Source of the DNA: Mesostigma viride
Taxonomy: Eukaryota > Streptophyta > Mesostigmatophyceae > Mesostigmatales > Mesostigmataceae
Assembly (NCBI GenBank): GCA_009746045.1
Contig: RPFO01000670.1
Coordinates: 1,137,954 to 1,201,953, forward strand
Reading direction: 5' to 3'
Length of the DNA stretch: 64,000 nucleotides
The notes below the pieces were generated by a model that worked only from the letters and a program-made list of their open reading frames with translations, ran no database searches and was not told where the DNA came from. Shown here piece after piece: positions 1-64,000 of this stretch. Both the position numbers and the translations under genes were made by a program. Each line of letters starts with the position of its first letter. Positions within the stretch are counted from its first letter, which is position 1.

Positions 1-26
1 ATCCTTCGGGTATTCGGAAATACCCG

Positions 27-66
27 TGTCACCACAGGGATTCGAACCCCCGACTTACGAGGTCTT
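27..66 (-). pseudogene. tRNA-Thr-like 3' half (left palindrome arm)
   Basis: Read on the minus strand, this has a 7-base anticodon-type loop with CGT in anticodon position, closed by GAC/GTC, then a T-arm with the B-box GGTTCGAATCC, and a 3' strand ending GGTGACA. The D-arm and 5' acceptor half are missing, replaced by the palindrome core. It is the mirror of the copy at 285-324. It is either a tRNA gene broken by an insertion or a tRNA-derived mobile element end; Thr identity is inferred only from the loop. Confidence 0.45.
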
Positions 67-284
67 AGTTATTATAAATAGTGACGGAACCTTTTTGCCA
101 CTTGGGCAATTAGGTCCGTCACTATTTATCCGGCGAAAACCACTCGCCGGTATCTATTCCGCGTGTAGTTCACGTGAACTTAACGCGGAATTGATACCGG
201 CGAGTGGTTTTCGCCGGATAAATAGTGACGGACCTAATTGCCTGGGCAAGTGGCAAAAAGGTTCCGTCACTATTTATAATAACT

Positions 285-324
285 AAGACCTCGTAAGTCG
301 GGGGTTCGAATCCCTGTGGTGACA
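285..324 (+). pseudogene. tRNA-Thr-like 3' half (right palindrome arm)
   Basis: Mirror copy of the half at 27-66. The loop CTCGTAA with CGT at 292-294 is flanked by GAC and GTC, followed by the GGTTCGAATCC B-box and the end GGTGACA. Upstream the sequence runs straight into the ATAAATAGTGACGG palindrome, so no full cloverleaf can form. Confidence 0.45.
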
Positions 325-355
325 CGGGTATTTCCGAATTAATACCGGAAGGATT

Positions 356-1827
356 TGATACCAGAAGGCCAAACGAAAGTGCCAGAAGGGAAAATATGCC
401 CGGTTGGAAAATCGTTAACCCTTAGTCGGGAGGACCATTTTTGGCACTTTCAGACCCCAGAAAATGAGAAAAATCATAACTCACAGGCCACAACTCCAAA
501 TGCCCCCAACCAAGATGCTAGGAGTATCTACACTTCGAGGGCTTTCAGAATATGCAATCATACCACGGGTTTATCAAAGCATTTGGATGATAGCTCCAGT
601 CAAACTTGGCCAAAAGACGATCTTTTTTCCCCAAGGAAAAGTGAACCCCCCCCTAACTTCCCAGGGAGGGTATGGAACCTCAACAGCAACATTGGACAAC
701 TTAGTTGGATAGTCCAATGGTGCTTTCCTTGGGTCAAACCACCCGGATAACCCGTTAGACCTATATAAGGTGCTCATATATGTGTGTGGGTTACGCGCGC
801 ATAAACAGCCATCTATGACATGCAATACAAGAATGCATTATAACAAGCTATAAAAGATTGCCAAAGGTGCTGGAATACAAACATGTTGCCTACCTGCATT
901 AACGAAATGATATGCTCCAAAGAAATGCCATAAACTGGTCACTTTCAGGGCTAATACCCCTCTGTACAGCAGGCATGGAGGCTTGCTGAAAGGTGCACTA
1001 AAAAGCTCGTCAAATATAATGCATGGGAGACGTATTCCGCTGCAAAGGACACGCAAACACGTTGCCGTACCTGGCTCGTTCACGTCCTGCCCGGATCCCA
1101 CTGGCCGGGACCCTCATATCTCACACATACCATTGCTTTACAGGCATAGGCCGCCATAGCCGCATCATGCATGCATCCTTTATGATTACAAGGTTGATGC
1201 TCCGTTCAAATATTACCTATAAACGCGTCCGCATTCCCAGCAAACGCATCAGCGGACATCCGGTACCAAATCTGGATGCTTGGGCTGGCGCAGACTGCCC
1301 GGCCATGAGGATAAAATGGAAATAAGATAAGCGAGTACTCATCTGGCACTGACGACCCAGAAGGCAGTATTTTCCTACCTGAATTTTCCCAATCCTACAA
1401 GTTTGGCCATGCCTGACCTACGAAAATCACGCAGAGTCATTCTGAGCAAAATGCTGAACCGTTTCTAGCCTCGACACGCAAAATTTCCGTGAGAACGGCA
1501 TGCTGGCAGCCATATCTAGTTACGCGCGCGCGCGAGTGAAAATTTCCCGCCAAAGTCACGTGATACCTGCTCAATGCACGTTGTAATTACCAGGCTATGG
1601 CGAATATTTCCCCCAAACCTACGCATCACCGTCGTCCCTAAGTGTCCCCGGACCCACCGGACAACTGTCCTCCGTCACAAGTGGCGCGGCGCTCACGGCG
1701 CGGCGCGAAATTCGACCGTTAGTCAAACTACCCGACAGGTCGGGTAGTTTCCCGACTAAGGGTTAAGGCGAGATTCGGTACTGCAGTAGGCATCAGCGGT
1801 ACGATAGATATCGGCCCCCACACTACG
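356..1827. other. No gene recognised
   Basis: Short open frames only, none resembling a known family. The stretch holds an imperfect AAAGTGCCA...TGGCACTTT inverted pair near 377-455 and a perfect 12-bp hairpin at 1725-1750 (AAACTACCCGAC, 2-base loop, GTCGGGTAGTTT). Confidence 0.6.
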
Positions 1828-1937
1828 ACGTGAACTTAACGCGGAATAGATACCGGCGAGTGGTTTTCGCCGGATAAATAGTGACGGACCTAATTGCCCA
1901 AGTGGCAAAAAGGTTCCGTCACTATTTATAATAACTA
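1828..1937 (+). repeat. Third copy of the palindrome arm
   Basis: Nearly the same as 170-284: TTAACGCGGAAT, the CCGGCGA hairpin and the ATAAATAGTGACGG mini-palindrome. It ends exactly where the chromovirus integrase remnant begins, so it probably marks the insertion or recombination point that removed the 5' part of that retroelement. Confidence 0.8.
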
Positions 1938-3345
1938 TGGTGAGGCCAGACTGCTGGCGCTTGTACGTCCCGGAGATATATGTCGAGCGGCTCTGCTCCA
2001 TGAGCTCCATGACTCTCTCGCCGGTGGCCACCAAGGGATCCACCGCTTGCTGCCACGGGCCAGAAAGAACTTCTACTGGCCAGGCATGCGAGAGTACATT
2101 GAGATGTACGTGCGCGAGTGTCCATCATGTCAGATCATGAAGTCCCGCAATACGGGCTCACAGGCGGTCCCCCAGACCCTACCAGACGTACCCAATGGGC
2201 CCTTGGGATTCCTTGATGATGGATTTTGTTGGCCCGCCTTCCGGAAGACCAAGAAATATGGCAACAGCATGCATGATTCTGGTTTTCCTGGACCGCTTGA
2301 CGCGCATGTGTCACCTGGCACCATGTCCAGCCGAGCTCACGGCCGAGGCTTGCGCTAAGCTACACCTTAACCAGGTGTTCAGGTACCACGGACTCAGCCG
2401 GCAATTCATATCGGATCGACCGAGACAAGCTGTTCACGGCCCGCTTCTGGCAGGAGTTTTTTGAATATGCTTGGGCACCAAGGTGTCGCTGGGGACAGCA
2501 TATCACAGCTCGTCCTCCCACCTGGTGCATGGAGAGGCTGAACCGCACAGCTAGTGCAAGAGACCATGCGCCACTACACCGGCGCGGTGGGAAGCAACTG
2601 GGAAGAGTTCTTGGGCTTGGTGGAGTTCTCCCTTCAGGAGTAACGCCCCCCAGGCAGCTCATGGCTTCACAACATTCTTCCTCAACACGGGCAGGCATCC
2701 GCTCACACCGACTGACCTTCTCACGAGCCCAGCCTTATAGCTGCAAGAAGTCGGTCCGGTGAGACACCCTCGAAGGGGTGGAGAGGCTGCTGGTCCAGAT
2801 GCGCCAGGCCCATGACAGTGCGGTCAAGGGCTACATACCAGGCCGCAGCCGAGCGCTACATGGCGACGACTGCTGGCCGCCTAGATGCGCGCACGCCGGC
2901 CATCGATGTGGGCGAGCGGGTACTGCATTGTGGAAGGCCCCCGCCTAGGACGTTTCTCTGAGAAGGTAGGGGGTGAGCTCAAGACAAAGCTCCGTCCTAT
3001 GTTCCTGGGGCCACACAAGGTTCTGGAGAAGCTCGGAGATGTGATGTTCAAGGCGGGACATCCCGAGCTCCTGGAATACTTCCCCCAACTTCCATCGAGA
3101 CCAGCTCAAGTTATACCGGCCACCAGAACTCCATCCAAGGTCGGCTCAACCCGCCGGCCCCTGTCGAGTACAACCCAGAAACTGGAGAACAGGAAGACCA
3201 GGTGGCCGAGATCGTGGACCACCGGGACATCAAGCGTGGGAGAGGTAGACAGCCGGATAGTATCGCGTACCGTCGGTGGCGTTTTGCTCAGCATGATTAC
3301 GAGGATTCGTGGCAAACCGAGAATGAGCTAGAAGGGTGTGATTAC
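1938..3345 (+). pseudogene. Ty3/gypsy chromovirus pol remnant: integrase plus chromodomain
   Basis: Integrases join retroelement cDNA to the host chromosome; chromodomains direct them to modified histones. In shifting frames the translation gives an H2C2 zinc-binding segment at about 1970-2145 (HELHDSLAGGHQG, then CPSCQ), part of the catalytic core at about 2195-2460 (MMDFVGP, then FRYHGLSRQFISDR), a GPY/F-like segment near 2985-3060 (FLGPHKVLEKLGDV), and a C-terminal chromodomain near 3200-3340 (AEIVDHRDIKRG, then EDSWQTENELEG). Several frameshifts break the reading. Protease, RT and RNase H are absent: the 5' side is cut by the palindrome arm at 1937. Family assignment rests on H2C2, GPY/F and chromodomain in the expected order. 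Confidence 0.8.
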
Positions 3346-5547
3346 GTTTGCTTCGCAAGTGTAAGGCCAAGCATGCCCTCCACTAGGCTTGCTACCGCGA
3401 AGGTAGCAGTGCTGGGGGGGCTAGGACAACGGGCTTGAGCACATGTACGCTATAGGATGCCGCGAAGGCACTTGTGTTATTCACGTCAATATGTGTACGC
3501 ACCATTGTGCATGCATGATGGTAATTGGGTCTAAGAGCATAATAATAGTATCAAGTGCATGTACCCCTTTTTCACACTCACACGGCTTAATTCGTGTGTG
3601 CGATCGATGATCGCAGATGCTTCCACAGCAGCCCGACAGCGAGGAGCAAGAGATATCGTTGTTCGCTGACAACGTCGACTTAATTGAGGATGGACATGGA
3701 CATGAACGTCACGCACTGAGCCACTGGGGGAGCCTCAGACTCCTGACCAACGCCATGTGCAAGCAGGGCCGACTCGGCGAACGGGCGGTTCTGTCACACC
3801 TGCGGTGACACCGATCCAGCAACGGGACGGTGATGCCGTGCGAACCATTCTGACCCAGGGAACGGGCAGAATGACGGTTCTTGTCGGGACGGGACTCGAC
3901 CCGGCGAACGGGCGGCTCGACCAACCCGACTAAGCTGGATTCCGAGGATATATCGAGCGCAACAAGAAACGACCCCAATTGGAACCGGATGCCCAGCGAG
4001 AAGTTAGACGTCCCGCATGTACGAACCATGTCGGCGGGCAGTGTCTCCGTGCAGATTCCCAGAGTCCGCGACGAGAAGCGCGAACTTACTCCGAGCGGGT
4101 GGCCCGCGTGGAGACGTCCCGCGCACATATACCAGAGAGGCGTGGCCCGATACCAGCGGTGGGCTTTATATCTCCCGCGCAGGGGTCTTTGATCGCACTC
4201 GGCGGGCCCCTCAGAATTCAGCACCGCCTCCTCCAGGTACTATGGGACTTGCGGATGCCGACTCTATGCCTCTGGCGGAGATCGCGATCAATGCCGGGTG
4301 CTGGAGCGCGGCCCACGGCCAGATTGGGACAGAGCGTGACCAGTCTTGTCGGCTCGGGCGGTGGCTCGACCGGCGCCATGGACGCCTGGGCGCCTACGTC
4401 AGCGCATTTCCCGGCCCACAGTGAGTATACGCCCGCCCTTACGCGAGTTTCGGGGTGACAGTTCCCGTCTACATCGAACTCGATCCCACCATCGCCGTTC
4501 GTGGCCGTCCGCAGCGCGGACTATCACCGACCGCAACCGCTGCACTTTGAGGCAGGATTTCATGCGTATGTGGAGCAAGGCTCCATGCGCGAGCTAATCT
4601 GCTTCGACTTGCACGGCCAGGGAGAGCGGCCCCGCGACCCCAGGACTGCCTAGAATCGACGCCAGAGGGTTCTGGTAGTCGCGATACGGCCCCAAGCTGG
4701 AGCTGCCAAAATACATGGTAGATGCTAAACCTCGAAGGGTTGACTATCCCAAGTATGCTCCGTGCCAGGGAGAGGCATTCACTCGACTGGGTCGCGCCCA
4801 ACTTTGTGAGGGCTCCGGGCTTTCGCTTTAACGCTCTCCAGGTGCGCGTCGTAGCACTTGTTGACCATCATCGGCGGGAGGTTTCTTTGAGGAACATGGA
4901 TGTGGGGTTATTGATTGGAACGCGGGCACAATCATGTTCACCCACCCGCAATACCTTGCCGCATTTATGTCGTACTGGCCCACCGGGACGTGGGTAGACC
5001 TCGCTCAAACGCGCACCAACGTGAACGAATACCATGCAGCTCGCGTACAATGCGGATCACCTCGCTAACCCCGGGAAGATCCTTGAGGAAATTGGTGAGC
5101 AGGGTCGCCAGGTACTCGACGAGAATCGCCAGCGGAAGGCACAGTCGAGAGGGGTGGGTCCCAGCTTTGGTGTCCAGAATGTGAGGGCCGCGACTTCCTC
5201 ATGGATGGATTGCAGCGGGATGATGGCGACCTCATCCCATCGGCTATCAAGGAATTGTCCTTGTGTGGCAACGCCGGGGAGAATTGGTTTTACTAACCCG
5301 CTGGCAAACAGGGGTTGGGACATAGTATCCCCATGGCCGATTTTGTACTATTATTCTCAATGGCTGACTGAGAGCTAGGTGGACCAGTCCAGCCTGGGCA
5401 ATTGTCGCTATTGTGTGTGTTGCTTGTTTTGCTTACAAGTGCTTCTTTTTTTCTTGTTTGTTTTGTTTGTGCTCAGTAATTGTCTTGTTGCGTGCGCCCC
5501 AAGCCTGGACGATATAGCTATCGTCCCCTGGGGAATTAAGGGAGGAG
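3346..5547 (+). pseudogene. Degenerate second coding region of the chromovirus, unidentified
   Basis: Between the chromodomain and the 3' LTR lie about 2.2 kb, longer than a usual chromovirus tail. Coding-like runs appear in alternating frames, for example around 4465-4650 (FEAGFHAYVEQGSMREL) and 5155-5290 (CPECEGRDFLMDG). Just before the LTR an open frame at 5379-5600 contains a hydrophobic stretch of about 25 residues (CLFCLQVLLFFLFVLFVL), compatible with a membrane segment. This could be an extra or envelope-like ORF or unrelated captured sequence; I do not recognise the product. The purine-rich AATTAAGGGAGGAG at 5534-5547 directly before the LTR is the expected polypurine tract. Confidence 0.45.
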
Positions 5548-6234
5548 TGTTACGGCCCAGACCTTTGTATGGGCGTAACAATGCCTTCATTAATAAATAA
5601 TCGAAAGCCATTTGTTATTCGTTTGGGACTTTCGATATCTAGCTTGCTTTCATAGTCCGCCGGACTATAGGACTCGTTTCGGGACTTATTTGGGAATTTG
5701 TCCAAAGTTCGGGACTTTGTGTGTTTATTTGGTACTTTGTGTGTTTTGGACCAGTTATTTTGGGCCTAGCCAGAAGTACGAGATCTTCTAGGGGCTGGGC
5801 CGGCCCTAGCTAGACGTCAGACAGAACCTATTGGGGCCTGACAGCAGTCTCTGGAAGATCGGCGCGCATGTCGGCGCGCCTGCACACCAACTTGCCAGCT
5901 TGGTAGCGCAGCTTGGTGAAATTGGTCTGAGGACGATGGACTCACTCTCTTTGGTTTGATGATTAATGAAACGAGTGCTGACGACTCTCTCAGAACAAGG
6001 GGCACTAATCCGGATGTCATTTGCCTTGAGCATGACATGCCGTGTTATATAGCTAGATTAATTAATCATGCTATAAGGCCTAGATGAGGATAAACCGCGG
6101 CTCAGTTAGTCAATTTGCTGCGCTCTTTGCTTGCTATCGCGGTACGCGGATACGCGGAGCCCTATGCTGTCTTATTAAAGTGCACCTTATACTCTAGATT
6201 AGACTAGATTCACTGTCCGGCCGAGGATGTAACA
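5548..6234 (+). mobile_element. 3' (or solo) LTR of the Ty3/gypsy chromovirus
   Basis: The sequence begins TGTTACGG and ends GATGTAACA, an inverted TG...CA border, and is preceded by a polypurine tract, which sets the boundary and orientation. Length is 687 bp. No second LTR is present in the window. The end abuts, after about 22 bases, a truncated inverted ORF1-element fragment. Confidence 0.75.
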
Positions 6235-6256
6235 CTGACTGCGTACGTTGCATCGA

Positions 6257-6440
6257 GGAGCGTTTGCTCGTCATATATTGCATAATAGCTTCGGAAAATT
6301 ATATCAGCGTGTGCGTCTTAGAAAGACGAAGCGATTGTGATAGTCACCGCCGAATTTGGTTCCCAAACGTGAAAGTTATGAGCTCCGCCGTCAGCCATGG
6401 CTACCTCATGGCTCGTAGCTCGTGCCACGTTGTTAGCGTT
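6257..6440 (-). mobile_element. 5' fragment of an ORF1-only LINE-like element
   Basis: On the minus strand this matches the 5' end shared by the copies at 12236, 17840 and 58129: GAGGTAGCCATGGCTGACGG, the AACTTTCACGTTTG segment, the CGTCTTTCTAAGACGCAC segment and the first codons of ORF1. It breaks off a few codons into ORF1, next to the chromovirus LTR. Confidence 0.75.
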
Positions 6441-7233
6441 GGCTTTGTTTATATTTAAAAGTGGGTGCCTTCACTCTGATGTAAGTAATTATAGTTATTA
6501 ATGTATATACAGTAGAGCAAATATTCCTGGACGCATGCATGTCATACAGCTAGTACATGTATAGATTGCAAGGCTGTCTAGCAGCCACCGGTGGCCAGCT
6601 CCAGGAGTATGATCGATCGAAAGAAGTCAATCAAGATTTGCATCAGCGCTAGTGCGTGCATATCTGTACTGGGATCATGCAATGGAAAGCCTATGTAGTA
6701 CCATTATTCGGCAAACCGTTGACCATGCAGCACTTGTATATACATCCTCATCCGTGGTGCACGGGGACCACGTTGGCAACACAGGCAACGACTGCACAAC
6801 GTATATACAACCCAGGGAATCGAAGCCATCCCTGGTGACGTGCCCTAGCTACTTTAAACGAGACGCACATGTCTCAGTAAAGCTGGGGGCCCATCCCATG
6901 TAGGTGCCGTGTCCCAGTTTAGGAGCCCCTCACCGATTTGCTAGCTGCGCACTGTCAGCATCTTGCAATGCAAGCCAGGCCTCTCACTGCTTCGCAGCGC
7001 TGATACATCCATCAGACCTGTCCGCAGGCCCCTCACTGCACTTGGCACCGTGAACACGCGCACAGCACGTCGTGAACAGGCCATGCAGGCTGAAGCTCAC
7101 TGCTCGGCCAAGCCTCGCGGACCTGCGCCACCTGGAGCAGGCGCGGACAGGCTCCTCAATCCCGGTCCTTGGCCAATCTCGACAACTCGCTACTTTGACA
7201 GTCGACACCTCGCGATGAAACGTGCCAGCCGCG
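6441..7233. other. No gene recognised; 3' flank of the CBS gene
   Basis: No family resemblance in any frame. The part next to 7233 is presumably the 3' UTR of the minus-strand CBS gene; I see no clear polyadenylation signal. Confidence 0.5.
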
Positions 7234-8970
7234 TCACTCCTTGGTCTCACAGAGCACCTCGAACAGGTCGGACCGGCTGACGATGCCGATGATCTTGCCC
7301 TGCTTGTCCACCACGGGCAGGCGCGTCACCTTCTTCTCCAGCATCATCTTGGCGGCCTCCGCGACCGTGCTGGACGGCTTGGTCACGACGATGGGAGACG
7401 ACATGTGCTCGCGCACCGTGCCTTGCATCTGCGATTAGGCATGCGCATGGGGGGCATGCGGCGGAGGAGGGGGGTGGAAGGAGCACAGGAGGGCATATGT
7501 GTAATGTGAGTACAGGGGGGCATACACGGCTTGCAAGAACATGTATGTATGTATGTGGGAAAGGAAGGGCGCGCGAGGCATAATAAGCACAACGGGCACG
7601 CACACAAGGGGGCAGGTACATGGCCAAGAGGGTGGAGCATGGAGTGGCCACCACCGCCAGGTGCATGGGTGGTGATGGTGGGTAGCAGCGAGGACAACTC
7701 GTACAGAGGGCATAATAGAAAATAGCTTGTTGGGAGCGCGCACCAACCATTGCGCACTAAGCGCAAGGATGCGTCAACAAGGATTGTGCGACCGTTTGCA
7801 ACCATATGTTGTGCACTGACGCAACCGATGGACAAGGGAATGGGACACTAGCAACATATCAAAGGGGCAGTCGCAAGAATGACACCTGGTCTCGGTGCCA
7901 TGACAGATTTCCATATAGCCTCAAAGGTGAAAGTCTTTTTATATCCCCTGCAATCAGGGTCTCACATCCTTGCACTCAATGCAGCAGTTGTGCTCAGTTT
8001 TGTAATGCATACAAACAAGCTCCGGATGCCATAAAACAATTGCTCAGGTCCAAAACTGAGAAATCACAAGGTAGATACGCAGAATGCTCGACATAACAAC
8101 AGGCGCCATCCATGGTATAGTAGCAAACAATGTTCCACCCAAGTTTGTTTCCTTTTCCTCCATGCAGTTAGCATGAAAAAGACTGTCATCCAACATGAGA
8201 CAGCCCTGCACTAAGGGAACGCAGTCAAGCACCTCAAGCCGGGGCGTAGCGATACCCCGTAGTGAGCAACGTCCCCGGCAGTTCAACACTGTAGTCCTGA
8301 ATAATGGCAGCTCAATTAGCTAAAACTGATATGCTGGTTATTCCAAGGAAAAGAAGGACGACAAAGCCCAACATTTTACGCACCTCAAGTTCCCCACTCT
8401 AACCACCTTGTCTGGCATGCAATATAGGCATTTAGATGCAATGCAGGCAACGTAGGAGCAAGCACTTACGTTGGCCTTGAGCGCGTCGGTGTGGCTGATG
8501 ATGCCAACAGGCTTCCCATCTTCCATAACGGGCATTCCCGAAATCTCATCGAACACTTCACGAAGACTTTCAAGGGGAACGTCTGGGCTGGTGCTCCTGA
8601 CATCCTTGGTCATCACTTCTGCGATAACTGTATCTGCGGCTGGCGTGACCTCGTAGTAATGCTCGCACAGGTCCTCGTATATCATCATCGAGAGGGTGGG
8701 GCTCCACTCATTCATGCTCGGGTCAGTGACGTCCGGCGTCTTGGGCTCGTGGTGAAAATGATGGCGCTTTCCCGCACGTGCTACAACCGGGCAGCCACGG
8801 GGCCCATCGGCAGATTTCTTCCCGGGGCAACGAACCAGAGAGCCCGGGGTTCCGATGGCGGCCTTCCTGTGAGCGAAAGGTCGCGGGGGACGGTTAAGCG
8901 CATCTGTGCCCGCCAGGGCAGCCCGGCTCGGGTACACGCAGGGGGATTGCAGGAACGATGCGGCTGCCAT
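7234..8970 (-). CDS. CBS-domain-pair protein, probably plastid-targeted (two exons)
   Basis: CBS pairs bind adenosyl ligands and regulate partner proteins; plant plastid CBSX proteins act on thioredoxins. Exon 1 runs 8970 to 8470 and exon 2 7428 to 7234, separated by a 1041-base intron with GTAAGT donor and CGCAG acceptor, phase 0, giving 231 residues. The chosen ATG sits in a GCCATGG context and opens MAAASFLQSP followed by a basic, Ser/Ala/Pro-rich leader typical of a plastid transit peptide. The first CBS motif lies at about residues 112-166 (VIAEVMTKDV, then GKPVGIISHTDALKA), the second at about 171-227 (TVREHMSSPIVV, then GKIIGIVSRSDLFEVL). The join falls exactly between the two motifs. 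An in-frame upstream ATG at 9096 would add 42 residues and is less likely. Plastid location is inferred. Confidence 0.85.
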
Positions 8971-10434
8971 GGCAAACGTTCGCTTAGCGCTTGGTCTCCA
9001 AGTCTTCGTACGCAATCGTCCAGTTAATACCGCGAGCGGCGCTTTCTTACCAAGTGGATGCTCAAAAAAAGCCGCTCGGATGGAAGTAAAGCACAAGGGG
9101 TCAACACTTGCTGCCTCAATCCATTCGCGCTGACGCCTGTCGAGGATATCTCCTACCGGCGATGCAAATGGGAGGTAGCCCTGCCTCTCATCCCTTCTTG
9201 CCGGATGATCCTTGACGCAGCACTGCGCGGTCGTTCGGGCATTTTAATTGACAGGTGATCAGCTTCGCGCGCGGGAAGACCGCAGGCCAGAGTTTGCGGT
9301 AGTTGTACTGTATCGGTACTTTCGTAGCGGACCAGCAGACGGGGCTATGATAGAGACGGTAGTGTTACCTGAGTGATCTGTCAGCCACAAATGGGGTTCT
9401 CGATTATGCTGAAGCTGACATTGCTCACAGTTGATTAACCTTTCAGTCTCTACTTGAAAAATAAGCCAAACATGGTATTCAGCCGTGAGCCGCCGATGCA
9501 GGATGCTGAATCCAGGATTCGATGCATGCAAGGCTGATTAACATCCTTGAATGCTGCACTCATCAGCACCGCAAGCCTTTTTTGCGCTGCAGCCTGCAGA
9601 TCAGCTGCGTGCTGCTGGCGCCCGGCGGGGTGATGACTAGTTTTATTAGTCAAACTACGCATTTACCCCGCTATAATGAGTTAATTACAGGCTCATTTAC
9701 CACGCTATAAAACGCAGATTACATGTACGCTACCTGGGTCCTGGAGACCTGGACGTGGACAGTGGACTGAAGTGGAGTGAGTTCATCTGAGAGACCAGGC
9801 TACCTCAAGCGTCACACCGCCACGGCGCCACCGCAACACGGCAGACAGCATAACCCGAATATCTCTTGCCGTTGAGAGAGGCCTATACAGTCCTGTAATT
9901 AAAAAGTAAAAAATACACCAGTCCCCTGCCAGTCCTCATGAAATCTGGAGTTGACTGACCAAACCAAAAAAAAGTTGCTCTAGAGTCTAGAGCACGTTCT
10001 CCTAATAATTTGCCGTGAGAGGTTAATCAAGATTCAAGCCTCATTGCCTATAAAGGTGCCATTGGTTATGTCAGCCTTTTATTATATAGCAACGATGTCC
10101 AATGTGTGCGTAACAACATAGTGATGCATGATGATCGAAGTCATCCAACAGTGGCTTGAGGCTTTGTGGTGTGGAGGCCTTGAATAAACCTAAATCGATA
10201 CTAGGTACTGCGACTTCTTGTTGAAAGTTACGAGAAGCTCAGGCCTTGATGGAGCTGGTGACGGCGGCTTTGCAGACGTAGGTCCGCGAGGCACATGAAC
10301 CTGCCTGCCGCTGCGTTGAAATAAGAGGCATTCTTATAGCCACTACGATAGACACGTCTACCCGTTCGCCTTTGATTTTGGCATGCTTGCCAGCCCGTAG
10401 CACTACACCCAGAGGAGTCTCTCAGCTACTCGCC
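8971..10434. other. Intergenic region between divergent host genes
   Basis: This contains the upstream regions of both the minus-strand CBS gene and the plus-strand LYR gene, so it probably holds both promoters. I see no obvious TATA box for either and no recognisable coding sequence; an open frame at 9259-9531 (minus) matches nothing I know. Confidence 0.5.
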
Positions 10435-10638
10435 ATGGCGACGTCTTCAAGTAAAGCGGCGCTGGAGCTGTATAGGAAAATTTTGCGCGCATGCAGTAAA
10501 ATGCCCCGGAAGACCCAGCAATACTATCTGCAACATGCAAGGCAGCATTTTGAAGCTCATCGTGACGAGAATGACCCTGAGAGGTTGAGCACGTTGGTTG
10601 AGAGGGGAGAGCATGACCTGGGTTGGGTCAAACGAAAG
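10435..10638 (+). CDS. LYR-motif protein (LYRM9-like), first exon
   Basis: LYR proteins are small mitochondrial factors that act in Fe-S transfer or respiratory-complex assembly through the acyl carrier protein. The start ATG lies in GCCATGGCG and the product opens MATSSSKAALELYRKIL, with the L-Y-R motif at residues 12-14. The following helices (PRKTQQYYLQHARQHF, then DPERLSTLVERG) and the ending DLGWVKRK match the compact LYRM9 type. The exon ends at a GTAAGC donor after Lys68. A plausible last exon is 10928-10954 after an AACACAG acceptor, adding eight codons and a TGA, but other acceptors exist (for example before 11017), so the C-terminus is unresolved. Read without splicing, the frame continues to 10722. 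Confidence 0.75.
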
Positions 10639-12034
10639 GTAAGCGTGGCTTTGCGACCTGTTGCTAGGGTGCGAAGTATTCCTGTAGCCATTAAGGTGCA
10701 GCTGGCGGAAGCCATGGAGTAACACAAAGTCGAGATTCCCGTTTGTCCGCATCTGCACTCTAATGGGCAGATTGACGTTATTCTAAACCTGTAGCCGCTT
10801 GTACCTTGGTGTGTGCCACTTGCACTGCTGTCTCATTCCACGATCCGCATATCCCCAACCACATAGCCAGTCACATGGTATTGTGCAAGGCAAAATGATT
10901 TGTGTTACATTTGCAAATCTAACACAGGCCGGCTATCCTGCTAGACCCACCTGACTCGGTTGTGGAACGGTTTTCACAAGGCACTTACCAAGGCATCGCT
11001 ACATGCACTTACCAGGAGAAAAAGGAAAGCTGGCGATCCTCCTGCAGCGATGGTGGGATTAGCAAGCCCTACCAGTGGTGTTGATGTGGCTGTGGGAAGC
11101 AGGTGGCCATCCTTGGTGCATGACAACACTCCCCCCTACAGTGCCTTGATCACCCTTTCTCTTCTCGGTACTCGTCAGGAAATAATTGGTTTCCAGGGCC
11201 AATCCAAGTGCTGGCGTGCCATGCGCGGGAGCATGCCCATGCTCTTTGATTAGGTGGCATGACTCATTCTTTTATGTTGGATGACCGCAACGTGGGTCCC
11301 TTCTCATCCCTCGGAGATCACAAACCATCCCATGTGTGCTTGCCGTCCTGTCCTTCCTTCCCCGCGTCGTGCCATGGCAGTTTGGCCTGTGATGCATCAT
11401 GACGGACAAAGACCTTGAGCGTGAAGAATCAGGCCGAGAAAGACGAGCCCGCGCACGTAGCATGGCTTTGGGTGGCACCCAGGCCGTGTTTCTGCCGAAC
11501 TCAAACAATCTTCCCCCCCCAAACAATATTTGTCCCTAGACAATCTTCGCTGCTCACGTCAACTGCCCTGTGGAAGAAGACTCCGTAGTTGGCAGCAACA
11601 GTTGGTGGTATATCAGCGAGACTTTGGACTTATGAATTCCTTTCTCGGACTTTTCAGCAGTGTGAGCTAACTAGTACGCAGTATTATACGGAAAATACGC
11701 CATATTATAAGTAAAATACGGGGGGGTTTTGGCGTACTCACGTACTAGAAATACGCCGTATATTGCATTCTTAACGCAAACACGCTGCATAGTATGTATT
11801 TTCGCTTATTTTTTTCACGGAGCTCCGGAATTTCGCGCCAGACGTAGTTTTGGCGTGGCTCACCTTGGCAGGTGAATGATGCAGCCTATTAAACCGTATT
11901 CGGGGAGTACGGGCCTACGGTTGGTCCCGCTTGTCATAAGTAAGTACTTGCGTGTCATGCGCATGGGCATGCCACGGAGTACTATTTGAAAGGAGACAAC
12001 CAGCACGGAGTACTATGCTGATCTCATTAGAAAA
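10639..12034. other. LYR gene intron/3' region and unannotated DNA
   Basis: No further gene recognised. A stretch at about 11675-11780 is rich in TACGCC/GGCGTA and ATACGG words resembling the ends of the hAT-like element at 38545-39863 and may be a decayed relative. Confidence 0.4.
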
Positions 12035-12229
12035 TATCAAGTAACGTGCGTGTTTGCAACTTGCCCGTTGGAACTCTACGGCGGAGCCAATTATCGGAAG
12101 AACCTCCTCCTTATGCTTGCAAATTCATGACAAATTCGGTGGATGGATGTATGGATGGATTGACGGATTTTTATCCCCTATTCCCATGTTTTCTCACGTG
12201 TACGGCCTTATAAGCTTCGCCAATTCTGG
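12035..12229 (+). mobile_element. GGAT-type TIR element (MITE), right end missing
   Basis: Member of a dispersed family seen again at 29514, 16991 and 58541. It starts TATCAAGTAACGTGCG, holds the left TIR (GGCGGAGCCAATTATCGGAA), then an internal GGAT microsatellite of only about four units with a GTAT variant, then TTTTCTCACGTGTACGGCC. The right TIR is absent; the copy stops at AATTCTGG, right next to an ORF1 element. Confidence 0.8.
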
Positions 12230-12235
12230 AACGAG

Positions 12236-13775
12236 AAATCCGGCCACGAGGTAGCCATGGCTGTCGGAGCTCATAACTTTCACGTTTGAGCACCGAATTT
12301 AGCCGTGAATATCACTATCGCTTCGTCTTTCTAAGACGCACATGCTGATATAATTTTCCGAATCTAAAACGCAATATATGGCGAACAAACGCGCCCCGAC
12401 GCAACGCAGCCTGGCGGCCGCGCTCGGCAATGACAATACGTCTGCAGCTCCGGCTGCAGCTTCGCCATCAGGTCCGGCAGGCGGCGATGACACTAGTCGT
12501 GCACTGGTGGTCGTCCCGCAACCCCCCGGGCTTAACGCCTCGCCATCTGCATCGCCTGACCCCAAGCGCACCCGCCCAGCCGACGACACAGGAGGGTCTT
12601 CACGCCCCCAATACACAGAACCGAGCTTTCGTCCCCGGCCTTTCAAGGTCGCAGATATTACGACTGGGCCACCATTTCTCCGACCGATGCTATGCGCTGC
12701 ATCTTCCTCGGGGATTACGCTTCGCTTAACGACCTGTGCCTCCATCTCTACTCCATCAATCGCCTCCTCGCCCCGGACGGCAGCCGCTGGGCCAACATCT
12801 ACGGGCTGATCGGCAGCTTCCGCCCCCATCTCCAGCACGCCACCCTCAACTCCCTTCTCCAGCGCTCTGACGCCGAGATCTGGGCTTCACCCCTTTCCGT
12901 CCCCACCCTCCGCTCCATCCTCACGGAAGCCTTTCAGCAGCACGTGACCCCCCTTGCTGCCGACATAGCAGCAATCGGCGGCACGCTGACTGCTGAACTT
13001 CCTCACATTCCCACCGCCGCCGCCTCCACCTCCACTGCCATTTCCGCCTCCACTGCCGACATCAAAGCCCAGCTCCTCGACCTCGACCAACGCCTTCAAG
13101 CCACCACCAACGCCCTTGAGAGCTTGCATGACACCGCCGGCCTCACCGCCCAGGCGGTGAAGGACATCGCCGCCCAGCCGGCGCCTGCTGGCTCGGCCGG
13201 CGATGCTCCCTCCACCTGGGCGGACTTGCTTAAGCAGCACACCACCTCCACCACCTCCACCATCTCGGCACAACTCAAGCAACAAGCCCTCGACCTTCGC
13301 GAGGAAGCCGACATCGTCCGGCGCAGCCACAATGTCATCGTCAAGCACTTCGACCAGCCGGCAGGTGAGACCTCCACGAGCCTTCTTGAGGCATTTAAGC
13401 GCGCCATTCTTGCCCCCATGTTACTCACTGGTGAGCTGGACATGTCGGCTGTCCGCCTCCCCCGCGCGCGGGGAAGGCTGGCCCGGCACCCGTGCTCCTC
13501 ACCTTTAAGTACATGGCGGACAAGCTGGCGTTCCTTAAATGCCGCAAGAAGCTCTCGGAGACTCGCTTCACGCTGGACGACGACTTGACCCTGGCCCAGC
13601 AACAGCGGCGACGCGAGCTATGGCCGACCTACCTTCAGCTCCGGCAGAGCGCAAGGGGGAAGCCGGTATACTGGAGGGGGGCGGTCATCCACGTTGACCA
13701 CAAGCCCTGGCAGCCCCCTCCTGCCACCTCAGACTAGGAATATATATACCAGTAGTGTAGATTAGTAAGGCTTAG
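12236..13775 (+). mobile_element. ORF1-only LINE-like element, copy 1
   Basis: The 5' end carries the family signature CACGAGGTAGCCATGG and the AACTTTCACGTTTG segment; the 3' end after the ORF1 stop shares AGTAGTGTAGA with the copy at 17840-19440. No reverse transcriptase or endonuclease reading follows. The structure parallels half-LINE elements that keep only ORF1. The 3' boundary is approximate. Confidence 0.65.
12378..13737 (+). pseudogene. L1-type ORF1 protein, frameshifted
   Basis: ORF1 proteins of L1-type LINEs are trimeric RNA-binding chaperones that coat the element RNA. The start ATG opens MANKRAPTQRSLAAAL. The reading moves into a second frame near 12690 and a third near 13490. 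The middle is a long Ala/Leu/Gln-rich helical stretch compatible with a coiled coil (KAQLLDLDQRLQATTNALE). The last part (FTLDDDLTLAQQQRRRELWP, then PVYWRGAVIHV) resembles the ORF1 C-terminal domain of the Transposase_22 type. Two indels are needed to join the frames, so this copy cannot make the full protein unless the indels are sequence errors. Confidence 0.7.
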
Positions 13776-16689
13776 CCTAGCATGTGGCCCCCGCGCATGT
13801 GCGCCCATAATGGCCCCCATGGATGATTGTCGCGTTTGCGTGCCATATCATCCTGGACTGGTCATTACCGCTACTTGGAATGCATCCACTATCAGCAGTA
13901 ATCATGTGTGAGATATGCCACCTCCCCCCCCACTATTTAGCTCACAACAACGTGAGAGCAAAAAGTGAAAGAAAGGCAGCTCACACAAAAGAAGGAAGCC
14001 CAAAGAGGGCGTCATTCCAGGCAGCAGCAAAAAAAAGAAAAAAAAATCCAGCTGCTCAAAGATGCTTTTCCAGGATCAGCAACAACCTTAACATGCATGC
14101 TTTTAAAGGCTTAGCAATAACCCCTGACATGCATGCTTTTAAAGGCTTAGCAATAACCCCTTCAATGGCTTTTTACAGGGAAAAGCCTAACCTCTTCAGA
14201 TGCTTTTGATCAAAGGCTAAGCAATAACCTCTTTCCACCACTAGGCCGGTAGGCCTGACTCCTAACAAGGTTGTTCGTTCAGTTAAATAATGTGGAAATG
14301 ATAGGTGTGGTCCTTGACGGCACCACCACCTTCATGACAGGCAGCGCAGCCAGCCGATATTTATATTATGAAGGTTGCAATAATGCTTTATGATGAAAGC
14401 AATGCCCAAACCATTCATTCCATAACATTTGACAAATTACAATGAATGCCGAGTTGTGCTGCCGCAACTGTAAGAGTAACTACATATCCTTGAGACCCAT
14501 CGAAATCACCACAGACCGACCATGACGCCACTGTGGCGCAACAGTGTTTACTTACGTCATAATCTATATCAACTGTGTGACTCTGCGCTCATGTCCCAGT
14601 TACTGGCACACTGGCCAACGACGAACCGGCCCTTTCCCGGGACTGTTCCCGGGTCAGCAGAACGTTTCTCGTCCACAATGCCAACAACATCCCAACCGGA
14701 TCAAACCATTGTCAATCTTATCAACCATCGTCATGGCAACGACATGCAACCACTCACGGGGGCTGCTCCGGGCTGTTCGAGAAGTTTAACCCCATGAAGA
14801 CAACAAACTAGTTGTGAGGGAGAGAAACGAGCGAACAACGACCACCATGGCCGCTGCGCTGCTCCTAAATACCTCCAAAAATCCCGGCATCCATGCGCTG
14901 TCGCATTTGCCAGCAAGCCGCCTGACGTGCAGTTAGACTGCCAGCAAAATGCAGAGCAAGTCTGTTCGACAACCACGTGCGAGCCAGCACACCGCACACT
15001 ACGATCTGCATATCTAGCTTTGTCAGATGGACTGAACATCATTCCGTCTGGACAATACAAAAGATTCATAACTGCCAAATGTCACGCACCGGAATATTGC
15101 GCAAGCCACCAAGGCTTTGCGCCCCAAAGTCTTGCGCCTGAACCTAAGTCAGGTCACCTAAGACTGTCACTCTAGAAATTCAGGCCTTTCCGGCGCGGCG
15201 CTCCACACCGGCCCAAGGAACAAAGCCTGCGGCCTACTGAATCGGAACCAACCAAACGTCGGTAACGATTCCGATTACGGCAACCGCGTAACTTCTTGAG
15301 TGCACGGACGTAAATGATCACGGACGTGACAGCTGTCGCGTTTGCGTGCCATTATATCCTAGCCTATCACTTGGAAGGCATATCCATAGCAATAGAGTAC
15401 TCTTGTGTGTGATCCACTATATTTCAGTTACGGAAGATGATATGTGGGCTCTGCCCCACTGGCAGCCACCCGTTGCAAGAGCAGTTCCTACCGACCTTTA
15501 TGACATAACGCTTAACAAGATTTGGTTATTCACAAATAAAATTGAGAATACATTTTAGCCAAAACCAATGTTCATCAACAAGAAAGACTGGCTTATTCCA
15601 GCCCCTGGCCTGCCTAGCTTCGAGCAAACAAGTCCGGCATGTCCAATACCGTGAACATCCGCTACCCGCTCTCCTTTATACGGAAGTTGGCCTTGTCCGG
15701 ATGTATGCCAACACCCAGCCAACCGCTCTCATCCTAAGCTACCGACAGTGCCCAGGCGAATCTACCATACTGGTAGTCCCTGCGACGACTGTCCTCGAGA
15801 CAAATCCAAAAAGGCTTAACTTGTATGCCTATCTCGCCTCGACCCATGAAAACAATCTCGCAACCATCACGGAGGTTGCGGCCGGATTGTTCTACTAGTT
15901 AATCACATGAAGACAACTGCGTCGTTGTGAAGTGAAAACTGAACGAACAACGACCACAATGGCCGACTGTTCATCCTTTTAACCTGCGCAAGCTAACCTT
16001 TCCAACGTGACATCAGCCAGTGACGACCAAAATACGCTGAACAAGGTGCCGCAAATCTAGCATGCGCTTTTTACCGTTAGATCAGGTGCTTGCCTGACAC
16101 AAACCAAATCTCATGAACAAATCTGTCCAAGCACAAGCTAAACAACTTGTAGATATTTTGCAACACTAAAAAGCGCTGCCGCAATCAGAAATTAACCAGG
16201 CTAAATTGCCGGCCATCTCAGGCACCGCTGCTCAAAGCGTGCTGACCGTTCGCGACGTTTCACGTGTAGCCCTGGTCGTTCTCCACAAAGTCTGGTGTCC
16301 CTCGTTGTAGTCCTGGCAGAGCACGTGATCACTGGCCCGGCAGCCAGCCCAACATGCCTGGCCTGCCTTAGTGGCGCGCGCCAGCGCCTGGACTGCCCTG
16401 GTGACGACCGGTAGCCCAAATCCCCCCTTAGCCCACTGCCGCAAATGCGAACGCACTCGCACTTGGACGAATTCAAAAGTTCCGTCAGCAAATTCAGCGG
16501 ACTTGGCGCGTGAGTACAATTGAGATCCGCGGCGTCAGTACCGGGCCGCGGTATAGCAACCCGCACAAGGCTGCGGACGTCAGAATTACGCTAAAATCTG
16601 AATTGCGGACGTGATAGATCACGGACGCGACATGATGCCTTCAACATTTAGCCATGCTTTGTCTATAATGGGACCCCCATGGATGTTGC
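13776..16689. other. Repeat-rich DNA without recognised genes
   Basis: Two diverged copies of an unnamed dispersed repeat occur here: GTCGCGTTTGCGTGCCAT at about 13828 and 15337, and the CATGAAGACAAC...CAACGACCAC block near 14792-14850 and 15906-15958. Short open frames, including 16201-16566 (minus), match nothing I know. Confidence 0.5.
14091..14162. repeat. Tandem repeat, 36-bp unit, two copies
   Basis: The unit starting ACATGCATGCTTTTAAAGGC occurs at 14091-14126 and 14127-14162, with a decayed third copy to about 14230. Confidence 0.85.
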
Positions 16690-16990
16690 ATTAAGAATTT
16701 AGCCATGCTATGCCATGCAGAGAGATGCTCTCTGTCGAGAAGCCATGCCCTATACCTCTTGTATAGCCATGATGATCTTCCCCCACATGACATACTCCCC
16801 GGCCTTAGCTGGGCATAGTGTGAAGATCATGAGGGTGCCGGTGCCCTTGAGGCACCTAGAGCAAGTGCTGCTTACATTCCACTCTTGCAGGAAGTAGCCT
16901 AGAATGTATTAAAAGCCATATGCCCCTTCTCAGGGATATGTGCTACATTGACTCCCAACGGAGTGATGTTGATAATTAATGTTGTTAATT
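16690..16990 (+). repeat. Dispersed repeat, copy 1
   Basis: Contains ATGATGATCTTCCCCCACAT, TTAGCTGGGCATAG, GAATGTATTAAAAGCCATAT and ACTCCCAACGGAGT; the same string of blocks occurs in the same orientation at 57765-57990. In both places an ORF1 element follows. It could be a 3' UTR of a LINE or a separate SINE-like family. Its end forms a 25-bp inverted pair with 17091-17115 (GTGCTACAT...CCCAACGGAGT). Confidence 0.65.
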
Positions 16991-17043
16991 AATTCTGGCG
17001 AACCCCTAACGGTTCTTCCGAAAATTGGCTCCGCCAGATCATT
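16991..17043 (+). mobile_element. GGAT-type TIR element, right-end fragment
   Basis: AATTCTGGCGAACC followed by GGTTCTTCCGAAAATTGGCT and CCGCC reproduces the right TIR of the copy at 29514-29787. The rest of the element is absent. Confidence 0.8.
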
Positions 17044-17461
17044 ACACGAAAGTTACAAATATCGCCTGCATCATTAATTAAATTAACATGACTCCGTTGG
17101 GATATCATGTAGCACGTATTCCGTTGCGTGATGGATGGGCCGGAGAGCGAAGCCGCGAAACCTACATGCATAAGCTTTCTCTAAGCTAGTCTAGAAAATC
17201 CTAACTACTCTACTCAGCAAAGCGCCCCTTCCTCCTGGGGGGGGGGGGCTTGCCCACAGGGGCGCTGGCATGTGGGCCTGAACAATGGTCTGCCACCTCT
17301 TCTTGTTCTGCATAGCAGTCCAAGCAAGAGAGAGGGAGGAAATGCGGTGTTCAAACTTGGCTGGGACCACGAGGTCGGCCAACAACTGCTGCGTATTAAT
17401 TAATTAATTGGACTCGTGCGCCCGTTAATTAATTAATTAATTAGACTCGTGCTCCCGTTGG

Positions 17462-17815
17462 GGAGTCACGGAGCATTAACCCCGATGGTTGGATGGGTTT
17501 GTGCAAACAGTCCTACCGGTCTAATCTATCTACAGTGCCAGCTACCTACGACATCTACTACTAACATCATTCTAACTACAACATCTATCTAGACAGCCTC
17601 ACGCTGCCCTAGGGGAGCTGTCTGGCGTGCCTCCCGCGGGTTCTGGCGTGCGCCCGTTGGCGGGGGAGTCACGGAGCATTAACCCCGATGGATGGATGGG
17701 TGGGTGCAAACAGTCCTACCGGTCTAATCTATCTACATCAGCTACCTACCACATCGATCTAATCAACATCACGAGCTACAGCATCTATCTAAACAACCCT
17801 AGGGAAGCTGTAATC
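17462..17815 (+). repeat. Two tandem ~203-bp units upstream of ORF1 element copy 2
   Basis: Each unit begins GGAGTCACGGAGCATTAACC and continues with CAGTCCTACCGGTCTAATCT and a CTAGGG(G/A)AGCTGT block. Starts are at 17462 and 17665. The position directly before an ORF1 element recalls tandem 5' UTR promoter monomers of L1 elements. Confidence 0.8.
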
Positions 17816-17839
17816 TGAAGTACATGGCAAGATGTGGTC

Positions 17840-19440
17840 GCCCCGAGCCACGAGCCACGAGCCACGAGGTAGCCATGGCTGACGGCGGAGCTCATAACTT
17901 TCACGTTTGAGCGCCGCATTTAGCCGTGAATATCACAATCGATGCGTCTTCCTACGACGCACATGCTGATCAATATAATTTTCCGAAGCTATTACGCAAT
18001 ATACGATGAGAAAACGCCTCTCGACCCAACGCAGCCTGGCGGCTGCGCTCCGACGGCCATGAAAATACGTCTGCAGCCTCGGCTGCAGCTTCGCCCACCG
18101 GTCGGCCCAGACGGCAACGGTGACACTAGTCGTGCACTGGTGCTCGCCCAGCCCCCCGGGCTTGCCTCGCCATCTGCATCGCCTGAACCTACTAAGCGCA
18201 GTCGCTCTGCTGAGCCGCCCTGGGAAGAGATCACCTTTGGCATCAACGCCTCTAGCTTCTGGAAACGCAGCCCAGGAGCCTTCATGGACGACGTGTTTTT
18301 CGGCTCGCACGCCTCGCTTCTAGCCCTGTGCGTGCACCTCACGTCCCACAACCGCGGCCGCTGGCGATGGCCAGCTTGCCGACCCCGCCGAGGCTCTCCC
18401 AATTGTTCACCGCATGAGTCGCCCCAAGCTCCAACGCTACGCCCTCTGCTCCCTCCTTGGCCGTTCCGAAACTGCAATCTGGGCTTCGCCACCGCCCCCC
18501 CCACCTTCCCCACCGAAGCCACCATCCGCACCCTCCTTAAGTAAGGAAGCTTTCGAGCAACACGTGACCCCCCTTGCCACAGATGTGGCGGCAATGGGAG
18601 GCACGCTGGCTGCTGAGCTCCCCACCATCCCCACCGCCACCGCCACCCTCCTCGCCTCCGTCCCCCCCCCCCCCTCCGCCTCCACCGACTCCATCACCGC
18701 CCAGCTCCACGACATCGACCAGCGCCTCAAGGATAATGCAATCGCTATCGAGGTCCTGCAGAACACCGCAGGCCTCACCGCCCAGGCGGTGAAGGACATT
18801 GCCGCCAAGCCAGCCCCTGCTGGCCTGGCCGGCGATGCTCCTCCCATCACGACCTGGGCGGACTGTCATGCTTAAGCAACATACCACCTCCACCACCTCC
18901 GCCGTCGCAGCCCAGCTCCAGCGGCAGACGCTTGACCTCCGCGAGGAGGCCGAGCTCGCCAAGCGCAGCCTCAACGCCATACTCAAGAACTTCGACATGG
19001 AAGAAGGTGAGAATTCTGAGAAGCTTGCACGTGCGTTTGAGAGCAAAATCCTTGCACGCATGGGCCTTCTTGGTGAGATTAAGCTGACCGCCCACCGCCT
19101 CCCCCACGCGCGGGGTAAGGCAGGGGCGCCTCCGCTTCTTCTCATCTTTGAGAGCCCCGCGGACAAGATTTCGTTTCTCAGACGCCGCAAGCGGCTCGAG
19201 AAGACTCACTTCACCGTGGACGACGACTTGACCCTGGCGCAGCAACAACGGCGACGGGAGCTATGGCCGACCTACCTCCAGCTCCGGCAGACCAAGGCGG
19301 GCCAGCCGGTGTACTGGAAGGCCCGGGCGGCCATCTACGTCGGCCACAAGCCCTGGCACGCGACCCCCTCGACCACCGCGGCCCCAGCGACCCCAGCAGC
19401 CCCAGCCTAGGGGAATACAGCAGCAGTAGTGTAGAATAGT
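17840..19440 (+). mobile_element. ORF1-only LINE-like element, copy 2
   Basis: Same 5' signature (CACGAGGTAGCCATGG, AACTTTCACGTTTG) and same 3' block after the stop codon as copy 1, again with no RT or endonuclease. If the tandem units are its 5' UTR the element begins at 17462. The 3' end is approximate. Confidence 0.65.
18006..19410 (+). pseudogene. L1-type ORF1 protein, frameshifted
   Basis: The start ATG follows ACGCAATATACG, as in copy 1. Frames must be joined near 18060, 18360, 18540 and 18870. From 18860 onward the frame is clean and gives a helical segment (QRQTLDLREEAELAKRSLNA) and the C-terminal domain (FTVDDDLTLAQQQRRRELWP, then PVYWKARAAIYV), the most conserved part between the two copies. 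Pro-rich runs in the middle come from a CCN-rich tract. RNA-binding role inferred from the L1 ORF1 resemblance. Confidence 0.7.
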
Positions 19441-19705
19441 TAGACAGTGGCCTTGTACATGACCGCCTACTACAGGCACTATACCAGCTGAGTCCTAGCA
19501 TTTTTAGTCATGTACATGTGTGCCTATGATGAGCCACCCTCCAGATGATGCCTAGCTTTATTGTATTATGCAGTGCCCATGCAGGGAGTCACTCTCTGCT
19601 GAGAAGCCATGCCCTAGCTCTTGTATTCTGATCAGGCACTCCGCAAAGGTGAAAACCATTTGCGTTCAGTGCCGGGCCGCAGAAAACGCGGAAAAACGCA
19701 ATCTG
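19441..19705. other. No gene recognised
   Basis: Contains a CCCATGCAGGGAGTCACTCTC block similar to 16712-16735. Otherwise unremarkable. Confidence 0.4.
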
Positions 19706-20070
19706 CAATTCACTAGGAACTCGCTACTGAGAAAACTGAGATTTCCTGAGATTTCCTGAGAAAAAAACTGAGATTTCCTGAGATTTCCTGAGATGTCCTG
19801 AGATTTCCTGAGATTTCCTGAGATTTTCCTGAGATTTCCTGAGATTTCCTGAGAAAGTGACCTGAGATTTCCTGAGATTGGCCTGAGAAAATTGGCTTTT
19901 TCTCAGGAAATCTCAGGAAATCTCAGGGCTAAGTGGAAACTGAGATTTTACGTGGACACTGAGATTTTTTTTTCTCAGGCTGAAAATCTCAGGGCATTTT
20001 CTCAGGCGCTGAAAATCTCAGGGCATTTTCTCAGGCGCTTAAAATCTCAGGGCATTTTCTCAGGCATGCC
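19706..20070 (+). repeat. CTGAGA fold-back repeat, copy 1
   Basis: The end AATTCACTAGGAACTC is followed by about a dozen direct copies of the 10-mer TTTCCTGAGA (19735-19880), then the reverse complement TCTCAGGAAA and spaced TCTCAGGGCATTT units. The two halves can pair into a long hairpin. The same end and motif occur inverted at 57200-57562, showing a mobile or dispersed family. Open frames inside are artefacts. Confidence 0.8.
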
Positions 20071-20549
20071 ATTGCCAGAATTAAATGTGTATTCTAACAA
20101 GCAGAACACCATCATGCAATAAATCCAGCAATTCATTAATGAATTAAATACGTTATTAGCACATCTTGTGGTATTAGGCGTGGCATTCATGGCATCACGC
20201 TGTTTGATAGTAATGAACTTATGTTTCATTGTGGCATTCTGTGACTCATCATTTCAATATACCATCAAAATATAAAACATCGACTCAAAACTGCTCTCAT
20301 CCTATTTCTGGATTGCTAGCTGATGGCTCATGGCCATATAACAGCTGGCATGCCAGAGCCCAGCAACGGTGGTTTCACTCAATATTGATGTGTACGTCTT
20401 CTCGTCGAGCTTGTATGCTCCACGATCTGCATCAAGTCATCCCCCAAAGAAAGAAAGCATACAGAAAGCAAGGAGTTAAATTTACAAACATGATAATAAT
20501 GCCATATGCAACATGATATTCCAAGAATGATATAGAAGGCGGGCATGCT
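20071..20549. other. No gene recognised
   Basis: A/T-rich, short open frames only. Confidence 0.5.
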
Positions 20550-20974
20550 GCCATGCATTGCGTGACTGCGTGCAGGCGTGCAGCTAGGTGTGCGTGCGTG
20601 GGCGAGTGCGTGCAGTTGTGCATGAGTGCGTTTGTGCAGGCGTGCCTTCGCGGGTGGGTTGATGGCTGTGTGCAGGCGTGCGTGCGTGAGTGGGTGCGTG
20701 AGAGTGTGCAGCTATTATGTGTGCGTGTGCGTGCACTTGTGCATGTGCGCGTTTGTGCAGGCGTGCCTTGGTGGGTGGGTTGATGGCTGCGTGCATGCGT
20801 GCGTGCGAGGGTAGGTGCGTTGGAGTGTGCAGCTAGGTGTGCGTGCGTGCAGTCGGTGGGCGTGGTGAAGTCTCCGGGGTGTCGCTGTGGACATGGGTGG
20901 GGCACTGGACTCGTGGGTGATACCGTTGTGGGAGGTGAATTGGGTGGGTACTCGTGGTCAGGACTGGGTATTGT

Positions 20975-21034
<60 letters not shown>

Positions 21035-21649
21035 GGACTATTGGGGGGACCCCCCCCCTTTGGCGGGGGTCATGGGGGACATTGTTATGGGTTGATTATG
21101 TAGTAGTTGTGAGTCGCAGTTGTAGGTAGCTCGTGCGTAGGTCACAGGTTCGTGTGAGGGTTGGGGATGCTTGGGTTGCGTGGGTGGCTCGGGTATGGTA
21201 CGTAGGCGGGCTTGCCGGTGGTCGGTGCAGCAGTGTCAGTTATGGTTGAGTGGACAGCTGATTGGTTGCCCCGGAGGCCGGAGTGGATGGTTATGCTTCA
21301 CGTGGATGGTGGGGTGGAGTCATCGTATGTTGGGGCAGCGGGGGGCGGGGTGGGCGGGGTGCAGTGGTGTAGGGGAACCTCGTTGTGGGGCGGTAGGTTT
21401 GTTTAGTAGGTGGTTTGTTATGTTGGTGTGGAAGGTGGTGTATGTAATACGGAAGGGTGGTAGTCAGATAGGTTGGTTTGGGGGGACTCAAGGTGGATGG
21501 TCGGGTGGGTCATCGGATGGTTTGGGGGAGGAGGGCGGTGTTACGGTGTTGTGGGGGACCTCAGCGTGGGGGCGAGAGTAGTCCGTAGTCAGGTGGGGAT
21601 GGATAACGGCATGTGGATGTCTGTGACGTATATTTGTGGGTGGGGCGGG
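20550..21649 (+). repeat. G/T-skewed minisatellite region with a (TG)n tract
   Basis: The plus strand is strongly G and T rich over 1.1 kb. From about 20576 to 20850 a degenerate unit of about 125 bases recurs (GTGCAGGCGTGCCTT, GGGTGGGTTGATGGCTG). A pure TG dinucleotide tract lies at 20978-21033. Long open frames on both strands reflect the bias. The copia-A element is inserted at its right edge and similar composition resumes at 28450. Confidence 0.75.
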
Positions 21650-22232
21650 TGTTAAAATCGAGTTCGAATTTTATTAAATGATAATTTTACGGTAATCAGG
21701 TTACAAACTCAGAGCCAAGCCCCCAGCTTAATTTACCAGCGCAACCATAGCCATTGCCAGCATAGCAGCAACAACCGTTGGACCGCCGCAACACAATGCT
21801 GGCTTTTGGATCATCATCGTCTGTCAGGCGGCTAGGCTAGCCTGCAGCGCTAGGCACCGACGCAAGCCTGGGAACGCATCTCCGTTACACATCTCCGTTA
21901 CAACACACCAGCCGAGTACCGACCAATCGACACACACCAGTATCTCGCCACTTGTCACGCCAGCCGGCAGTACCCAGAATCCTAGTCCGCACCTCAGTAC
22001 CGGACCAGTGCCGCACAGCCAAAGTCTAGGGCGTAACTCACGAGGCATAACGCACACAGCGTAACTTAAATCGTTGTGGATCACACAAGCCAAAATTCAG
22101 CCGAACCTCAAAACGGCTAAGTCCCAATGCGCCGAATTAACCCGAACGCCTCGAACCACAAAATGGCTAAGTACCGGCACACAATCATTAATTATTTCCA
22201 TGTGACTGCGAGCTGAAACCTATAATATAACA
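21650..22232 (-). mobile_element. copia-A 3' LTR
   Basis: In element sense it begins TGTTATATTATAGG and ends CGATTTTAACA. It is preceded by the purine-rich GGGAAAAAGCGG at about 22239-22250, the likely polypurine tract. Confidence 0.9.
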
Positions 22233-22706
22233 CCAGCCGCTTTTTCCCGAGCAGTCACACATCCCACCAATCATTATCTCACTCAGCTCGAGAGTAACCG
22301 ACAGACACCTCACCAGGAAGCACTAACACAGGACGCTATGTACTAGGGGAGTCCGCACCCCTCACTTGGCGCCCATTCACGCCCTGGTAGTACAACCAGC
22401 ATCTGTCAGTAAGTCAAGTAAGCAAGCGAGAATACAAGACTGATCAAAAGACCACCCTCGGCTCCAACACCAACCACACCCTGAACCCACGGACTTTCAC
22501 ACATCACCAACCACAGTCCCCGCCTCCGATCAGGTCCTCAACCCAGGACCATCCCATCAGGTACATCCCCACCAAGATAGAGTTATCCAACCGTACTGGG
22601 TCATCCTGAGATGGGCTCGATCCAGGGGTCATTCCCAGCCCACATGTAATGCGTCCCAACGCCTGCCAGCCTGAAATTCTCATGCCACATGGTCCATTGC
22701 CCAGAT
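22233..22706 (-). other. copia-A 3' untranslated region
   Basis: 474 bases between the pol stop and the 3' LTR; no coding sequence seen. Confidence 0.7.
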
Positions 22707-25700
22707 CTACATCAAACCCTCCAGCAGTCCTTGCAGATCCCCGAGAGAGCCCCCCATGACCATCCGCAGGAGGCGATACTGGTCGCGCGCCCCAGCAAAC
22801 AGCTTGGTCAGCGCATCAGCCGGGTTGAGCTTCCCAGGTAGATGAAGCACGCTCACTGCGTATGACAGTTCCTTGAGTAGTAGGAAATCCAGGTCGCGCG
22901 TCCTGGACAGGCTGTTGAGAATGAAACTCACAAGCGGCTGACTGTCGGTATGCACAGTCGTGGTCAGTACCAAACGAGCATCCAGCCACTTGCCCATCCA
23001 GCGCAGAAATTGCTCTAGATACAGGGACGCCTTGATGCACTCACACACCCCGCGACACTCATTGGTATCCGATCCAACTGCCACCCTGCGGCACAACCTA
23101 GAGTACCACCCACAGAGCGAACCATTGCCCTTGGGGTTGGAGAGCACAAACAAGCCGCCCATGCGAGCTCTCGTCTTGGTGAGCTCCCTGCCCTCGCCAG
23201 ACGTGTCAGCAAAGCAATGCAACACAATCGGCTGAGAAAGAGACAAACCAGAAAGTACTACACCCTGGCTCTCAGCAACATACTGCTTGATCACAGACGG
23301 AGAAACGAGAGCCAACACCTCATCCACAGTCCTACTTAACACCAGCAGGTCAGGCCCACACACCGCTGCCATCCAGCCGAGCTTGCCACGCAATCTGCTC
23401 CACAAACCCTTGGCGCACAACTCCTCCACATCGCGCATGAGCTCCTCCCTGTACTTGTCAGGAATACCCAAGTGCATCCGGTGCTTACCCGACACCACCC
23501 GCAGGGTTTGCACCACCCCGCAAACACCCGTGGCGTCTGCGGCCCCAATTGCTGCAACTCACCCACTGGGAACCGCCGCCCAATGTCAGCATAGAATGCA
23601 TGCAAGGCTGACCGCGAAGCAATGACACGCAGTCATCCCCATGCAGTTGTACAAACATAGGACCAGACGGCATCCGCGCCACGAACAACGATGGGTCGTA
23701 GGGAGATACCTCAAACTCTGCGATCTCACCCAACGCACGCATGAGGGTTATCCTCCAAACAATCGACGCGCTCTGCAGACCCTCTATAGCCTTGCACAGA
23801 CCCATGAACTCAGACGTGACCACCTCCTTCCAGAACGGCGGCGTCTGCACCACTAGAGGCGGAGTACCCTCCCACACCTCTTGCGCCACTTCCTCGCTAG
23901 AGTTAGGGAATGCGCGCTTGACATCAATGGACGCACACGCGTAGTCCTTGCCTTCGTCCAGAAAGCTAAGAAAAATCATGCTAACCATCCTGAACGTGTC
24001 CCATGCCATCCCTGGGGTGTAGAGCTCCTCCTTGGCCAGCGGGCTAGTACCTGCAAACTCTTGTGATACCGGCCTCACGTAGCAGATCTCCACACCTGCC
24101 TTCACCTTGTGGGACAGCACCATCTTCAGCGGAAGCACCCTAGCCCCCTTCGGCACCGTGTCAAGCGGTTCATACACCCCGTAGCCCTGCCACTCCTCAA
24201 GTGCCTTACGGAATGCACACCACCAGCTCGAGAACCCACTAGGCGTTGACATCTGCAGTACAAGCTCAGGGAATGTGATCGGGGAATGTGCGGCTATGTC
24301 CCTCTCAGTGATTCCTAGGCTGTTGGGATGCAGTAATGCAGGCATAACCAGGTCAGCAGCTGGCGGGAGATCAGCGCCCCACGCTACACCCTCCGTACCC
24401 GACAGTGCTGCTAGCCTAGCCACTGTGCTGCAAATGCGACTGAGAGGCTCGACTGACTTGTAAGACTGTAGCTCTATCGACCCGTGACCTACTCGGGTTA
24501 GCAATGAGCTCTGAATCCGCACATCAGGATGGTCCAGGAAAGGAAGTCCCAAAATGGCGGGTCCATCATACCCCTCGAGCACGCAAAACGGCGTCTCTCT
24601 CCCCAAGATCGTCAGCATTACCTCACCCCGCACCGGCATCCTCACTAACCCGGAGAAGTCCTCCACATACCTCCACCTGGACGCAGTGCACGGCAGATGC
24701 CTGGCTACTCCCTCACCCAGCAAGCACACCACCGCGTCAGTGTCCACTTCCAATCGACAACTACCCAGCCCGTCCGAATACCAGTTGGCAAGCTTAGAGA
24801 CCGCAGCCACCAGCTCACCTGGCTCACCTCTCTCCTCGACAGCCTCGCTGTCGTCCATGGGGCTGTCGCCCTCACTCGGCAATATAGGCCCCGCGTCGGC
24901 CAACCCGCCAACGCCACCAGCCTGCTGCCCCGCACCTGCGGTCAATGCCCCAGCATCGCCGGCCCGTGCAACCCCACCTTCGGCTGGCTCACCCGCCTCA
25001 CCGGACCGTGGTACCATCCCACCTTCGGCCACCCGCTCCTTGCCGGCCCGCGAGATGTTGCCCCCCAACTGCCGCTGCTCGCCCACCGTGGCAGCGCGTC
25101 GAGCTTCCTGCAGGCGCTCCACTAGGCGGGCTAGTACCGCGGCGCGCTGCTTCTCCTGGTCGTCAACGGCTGGGGCAACCCCCGAACCGCCCGACCCCAC
25201 GCTAGCGGGACCGCCCTTGGAAGGTGGCAACCCAGCTTCCGGCGAAAGGGAGCGAGTAGGTTGATCAGGCCCACCCCCCTCCCTCACCCCCCCTGCAGCC
25301 CCGGGATCCCCCGCCTCACCCCCAGCCTGCACACTGGGGTCCCTAACACCTTCCTCAGCGGGTGGGTCTGGCGGCCCCAGCCCGTCATAGTAGGGGCGCA
25401 GGTGTTTCCACGCTAGCAGCTTGTCGTAGCAACTGTCCTCTAGCGCTACCGAAGCAAGCATGTGATCAGGATCGATCTCCTTGACCACACCGGGACCTCT
25501 CCATAGGCCCCGTTTTCCATGACTGCCCTCCGCGTAGGCCCAGACCCTGGCGTTCACGCACGGCACATAAACCTGTCCACGTCGCAGGTCCATCTTTACC
25601 ATGCGCACGTAACGATCGCTCAAATAATCCCTGTACTCTTCCACAGCCTCAGGTGACAACAAGCCCATCTCCACTCCCTTAGGCGTGACTGCCACCTGCC

Positions 25701-26598
25701 CACCCAACACCTTGACCATTACACGGTTGTTGAGACATTGCTCTATCTCATTGCAGATCACCAGCCTCTCACGATACGAGCCTGTTCTCATCTTCTCCAT
25801 GCATGCCATCACCTGCTTCGATGTCTGTATGTGGCGCTCGACAAGACCCTGGTGCTCGTGGTCAGCTACCCCAGCAAGTTCTATCTTCCCCACACCCGGC
25901 TCACCCACACAGCACTCAAACTGCTGATCGCACTCCAACACAGATGCCACACCAAACTTGGACCTGAGGAGACGCAATGCATCACACAAGTGCTCCTTCA
26001 GCTTGCGCTCAAGTGGCACCATGACCTTGTACCTGGAGAACCTGCCCACTGCAAGCACGTAGTCTCTGTCGTCATACATGAATACATCACACTGCACCAC
26101 ACCTCGCTCAAACTCTGGCCTACGTGCATGGAACTTGTGCGGTTTAGGTGCCCGCTCCTGACATTTGCGACACCTTAACCACACCTGCTTGCACATATCC
26201 ACTAAGTCTGTGAACCCTAGCATGGCTGCCCACTCCTCACCCGCATGCCCATGCCCTAGTGCTTTGTGTAACCGTGTGGCCATGTTAAGTACACTGAGCG
26301 ACCCGGCTGCCTCACCGCACGCCGCACCATTCACATGTGCTGAACTAGGGTCTGGTGAGGTACCACCTACCGGCGGCCCGCCCGCTGCGGTGTGCCCCCC
26401 TGCAGCGCCTCCAACCCACTCATTCCCCATCCCCTGAGACACTGCCCTTCCCCCTTCTGCAGCTGTCCCATGCTCCAGGTGGCCCCCCTTCTCCCTAGTG
26501 CCTGCTAGCACCGCCACCTGAGCACCCAGGTAGGGTGAGTACACCTGGGGGGTCGAGCTGGCCTCCCCTGCACCAGCCCGCATGCCAACCTCACCTAG
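22707..26598 (-). pseudogene. copia-A pol: integrase, protease, RT, RNase H (frameshifted)
   Basis: The frame opens directly after the gag UGA. Numbering from the Met at 26583: a zinc-binding His/Cys cluster at 106-141 (LHKALGHGH, CRKC); integrase core with D166, D219 (CDQQFECC) and E249 (GLVERH); a Gly/Pro/Ala-rich linker of about 410-590; a retropepsin-like protease at about 605-690 (LEVDTDAVVCLL, then GPAILGLPFL); RT with D887 (SIDVKRAF) and HGDD at 981-984; RNase H ending NPADALTK. The first frame stops at 23485; two single-base shifts between about 23600 and 23515 are needed to reach the RNase H frame (23516-22707). Canonical copia has protease before integrase, so the order here is unusual. 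Confidence 0.85.
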
Positions 26599-26810
26599 TC
26601 ACCTACGGCCACCGCCCTGGGCCGCTGGGCACAGGTGAGTGTCCCTCGCAAAGTGCCCTGGCTGCCCACACCTGTGACACACCGCTGGTGCTTGCGAGTT
26701 GGCGTTGCTGCGTGCCTGGAGAGTGTCCTTGTGCCTGTGATAGCAATTGGCTGCCATGTGTCCCGACTTCCCACACACAAAGCATGCCCCATGCACCGCC
26801 GGCTGTGCAC

Positions 26811-26854
<44 letters not shown>

Positions 26855-27826
26855 GAGCGCTGTTGCTGCTGATACGGCGACGCAGCTGGCTGTTGTGCAT
26901 GCTGCTGCTGCTGCGGGTATGGCTGCTGCCTACCTTGCTGCCATCGCTTCCCAGGCATGCGCTGCGCTCGGCTGAAGCTGCCCTTATTGCCCCTACGCAT
27001 CGGGCCCCCATTGCCCCGAGGCCCGCTGGGCCCCGCGCCGCTAGAGCCACCACCGCCCGCAATGGCGGCCACCTTGCCCCCATCCGGCGCTTTAGCAGCA
27101 CCACCTTGGGCACCACCAGAAGAAGGAATGGAATTCACAGCGACAGGCGGTAATGCAGGGGAAATCAGACCCAGCTCATTGAGCTTACCTTGGGCCCGCA
27201 GTTGGGCCACCATGTCCCTCTCCTCACCCTCGACAATGCCCGTGATAACCTCAATCGCCTTATTGAGATCATCCTCGGCTTTCTCACGCTTGAGAGCTGC
27301 CATGGCATTCTGGAAATTAAGGTCCTTGGCATTGCGAACATAACGGTCCACCACCGCCAGTTCCACCACCGGAATGCCATCCTTTACACTCTCGTTTCTC
27401 GCATTTCTCAAAGCGAGAAGGTCGAGTGTGTAGGGACGCTTCGGCACCCAATTATAAATGCCAACATGACGAGACTTGGCAGATGCTTTCGATTCAAGAA
27501 GTGCTGCACGCAACCTACCTCCAATTGCAGCGCCCTCGATTTTCTCGTCACGGCAGGAGCGCAGGCAATTTACTAGAATGGCGTTGTCGGCTCTAAACAT
27601 TCCGGCATCCCGGAATAGCCCATACAGATCCTCGGTTTTATCTGCATGATCCGCCACAAACGCCTCAAACCTGTCACAGAAATCCTCTACCAATGTCACT
27701 GCCGCATCAAGAGGAACTGTCCCGACTCGTGTTTTTGCACAGCTCTATCAAATTCTTCTCATTTCTTAAATCCTTCCACCCAGTACGCTTTCTCGAATCC
27801 GTCTCTTCTTGTTCTTGATCCGACAT
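26599..27826 (-). pseudogene. copia-A gag (nucleocapsid with two CCHC knuckles), frameshifted
   Basis: Gag packages the element RNA into virus-like particles. The best ATG is at 27826, 40 bases inside the 5' LTR border, opening MSDQEQEETDSRKR; a single-base shift near 27700-27730 connects it to the main frame (VEDFCDRFEAFVADHADKTE). A helical capsid-like part is followed by Gly- and Gln-rich low complexity (a CAG-type run at about 26813-26860) and two zinc knuckles, CFVCGKSGHMAANC and CHRCGQPGHFARDTHLC; the second has an extra residue before its last Cys. The stop is UGA followed by CUA GGU, with pol continuing in the same frame. Confidence 0.85.
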
Positions 27827-27866
27827 TGCTACGTTTTTCCTTATTAATTAACCCCGTCCTAGTACA

Positions 27867-28449
27867 TGTTAAAATCGAGTTCGAATTTTATTAAATGATA
27901 ATTTTACGGTAATCAGGTTACAAACTCAGAGCCAAGCCCCCAGCTTAATTTACCAGCGCAACCATAGCCATTGCCAGCATAGCAGCAACAACCGTTGGAC
28001 CGCCGCAACACAATGCTGGCTTTTGGATCATCATCGTCTGTCAGGCGGCTAGGCTAGCCTGCAGCGCTAGGCACCGACGCAAGCCTGGGAACGCATCTCC
28101 GTTACACATCTCCGTTACAACACACCAGCCGAGTACCGACCAATCGACACACACCAGTATCTCGCCACTTGTCACGCCAGCCGGCAGTACCCAGAATCCT
28201 AGTCCGCACCTCAGTACCGGACCAGTGCCGCACAGCCAAAGTCTAGGGCGTAACTCACGAGGCATAACGCACACAGCGTAACTTAAATCGTTGTGGATCA
28301 CACAAGCCAAAATTCAGCCGAACCTCAAAACGGCTAAGTCCCAATGCGCCGAATTAACCCGAACGCCTCGAACCACAAAATGGCTAAGTACCGGCACACA
28401 ATCATTAATTATTTCCATGTGACTGCGAGCTGAAACCTATAATGTAACA
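27867..28449 (-). mobile_element. copia-A 5' LTR
   Basis: 583 bp, matching the 3' LTR except for one visible base (ATGTAACA against ATATAACA at the outer end). The base sequence after its inner end (TGTACTAGGACGGGG in element sense) does not match the usual initiator-Met primer site, so the primer is unidentified. Confidence 0.9.
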
Positions 28450-29513
28450 GCGGGTATGGAACAGGCAGGGGAGTGGGGCGAGTGGGAGTTAGCGGGGTGG
28501 AGGGTGCCGGCATTGTGGCGGGATGGTTGGAGGCACATGGACACACGTAATGGCAAGAGTAACTGCATGCATAGCAACATTGGACCAGCTGTTCCTAGAA
28601 CATCTGCAACCCTCAGCATGCAACAACCAACAGCAACTGACAACTGCCGACAGTGACAACGTTAGCAAGATGTGACGCCAAGTCCACTGGAGACCCCGAT
28701 GTAATTTCAGGTGGTTCCCAGTCCTGCCGTGTACTTCACTTAATTCGGGGCCGCACACTTCGTTTGGTGCAGCAAAGGCTCGTGGCCGGTATGGTGGTAG
28801 CCGGTAGGCTTGATTGCCATGGATATCCGGCGTGGCGGAGGGGCCGCAGGGAGCGAGGCACCATGGAGGAGGCGATGGAGCGATTGAAGAAATGTAGGCA
28901 GTAGCCCGGTGCCCAGCAGCAGCGGAAGTGGAAATATTGCTTGACGCGGTGCGTGCGGTGGGATGGGTAGGCACTGCCTGCCATCACCCTGACATTTCCT
29001 GTTACGGCACAGCCCGCAGTCGGCCATATTGGAGCAGACGGGCCTTGCTGCGAATCGAGGGCGTGATATTGCACGGGAAAAATCATGCCGAGAGTCTCAG
29101 GGCGTCTCGCATGGCGACAGCTGCAGCGTGAGGGCCGACAAGCTCGAGATGCAGGTCTCGTCGGTACATGTGGGCCACTGGTGAGGTCGCCAATGTGATG
29201 GAGCCCTCTCCATCGTGCCAGTCGGACATCACTCAACAGCCAACAACGATCTTTTGTGCGACCAGCAGCCTCCGAATTCCGTAAGTCCGGACTCCGGACG
29301 CAGCGCCCCTCTCCAACGGACTGCACGCGGAAATTTGAAATTCAGCCCGAAGGGCACGCGCCGCGCCAGAGCTGGCACAGGAAGTGGACGTTGCACGTGA
29401 ATTGGAGAACGCCACCGTGACAAAGACCAAGGCGATAACGGCAGGTACGCAGCCTTGGCAGCGCCATAATTTTACTTGGACACCATGCGCGGTGCTGTAG
29501 GCAGCCATATATA
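28450..29513. other. G/T-rich DNA resuming after copia-A; no gene recognised
   Basis: The first 100 bases continue the G-rich skew interrupted at 21649. Several medium open frames (for example 28736-29326 minus) match nothing I know. Confidence 0.5.
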
Positions 29514-29787
29514 TATCAAGTAGCGTGCGTGTTTGCAACTTGCCCGTTGAAACTCTACGGCGGAGCCAATTTTCGGAAGAACCTCACCCTTATGCTTGCA
29601 AATTCGGGACGAATTCGGTGGATGGATGGATGGATGGATGGATGGATGTATGTATGTATGTATGGATGGATGGATTGACGGATTTTCATCCCCTATTCCT
29701 ATGTTTTCTCACGTGTACGGCCTTATAAGCTTCGCCAATTCTGGCGAACCTAACGGTTCTTCCGAAAATTGGCTCCGCCTGATCATT
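29514..29787 (+). mobile_element. GGAT-type TIR element (MITE), complete reference copy
   Basis: The perfect 25-bp inverted repeats lie at 29559-29583 and 29755-29779 (left starts GGCGGAGCCAATTTTCGGAA). Left of the TIR is a further conserved 45-bp tail starting TATCAAGTAGCGTGCG. The core has a GGAT/GTAT microsatellite at about 29619-29680 and the TTTTCTCACGTGTACGGCC block. No coding capacity. Flanking duplication not resolved; TGATCA follows the right TIR here and also in the copy at 58541. Confidence 0.85.
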
Positions 29788-29821
29788 CACAGTGACTCGA
29801 TGTAAAGTCGGGTGGTGTAAT

Positions 29822-30520
29822 AGTTAACGCCAAGCGCATTGGCGTGATCCTGATTCGGCATATCTCTGCGATTCCAGCGGCACCGGAACGAGTTCATTCC
29901 GACAAGTATCAAGAAAGTTATGGCGTTCCGACATCCCGGTCGCGCGCGAGCGCGAGCCGGCTGTTCTTCTAAGTCGGACGTGAATATTTGCCGACGACAT
30001 ATGGGGTCGACAGTAATTCCTGGGCTGACAGGAATTAGGTGCTGTACCTACGACGGTATTGGATTGATACGTCGTACGCAGGAAATAGGAACCTTAACCT
30101 GTGGTCTGTTGGTACCGCAGGCTTAGTCCTGGACTTCTAGGTGCAGATGCAATAGTCACTGTGGACTGTGCTCTGTGGTCACTGTGCCTGTATGGCAGAC
30201 CTACTGTATAGGAGTTGGGCGCTGTACAGGTAGTGAATACTGTACCGGGGGTGTTATTACTGAGCAGGCCTCCTAGGCTGCTCAGGACTAGCAAGCACAG
30301 TGCACAAGTATATAAACAATAGGCCAGTGCCAAATGGGCATCTCTTGCGAGCCCGCCTCACGTGTTGTGCCTTGACTTGGCAAGCGCGTGTACAAGCCTC
30401 AAGTGTGTGAGCGCTGTAAACATTATCCGATTTTAACAAAGCTCCGTTTCCAACCATATTCACACATTGCTGCATTGCAACCATATCCTTCACATTGCGT
30501 GTGATAAGAACGTTTAACTC
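29822..30520 (+). mobile_element. copia-B outer element 5' LTR
   Basis: 699 bp, beginning AGTTAACGCC and ending AACGTTTAACT, so the short terminal inverted repeat is AGTTAA(A)CG rather than TG...CA. Full copies also occur at 37051, 44940 and 54149, a partial one at 53856. The GTAAT target duplication fixes the outer border. Confidence 0.85.
30309..30317 (+). promoter_or_regulatory. TATA box in copia-B LTR
   Basis: TATATAAAC, preserved in the LTR at 54149 and in inverted copies; likely sets the start of the element transcript about 200 bases before the LTR end. Confidence 0.55.
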
Positions 30521-30610
30521 AAATTACAACCAGTCTCAGCGGAACGGCCAGGAGGGTCGTTGCCGGTTGCGGTGTGCAGCGTTGACGACGAGGAGCTCGT
30601 CTGGTGGTGA

Positions 30611-31529
30611 ATGGTGCAGGAGGAACAACGGCAGCAGGATTTCCGGTTTCGGCAGTCTGCTGGGGGTTCGATTTCTCCTGAATTACGTCGTGTCGTTCGG
30701 GATCTATCTTTATTGCTTGCAGATCGTCCGCCTGTAATCGCAGCTTCGTGCAATTCGTCGACGACCAGGTCGAAGATTGGGAGCGAATTCTGCGACACGT
30801 ACAAACCATCGTCATTCCGGAGCACCGGAGCATCGACGACCTTGAGCAGGAGCTTCACGGGTTGGTCGGCATCCAGACGGTGATTACTGCAGTAGCAGAG
30901 CGAGTGCGGACGGAGTTGGCGGCAAGGCGAGGCGAGGTTGCGGAAGCAGCTGGCGCAGGGCGACACGAGTTTGTACCGACAGTAGCGGGCGCGGGAGTAC
31001 CACGTGCTTTCGCAGGCGGCATCGGCGACGAGGGTGTTGCAGCGGGGCCAGTTAGGCGTGAACGACGCGGAGCGGAGCACTACAGGCGGCTTGCAGAGGT
31101 CGGGGCGACAGCGGAAGCCATCACCGGAGGACAGCGCGCGACAAGAGTCGGCAGGTTTCCGGAGAGAGTAAGAGTTCCTTTTCAGGAACTGCCCCCGCCC
31201 CTTCGCGTTCGTGTGACGCGTTGGGAAGAGTTTGCACCTCTTGGGTACGATAGTGACCTTGAGGAGGAGCAGGGGGTGTCGCTGGGCTAGGCGACGAGAC
31301 ACTTGGCGACCACGAGGTGCCAAGATACAATCCGCGGGGTGCCAACGACGGGTTGTCACCTGTCTACTTTACCAACGGTGACGATTCAGTCATCGCGGGC
31401 CGACAGCGGGTCGACGACGGCGCAGCAGGTAGCAGGGTACCAGAGCTGATTGTGGTGAGCGACAGCGACGACGACAGCGACAAGGAGAACCAGGACGCGC
31501 CTGGGGCCAGCCGTGGTGGTCTTGCCTGA
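30611..31529 (+). pseudogene. copia-B extra ORF upstream of gag (ORF0), frameshifted
   Basis: Standard copia elements have no ORF here. The ATG opens MVQEEQRQQDF; the frame breaks at about 30736 and 31270 by single-base indels when compared with the second copy (51431-52350), where one different break is seen. Together they show a reading of about 306 codons: a helical N-terminal part (DDQVEDWERILRHVQ), an Ala/Gly-rich middle, and an acidic end (PELIVVSDSDDDSDKENQD). The hydrophobic IVV followed by acidic and Ser residues looks like a phospho-regulated SUMO-interaction motif. No known domain recognised. Position between LTR and gag suggests translation from the genomic transcript. Confidence 0.6.
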
Positions 31530-31631
31530 GTGGTAACACTTGGCACTTTCCTTTCTTGTTCAGTAGCTTATATTGCTTTAATTGCTGCTTGGCCACTTGG
31601 CTGGCTGTAGCAGATCTGAACAGAGGCCATC

Positions 31632-32819
31632 ATGGAGGATGGAGCTATCAACCAACAAGCGGGCTTTATGGGCTTCGCGCGGCGCGGCGCTGGGCTGGAT
31701 GGACGAGATGGACGCGATGGACGCGGTGGACGCGATGGACGCGGGGACGGCCAGGCGCTGGGAGACCAGGCTGAGGTGCCAGATAATCAGAGCCAAGGAT
31801 CGCAGGGCGGGCAGCACGCGCCAGCCGCAGATCAAGCGGCGCCTAAGCGACCAACCGTTGCTGAGGGGTACGCGGTGCTAGGCCAGTTTCAGTCCATCAA
31901 GGACAATTGGCAGCCCCGGGATGCTGAGAGGATGTTAGAGGACATGAACTTGTACACGGAGATATACAACGGTGACAAGCTTCGCATCCTGGCGTCTAGT
32001 GCCTACATACGGCAGTCGGCGAGGCGGCTGTTCAAGTTTGTTCGGGAGCGACACGCGGCGGGGGACACCTGGACGGCGTTTATGACGCGACTCAGGTCGT
32101 TCCTGAGTGACAAGAGGACCATAGATGGGTCCCACCTGAAGCAAGAATACCTGGACTACAAGCCCATCAAGGGGCAGCTAGTGGTCCACGCCTTTGAAGA
32201 CTTCGTCAAGCTGAGGGAGGACGCCATGGCCAAGGGCTTCTTCGTCGCAGATCGGATGGCCATGGGCGACTTTCTCAAGTCGCTGCAGCTGGATCCGGTC
32301 ACCATGGATAATGTGACCATCCACATGCGACAGGTCCATGGCTGGGCAGCCATGACGGACCAGTTGTATGAGTGTTTCAGCGGCAAGTACGTGGGTGGTA
32401 AGCGCCCTCGTCAGGGTGATGAGGAGGCCACTGAACCCACGGTTAAGTCCATGAGGGGATCGGGCCACGGGGGCCCAGCGCCCTCGAGAGGGCCTGAGAC
32501 CTCTTCAAGGGGTCGAGGAAGGTCCAGGAGGGGGCGTGACAGAAGGGCTGGACGGGGGACCCCGCCGAAGTCGGGACATCCACAGTCCCAGTTTGACTTC
32601 AAGAGGGTGGGTGGTCCTCCCAAGGCTGGGCCCAGCAGTGGGACCTCACGGGACATCAGTCAGGTGGAATGTTATTTCTGCCAGGGGAAGGGTCACTTCA
32701 GGAATGAGTGTCCCTCGTACCTGAGGCAGGAAGGTCAGAGCAAGCCAGCTCAGGGTGGCAGCAAGGACAAGGCTGGTCCATCCCAGGACAAGGGCAAGGG
32801 CAAGGCTGCTGATCATTGA
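31632..32819 (+). CDS. copia-B gag (outer element)
   Basis: 395 residues, ATG at 31632 opening MEDGAINQQAGF. A DGR/G repeat tract (residues about 25-40) precedes a helical capsid-like region (about 75-255) and a basic, Arg/Gly-rich stretch. One CCHC zinc knuckle near residues 345-358 (CYFCQGKGHFRNEC) marks nucleocapsid function. It ends ...KGKAADH at a UGA followed by CUU GAG. The pol frame continues without shift, pointing to stop-codon readthrough for Gag-Pol. This copy is intact. Confidence 0.9.
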   Translation: MEDGAINQQAGFMGFARRGAGLDGRDGRDGRGGRDGRGDGQALGDQAEVPDNQSQGSQGGQHAPAADQAAPKRPTVAEGYAVLGQFQSIKDNWQPRDAERMLEDMNLYTEIYNGDKLRILASSAYIRQSARRLFKFVRERHAAGDTWTAFMTRLRSFLSDKRTIDGSHLKQEYLDYKPIKGQLVVHAFEDFVKLREDAMAKGFFVADRMAMGDFLKSLQLDPVTMDNVTIHMRQVHGWAAMTDQLYECFSGKYVGGKRPRQGDEEATEPTVKSMRGSGHGGPAPSRGPETSSRGRGRSRRGRDRRAGRGTPPKSGHPQSQFDFKRVGGPPKAGPSSGTSRDISQVECYFCQGKGHFRNECPSYLRQEGQSKPAQGGSKDKAGPSQDKGKGKAADH

Positions 32820-35800
32820 CTTGAGCCTGCACACATCCCTGAACCCTGGAGGGTGCCCCCAGGGGTGTGTAATGAAGCTGCTAGTGACAGCAGTGAGGGG
32901 CAGCCCCATGCTCTAGTGAAAGAGCCTATTGGACACGATGGGGCAAGCTTGGTTACCACAGAGAGTATGCCAGCTGTAGCTGCAGTGGTTACTCGCCAAC
33001 GTGCCCGCCATGGCGGTGCTGAGCCTGAGGTAGGACCTGGTGATGTGGACCCAGGTGGATCTCAGAAGCATTCTGACCGTGCAGGACTGGCACAGGATGG
33101 TCAGGATGAGGATAGGGCTGGAGACAGTCTGACAGGCACGACCCTGGTGCCTCCTGTACATAAGGGATCTGTACATACCTTGAGTGCTAATAATGACAAT
33201 AAAAGGTTTTCTCTCTTGTATGACATTGCCTCAAGGTTGCATACCATGTTTGGCCATGCAGCTCAGTCTTTGCAAGTTGCTAGACGGCTGGGAGGAAGTG
33301 AGTTGTACTCCATCTGCCAACAGGTTGCTCAAGCTTGCAAGTGCAGGCTAGTTGCTAGAAAGCCCAAGCAGTCTCATGCCAGGACTCCTATTTTGCAGCC
33401 AGGCCATGTGCAGGTAGATATTCAGAGAATCAGGGGTTTGAAGCTGCTGGTGGCAGTGGACAGATATACCAAGTACAAGACCCTAGAGATCCTGCCTGAC
33501 ATGGAGAAGCCTACATTGATTGCTGCTCTGAAGTTGACAAGGAGCAGGTACCCTGGGTTGGAGTTGTTGCAGTGTGACATTCAGTTTGAGTGCTGTGAGA
33601 ACCTGCCAGAGTTTCCAGAGTTGCTGATTACACCCAGGGAGAGCCACGGCCAGCAAGGGGTGGTGGAGAGAGCCATCCAAGAGATCAAGACTGTGCTGCT
33701 GGTGGAGAGGATTCCAAGGACGTCATCTGCCATTGTGACATCTGCATGGCTACGTTCTGTGGAGGACAGGCTGAACCTGAGGACTCCCATGTTCTTTGGT
33801 GACATTGCCATCAATCCTCTTATGCTGCATACCAGGATGCTGCCAGCTGATGCTGAGCAGGCATGGAAGGAGAAGCTAGAGGCCAAGTTCCTCAAGCTGA
33901 GGCAGAAAGACAAGGGCTGGAGTGTCCTAGAACCTAACGTTGGACAACAGGTTGTTGTGTGGAAGGAACCAAGCTTTCCAGGGAAACGTGGCAGCTGGCA
34001 TGATGGGGTGGTGACCCGAGTAGAAGCCGCTGGCCATAAGTGCTGGGTGGCCATTGATGGCTCCCAAGCAGTGCACCGTCTGTCCTGGTCAAAGATCCGT
34101 CCCCGGGGAGGTAATCAAGGAGACCTCTTCCAGGTGCCCGCTGGTGTACAAGGCGGGGGTGACGTGGAGCTTCCTGATCAGGGTGCTACAGCTGTATCGA
34201 GCCCTCAGGGTGACCCTGGCCCGGCCCCTGGGGTACCTTCACATACGGTGGTTGGGCAAGCAGGCGGACAGGCTGCACCTCCGGAACGGCCCGACACCAG
34301 GCCTAGGGGTGTGCGTCTATCAGATATTGTACAGGCTTTGCAAAGAGCCAAGAAGGAGCCTAAGGTGTCCAAGCTTGTCCAGTTGGATGAACCTGAGGTA
34401 GCTGCCATGGAGATAGATACCAATGCACAGGTTTCTGTCATGGGACCTCAGCATACAGGAGAACTGCTGGTCGGAGAACCAAGTTGCCCCTGGGTGTCTG
34501 ATTTCAGTGGTAGGACGCATCTAAGGGTGTTGGGAGAGGTTACTGCCCCTGTCATGGGTGTGGATGTGACCTTCCTTGTCCTAGAGGACTATGATGGCCC
34601 TGTGATTTTGGGTCAGAATTTTCTGGGCAATCCTGGGATTTCTATCAGAGCTACAGCTCTGAGAAGAGATGGCTGGGGGATGATTCCCCTAGAAAATTTC
34701 AGGACAACATTTCCAGTCAGGTGCAGGGCCAAGCCGGTCAAGGGTGTAAAATGGGATGAAGGGGAGGTGCCCCCAGCGGCCAGTTTGGTGATTCCAGCTG
34801 TGTTGCACCCCAGCAGTATTGGCATAACTCACAGGAGCCTTGCTGCACACTCTCCTTTGACATATGACCAGCTGGTCCAAGAGATGAGCTCGCCTACTTT
34901 GTTTGAGGCTTGGAAGCTCGCCTTCTCCAAGGCATTGGAGGAGTGGTTGCAGTTTGAGTGTGCTGCACCAACAGACAGACGTCCCCCAGCATCAAGGAAG
35001 CTTGCTTTGAGATTTGTGCTGAAGAGGAAGGTTGTGGATGAGGTATCAGTGCCCCATGTCAGGCCTGTCCTGAATGAGTATCACGGCACGGGGAGTCTGC
35101 CAGGAGAGGAGCTATACACGCCAGGGATGCTACACGACACATGGAGAATTTTGCTATGTCTCTACGTGGGGTTGCTGAACAGGGGAGCAGCTATGTCATC
35201 AGTGCTGCTGGACTTCAAGAGGGCATTTTTAAAATCTGATCCAGAAGTGGCCAGGAGGGTGTGGAAGCAGGATGAGCCTTACTGTGTTGAGGTGCCTGCC
35301 ATCTGGAAGCTGGAGCTGCATCAACAATTCCTGGTTATTCTGAAGGGCCTGGAAGGACTCAGGTCGAGCCCAATCATCTGGAGACTCACGCTGCAGGAAG
35401 CTCTGATCAGTGAGTGTGGCTTGAGAGTGTCTTCAGTTGATCCCTGTTTGCTGCTGGCCCAATGGGAGGGTCTGCCAGTGTATGCTAGTTTGCATGGAGA
35501 TGATCTGCATTTGCTAGCCCCCACGACCTGGCTGAAGAAGTTTATTCCTGTCATCAGTGGCAAGTTTTCACTGGGCAAGGAGCTGTGGCAGGAGCCCAAC
35601 AAGCCTGTAGTGTTCTGTGGAATGCAGGCTACCCTGTTCAGGAGGGACGGGGAGTGGAGTATCAGGCTTCAGGCTGGAGGAGATTATAAACAGACCATTG
35701 TGAAGGCCTTGCCAGAGAAGATCACCCAGGCTGCAGGACCTGAGTTGAGAGGCATGTGGGCCTGGTTTGCCAGCATCTGTGGTCCGTCTTTGATGGTCCA

Positions 35801-36410
35801 TAGCAGAATGCCTGATGAGGTGCTTGAGGATGAGAAGCCTCGAGTCATAGCCCGGTTGGTGGAGAGTACCCCTGATCTGATTTTGTCTGGGATTGACTTT
35901 GCCCAGCCTATCACCTTGGAGATCTTTGTTGACAGTTCCATGGATGCTCGCCAGGTTACCAAGGTCAGGGGGAGATCTGCTGCTCTGTTTGCTTTTTATC
36001 AGAGCAGGGCAAGTTTGTTCAGCTGGTACAGCAGACTGCAGAAGAGGGTCTGTATCAGTTCAGATGTGGCAGAATGCAGGGCCATATGCGAGGGGATCCA
36101 GTCCAGCCTGTACATAAAGGAGTTAATGCTGGAGCTGGCTTCAGTTACCCCTTGGACCTTGCAGATGGAGACGTTGTTGCTAACAGACAGCATGGGTATG
36201 GTCCAGTTTGTTCACAAGCAGCTGGCCAGGAGCCGGGACCTGGATTATTTGTTGCTGAAGGAGTTGGCCAGTTTGGTTGACTTGAAGCATATCCCTGGCG
36301 AGGAGAACCCTGCTGATGCATTGACAAAGCTGCCACACAAGGCCCCAGCCCAGTACAATGTACTGAGGAAGCTCATGAATGCTGACTGTCAAGTCGGTCT
36401 ATCTGTCTAA
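32820..36410 (+). CDS. copia-B pol: integrase-protease-RT-RNase H (outer element)
   Basis: Open from the gag UGA to 36410, same frame as gag. Numbering from 32853: His/Cys zinc-type cluster at 130-164 (RLHTMFGH, C155, CKC at 162-164); integrase D189, D242 (CDIQFECC) and E272 (GVVERA); protease at about 515-595 with DTNA at 522-525 and ILG at 585-587; RT with D787 (LLDFKRAFL) and HGDD at 881-884; RNase H with D1027, E1074 and D1112, ending ENPADALTK. RT and RNase H are copia-like, but the protease follows the integrase instead of preceding it. The frame is intact, and two near-identical copies lie at 39885 and 48106, so the family has been active recently. No ATG stands at the head of pol. Confidence 0.9.
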   Translation, partial: LEPAHIPEPWRVPPGVCNEAASDSSEGQPHALVKEPIGHDGASLVTTESMPAVAAVVTRQRARHGGAEPEVGPGDVDPGGSQKHSDRAGLAQDGQDEDRAGDSLTGTTLVPPVHKGSVHTLSANNDNKRFSLLYDIASRLHTMFGHAAQSLQVARRLGGSELYSICQQVAQACKCRLVARKPKQSHARTPILQPGHVQVDIQRIRGLKLLVAVDRYTKYKTLEILPDMEKPTLIAALKLTRSRYPGLELLQCDIQFECCENLPEFPELLITPRESHGQQGVVERAIQEIKTVLLVERIPRTSSAIVTSAWLRSVEDRLNLRTPMFFGDIAINPLMLHTRMLPADAEQAWKEKLEAKFLKLRQKDKGWSVLEPNVGQQVVVWKEPSFPGKRGSWHDGVVTRVEAAGHKCWVAIDGSQAVHRLSWSKIRPRGGNQGDLFQVPAGVQGGGDVELPDQGATAVSSPQGDPGPAPGVPSHTVVGQAGGQAAPPERPDTRPRGVRLSDIVQALQRAKKEPKVSKLVQLDEPEVAAMEIDTNAQVSVMGPQHTGELLVGEPSCPWVSDFSGRTHLRVLGEVTAPVMGVDVTFLVLEDYDGPVILGQNFLGNPGISIRATALRRDGWGMIPLENFRTTFPVRCRAKPVKGVKWDEGEVPPAASLVIPAVLHPSSIGITHRSLAAHSPLTYDQLVQEMSSPTLFEAWKLAFSKALEEWLQFECAAPTDRRPPASRKLALRFVLKRKVVDEVSVPHVRPVLNEYHGTGSLPGEELYTPGMLHDTWRILLCLYVGLLNRGAAMSSVLLDFKRAFLKSDPEVARRVWKQDEPYCVEVPAIWKLELHQQFLVILKGLEGLRSSPIIWRLTLQEALISECGLRVSSVDPCLLLAQWEGLPVYASLHGDDLHLLAPTTWLKKFIPVISGKFSLGKELWQEPNKPVVFCGMQATLFRRDGEWSIRLQAGGDYKQTIVKALPEKITQAAGPELRGMWAWFASICGPSLMVHSRMPDEVLEDEKPRVIARLVESTPDLILSGIDFAQPITLEIFVDSSMDARQVTKVRGRSAALFAFYQSRASLFSWYSRLQKRVCISSDVAECRAICEGIQSSLYIKELMLELASVTPWTLQMETLLLTDSMGMVQFVHKQLARSRDLDYLLLKELASLVDLKHIPGEENPADALTKLPHKAPAQYNVLRKLMNADCQVGLSV

Positions 36411-37050
36411 AAGCTGAGAGCTGGGTGCTTAAGTCTCTGGATATCAGGCTGGGAGCTTGATTGTACATAATCCTGAGCACACCTTGAGGGGTGAGACATG
36501 TCTCTGGTGTGGGAATGTCTGACATTGTCTCTGATGGAGAGATGTCTATCTGGGGTTTTCATCTCAGTCTGAGGTTTCCCCAGATCTGTGGTTTGTGGGC
36601 GGGGTTCGATTCCCTGGTGCCGTCTTAAGGCGGAGTTTCACGGACTGGCTGACCCATCCACCATGCTGGTGAGGTGGCGACAGGTCCCCTGATTTTCCAC
36701 GGTTGGAACGAGTATGGGAGCTTGTGTTTTGCATGTGCTTCGCGTAGATGTTGTCTCTGGTTCGATAAGGGGCAGCAGACCGGCGCCGACTCCCGTCTGG
36801 GGGTCAGCAATGTTTTCTGATGAGCTGTTGTGGGTGATCTGTGGGGTTTCGCCTAAGGTCCTGAAGGTTGTACATACTTCTCAAGTTCTTAGCTGAACAC
36901 CTATGGGCTGCCCCAGTTGGCCAACCTCTTGTACATGGGTAACACAACGAGCCTCCCGTGAAGGGATAGGGACTCATTGTAATTTGTTTGTGCTCCTGAG
37001 CCAGTATGGGTGCTATGTACATATAATAAGGAATCCAAGCTGACTGTCAT
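36411..37050 (+). other. copia-B 3' untranslated region (outer element)
   Basis: 640 bases after the pol stop, repeated inverted at 37930-38544 and 47512-48105. It holds a perfect RNA-polymerase-III B-box-like GGGTTCGATTCCC at about 36602-36614. The outer element resumes at 54041 after the inner insertion. Confidence 0.75.
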
Positions 37051-37747
37051 AGTTAACGTTCTTATCACACGCAATGTGAAGGATATGGTTGCAATGCAGC
37101 AATGTGTGAATATGGTTGGAAACGGAGCTTTGTTAAATCGGATAATGTTTACAGCGCTCAACACTTGAGGCTTGCACACGAGCTTGCCAAGTCAAGGCAC
37201 AACACGTGAGGCGGGCTCGCAAGAGATGCCCATTTGGCACTGGCCTATTGTTTATATACTTGTGCACTGTGCTTGCTAGTCCTGAGCAGCCTAGGAGGCC
37301 TGCTCAGTAATAACACTCCCGGTACAGTATTCACTACCTGTACAGCGCCCAGTTCCTATACAGTAGGTCTGCCATACAGGCACAGTGACCACAGAGTACA
37401 GTCACCACAGTGATTATTGCATCTGCACCTAGAAGTCCAGGACTAAGCCTGCGGTACCAACAGACCACAGGTTAAGGTTCCTATTTCCTGCGTACGACGT
37501 ATTAATCCAATACCGTCGTAGGTACAGCACCTAATTCCTGTCAGCCCAGGAATTACTGTCGACCCCATATGTCGTCGGCAAATATTCACGTCCGACTTAG
37601 AAGAACAGCCGGCTCGCGCTCGCGCGCGACCGGGAAGTCGGAACGCCATAACTTTCTTGATACTTGTCGGAATGAACTCGTTCCGGTGCCGCTGGAATCG
37701 CAGAGATATGCCGAATCAGGATCACGCCAATGCGCTTGGCGTTAACT
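37051..37747 (-). mobile_element. Inner copia-B 3' LTR
   Basis: Begins on the plus strand AGTTAACGTTCTTATC and ends GGCGTTAACT. In element sense it is preceded by AAGAAAAGAAAGGATTGG, the expected polypurine tract. Confidence 0.85.
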
Positions 37748-38544
37748 CCAATCCTTTCTTTTCTTGAGCTGTAGCAGCTCACACAAGTCTACATACAAAC
37801 ACACACAATGGGTACTGGACATCCTCCCCGACTACAAGTCACAACCCACTGGGCATGACAGTCAGCTTGGATTCCTGGACATCCTCCCCGACTACAAGTC
37901 ACAACCCACTGGGCATGACAGTCAGCTTGGATTCCTTATTATATGTACATAGCACCCATACTGGCTCAGGAGCACAAACAAATTACAATGAGTCCCTATC
38001 CCTTCACGGGAGGCTCGTTGTGTTACCCATGTACAAGAGGTTGGCCAACTGTGGCAGCCCATAGGTGTTCAGCTAAGAACTTGAGAAGTATGTACAACCT
38101 TCAGGACCTTAGGCGAAACCCCACAGATCACCCACAACAGCTCATCAGAAAACATTGCTGACCCCCAGACGGGAGTCGGCGCCGGTCTGCTGCCCCTTAT
38201 CGAACCAGACACAACATCTACGCGAAGCACATGCAAAACACAAGCTCCCATACTCGTTCCAACCGTGGAAAATCAGGGGACCTGTCGCCACCTCACCAGC
38301 ATGGTGGATGGGTCAGCCAGTCCGTGAAACTCCGCCTTAAGACGGCACCAGGGAATCGAACCCCGCCCACAAACCACAGATCTGGGGAAACCTCAGACTG
38401 AGATGAAAACCCCAGATAGACATCTCTCCATCAGAGACAATGTCAGACATTCCCACACCAGAGACATGTCTCACCCCTCAAGGTGTGCTCATCAGGATTA
38501 TGTACAATCAAGCTCCCAGCCTGATATCCAGAGACTTAAGCACC
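37748..38544 (-). other. Inner copia-B 3' region with a 60-bp tandem duplication
   Basis: Reverse complement of 36411-37050 plus the LTR-proximal part that the outer element shows at 54041-54148. The 60-base block starting GGACATCCTCCCCGACTACA is present twice (about 37814-37933), only in this copy. Confidence 0.8.
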
Positions 38545-39863
38545 CAGTGAACAGCCATACGGCGTATAATACGCCGTATGGCGCGTATTATACGCCATAC
38601 GCAAGATTTCCGTATGAAAATGGGGAAAAAAATACGCACTGCGTATTTTTTGCGTATTTTTTGCGTATTGCGTATTTTTTGCGTATTTTTTGCGTATTTT
38701 TTGCGTATGAACCGCGTTCGAAGTAGCTTCTGGCATCATTTTGGACGGCACGTGGAGCCGGAACTAGACTGTATCTAGGCGACCTGGAACTCCGCGACAA
38801 ATAAACGACATGCAGGTGCCAAGCTGGCCGTGCATGTACGACTGTACGTGCATTGCTGCAGATTGCTGCGTGTCGGACTAGGGTCTAGGAGACGAAGGAC
38901 GAGGAAATTAGGTGACGAAGTTATGTTGTCTGCCAACAAGGGCGCGCATCTGGCACCTAACATTTAATCGTAGCACAATTGACATCCAGGCACCATGGCT
39001 AGCGACGGTGATGGTGTGGGTCTATGGAACACGATGATGACTGGGCCGACGAGATGCAGGCCGTATTCGAGACTGTCTGGACACACATCGTGAAAGAACA
39101 GACTCTCAACAAGAAAGGGCAGCCGACAGGTAACTACAAGCTAAGTGACGTGCACACTTTTGGATGCAGAATTCTCGGGTTCTACCACCCGAGCAAGGCT
39201 AGCACCCGCCATATCATGGGCGCTACGTACGCGAAGGAGGCAAGAGTGAGCGAGTGCAAGAGGCCGCCGGAGGCATTACGTCGCAGGCTGCGGGGTATTT
39301 GGTGTGACTCGCGATGCACATAAATGCCTTATTTAGCCATGCAGGCTGCTGCTAGCCAGCCACCGTACCATATGTGTTAATGGTTTAGGGAAGCTGGGTC
39401 GGGTTGCTGGCATGCATGGTATCCTGCACGCTAGCCACATTGTTGGCAGCCCGTATGGATTCTTGCTTCATGTAGATCAATATTGCATGGTGGCCTACCA
39501 CGAGTAGGCAAGATGTCTGTTTCTGGCACAATGTCTTATTACTTTTGGCAAGTTGGCCGACTGACCGTGTGCTATTTACAGACATTATTAATAACAACAG
39601 ATGTACAATGCTTGTATTTGTAGGCATGCAGCGACGGCAACGGCAATATTATGTGATGATGTGTTAAACAAAGGCAAGTGGTGTTGCAAGAACACAAAAA
39701 AAACATGCCTGATTGGTCAGAATGTTGAAGAACCCCCTGAACCATGCAAAAAACAGCATTTTCAAGAGTCCCCGTATGATTTGCGTATTATACCCCGTAT
39801 GGCGTATTATACACCATACCCATGGGCCCCGTATGGTTGCGTATTGCGTATGGCTGTACACTG
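38545..39863. mobile_element. hAT-like non-autonomous DNA transposon
   Basis: The octamer TAAGCACC flanks it at 38537-38544 and 39864-39871, and the uninterrupted target is visible in the sister copy near 48086-48095. Ends are CAGTGAACAGCCATACG and, inverted, CAGTGTACAGCCATACG (one mismatch in 17). An 8-bp duplication with CAGTG ends fits the hAT superfamily. Subterminal regions are packed with CGTAT/ATACG words, including GCGTATTTTTT repeats at 38638-38705. Length 1319 bp. Confidence 0.85.
39024..39323 (+). CDS. Unidentified open frame inside the hAT-like element
   Basis: 99 residues opening MEHDDDWADEMQAVFETV, no domain recognised and no transposase motif visible. The ATG context and acidic start look gene-like, but the frame could be a remnant of a captured exon or of the lost transposase. 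Confidence 0.3.
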   Translation: MEHDDDWADEMQAVFETVWTHIVKEQTLNKKGQPTGNYKLSDVHTFGCRILGFYHPSKASTRHIMGATYAKEARVSECKRPPEALRRRLRGIWCDSRCT

Positions 39864-39884
39864 TAAGCACCCAGCTCTCAGCTT

Positions 39885-42800
39885 TTAGACAGATAGACCG
39901 ACTTGACAGTCAGCATTCATGAGCTTCCTCAGTACATTGTACTGGGCTGGGGCCTTGTGTGGCAGCTTTGTCAATGCATCAGCAGGGTTCTCCTCGCCAG
40001 GGATATGCTTCAAGTCAACCAAACTGGCCAACTCCTTCAGCAACAAATAATCCAGGTCCCGGCTCCTGGCCAGCTGCTTGTGAACAAACTGGACCATACC
40101 CATGCTGTCTGTTAGCAACAACGTCTCCATCTGCAAGGTCCAAGGGGTAACTGAAGCCAGCTCCAGCATTAACTCCTTTATGTACAGGCTGGACTGGATC
40201 CCCTCACATATGGCCCTGCATTCTGCCACATTTGAACTGATACAGACCCTCTTCTGCAGTCTGCTGTACCAGCTGAACAAACTTGCCCTGCTCTGATAAA
40301 AAGCAAACAGAGCAGCAGATCTCCCCCTGACCTTGGTAACCTGGCGAGCATCCATGGAACTGTCAACAAAGATCTCCAAGGTGATAGGCTGGGCAAAGTC
40401 AATCCCAGACAAAATCAGATCAGGGGTACTCTCCACCAACCGGGCTATGACTCGAGGCTTCTCATCCTCAAGCACTTCATCAGGCATTCTGCTATGGACC
40501 ATCAAAGACGGACCACAGATGCTGGCAAACCAGGCCCACATGCCTCTCAACTCAGGTCCTGCAGCCTGGGTGATCTTCTCTGGCAAGGCCTTCACAATGG
40601 TCTGTTTATAATCTCCTCCAGCCTGAAGCCTGATACTCCACTCCCCGTCCCTCCTGAACAGGGTAGCCTGCATTCCACAGAACACTACAGGCTTGTTGGG
40701 CTCCTGCCACAGCTCCTTGCCCAGTGAAAACTTGCCACTGATGACAGGAATATACTTCTTCAGCCAGGTCGTGGGGGCTAGCAAATGCAGATCATCTCCA
40801 TGCAAACTAGCATACACTGGCAGACCCTCCCATTGGGCCAGCAGCAAACAGGGATCAACTGAAGACACTCTCAAGCCACACTCACTGATCAGAGCTTCCT
40901 GCAGCGTGAGTCTCCAGATGATTGGGCTCGACCTGAGTCCTTCCAGGCCCTTCAGAATAACCAGGAATTGTTGATGCAGCTCCAGCTTCCAGATGGCAGG
41001 CACCTCAACACAGTAAGGCTCATCCTGCTTCCACACCCTCCTGGCCACTTCTGGATCAGATTTTAAAAATGCCCTCTTGAAGTCCAGCAGCACTGATGAC
41101 ATAGCTGCTCCCCTGTTCAGCAACCCCACGTAGAGACATAGCAAAATTCTCCATGTGTCGTGTAGCATCCCTGGCGTGTATAGCTCCTCTCCTGGCAGAC
41201 TCCCCGTGCCGTGATACTCATTCAGGACAGGCCTGACATGGGGCACTGATACCTCATCCACAACCTTCCTCTTCAGCACAAATCTCAAAGCAAGCTTCCT
41301 TGATGCTGGGGGACGTCTGTCTGTTGGTGCAGCACACTCAAACTGCAACCACTCCTCCAATGCCTTGGAGAAGGCGAGCTTCCAAGCCTCAAACAAAGTA
41401 GGCGAGCTCATCTCTTGGACCAGCTGATCATATGTCAAAGGAGAGTGTGCAGCAAGGCTCCTGTGAGTTATGCCAATACTGCTGGGGTGCAACACAGCTG
41501 GAATAACCAAACTGGCCGCTGGGGGCACCTCCCCTTCATCCCATTTTACACCCTTGACCGGCTTGGCCCTGCACCTGACTGGAAATGTTGTCCTGAAATT
41601 TTCTAGGGGAATCATCCCCCAGCCATCTCTTCTCAGAGCTGTAGCTCTGATAGAAATCCCAGGATTGCCCAGAAAATTCTGACCCAAAATCACAGGGCCA
41701 TCATAGTCCTCTAGGACAAGGAAGGTCACATCCACACCCATGACAGGGGCATTAACCTCTCCCAACACCCTTAGATGCGTCCTACCACTGAAATCAGACA
41801 CCCAGGGGCAACTTGGTTCTCCGACCAGCAGTTCTCCTGTATGCTGAGGTCCCATGACAGAAACCTGTGCATTGGTATCTATCTCCATGGCAGCTACCTC
41901 AGGTTCATCCAACTGGACAAGCTTGGACACCTTAGGCTCCTTCTTGGCTCTTTGCAAAGCCTGTACAATATCTGATAGACGCACACCCCTAGGCCTGGTG
42001 TCGGGCCGTTCCGGAGGTGCAGCCTGTCCGCCTGCTTGCCCAACCACCGTATGTGAAGGTACCCCAGGGGCCGGGCCAGGGTCACCCTGAGGGCTCGATA
42101 CAGCTGTAGCACCCTGATCAGGAAGCTCCACGTCACCCCCGCCTTGTACACCAGCGGGCACCTGGAAGAGGTCTCCTTGATTACCTCCCCGGGGACGGAT
42201 CTTTGACCAGGACAGACGGTGCACTGCTTGGGAGCCATCAATGGCCACCCAGCACTTATGGCCAGCGGCTTCTACTCGGGTCACCACCCCATCATGCCAG
42301 CTGCCACGTTTCCCTGGAAAGCTTGGTTCCTTCCACACAACAACCTGTTGTCCAACGTTAGGTTCTAGGACACTCCAGCCCTTGTCTTTCTGCCTCAGCT
42401 TGAGGAACTTGGCCTCTAGCTTCTCCTTCCATGCCTGCTCAGCATCAGCTGGCAGCATCCTGGTATGCAGCATAAGAGGATTGATGGCAATGTCACCAAA
42501 GAACATGGGAGTCCTCAGGTTCAGCCTGTCCTCCACAGAACGTAGCCATGCAGATGTCACAATGGCAGATGACGTCCTTGGAATCCTCTCCACCAGCAGC
42601 ACAGTCTTGATCTCTTGGATGGCTCTCTCCACCACCCCTTGCTGGCCGTGGCTCTCCCTGGGTGTAATCAGCAACTCTGGAAACTCTGGCAGGTTCTCAC
42701 AGCACTCAAACTGAATGTCACACTGCAACAACTCCAACCCAGGGTACCTGCTCCTTGTCAACTTCAGAGCAGCAATCAATGTAGGCTTCTCCATGTCAGG

Positions 42801-43475
42801 CAGGATCTCTAGGGTCTTGTACTTGGTATATCTGTCCACTGCCACCAGCAGCTTCAAACCCCTGATTCTCTGAATATCTACCTGCACATGGCCTGGCTGC
42901 AAAATAGGAGTCCTGGCATGAGACTGCTTGGGCTTTCTAGCAACTAGCCTGCACTTGCAAGCTTGAGCAACCTGTTGGCAGATGGAGTACAACTCACTTC
43001 CTCCCAGCCGTCTAGCAACTTGCAAAGACTGAGCTGCATGGCCAAACATGGTATGCAACCTTGAGGCAATGTCATACAAGAGAGAAAACCTTTTATTGTC
43101 ATTATTAGCACTCAAGGTATGTACAGATCCCTTATGTACAGGAGGCACCAGGGTCGTGCCTGTCAGACTGTCTCCAGCCCTATCCTCATCCTGACCATCC
43201 TGTGCCAGTCCTGCACGGTCAGAATGCTTCTGAGATCCACCTGGGTCCACATCACCAGGTCCTACCTCAGGCTCAGCACCGCCATGGCGGGCACGTTGGC
43301 GAGTAACCACTGCAGCTACAGCTGGCATACTCTCTGTGGTAACCAAGCTTGCCCCATCGTGTCCAATAGGCTCTTTCACTAGAGCATGGGGCTGCCCCTC
43401 ACTGCTGTCACTAGCAGCTTCATTACACACCCCTGGGGGCACCCTCCAGGGTTCAGGGATGTGTGCAGGCTCATA
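39885..43475 (-). CDS. copia-B pol (inner element, copy 2)
   Basis: Same protein as the outer pol with a few substitutions (for example DVAE becomes NVAE in RNase H, KKF becomes KKY after HGDD). Integrase, protease, RT and RNase H motifs are all kept and the frame is unbroken. It is preceded in frame by the gag UGA, here followed by UAU instead of CUU. The hAT-like element sits 11-21 bases beyond the pol stop and does not disrupt it. Confidence 0.9.
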   Translation of the reverse strand, partial: YEPAHIPEPWRVPPGVCNEAASDSSEGQPHALVKEPIGHDGASLVTTESMPAVAAVVTRQRARHGGAEPEVGPGDVDPGGSQKHSDRAGLAQDGQDEDRAGDSLTGTTLVPPVHKGSVHTLSANNDNKRFSLLYDIASRLHTMFGHAAQSLQVARRLGGSELYSICQQVAQACKCRLVARKPKQSHARTPILQPGHVQVDIQRIRGLKLLVAVDRYTKYKTLEILPDMEKPTLIAALKLTRSRYPGLELLQCDIQFECCENLPEFPELLITPRESHGQQGVVERAIQEIKTVLLVERIPRTSSAIVTSAWLRSVEDRLNLRTPMFFGDIAINPLMLHTRMLPADAEQAWKEKLEAKFLKLRQKDKGWSVLEPNVGQQVVVWKEPSFPGKRGSWHDGVVTRVEAAGHKCWVAIDGSQAVHRLSWSKIRPRGGNQGDLFQVPAGVQGGGDVELPDQGATAVSSPQGDPGPAPGVPSHTVVGQAGGQAAPPERPDTRPRGVRLSDIVQALQRAKKEPKVSKLVQLDEPEVAAMEIDTNAQVSVMGPQHTGELLVGEPSCPWVSDFSGRTHLRVLGEVNAPVMGVDVTFLVLEDYDGPVILGQNFLGNPGISIRATALRRDGWGMIPLENFRTTFPVRCRAKPVKGVKWDEGEVPPAASLVIPAVLHPSSIGITHRSLAAHSPLTYDQLVQEMSSPTLFEAWKLAFSKALEEWLQFECAAPTDRRPPASRKLALRFVLKRKVVDEVSVPHVRPVLNEYHGTGSLPGEELYTPGMLHDTWRILLCLYVGLLNRGAAMSSVLLDFKRAFLKSDPEVARRVWKQDEPYCVEVPAIWKLELHQQFLVILKGLEGLRSSPIIWRLTLQEALISECGLRVSSVDPCLLLAQWEGLPVYASLHGDDLHLLAPTTWLKKYIPVISGKFSLGKELWQEPNKPVVFCGMQATLFRRDGEWSIRLQAGGDYKQTIVKALPEKITQAAGPELRGMWAWFASICGPSLMVHSRMPDEVLEDEKPRVIARLVESTPDLILSGIDFAQPITLEIFVDSSMDARQVTKVRGRSAALFAFYQSRASLFSWYSRLQKRVCISSNVAECRAICEGIQSSLYIKELMLELASVTPWTLQMETLLLTDSMGMVQFVHKQLARSRDLDYLLLKELASLVDLKHIPGEENPADALTKLPHKAPAQYNVLRKLMNADCQVGLSV

Positions 43476-44662
43476 TCAATGATCAGCAGCCTTGCCCTTG
43501 CCCTTGTCCTGGGATGGACCAGCCTTGTCCTTGCTGCCACCCTGAGCTGGCTTGCTCTGACCTTCCTGCCTCAGGTACGAGGGACACTCATTCCTGAAGT
43601 GACCCTTCCCCTGGCAGAAATAACATTCCACCTGACTGATGTCCCGTGAGGTCCCACTGCTGGGCCCAGCCTTGGGAGGACCACCCACCCTCTTGAAGTC
43701 AAACTGGGACTGTGGATGTCCCGACTTCGGCGGGGTCCCCCGTCCAGCCCTTCTGTCACGCCCCCTCCTGGACCTTCCTCGACCCCTTGAAGAGGTCTCA
43801 GGCCCTCTCGAGGACGCTGGGCCCCCGTGGCCCGATCCCCTCATGGACTTAACCGTGGGTTCAGTGGCCTCCTCATCATTCTGACGAGGGCGCTTACCCC
43901 CACGTACTTGCCGCTGAAACACTCATACAACTGATCCGTCATGGCTGCCCAGCCATGGACCTGTCGCATGTGGATGGTCACATTATCCATGGTGACCGGA
44001 TCCAGTTGCAGCGACTTGAGAAAGTCGCCCATGGCCATCCGATCTGCGACGAAGAAGCCCTTGGCCATGGCGTCCTCCCTCAGCTTGACGAAGTCTTCAA
44101 AGGCGTGGACCACTAGTTGTCCCTTGATGGGCTTGTAGTCCAGGTATTCTTGCTTCAGGTGGGACCCATCTATGGTCCTCTTGTCACTCAGGAACACCCT
44201 GAGTCGCGTCATAAACGCCGCCCAGGTGTCCCCCGCCGCGTGTCGCTCCCGAACAAACTTGAACAGCCGCCTCGCCGACTGCCGTATGTAGGCACTAGAC
44301 GCCAGGATGCGAAGCTTGTCACCGTTGTATATCTCCGTGTACAAGTTCATGTCCTCTAACATCCTTTCAGCATCCCGGGGCTGCCAATTGTCCTTGATGG
44401 ACTGAAACTGGCCTAGCACCGCGTACCCCTCAGCAACGGTTGGTCGCTTAGGCGCCGCTTGATCTGCGGCTGGCGCGTGCTGCCCGCCCTGAGATCCTTG
44501 GCTCTGATTATCTGGCACCTCAGCCTGGTCTCCCAGCGCCTGGCCGTCCCCGCGTCCATCGCGTCCACCGCGTCCATCGCGTCCATCTCGTCCATCTAGC
44601 CCAGCGCCGCGCCGTCCGAAGCCCATAAAGCCCGCTTGTTGGTTGATAGCTCCATCCTCCAT
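43476..44662 (-). pseudogene. copia-B gag (copy 2), one frameshift
   Basis: ATG at 44662 (MEDGAINQQAGF). One base is missing near 43905 (GTGGGGGTAAG against GTGGGTGGTAAG in the outer copy), which shifts the frame before the Arg/Gly region and zinc knuckle. Upstream of the ATG the leader is replaced by inverted 3'-region sequence: both share the near-identical CATGG(A/T)GGATGG, marking the recombination point. Confidence 0.85.
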
Positions 44663-44939
44663 GCTGGTGAGGTGGCGACAGGTCCCCTGATTTTCCACGG
44701 TTGGAACGAGTAGAGGAGCTTGTGTTTGGCATGTGCTTCGCGTAGATGTGGTGTCTGGTTCGATAAGGGGCAGCAGACCGGCGCCGACTCCCGTCTGGGG
44801 GTCAGCAATGTTTTCTGATGAGCTGTTGTGGGTGATCTGTGGGGTTTCGCCTAAGGTCCTGAAGGTTGTACATACTTCTCAAGTTCTTAACTGAACACCT
44901 ATGGGCTGCCACAGTTGGCCAACCTCTTGTACATGGGTA
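44658..44939 (+). other. Displaced plus-oriented piece of the copia-B 3' region
   Basis: Matches 36663-36942 of the outer element in orientation. Left junction at CATGG(A/T)GGATGG with gag; right junction at GGGTAA with a minus LTR. Confidence 0.8.
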
Positions 44940-45635
44940 AGTTAAACGTTCTTCGCACACGCAATGTGAAGGATATGGTTGCAATGCAGCAATGTGTGAA
45001 TATGGTTGGAAACGGAGCTTTGTTAAATCGGATAATGTTTACAGCGCACAACACTTGAGGCTTGCACACGAGCTTGCCAAGTCAAGGCACAACACGTGAG
45101 GCGGGCTCGCAAGAGATGCCCATTTGGCACTGGCCTATTGTTTATATACTTGTGCACTGTGCTTGCTAGTCCTGAGCAGCCTAGGAGGCCTGCTCAGTAA
45201 TAACACCCCCGGTACAGTATTCACTACCTGTACAGCGCCCAACTCCTATACAGTAGGTCTGCCATACAGGCACAGTGACTACAGAGCACAGTCCACAGTG
45301 ACTATTGCATCTGCACCTAGAAGTCCAGGACTAAGCCTGCGGTACCAACAGACCACAGGTTAAGGTTCCTATTTCCTGCGTACGACGTATCAATCCAATA
45401 CCGTCGTAGGTACAGCACCTAATTCCTGTCAGCCCAGGAATTACTGTCGACCCCATATGTCGTCGGCAAATATTCACGTCCGACTTAGAAGAACAGCCGG
45501 CTCGCGCTCGCGCGCGACCGGGAAGTCGGAACGCCATAACTTTCTTGATACTTGTCGGAATGAACTCGTTCCGGTGCCGCTGGAATCGCAGAGATATGCC
45601 GAATCAGGATCACGCCAATGCGCTTGGCGTTAACT
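44940..45635 (-). mobile_element. copia-B LTR (copy 3)
   Basis: 696 bp, AGTTAAACGTTCTTCGC to GGCGTTAACT. In element sense it follows the 3' region and polypurine tract of the pol copy at 48106-51378, so it is that copy's 3' LTR. Confidence 0.85.
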
Positions 45636-45789
45636 CCAATCCTTTCTTTTCTTGAGCTGTAGCAGCTCACACAAGTCTACATACAAACACACACAATGGG
45701 TACTGGATATCCTCCCCAGACTACAAGTCACAACCCGCTGGGCATGACAGTCAGCTTGGATTCCTTATTATATGTACATAGCACCCATA

Positions 45790-47509
45790 TCTCGTCGTCT
45801 GTCTCTGGTCCTCTACGGAGGACTGAGTTGAACTCAGTCCTCTCTAGAGGACCGAGTTTTTGGGTTTCGTAGAAAATTCGCCCCGGTCAGAATGTTTGAC
45901 AAAAAAATTCTCTCAAAATTTATTCAAATACTACGTGAAAAGATCTTTCTTGGACATATTTTTGGGATTTTTTTGGATTTTGTATGAGCGGCTAAATGTA
46001 CGGTCAAAGTACAGGTGGTAAGGGTACTTTTCCACGTGAAACGCGAGTTCCGGAAATGCACGACCTAGCCATGGCGGCTCGCGCCCATGCATGCAGTTTA
46101 CGTTTGCGGACGAGTTATCTGTCCAAACTCAGGAAATAGATTTAATATGCCCTAAAGATGATAAAAATCAATTTTTAGCTCGCGGGGATGCGATTTACCC
46201 GGTGTCGGCACTGTTCTTGCTGGAAAAAACTGCGATAAGGCAGGTCGACGGAATTGATGACTGCGCTTGCTTTCCGGCGCAATTTCAATGGCTGATAGGT
46301 TTCTTTCTACATTGTAACATGCATTGTATTAGAATAAATTGAGTGACAGTATAGATTTGATGATTTCGACCATTCTGTCACGTCATGGCCTATGTGCCGC
46401 AAAGTGCCACTTTTGCGGGCACCGCCTGGGCCAAGGTAACGCCAGCCGTGCCAGGTAAAGCCGGATAATCGTTGCCTCTTCGTTTCTTGATGTTCGTACA
46501 TGAGTTTAAGCTTGCGAGGCGTTGTCAGGTTCAAGTCTTGATGCTCTTTCTTGACCGTTGCCTGCCCCTCTCTAAAACCCCCTTTTCAGATGATGTTATC
46601 AGGCATTTGCCTTAACCCAGTGTAGTTGTGCAGGGTTTTAGGAGCTGTGCAGGTTTAAACACCTTCATAGATGTTAGTTATTCTTTTGCTACGTTCATAC
46701 TGCATGATTGTGTGGCCACGGGCTGCGTCAAGGGTGCATTCAAGCTTTTACGGGTGAGTGAAAAGTCTTGGTGACAAACCACTGCCATCATGTGCCGGCA
46801 ACTATGTTGGCCACATCATGGCAAGGCAAAACAGTTATAGCCATATCTATTGTTGTTAGAAACAAAGGAAATATGCTTAACCTACCCATTATATTGGTGG
46901 TTGACACTTATAATGTAACCCTTGGTTGGTAGGTATCCAAGCCCATTCCCTACATGCATGCATAGGCTCTCACTACATGATAAGGTATGATATACCTGAA
47001 GTATGATGATGCAAGTGTGTTGTCCTGTAATGCTTGAAGGGAAATGAGTTGATTGGGGTGGTTGGTGGCCACGGTGGTGTAGTATGACCGCACTTACATG
47101 CTAGCAAAGTTAGCAAAAGCCCCATTCCTCTCCTGAGGACTGAGAGTTTTTTAATTGTTTCAGGCAGTTGCAGTGGCCAAATCGAGCCCAGTTTTTTGCC
47201 ACGTTTCAAGAACTATATTGTTTACATGCCTATATTTTTTCTTCATGCACCAGGATTTGATTGAATTTTTTCCACTCGTTCTTATCCCGAAAAATGCAAA
47301 TTCGCGAGGGGTGCCCAACGTCCGCGTAATTTTCAGGTGTCCGGGTCAAGTTTTCACATATGCAGTATTTTTGCCAACAAAATGACATCTAGTACACCCC
47401 TGATCCACATCAAAACATTTGGGATGGACCCCCCACCTAGTCGCTACACGCGGTTGAAAGTTGTCAACTCAGTCCTCCTGTGAGGACTGAGTTGGGACAG
47501 ACGACGAGA
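45790..47509. mobile_element. TA-flanked TIR element (Tc1/mariner-type, non-autonomous)
   Basis: Interrupts the copia-B 3' region, whose intact form (GCACCCATACTGGCTC) is seen near 37965. Perfect 14-bp inverted ends TCTCGTCGTCTGTC lie at 45790-45803 and 47496-47509, each next to a TA. Each end carries a subterminal palindrome of the same words: GAGGACTGAGTT/AACTCAGTCCTC at 45818-45842 and in opposite arrangement at 47466-47493. Length 1720 bp; no transposase seen. Superfamily inferred from the TA target. Confidence 0.8.
46091..46342 (+). CDS. Unidentified open frame inside the TA-flanked element
   Basis: 83 residues (MQFTFADELSVQTQEIDLIC) with ordinary amino-acid composition, preceded by a possible CATGCAG acceptor. 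May be a captured exon; no family recognised. Confidence 0.25.
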   Translation: MQFTFADELSVQTQEIDLICPKDDKNQFLARGDAIYPVSALFLLEKTAIRQVDGIDDCACFPAQFQWLIGFFLHCNMHCIRIN

Positions 47510-48105
47510 TATTGGCTCAGGAGCACAAACAAATTACAATGAGTCCCTATCCCTTCACGGGAGGCTCGTTGTGTTACCCATGTACAAGAGGTTGGCCAAC
47601 TGTGGCAGCCCATAGGTGTTCAGTTAAGAACTTGAGAAGTATGTACAACCTTCAGGACCTTAGGCGAAACCCCACAGATCACCCACAACAGCTCATCAGA
47701 AAACATTGCTGACCCCCAGACGGGAGTCGGCGCCGGTCTGCTGCCCCTTATCGAACCAGACACAACATCTACGCGAAGCACATGCAAAACACAAGCTCCT
47801 CTACTCGTTCCAACCGTGGAAAATCAGGGGACCTGTCGCCACCTCACCAGCATGGTGGATGGGTCAGCCAGTCCGTGAAACTCTGCCTTAAGACGGCACC
47901 AGGGAATCGAACCCCGCCCACAAACCACAGATCTGGGGAAACCTCAGACTGAGATGAAAACCCCAGATAGACATCTCTCCATCAGAGACAATGTCAGACA
48001 TTCCCACACCAGAGACATGTCTCACCCCTCAAGGTGTGCTCAGGATTATGTACAATCAAGCTCCCAGCCTGATATCCAGAGTCTTAAGCACCCAGCTCTC
48101 AGCTT
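47510..48105 (-). other. copia-B 3' region (copy 3)
   Basis: Reverse complement of the 36411-37010 region of the outer element; continues at 45636-45789 on the other side of the TA-flanked element. Confidence 0.8.
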
Positions 48106-51100
48106 TTAGACAGATAGACCGACTTGACAGTCAGCATTCATGAGCTTCCTCAGTACATTGTACTGGGCTGGGGCCTTGTGTGGCAGCTTTGTCAATGCAT
48201 CAGCAGGGTTCTCCTCGCCAGGGATATGCTTCAAGTCAACCAAACTGGCCAACTCCTTTAGCAACAAATAATCCAGGTCCCGGCTCCTGGCCAGCTGCTT
48301 GTGAACAAACTGGACCATACCCATGCTGTCTGTTAGCAACAACGTCTCCATCTGCAAGGTCCAAGGGGTAACTGAAGCCAGCTCCAGCATTAACTCCTTT
48401 ATGTACAGGCTGGACTGGATCCCCTCACATATGGCCCTGCATTCTGCCACATCTGAACTGATACAGACCCTCTTCTGCAGTCTGCTGTACCAGCTGAACA
48501 AACTTGCCCTGCTCTGATAAAAAGCAAACAGAGCAGCAGATCTCCCCCTGACCTTGGTAACCTGGCGAGCATCCATGGAACTGTCAACAAAGATCTCCAA
48601 GGTGATAGGCTGGGCAAAGTCAATCCCAGACAAGATCAGATCAGGGGTACTCTCCACCAACCGGGCTATGACTCGAGGCTTCTCATCCTCAAGCACCTCA
48701 TCAGGCATTCTGCTATGGACCATCAAAGACGGACCACAGATGCTGGCAAACCAGGCCCACATGCCTCTCAACTCAGGTCCTGCAGCCTGGGTGATCTTCT
48801 CTGGCAAGGCCTTCACAATGGTCTGTTTATAATCTCCTCCAGCCTGAAGCCTGATACTCCACTCCCCGTCCCTCCTGAACAGGGTAGCCTGCATTCCACA
48901 GAACACTACAGGCTTGTTGGGCTCCTGCCACAGCTCCTTGCCCAGTGAAAACTTGCCACTGATGACAGGAATATACTTCTTCAGCCAGGTCGTGGGGGCT
49001 AGCAAATGCAGATCATCTCCATGCAAACTAGCATACACTGGCAGACCCTCCCATTGGGCCAGCAGCAAACAGGGATCAACTGAAGACACTCTCAAGCCAC
49101 ACTCACTGATCAGAGCTTCCTGCAGCGTGAGCCTCCAGATGATTGGGCTCGACCTGAGTCCTTCCAGGCCCTTCAGAATAACCAGGAATTGTTGATGCAG
49201 CTCCAGCTTCCAGATGGCAGGCACCTCAACACAGTAAGGCTCATCCTGCTTCCACACCCTCCTGGCCACTTCTGGATCAGATTTTAAAAATGCCCTCTTG
49301 AAGTCCAGCAGCACTGATGACATAGCTGCTCCCCTGTTCAGCAACCCCACGTAGAGACATAGCAAAATTCTCCATGTGTCGTGTAGCATCCCTGGCGTGT
49401 ATAGCTCCTCTCCTGGCAGACTCCCCGTGCCGTGATACTCATTCAGGACAGGCCTGACATGGGGCACTGATACCTCATCCACAACCTTCCTCTTCAGCAC
49501 AAATCTCAAAGCAAGCTTCCTTGATGCTGGGGGACGTCTGTCTGTTGGTGCAGCACACTCAAACTGCAGCCACTCCTCCAATGCCTTGGAGAAGGCGAGC
49601 TTCCAAGCCTCAAACAAAGTAGGCGAGCTCATCTCTTGGACCAGCTGGTCATATGTCAAAGGAGAGTGTGCAGCAAGGCTCCTGTGAGTTATGCCAATAC
49701 TGCTGGGGTGCAACACAGCTGGAATAACCAAACTGGCCGCTGGGGGCACCTCCCCTTCATCCCATTTTACACCCTTGACCGGCTTGGCCCTGCACCTGAC
49801 TGGAAATGTTGTCCTGAAATTTTCTAGGGGAATCATCCCCCAGCCATCTCTTCTCAGAGCTGTAGCTCTGATAGAAATTCCAGGATTGCCCAGAAAATTC
49901 TGACCCAAAATCACAGGGCCATCATAGTCCTCTAGGACAAGGAAGGTCACATCCACACCCATGACAGGGGCATTAACCTCTCCCAACACCCTTAGATGCG
50001 TCCTACCACTGAAATCAGACACCCAGGGGCAACTTGGTTCTCCGACCAGCAGTTCTCCTGTATGCTGAGGTCCCATGACAGAAACCTGCGCATTGGTATC
50101 TATCTCCATGGCAGCTACCTCAGGTTCATCCAACTGGACAAGCTTGGACACCTTAGGCTCCTTCTTGGCTCTTTGCAAAGCCTGTACAATATCTGATAGA
50201 CGCACACCCCTAGGCCTGGTGTCGGGCCGTTCCGGAGGTGCAGCCTGTCCGCCTGCTTGCCCAACCACCGTATGTGAAGGTACCCCAGGGGCCGGGCCAG
50301 GGTCACCCTGAGGGCTCGATACAGCTGTAGCACCCTGATCAGGAAGCTCCACGTCACCCCCGCCTTGTACACCAGCGGGCACCTGGAAGAGGTCTCCTTG
50401 ATTACCTCCCCGGGGACGGATCTTTGACCAGGACAGACGGTGCACTGCTTGGGAGCCATCAATGGCCACCCAGCACTTATGGCCAGCGGCTTCTACTCGG
50501 GTCACCACCCCATCATGCCAGCTGCCACGTTTCCCTGGAAAGCTTGGTTCCTTCCACACAACAACCTGTTGTCCAACGTTAGGTTCTAGGACACTCCAGC
50601 CCTTGTCTTTCTGCCTCAGCTTGAGGAACTTGGCCTCTAGCTTCTCCTTCCATGCCTGCTCAGCATCAGCTGGCAGCATCCTGGTATGCAGCATAAGAGG
50701 ATTGATGGCAATGTCACCAAAGAACATGGGAGTCCTCAGGTTCAGCCTGTCCTCCACAGAACGTAGCCATGCAGATGTCACAATGGCAGATGACGTCCTT
50801 GGAATCCTCTCCACCAGCAGCACAGTCTTGATCTCTTGGATGGCTCTCTCCACCACCCCTTGCTGGCCGTGGCTCTCCCTGGGTGTAATCAGCAACTCTG
50901 GAAACTCTGGCAGGTTCTCACAGCACTCAAACTGAATGTCACACTGCAACAACTCCAACCCAGGGTACCTGCTCCTTGTCAACTTCAGAGCAGCAATCAA
51001 TGTAGGCTTCTCCATGTCAGGCAGGATCTCTAGGGTCTTGTACTTGGTATATCTGTCCACTGCCACCAGCAGCTTCAAACCCCTGATTCTCTGAATATCT

Positions 51101-51378
51101 ACCTGCACATGGCCTGGCTGCAAAATAGGAGTCCTGGCATGAGACTGCTTGGGCTTTCTAGCAACTAGCCTGCACTTGCAAGCTTGAGCAACCTGTTGGC
51201 AGATGGAGTACAACTCACTTCCTCCCAGCCGTCTAGCAACTTGCAAAGACTGAGCTGCATGGCCAAACATGGTATGCAACCTTGAGGCAATGTCATACAA
51301 GAGAGAAAACCTTTTATTGTCATTGTTAGCACTCAAGGTATGTACAGATCCCTTATGTACAGGAGGCACCAGGGTCGT
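48106..51378 (-). pseudogene. copia-B pol (copy 3), N-terminus replaced
   Basis: Integrase to RNase H is intact and nearly identical to copies 1 and 2. At about 51372-51378 the sequence switches, through the shared heptamer GGGTCGT, into the ORF0 leader in opposite orientation, removing the gag-pol connection and the first 98 or so residues of pol. Without its own gag or leader this copy cannot be expressed normally. An artificial longer reading through the inverted leader (to 51654) is not a real protein. Confidence 0.85.
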
Positions 51379-51430
51379 TGCCGGTTGCGGTGTGCAGCGT
51401 TTACGACGAGAGGAGCTCGTCCGGTGGTGA

Positions 51431-52350
51431 ATGGTGCAGGAGGAACAACGGCAGCAGGATTTCCGGTTTCGGCAGTCTGCTGGGGGTTCGATTTCTCCTG
51501 AATTACGCCGTGTCGTTCGGGATCTATCTTTGTTGCTTGCAGATCGTCCGCCTGTAAATCGCAGCTTCGTGCAATTCGTCGACGACCAGGTCGAAGACTG
51601 GGAGCGAATTCTGCGACACGTACAAACCATCGTCATTCCGGAGCACCGGAGCATCGACGACCTTGAGCAGGAGCTTCACGGGTTGGTCGGCATCCAGACG
51701 GTGATTACTGCAGTAGCAGAGCGAGTGCGGACGGAGTTGGCAGCAAGGCGAGGCGAGGTTGCGGAGGCAGCTGGCGCAGGGCGACACGAGTTTGTGCCGA
51801 CAGTAGCGGGCGCGGGAGTACCACGTGCTTTCGCAGGCGGCATCGGCGGCGAGGGTGTTGCAGCGGGTCCAGTTGGCGTGAACGACGCGGAGCGGAGCAT
51901 CACAGGCGGCTTGCAGAGGTCGGGGCGACAGCGGAAGCCATCGCCGGAGGACCGCGCGCAACAAGAGTCGGCAGGTTTCCAGAGCGAGTAAGAGTTCCTT
52001 TTCAGGAACTGCCCCCGCCCCTTCGCGTTCGTGTGACGCGTTGGGAGGAGTTTGCACCTCTTAGGTACGAGAGTGACCTTGAGGTAGGAGCAGGGGGTGT
52101 CGCTGGGCTAGGCGACGAGGCACTCGGCGACCACGAGGTGCCAACGTACAATCCGCGAGGTGCCAACGACGGGTTGTCACCTGTCTACTTTACCAACGGT
52201 GACGATTCAGTCATCGCGGGCCGACAGCGGGTCGACGACGGCGCAGCAGGTAGCAGGGTACCAGAGCTGATTGTGGTGAGCGACAGCGACGACGACAGCG
52301 ACAAGGAGAACCAGGACGCGCCTGGGGCCAGCCGTGGTGGTCTTGCCTGA
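51431..52350 (+). pseudogene. copia-B ORF0, second copy
   Basis: ATG at 51431. One single-base difference near 51875 diverts the frame, which ends at 51991; the correct frame then runs 52033-52350 to the acidic tail PELIVVSDSDDDSDKENQD. Comparison with 30611-31529 shows independent indels in the two copies around one shared reading of about 306 codons, which supports a once-functional gene. Confidence 0.6.
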
Positions 52351-52452
52351 GTGGTAACACTTGGCACTTTCCTTTCTTGTTCAGTAGCTTATATTGCTTT
52401 AATTGCTGCTTGGCCACTTGGCTGGCTGTAGCAGATCTGAACAGAGGCCATC

Positions 52453-53640
52453 ATGGAGGATGGAGCTATCAACCAACAAGCGGGCTTTATGGGCTTCGGA
52501 CGGCGCGGCGCTGGGCTAGATGGACGAGATGGACGCGATGGACGCGGTGGACGCGATGGACGCGGGGGCGGCCAGGCGCTGGGAGACCAGGCTGAGGTGC
52601 CAGATAATCAGAGCCAAGGATCGCAGGGCGGGCAGCACGCGCCAGCCGCAGATCAAGCGGCGCCTAAGCGACCAACCGTTGCTGAGGGGTACGCGGTGCT
52701 AGGCCAGTTTCAGTCCATCAAGGACAATTGGCAGCCCCGGGATGCTGAAAGGATGTTAGAGGACATGAACTTGTACACGGAGATATACAACGGTGACAAG
52801 CTTCGCATCCTGGCGTCTAGTGCCTACATACGGCAGTCGGCGAGGCGGCTGTTCAAGTTTGTTCGGGAGCGACACGCGGCGGGGGACACCTGGACGGCGT
52901 TTATGACGCGACTCAGGTCGTTCCTGAGTGACAAGAGGACCATAGATGGGTCCCACCTGAAGCAAGAATACCTGGACTACAAGCCCATCAAGGGGCAGCT
53001 AGTGGTCCACGCCTTTGAAGACTTCGTCAAGCTGAGGGAGGACGCCATGGCCAAGGGCTTCTTCGTCGCAGATCGGATGGCCATGGGCGACTTTCTCAAG
53101 TCGCTGCAGCTGGATCCGGTCACCATGGATAATGTGACCATCCACATGCGACAGGTCCATGGCTGGGCAGCCATGACGGACCAGTTGTATGAGTGTTTCA
53201 GCGGCAAGTACGTGGGTGGTAAGCGCCCTCGTCAGGGTGATGAGGAGGCCGCTGAACCCACGGTTAAGTCCATGAGGGGATCGGGCCACGGGGGCCCAGC
53301 GCCCTCGAGAGGGCCTGAGACCTCTTCAAGGGGTCGAGGAAGGTCCAGGAGGGGGCGTGACAGAAGGGCTGGACGGGGGACCCCGCCGAAGTCGGGACAT
53401 CCACAGTCCCAGTTTGACTTCAAGAGGGTGGGTGGTCCTCCCAAGGCTGGGCCCAGCAGTGGGACCTCACGGGACATCAGTCAGGTGGAATGTTATTTCT
53501 GCCAGGGGAAGGGTCACTTCAGGAATGAGTGTCCCTCGTACCTGAGGCAGGAAGGTCAGAGCAAGCCAGCTCAGGGTGGCAGCAAGGACAAGGCTGGTCC
53601 ATCCCAGGACAAGGGCAAGGGCAAGGCTGCTGATCATTGA
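52453..53640 (+). CDS. copia-B gag (copy 3)
   Basis: 395 residues, intact, differing from the outer copy at a few positions (GFGRR for GFARR, EEAAEP for EEATEP). It has the DGR repeat, capsid-like helices and CCHC knuckle CYFCQGKGHFRNEC, and ends at UGA CUU GAG as in copy 1. Pol follows in frame only to about 53855. Confidence 0.9.
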   Translation: MEDGAINQQAGFMGFGRRGAGLDGRDGRDGRGGRDGRGGGQALGDQAEVPDNQSQGSQGGQHAPAADQAAPKRPTVAEGYAVLGQFQSIKDNWQPRDAERMLEDMNLYTEIYNGDKLRILASSAYIRQSARRLFKFVRERHAAGDTWTAFMTRLRSFLSDKRTIDGSHLKQEYLDYKPIKGQLVVHAFEDFVKLREDAMAKGFFVADRMAMGDFLKSLQLDPVTMDNVTIHMRQVHGWAAMTDQLYECFSGKYVGGKRPRQGDEEAAEPTVKSMRGSGHGGPAPSRGPETSSRGRGRSRRGRDRRAGRGTPPKSGHPQSQFDFKRVGGPPKAGPSSGTSRDISQVECYFCQGKGHFRNECPSYLRQEGQSKPAQGGSKDKAGPSQDKGKGKAADH

Positions 53641-53855
53641 CTTGAGCCTGCACACATCCCTGAACCCTGGAGGGTGCCCCCAGGGGTGTGTAATGAAGCT
53701 GCTAGTGACAGCAGTGAGGGGCAGCCCCATGCTCTAGTGAAAGAGCCTAATGGACACGATGGGGCAAGCTTGGTTACCACAGAGAGTATGCCAGCTGTAG
53801 CTGTAGTGGTTACTCGCCAACGTGCCCGCCATGGCGGTGCTGAGCCTGAGGTAGG
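53641..53855 (+). pseudogene. copia-B pol N-terminal stub
   Basis: About 70 codons of pol after the gag UGA, cut at GAGGTAGG where a minus-oriented LTR fragment begins. Confidence 0.85.
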
Positions 53856-54035
53856 TATGTCGTCGGCAAATATTCACGTCCGACTTAGAAGAACAGCCGG
53901 CTCGCGCTCGCGCGCGACCGGGAAGTCGGAACGCCATAACTTTCTTGATACTTGTCGGAATGAACTCGTTCCGGTGCCGCTGGAATCGCAGAGATATGCC
54001 GAATCAGGATCACGCCAATGCGCTTGGCGTTAACT
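53856..54035 (-). mobile_element. Truncated copia-B LTR closing the inner insertion
   Basis: 180 bp from TATGTCGTCGGC to GGCGTTAACT, followed by the GTCAT target duplication at 54036-54040. It is the outer remnant of the inner element's 5' LTR. Confidence 0.8.
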
Positions 54036-54040
54036 GTCAT

Positions 54041-54148
54041 GCCCAGCGGGTTGTGACTTGTAGTCTGGGGAGGATATCCAGTACCCATTGTGTGTGTTTG
54101 TATGTAGACTTGTGTGAGCTGCTACAGCTCAAGAAAAGAAAGGATTGG
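54041..54148 (+). other. Outer copia-B 3' region, resumed, with polypurine tract
   Basis: Continues the sequence broken at 37045 and ends AAGAAAAGAAAGGATTGG directly before the LTR, the likely polypurine tract. Confidence 0.75.
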
Positions 54149-54846
54149 AGTTAACGCCAAGCGCATTGGCGTGATCCTGATTCGGCATATCTCTGCGATT
54201 CCAGCGGCACCGGAACGAGTTCATTCCGACAAGTATCAAGAAAGTTATGGCGTTCCGACTTCCCGGTCGCGCGCAAGCGCGAGCCGGCTGTTCTTCTAAG
54301 TCGGACGTGAATATTTGCCGACGACATATGGGGTCGACAGTAATTCCTGGGCTGACAGGAATTAGGTGCTGTACCTACGACGGTATTGGATTGATACGTC
54401 GTACGCAGGAAATAGGAACCTTAACCTGTGGTCTGTTGGTACCGCAGGCTTAGTCCTGGACTTCTAGGTGCAGATGCAATAGTCACTGTGGACTGTGCTC
54501 TATAGTCACTGTGCCTGTATGGCAGACCTACTGTATAGGAGTTGGGCGCTGTACAGGTAGTGAATACTGTACCGGGGGTGTTATTACTGAGCAGGCCTCC
54601 TAGGCTGCTCAGGACTAGCAAGCACAGTGCACAAGTATATAAACAATAGGCCAGTGCCAAATGGGCATCTCTTGCGAGCCCGCCTCACGTGTTGTGCCTT
54701 GACTTGGCAAGCGCGTGTACAAGCCTCAAGTGTGTGAGCGCTGTAAACATTATCCGATTTTAACAAAGCTCTGTTTCCAACCATATTCACACATTGCTGC
54801 ATTGCAACCATATCCTTCACATTGCGTGTGATAAGAACGTTTAACT
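54149..54846 (+). mobile_element. copia-B outer element 3' LTR
   Basis: 698 bp, AGTTAACGCC to AACGTTTAACT, very close to the 5' LTR at 29822 and followed by the GTAAT target duplication at 54847-54851. Confidence 0.85.
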
Positions 54847-56650
<1,804 letters not shown>

Positions 56651-56666
56651 TGGCAGCGAGGATGGC

Positions 56667-57082
56667 ATGCCTGCACCAAGGAAGAGGAGGGGTAAGCAGC
56701 CTGCAGCAGAAACTGATTCCTCCATCTGCAGCGGCAGTGATAATGGTAGCCAAGAGGATGTGGCTCCACCTAGCAGCGACAGTGATGACCCATGCAGCTA
56801 CAATGCGTCTGAACCTGCACGGGGAAGCGTGGACGGAGGGGGAGAGGAAGGAGGCAGCCTGCAGCAGAAAATGCTGCTGATTCTGCCCGTGGTGGCGATG
56901 GCCGCGAGTATGCGGCTGAACCTACGCGGGGGAATCGTGGGCAGAGGGGGAGAGGGGGTAGGCAGCACAAGAATGTGGCTGAACCTAGCCGGGGCGACCT
57001 TGCACCAACGAGGAGAAGTGCAAGGGCGTATGGAAAAGTGAGCTACGCTGAAGCAGATTGTAGCAACTCGTCTAGTGACTGA
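56667..57082 (+). CDS. Hypothetical acidic/basic repeat-containing protein, possible 3' exon
   Basis: From the ATG at 56667 one frame reads MPAPRKRRGKQPAAETDSS and then Ser/Asp-rich sequence; after a shift near 56860 another frame repeats the theme (RQPAAENAADSARGGDG) and runs through GNRGQRGRGGRQH to a stop at 57082. The repeated RG/QPAAE pattern suggests an internally duplicated low-complexity tail, perhaps of a nuclear protein. The frame break makes it a doubtful gene. Confidence 0.3.
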
Positions 57083-57199
57083 AATTGATGTTCTTATTAA
57101 ACTTGAAGAGCTGTACTCCAACTGCACAAGAAATTATTATAATTTGTAATCAAAGTGATTTCTGGTTGCGTGGTATGAATGCGATTTCTCTGTGTGCAT

Positions 57200-57562
57200 G
57201 AGGTTTCTCAGTTTTTCTCAGGCCTTAAGTTTCCCAGATATTCTCAGTCTCAGATTTTCTCAGGCAGCAACCTGAGAAAAAACCGGGCGCCTGAGAAATT
57301 TCGTTCCTGAGAAAAAAAAATCTCAGGCCAGGCGACTTTCACAGGCTGATCTCAGTTTTTTCTCAGTTTTCTCAGTTTTCTCAGGTGATTTTCTCAGTTT
57401 TCCTGAGAAAACTGAGATTTTTCTCAGTTGATCTCAGGAAATCTCAGGAAATCTCAGGACATCTCAGGAAATCTCAGGAAATCTCAGGCAGCCTTCCTGA
57501 GAAAACTGAGAAAACTGAGAAAAACTGAGAAAAATCTCAGATCTGAGTTCCTAGTGAAATGA
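57200..57562 (-). repeat. CTGAGA fold-back repeat, copy 2 (inverted)
   Basis: Irregular TTTTCTCAG and ATCTCAGGAA units in both directions, ending GAGTTCCTAGTGAA, the reverse complement of the end seen at 19708-19722. Confidence 0.8.
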
Positions 57563-57563
57563 A

Positions 57564-57620
57564 TCCGACCGGAATCGAACTGGGGACCTCTCGCACCAAT
57601 TTTGCTGACTATAGGACGGA
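57564..57620 (-). pseudogene. tRNA-like remnant
   Basis: On the minus strand the ends TCCGTCC and GGTCGGA pair at six of seven positions as an acceptor stem, and AGTTCGATTCC matches a T-arm/B-box. At 57 bases it lacks an anticodon arm, so it is a deleted tRNA gene or a tRNA-derived repeat head. It directly adjoins the CTGAGA repeat. Confidence 0.4.
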
Positions 57621-57764
57621 CGTCTCCGGTTACCATGGCATCGCCAACTTACACCTACAGTCGTCCGCAAAAGTTCTCCTATCCGGGGAGTGATGCAAGC
57701 CTTTCGGATTTGGTACTAGATAAATCACTCGAGATCTGTGTGTAGGAGTACTACACACGTGTCT

Positions 57765-58000
57765 GCACACGAGCTTGTATAGCTATGATGATCTTCCCCC
57801 ACATGACATGCTCCCCCCTTAGCTGGGCATAGCGCGATAGATCATGAGGGTGCAGGTGCCTTGGTGCACCTAGAGCAAGGGTAGCTTACATTCCCATCCT
57901 TGCATGAAGTAGCCCAGAATGTATTAAAAGCCATATGCCCCCGTTCTCAGGGCCGGGATATGTGCCACAGATACTCCCAACGGAGTTATGTTTCTAATTA
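57765..58000 (+). repeat. Dispersed repeat, copy 2
   Basis: Same blocks as 16690-16990 (ATGATGATCTTCCCCCACAT, GAATGTATTAAAAGCCATAT, ACTCCCAACGGAGT) in the same orientation, again upstream of an ORF1 element and followed by a TTAATTAA run. Confidence 0.65.
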
Positions 58001-58128
58001 ATTAATTAATTAGGGAAGTTGTCTGGCGTGCCTCCCGCGGGTTTGCACACGGGGGCGCTTCCCCACACGCGGGCTCGCAGTGCCGCTGCGTATAGTTCAT
58101 GGTTCGTAATTTATAGTTGTTTTGTATG

Positions 58129-58540
58129 AGCCACGAGCCACGAGGTAGCCATGGCTGACGGCGGAGCCCATAACTTTCACGTTTGGGCACCAAATTCGGC
58201 CGTGAATATCACAATCGCCTTGTCTTTCTAAACTGAAAAGGCATACACTGACATATGATTTTCCCGCAGCTATCACGCAATGATATTATGACAAGCAAAC
58301 GCTCCTCCGTGCAACGCACTAGCCTGGCGGCTGCGCTATTAAGCCGTGAAAATACGTCTGCAGCTCCGGCTGCAGCTTCGCCCTCACGCCTGAAGGCAAC
58401 GGCGCCACTAGCCCGAAGCACTAGCGGTCGCCCCGCCCCGAAGGCTCGCCTCGCCAGCAGCGTCGCCTGAGCCCAAGTGCAGTCGCCCTGCCGAGCCGCG
58501 CTGGGAAGAGGACTTTGACGCCAGCCAGCCCGGCTTTTTT
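58129..58540 (+). mobile_element. ORF1-only LINE-like element, copy 3, 5' part
   Basis: Family 5' signature, then ORF1 from the ATG at 58288 (MTSKRSSVQRTSLAAAL). It is interrupted at about 58540 by the GGAT-type element; matching sequence resumes at about 63680. Confidence 0.75.
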
Positions 58541-58650
58541 GATCAGGCGGAGCCAATTTTCGGAAGAACCGTTAGGTTCGCCAGAATTGGCGAAGCTTAT
58601 AAGGCCGTACACGTGAGAAAACATAGGAATAGGGGATGAAAAATCCGTCA

Positions 58651-59232
58651 ATCCATCCATCCATCCATCCATCCATCCATCCATCCATCCATCCATCCAT
58701 CCATCCATCCATCCATCCATCCATCCATCCATCCATCCATCCATCCATCCATCCATCCATCCATCCATCCATCCATCCATCCATCCATCCATCCATCCAT
58801 CCATCCATCCATCCATCCATCCATCCATCCATCCATCCATCCATCCATCCATCCATCCATCCATCCATCCATCCATCCATCCATCCATCCATCCATCCAT
58901 CCATCCATCCATCCATCCATCCATCCATCCATCCATCCATCCATCCATCCATCCATCCATCCATCCATCCATCCATCCATCCATCCATCCATCCATCCAT
59001 CCATCCATCCATCCATCCATCCATCCATCCATCCATCCATCCATCCATCCATCCATCCATCCATCCATCCATCCATCCATCCATCCATCCATCCATCCAT
59101 CCATCCATCCATCCATCCATCCATCCATCCATCCATCCATCCATCCATCCATCCATCCATCCATCCATCCATCCATCCATCCATCCATCCATCCATCCAT
59201 CCATCCATCCATCCATCCATCCATCCATCCAT
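58651..59232. repeat. (ATCC)n array, about 145 units
   Basis: 582 bases of pure ATCC (GGAT on the other strand). The periodic open frames on both strands (WMDG and IHPS repeats) are by-products. Confidence 0.98.
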
Positions 59233-61352
59233 TTGCTGAGCTTCGCTCATTTTATATATGACGCGTGGACGGGCTCAAAGGGGACCGACCTGCCGTAGGT
59301 AGCGTAAGACTAGCGCTTGTCACGAGGGTACTGCACCGGCCGGCCCTTTTTGTGCCTAGGCTGAGTGTGGTTCCGGAGTGCAGGCCTAGGTAGCTTCTAA
59401 CGTACGTCACTAGACCTTGTTACCTGCGCCAGCCGCCAGGCGTGGCGCAACTGTGATTGGCAGTCAGTACACCTTGTACCTGCGCCAGCCGGCAGGCCTG
59501 CGTGGCGCAATGTGAATGATAGTCAGTACTTAGAGTGGTGTAGGGGACGTAGGGAGGCCTCTTTTCAGCTTCGCAACTTGATCCCAGCATTTGCTGGCAA
59601 GGTCGGCTGGCCGCTATGGCGGCTGCGCTGAATGTAAGACGATGCTATCGGCCTCTCCGGGCGTGGAGAGGCCTGGAATAAAATTCTTTATGTTCGCCAC
59701 CCACCGTTACAGGCCACGGTAATGGTTGTTGGGTGGGGGGCTCTACGTTTTGAGTAAAATGGTGTGATTTCCGGCGCTGGGCCCACTGACGATTCCCCTC
59801 TACCCCTGGGTGCGGCAAGCGGCTTCCTGACACTGGGGAAGCTGCGATTTTAGTCGGACAACGTCAGGGAAGGAGCCATACAGGCCAGGGCCAGCGGCTA
59901 CGGTGGAAAGAATCACAGGTGGAGGCGAATCTGCCTTAAACGTGGAGATGGCTAGCGCGGGGTGCCAGGGTAGCCCATAACTGCCAGGAGCCTGACAGCG
60001 GACCCGATCTTTCGGCCTGTGGCCAGACGGGAGTTTCGGGGAGGATGCGGGGCTGGAGCGAATCTTGGTGGGAGGAGCGCGCTCTTCATCATTGCCCAGT
60101 TTTTCAGCAAAGAATGTTCGCCTGGCGGGGCTGAAATTCTTGCTGTTTTATCGCCTTGTTTTTATCCTGTATGATGCATTATAGGAAAAGCGATAAAGAG
60201 TTCGGTTCAGCCAGGGGGCATATCTATGCCATAAAAAAATTCCTACAACAACACAAGCCCTGGTCAGGGCCTTGGCTAAGCAGTTTCCAAGCCAAGGCCT
60301 TGGTAGGGTAGAGGGCCTATCGCCACAAAGGTTTCAATGCCGGGAAATCCCAGCCTCGGGGGTGGGGCTGGTGATGGGTCCTGGGCTTGTGAGAGACGGT
60401 CCGGGGGCGTAAGGCCTAATGAGCAGCCGCTGGAAACCGCCCCCCTAACGGGGGGAACGACATGGGTGCCGCCCTGCGTCCGCCGGGAAACCGTAGCGGC
60501 CACACGGGGGCGGCAGTACAGCCGTGGCAGCGTGCAGGGGGGGGCCATGGGCGGAAAGAAAATCGGCACCAAGGTTGGCGACAGCCTTGGTGGCCAAGAA
60601 GGAGGTGTGGGGGCAACACCTTGTGTTCGAGTATGCTGGGCCCCCAGCATGGTGCTACAATAACCAACTTGATAATGATGTGCACTGAGTTTGAAGGTGT
60701 GGTATAGGCTGTCCGTATAAAGCCTAGCACACAAAAATGTAAAATAAATGTTTCTCTTGGTGGGAAGGAACTCCAATGGACCAAAAACAAGAAATGTATT
60801 TGCTGAGCTTCGCTCATTTTATATATGACGCGTGGACGGGCTCAAAGGGGACCGACCTGCCGTAGGTAGCGTAAGACTAGCGCTTGTCACGAGGGTACTG
60901 CACCGGCCGGCCCTTTTTGTGCCTAGGCTGAGTGTGGTTCCGGAGTGCAGGCCTAGGTAGCTTCTAACGTTTGTCACTAGACCTTGTTACCTGCGCCAGC
61001 CGCCAGGCGTGGCGCAACTGTGATTGGCAGTCAGTACACCTTGTACCTGCGCCAGCCGGCAGGCCTGCGTGGCGCAATGTGAATGATAGTCAGTACTTAG
61101 AGTGGTGTAGGGGACGTAGGGAGGCCTCTTTTCAGCTCCCACCCACCCACCCACGCTGCTAAGAGGGGCAACACCTTGTGTTCGAGTATGCTGGGCCCCC
61201 AGCATGGTGCTACAATAACCAACTTGATAATGATGTGCACTGAGTTTGAAGGTGTGGTATAGGCTGTCCGTATAAAGCCTAGCACACAAAAATGTAAAAT
61301 AAATGTTTCTCTTGGTGGGAAGGAACTCCAATGGACCAAAAACAAGAAATGT
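59233..61352. other. Insert inside the (ATCC)n array with internal duplications
   Basis: Block A (59233-59571, starting TTTGCTGAGCTTCGCTC) recurs at 60798-61137, and block B (about 60610-60797, ending CCAAAAACAAGAAATGT) recurs at about 61164-61352, giving the order A-X-B-A-B. Within A, a unit of about 55 bases (CCTGCGCCAGCCG...GTGGCGCAA) is doubled. Block X (59572-60609) has no recognisable coding sequence. The borders suggest an inserted element whose ends are A and B, later partly duplicated. Confidence 0.7.
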
Positions 61353-63568
61353 ATCCATCCATCCATCCATCCATCCATCCATCCATCCATCCATCCATCC
61401 ATCCATCCATCCATCCATCCATCCATCCATCCATCCATCCATATCCATCCATCCATCCATCCATCCATCCATCCATCCATCCATCCATCCATCCATCCAT
61501 CCATCCATCCATCCATCCATCCATCCATCCATCCATCCATCCATCCATCCATCCATCCATCCATCCATCCATCCATCCATCCATCCATCCATCCATCCAT
61601 CCATCCATCCATCCATCCATCCATCCATCCATCCATCCATCCATCCATCCATCCATCCATCCATCCATCCATCCATCCATCCATCCATCCATCCATCCAT
61701 CCATCCATCCATCCATCCATCCATCCATCCATCCATCCATCCATCCATCCATCCATCCATCCATCCATCCATCCATCCATCCATCCATCCATCCATCCAT
61801 CCATCCATCCATCCATCCATCCATCCATCCATCCATCCATCCATCCATCCATCCATCCATCCATCCATCCATCCATCCATCCATCCATCCATCCATCCAT
61901 CCATCCATCCATCCATCCATCCATCCATCCATCCATCCATCCATCCATCCATCCATCCATCCATCCATCCATCCATCCATCCATCCATCCATCCATCCAT
62001 CCATCCATCCATCCATCCATCCATCCATCCATCCATCCATCCATCCATCCATCCATCCATCCATCCATCCATCCATCCATCCATCCATCCATCCATCCAT
62101 CCATCCATCCATCCATCCATCCATCCATCCATCCATCCATCCATCCATCCATCCATCCATCCATCCATCCATCCATCCATCCATCCATCCATCCATCCAT
62201 CCATCCATCCATCCATCCATCCATCCATCCATCCATCCATCCATCCATCCATCCATCCATCCATCCATCCATCCATCCATCCATCCATCCATCCATCCAT
62301 CCATCCATCCATCCATCCATCCATCCATCCATCCATCCATCCATCCATCCATCCATCCATCCATCCATCCATCCATCCATCCATCCATCCATCCATCCAT
62401 CCATCCATCCATCCATCCATCCATCCATCCATCCATCCATCCATCCATCCATCCATCCATCCATCCATCCATCCATCCATCCATCCATCCATCCATCCAT
62501 CCATCCATCCATCCATCCATCCATCCATCCATCCATCCATCCATCCATCCATCCATCCATCCATCCATCCATCCATCCATCCATCCATCCATCCATCCAT
62601 CCATCCATCCATCCATCCATCCATCCATCCATCCATCCATCCATCCATCCATCCATCCATCCATCCATCCATCCATCCATCCATCCATCCATCCATCCAT
62701 CCATCCATCCATCCATCCATCCATCCATCCATCCATCCATCCATCCATCCATCCATCCATCCATCCATCCATCCATCCATCCATCCATCCATCCATCCAT
62801 CCATCCATCCATCCATCCATCCATCCATCCATCCATCCATCCATCCATCCATCCATCCATCCATCCATCCATCCATCCATCCATCCATCCATCCATCCAT
62901 CCATCCATCCATCCATCCATCCATCCATCCATCCATCCATCCATCCATCCATCCATCCATCCATCCATCCATCCATCCATCCATCCATCCATCCATCCAT
63001 CCATCCATCCATCCATCCATCCATCCATCCATCCATCCATCCATCCATCCATCCATCCATCCATCCATCCATCCATCCATCCATCCATCCATCCATCCAT
63101 CCATCCATCCATCCATCCATCCATCCATCCATCCATCCATCCATCCATCCATCCATCCATCCATCCATCCATCCATCCATCCATCCATCCATCCATCCAT
63201 CCATCCATCCATCCATCCATCCATCCATCCATCCATCCATCCATCCATCCATCCATCCATCCATCCATCCATCCATCCATCCATCCATCCATCCATCCAT
63301 CCATCCATCCATCCATCCATCCATCCATCCATCCATCCATCCATCCATCCATCCATCCATCCATCCATCCATCCATCCATCCATCCATCCATCCATCCAT
63401 CCATCCATCCATCCATCCATCCATCCATCCATCCATCCATCCATCCATCCATCCATCCATCCATCCATCCATCCATCCATCCATCCATCCATCCATCCAT
63501 CCATCCATCCATCCATCCATCCATCCATCCATCCATCCATCCATCCATCCATCCATCCATCCATCCAT
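61353..63568. repeat. (ATCC)n array, about 554 units
   Basis: 2216 bases of ATCC with one visible interruption (ATATCC at about 61440). All long open frames across it are artefacts. Confidence 0.98.
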
Positions 63569-63679
63569 GATCCACCGAATTTGTCCCAAATTTGCAAGCA
63601 GAAGGGTGAGGTTCTTCCGAAAATTGGCTCCGCCGTAGAGTTTCAACGGGCAAGTTGCAAACACGCACGTTACTTGATA

Positions 63680-64000
63680 AGCTCAACCACGACCGACTCA
63701 TCCTGGGCTATCTTACGTGTTTTGGGGATCGCACGCCTCGCTTACTGATTTCGGGGAAATGGGTATATTTTATTAGCCAATTATGGACCAAAGAGGTGAG
63801 AGGGGAAATGAGTATCAGCGAATCCTAATGAAGGTGGGCACACACACGTGTGGCGGTGACAGGTGAAAGACTAATAGGGCGCGTTATTAGACTAGGGAAG
63901 CCATTGGACCTGAGTAATGTCGCCATGAGGCATACTGGTGAATACCTGATTACGGCCCAGTAGATCATGAAAAAACTGGAGCGGGCTGGGCTTGTCGTTA
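63680..64000 (+). other. Probable continuation of ORF1 element copy 3, then unrecognised DNA
   Basis: The bases around 63715-63745 translate VFWGSHASL, matching VFFGSHASL of copy 2 (near 18291), which indicates that the GGAT-type element split this ORF1. After about 63750 similarity ends and nothing is recognised to the window edge. Confidence 0.5.

Follow-up and report, generated by a model that had tools for sequence, protein, structure and literature searches.

Retrotransposons of the window

The window analysed here is a stretch of 64,000 nucleotides from Mesostigma viride (assembly GCA_009746045.1, contig RPFO01000670.1, positions 1,137,954 to 1,201,953, forward strand). It contains retrotransposons of two families, designated copia-A and copia-B, whose features are collected in Table 1. 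IN, PR, RT and RH stand for the integrase, protease-like, reverse transcriptase and RNase H domains.

Table 1. Features of the copia-A and copia-B elements, in window coordinates
Feature	Position	Strand	Basis
copia-A 5' LTR, TG...CA, 583 bp	27867-28449	-	blastn self-match, ends read
copia-A 3' LTR	21650-22232	-	blastn self-match to 27867-28449
Target site duplication CCCGC, 5' side of copia-A	28450-28454		
Target site duplication CCCGC, 3' side of copia-A	21645-21649		
copia-A gag ORF, two CCHC zinc knuckles	26599-27699	-	zf-CCHC 2.4e-9, two stretches
copia-A pol ORF (integrase, retropepsin-like domain, RT)	23485-26583	-	ORF list, RVT_2, alignment
copia-A integrase HHCC zinc finger, H106-C141	26161-26268	-	alignment
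copia-A integrase core, D166/D219/E249	25837-26088	-	alignment; region without Pfam match
copia-A retropepsin-like domain	24514-24756	-	alignment and profile
copia-A DTDA	24733-24744	-	within retropepsin-like domain
copia-A ILG	24547-24555	-	within retropepsin-like domain
copia-A RT, LHGDD motif	23626-24159	-	RVT_2 8.5e-7 at residues 809-986
copia-A RT connection end and RNase H, second frame	22707-23516	-	ORF list, alignment
copia-B1 gag ORF, one CCHC	31632-32819	+	ORF list, Pfam
copia-B1 pol ORF, intact, 1185 aa	32853-36410	+	ORF list
copia-B1 integrase core, D189/D242/E272	33417-33668	+	rve 0.063, alignment
copia-B1 retropepsin-like domain	34398-34655	+	alignment and profile
copia-B1 DTNA	34416-34427	+	within retropepsin-like domain
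copia-B1 ILG	34605-34613	+	within retropepsin-like domain
copia-B1 RT	34923-35588	+	alignment with RVT_2-matching relatives; B itself without RVT_2 match
copia-B1 RNase H and NPADALTK tail (presumed)	35928-36407	+	alignment, motif
copia-B2 pol, intact, 1185 aa, same domain order as B1	39885-43442	-	
copia-B3 pol, same order, 5' end unlike B1/B2	48106-51654	-	
copia-B2 5' LTR-like repeat	44945-45765	-	823-column match, 98.2%, to 3' copy
copia-B2 3' LTR-like repeat	37055-37876	-	

Copia-A occupies 6.8 kb of the minus strand and is bounded at both ends. Its paired LTRs (583 bp each) are 99.83% identical in a blastn self-comparison of the window, and it is flanked by a 5-bp target site duplication, as expected of an LTR retrotransposon. 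In this copy a frameshift beyond the RT box appears to divide pol.

Copia-B is present as three pol copies, of which B1 and B2 are intact (1185 aa each) and B3 (1182 aa) has a different 5' end. B1 and B2 are separated over their full length by 4 synonymous and 3 amino-acid codon differences; over the 1080 codons shared with B3, the differences are 9 synonymous and 2 amino-acid (B1/B3) and 9 synonymous and 1 amino-acid (B2/B3). All of these numbers are small, and the B1/B2 counts give no sign of constraint. A target site duplication was looked for around the LTR-like direct repeats of B2 and none was identified. The copia-B pieces lie within large inverted and nested duplications (29822-54846, about 97-100% identical), for which recent rearrangement and assembly artefact are candidate readings.

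Order of domains in pol

Alignment of copia-A, copia-B and a third protein (P0001, described below) gave one common order: HHCC finger, D/D/E core, D-T-x-A...ILG domain, and RT. RNase H and an NPADALTK tail follow RT and are carried in copia-A by the second ORF; in copia-B1 this last part is taken to be RNase H and tail on the strength of the motif, the NPADALTK tail being copia-like. The landmark residues are H106, H111, C138, C141, D166, D219, E249, D-T-D-A 614-617, I-L-G 677-679, and RT D887 and DD983-984 in copia-A, and D189, D242, E272, D-T-N-A 522-525, ILG 585-587 and RT DD883-884 in copia-B. The preliminary description had placed the retropepsin-like segment of copia-A after the D/D/E core and before RT, and had given copia-B the same order; the alignment bears out both placements (for copia-B in the intact B1 and B2), and the residue numbers assigned to the motifs (DTDA 614 and ILG 677; DTNA 522 and ILG 585) are exact.

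Pfam finds the same succession in P0001 from the N- to the C-terminus, with all matches below the curated cut-offs: rve at 214-265 (E=0.15), gag-asp_proteas at 557-628 (0.086) and RVT_2 at 751-923 (0.014). Recognition of the integrase by rve is weak here and in the copia-B region (0.063); the copia-A integrase has no Pfam match, and an integrase profile matched no chain of the PDB. Integrase and protease-like domain are both covered by three independent sequences only (A, B and P0001).

The two families had been called unrelated-looking, which does not agree with an identity of 34% over aligned pol; copia-A and copia-B are thus two branches of one lineage. The related proposal that the order belongs to a lineage and is no accident is upheld, since it is shared by two diverged families and by the independent full-length P0001. 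The gags of copia-A and copia-B show no significant likeness (best E 0.47).

Three side observations concern the same proteins. The spacing from the second D to the E of the integrase is 30 residues in all three sequences, shorter than the D35E spacing usual for integrases. The RT active-site box reads LHGDD in 7/7 RTs that reach it (A, at 23632-23646; B; P0001; P0003; P0004; P0005; P0007), versus YVDD in copia elements, and is possibly a mark of the lineage. In the C-terminal region of the copia-B integrase (33981-34106), Pfam gives a weak, sub-cut-off match to Agenet (Tudor-like, E 0.0068), possibly a chromatin-reading tail; copia-A has no Agenet match in Pfam.

Relatives

Relatives were searched with the full copia-B pol (at least one match, P0001) and with a PR-RT-RH profile (at least six matches, including P0001 and P0002), in each case from about 8000 candidates sharing most words, and there may be further relatives beyond these. 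P0001 (1214 aa, from an ENA contig of 6224 bp) is 66% identical to copia-B over 98% and has the same domain order; P0002 is 99% identical to copia-B. The RT part of P0001 used as query gave two matches, P0001 itself and P0007. No relatives were found in viral, prokaryotic, phage and plasmid collections.

P0007, a protein of 686 aa whose source code Mesvir1 presumably denotes Mesostigma viride, starts at DTKA...LIG and continues into RT and RNase H. P0006, from Prorocentrum lima, holds the second half of the domain (...ILGQNFL) followed by a truncated RT. As both stop short of the integrase, they bear on the PR-RT joint alone. An identity of 86% over 277 residues between P0003 (Mesvir1) and P0004 (P. 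lima) means that contamination or transfer has to be considered.

RVT_2 was matched by 5/8 proteins (P0005, 3e-7; A, 8.5e-7; P0004, 1.9e-4; P0003, 2.3e-4; P0001, 0.014), none of them reaching the 31.6 bits that Pfam sets as its curated cut-off. No RVT_2 match was obtained for B, for P0007 or for P0006, whose RT is truncated. Two loci retrieved with a degenerate copia-RT DNA pattern as yardsticks of ordinary copia were dropped, as neither contained a copia ORF.

Conservation of the domain and search for an upstream protease

Between copia-A and copia-B, identical residues amount to 35/86 in the protease-like domain, 40/88 in the PR-RT joint, 96/294 in the integrase and 85/216 in RT; the protease-like domain is therefore conserved to the same degree as RT. 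The P/G/Q-rich linker between integrase and protease-like domain reaches 29/88, so that the domain does not stand out by identity alone. The connector between the protease-like domain and RT (62/89 between B and P0001) shows the same level of conservation as the domains, and PR and RT may accordingly remain together as one unit.

The spacer between gag and integrase, where the protease of copia elements usually lies, is unconserved (9/87). The pattern D[ST][GA][AS] is absent from the three coding-strand frames of element A (21650-28449) and of the B2 stretch (37051-45765), and occurs twice in the B1 stretch (29822-37876), both times upstream of the gag start. The statement that nothing protease-like stands between the gag zinc knuckles and the integrase is confirmed by the low identity of the spacer and its empty motif scan, and no better protease upstream of the integrase was found in the A, B1 or B2 stretches. 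If an aspartic protease is encoded at all, it is thus most likely this domain.

Identity of the retropepsin-like domain

At least part of the domain is present in five sequences (A, B, P0001, P0007 and P0006); P0002 to P0005 begin C-terminal to it. Profile matches are specific but lie below the cut-off, and they are confined to one member: the P0001 domain, taken by itself, matches gag-asp_proteas (E=0.0016; 19.4 bits, the cut-off being 28.2; profile positions 14-91 of 92) and Asp_protease_2 (E 0.091, positions 14-90 of 90), while 4/5 members, and an X-masked consensus, have no Pfam match.

A profile of the five sequences, run against 177635 distinct PDB sequences, gave three matches at E<=10, all of them proteases: HIV-1 protease 3mws (E 0.69) and two chains named 'protease, tethered dimer' (E 2.5 and 3.2), neither of which has a single passing stretch. 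These matches lie over the portion leading up to and including ILG, and exclude the catalytic triplet. The PR-RT-RH profile had as its sole PDB match a cysteine desulfurase (E 1.1).

The usual retropepsin triplet is D-T/S-G with a conserved Gly, and that of copia is of the DSGA type. Here the corresponding residues are DTN in B and P0001, DTD in A and DTK in P0007: the four sequences that include it all keep Asp and Thr, and likewise the Ala that comes next, and Gly stands at the third position in none (0/4), so that the elements carry DTxA in place of both the clan AA triplet and the DSGA-type motif. Across the domain, A is 37% and P0007 36% identical to B.

Structure models were of low confidence both without an alignment (model 1, pLDDT 42.1) and with the five-sequence alignment (model 2, pLDDT 43.6). 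Foldseek on the low-confidence model 2 gave no match at E<=0.001; retroviral proteases were 9 of the best 50 of 120 matches, a result given no weight in the assignment. Overall, the resemblance to retropepsins is weak in score but specific, and makes a good though indirect case that the domain would adopt a retropepsin fold.

The gag-pol junction

In both families gag and pol lie in one frame and are split by a single UGA. In copia-A this codon (26599-26601) is followed by CUA G (junction window 26595-26601), and in copia-B1 (32817-32819) by CUU (junction window 32817-32822); the junction of copia-B reads the same at both 32811 and 53632. High readthrough in human cells has UGA CUA (G) as its consensus, and readthrough is regulated by UGA CUA in Sindbis virus (PMC4973966). 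The contexts of both families are thus candidate readthrough signals, and readthrough of the gag UGA is plausible. Gag and pol of Candida albicans Tca2 are likewise separated by one UGA, but its flanking sequence alone is insufficient for readthrough in yeast, and the abstract describing Tca2 mentions no unusual domain order (PMC2194720).

Comparison with known elements

In a large survey of plant elements the order is GAG-PROT-INT-RT-RH in copia and GAG-PROT-RT-RH-INT in gypsy (PMC6317226). The same survey removed every element with an unexpected domain order as likely mispredicted (PMC6317226); surveys of this kind would miss a lineage such as the present one. With Ty1/copia (Pseudoviridae) the elements share an integrase (weakly recognised by rve) before RT and RNase H, an RT of the RVT_2 type and a CCHC gag, and copia-A also shares TG...CA LTRs with a 5-bp duplication; they differ in that the protease-like domain comes after the integrase, whereas the protease of plant copia elements comes before it (PMC6317226).

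With Ty3/gypsy and retroviruses the elements have in common a PR directly before RT-RNase H and a protease end of the ILGxxFL type, and the best matches of the domain are gag-asp_proteas and HIV-1 protease. They depart from the gypsy order GAG-PROT-RT-RH-INT (PMC6317226) in having the integrase first and an RT of the RVT_2 type. No integrase follows RNase H, and pol ends soon past it. A lineage with a changed pol order was reportedly described by Goodwin and Poulter in 2002 (cited in PMC2774666); to judge by the title, these deuterostome elements are gypsy-like with a copia-like order, and not elements with integrase before protease.

The ICTV profile of Belpaoviridae places the integrase upstream of the protease in Pseudoviridae generally (PMC8742986). 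We take this remark as loose wording, because the whole family is meant and because it contradicts the plant survey (PMC6317226). Searches of the open-licence literature for this order, by titles and abstract starts, yielded no description of IN-PR-RT elements, and passages of PMC5689174 and PMC2633040 had no bearing on it. To that extent the earlier remark that no described class with this order was known stands; it is weakened by the ICTV remark, which read literally is this very order (PMC8742986). Troyka is a recently proposed LTR superfamily, but its duplications are 3 bp long, its ends are CG...CG and its domains follow the ordinary gypsy order, RP-RT-RH-IN (PMC12440569).

Interpretation

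The elements probably belong to a copia-like LTR lineage of the order gag-(UGA)-IN-PR-RT-RH, in which PR is a retropepsin-like putative protease. In such an element ribosomes would produce mostly Gag, with readthrough of the UGA giving a minority of Gag-IN-PR-RT-RH. Two PR domains would associate inside the particle and cut the polyprotein; PR would probably remain fused to RT through the conserved PR-RT connector, the integrase being released from the N-terminal side of PR-RT. The domain would have been either relocated within a copia element or brought in from another source. Its ILGxxFL end and its matches lean towards a protease of the gypsy/retroviral type, in a comparison that included no copia-type protease. 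A fuller reading, to which we would give slightly less than an even chance, is that of a recently active and distinct lineage, perhaps of superfamily rank, in green algae and possibly dinoflagellates, with the order gag-UGA-IN-PR-RT-RH and a working D-T-N/D/K-A protease that remains joined to RT and is maybe derived from a retropepsin of the gypsy type, not of the copia type.

The most serious alternative, which we nevertheless consider unlikely, is that the domain, though folded as a retropepsin, is dead or repurposed as a structural connector between integrase and RT, processing being left to a host protease or not taking place. The missing Gly of all four triplets would fit a loss of activity, and the adjoining PR-RT joint is equally conserved (40/88). 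Retention of D, T and the following Ala in 4/4 sequences, despite the 37% and 36% identity of A and P0007 to B, argues against it, as does the empty motif scan of element A, which would leave that element seemingly without a protease of its own.

That the domain is not a retropepsin, DTxA and ILG being a chance likeness in a lineage-specific linker, is improbable. Weak scores, low-confidence models and the 4/5 members without a Pfam match are what such a linker might give, but all matches of the domain, two Pfam families and three PDB sequences, are to aspartic proteases of this type, in register, and the domain is conserved like RT. Nor do controls reproduce these matches: 0/9 shuffled P0001 domains gave a Pfam match, and 0/3 altered domain profiles (two permuted by column, one reversed) matched a retropepsin of the PDB, their sole PDB match in total being a riboflavin synthase (E 1.2).

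An artefact or one-off rearrangement (frameshift, nested insertion or assembly error), which the inverted, nested repeats around copia-B and the apparent frameshift in copia-A might suggest, is hardly credible, given the same order in A, in the intact B1 and B2 and in P0001 (another contig, 66% identity), and the 99.8% LTRs and 5-bp duplication that bound copia-A.

Domain order in pol is the feature that tells copia from gypsy and by which elements are classified or discarded. A copia-like lineage with a third order, protease between integrase and RT, would show that the protease is movable within pol, and would make it possible to test what influence the position of the protease has on polyprotein processing. 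It would also provide an example of an aspartic-protease-like domain lacking the active-site Gly, a residue conserved among retropepsins.

Other features of the window

No Rfam or tRNA matches were obtained within the window, and reading on from the 5' LTR led to no primer tRNA assignment. Long arrays of short repeats (61300-63600 and 58421-59224) are open in several frames (WMDG on the minus strand, PSIH on the plus strand). Diverged repeats, about 75-83% identical, at 12243-13712, 17861-19358 and 58128-58510 point to another repeat family. An ORF at 8338-9096 carries a CBS domain (8.8e-11) and is perhaps a host gene.
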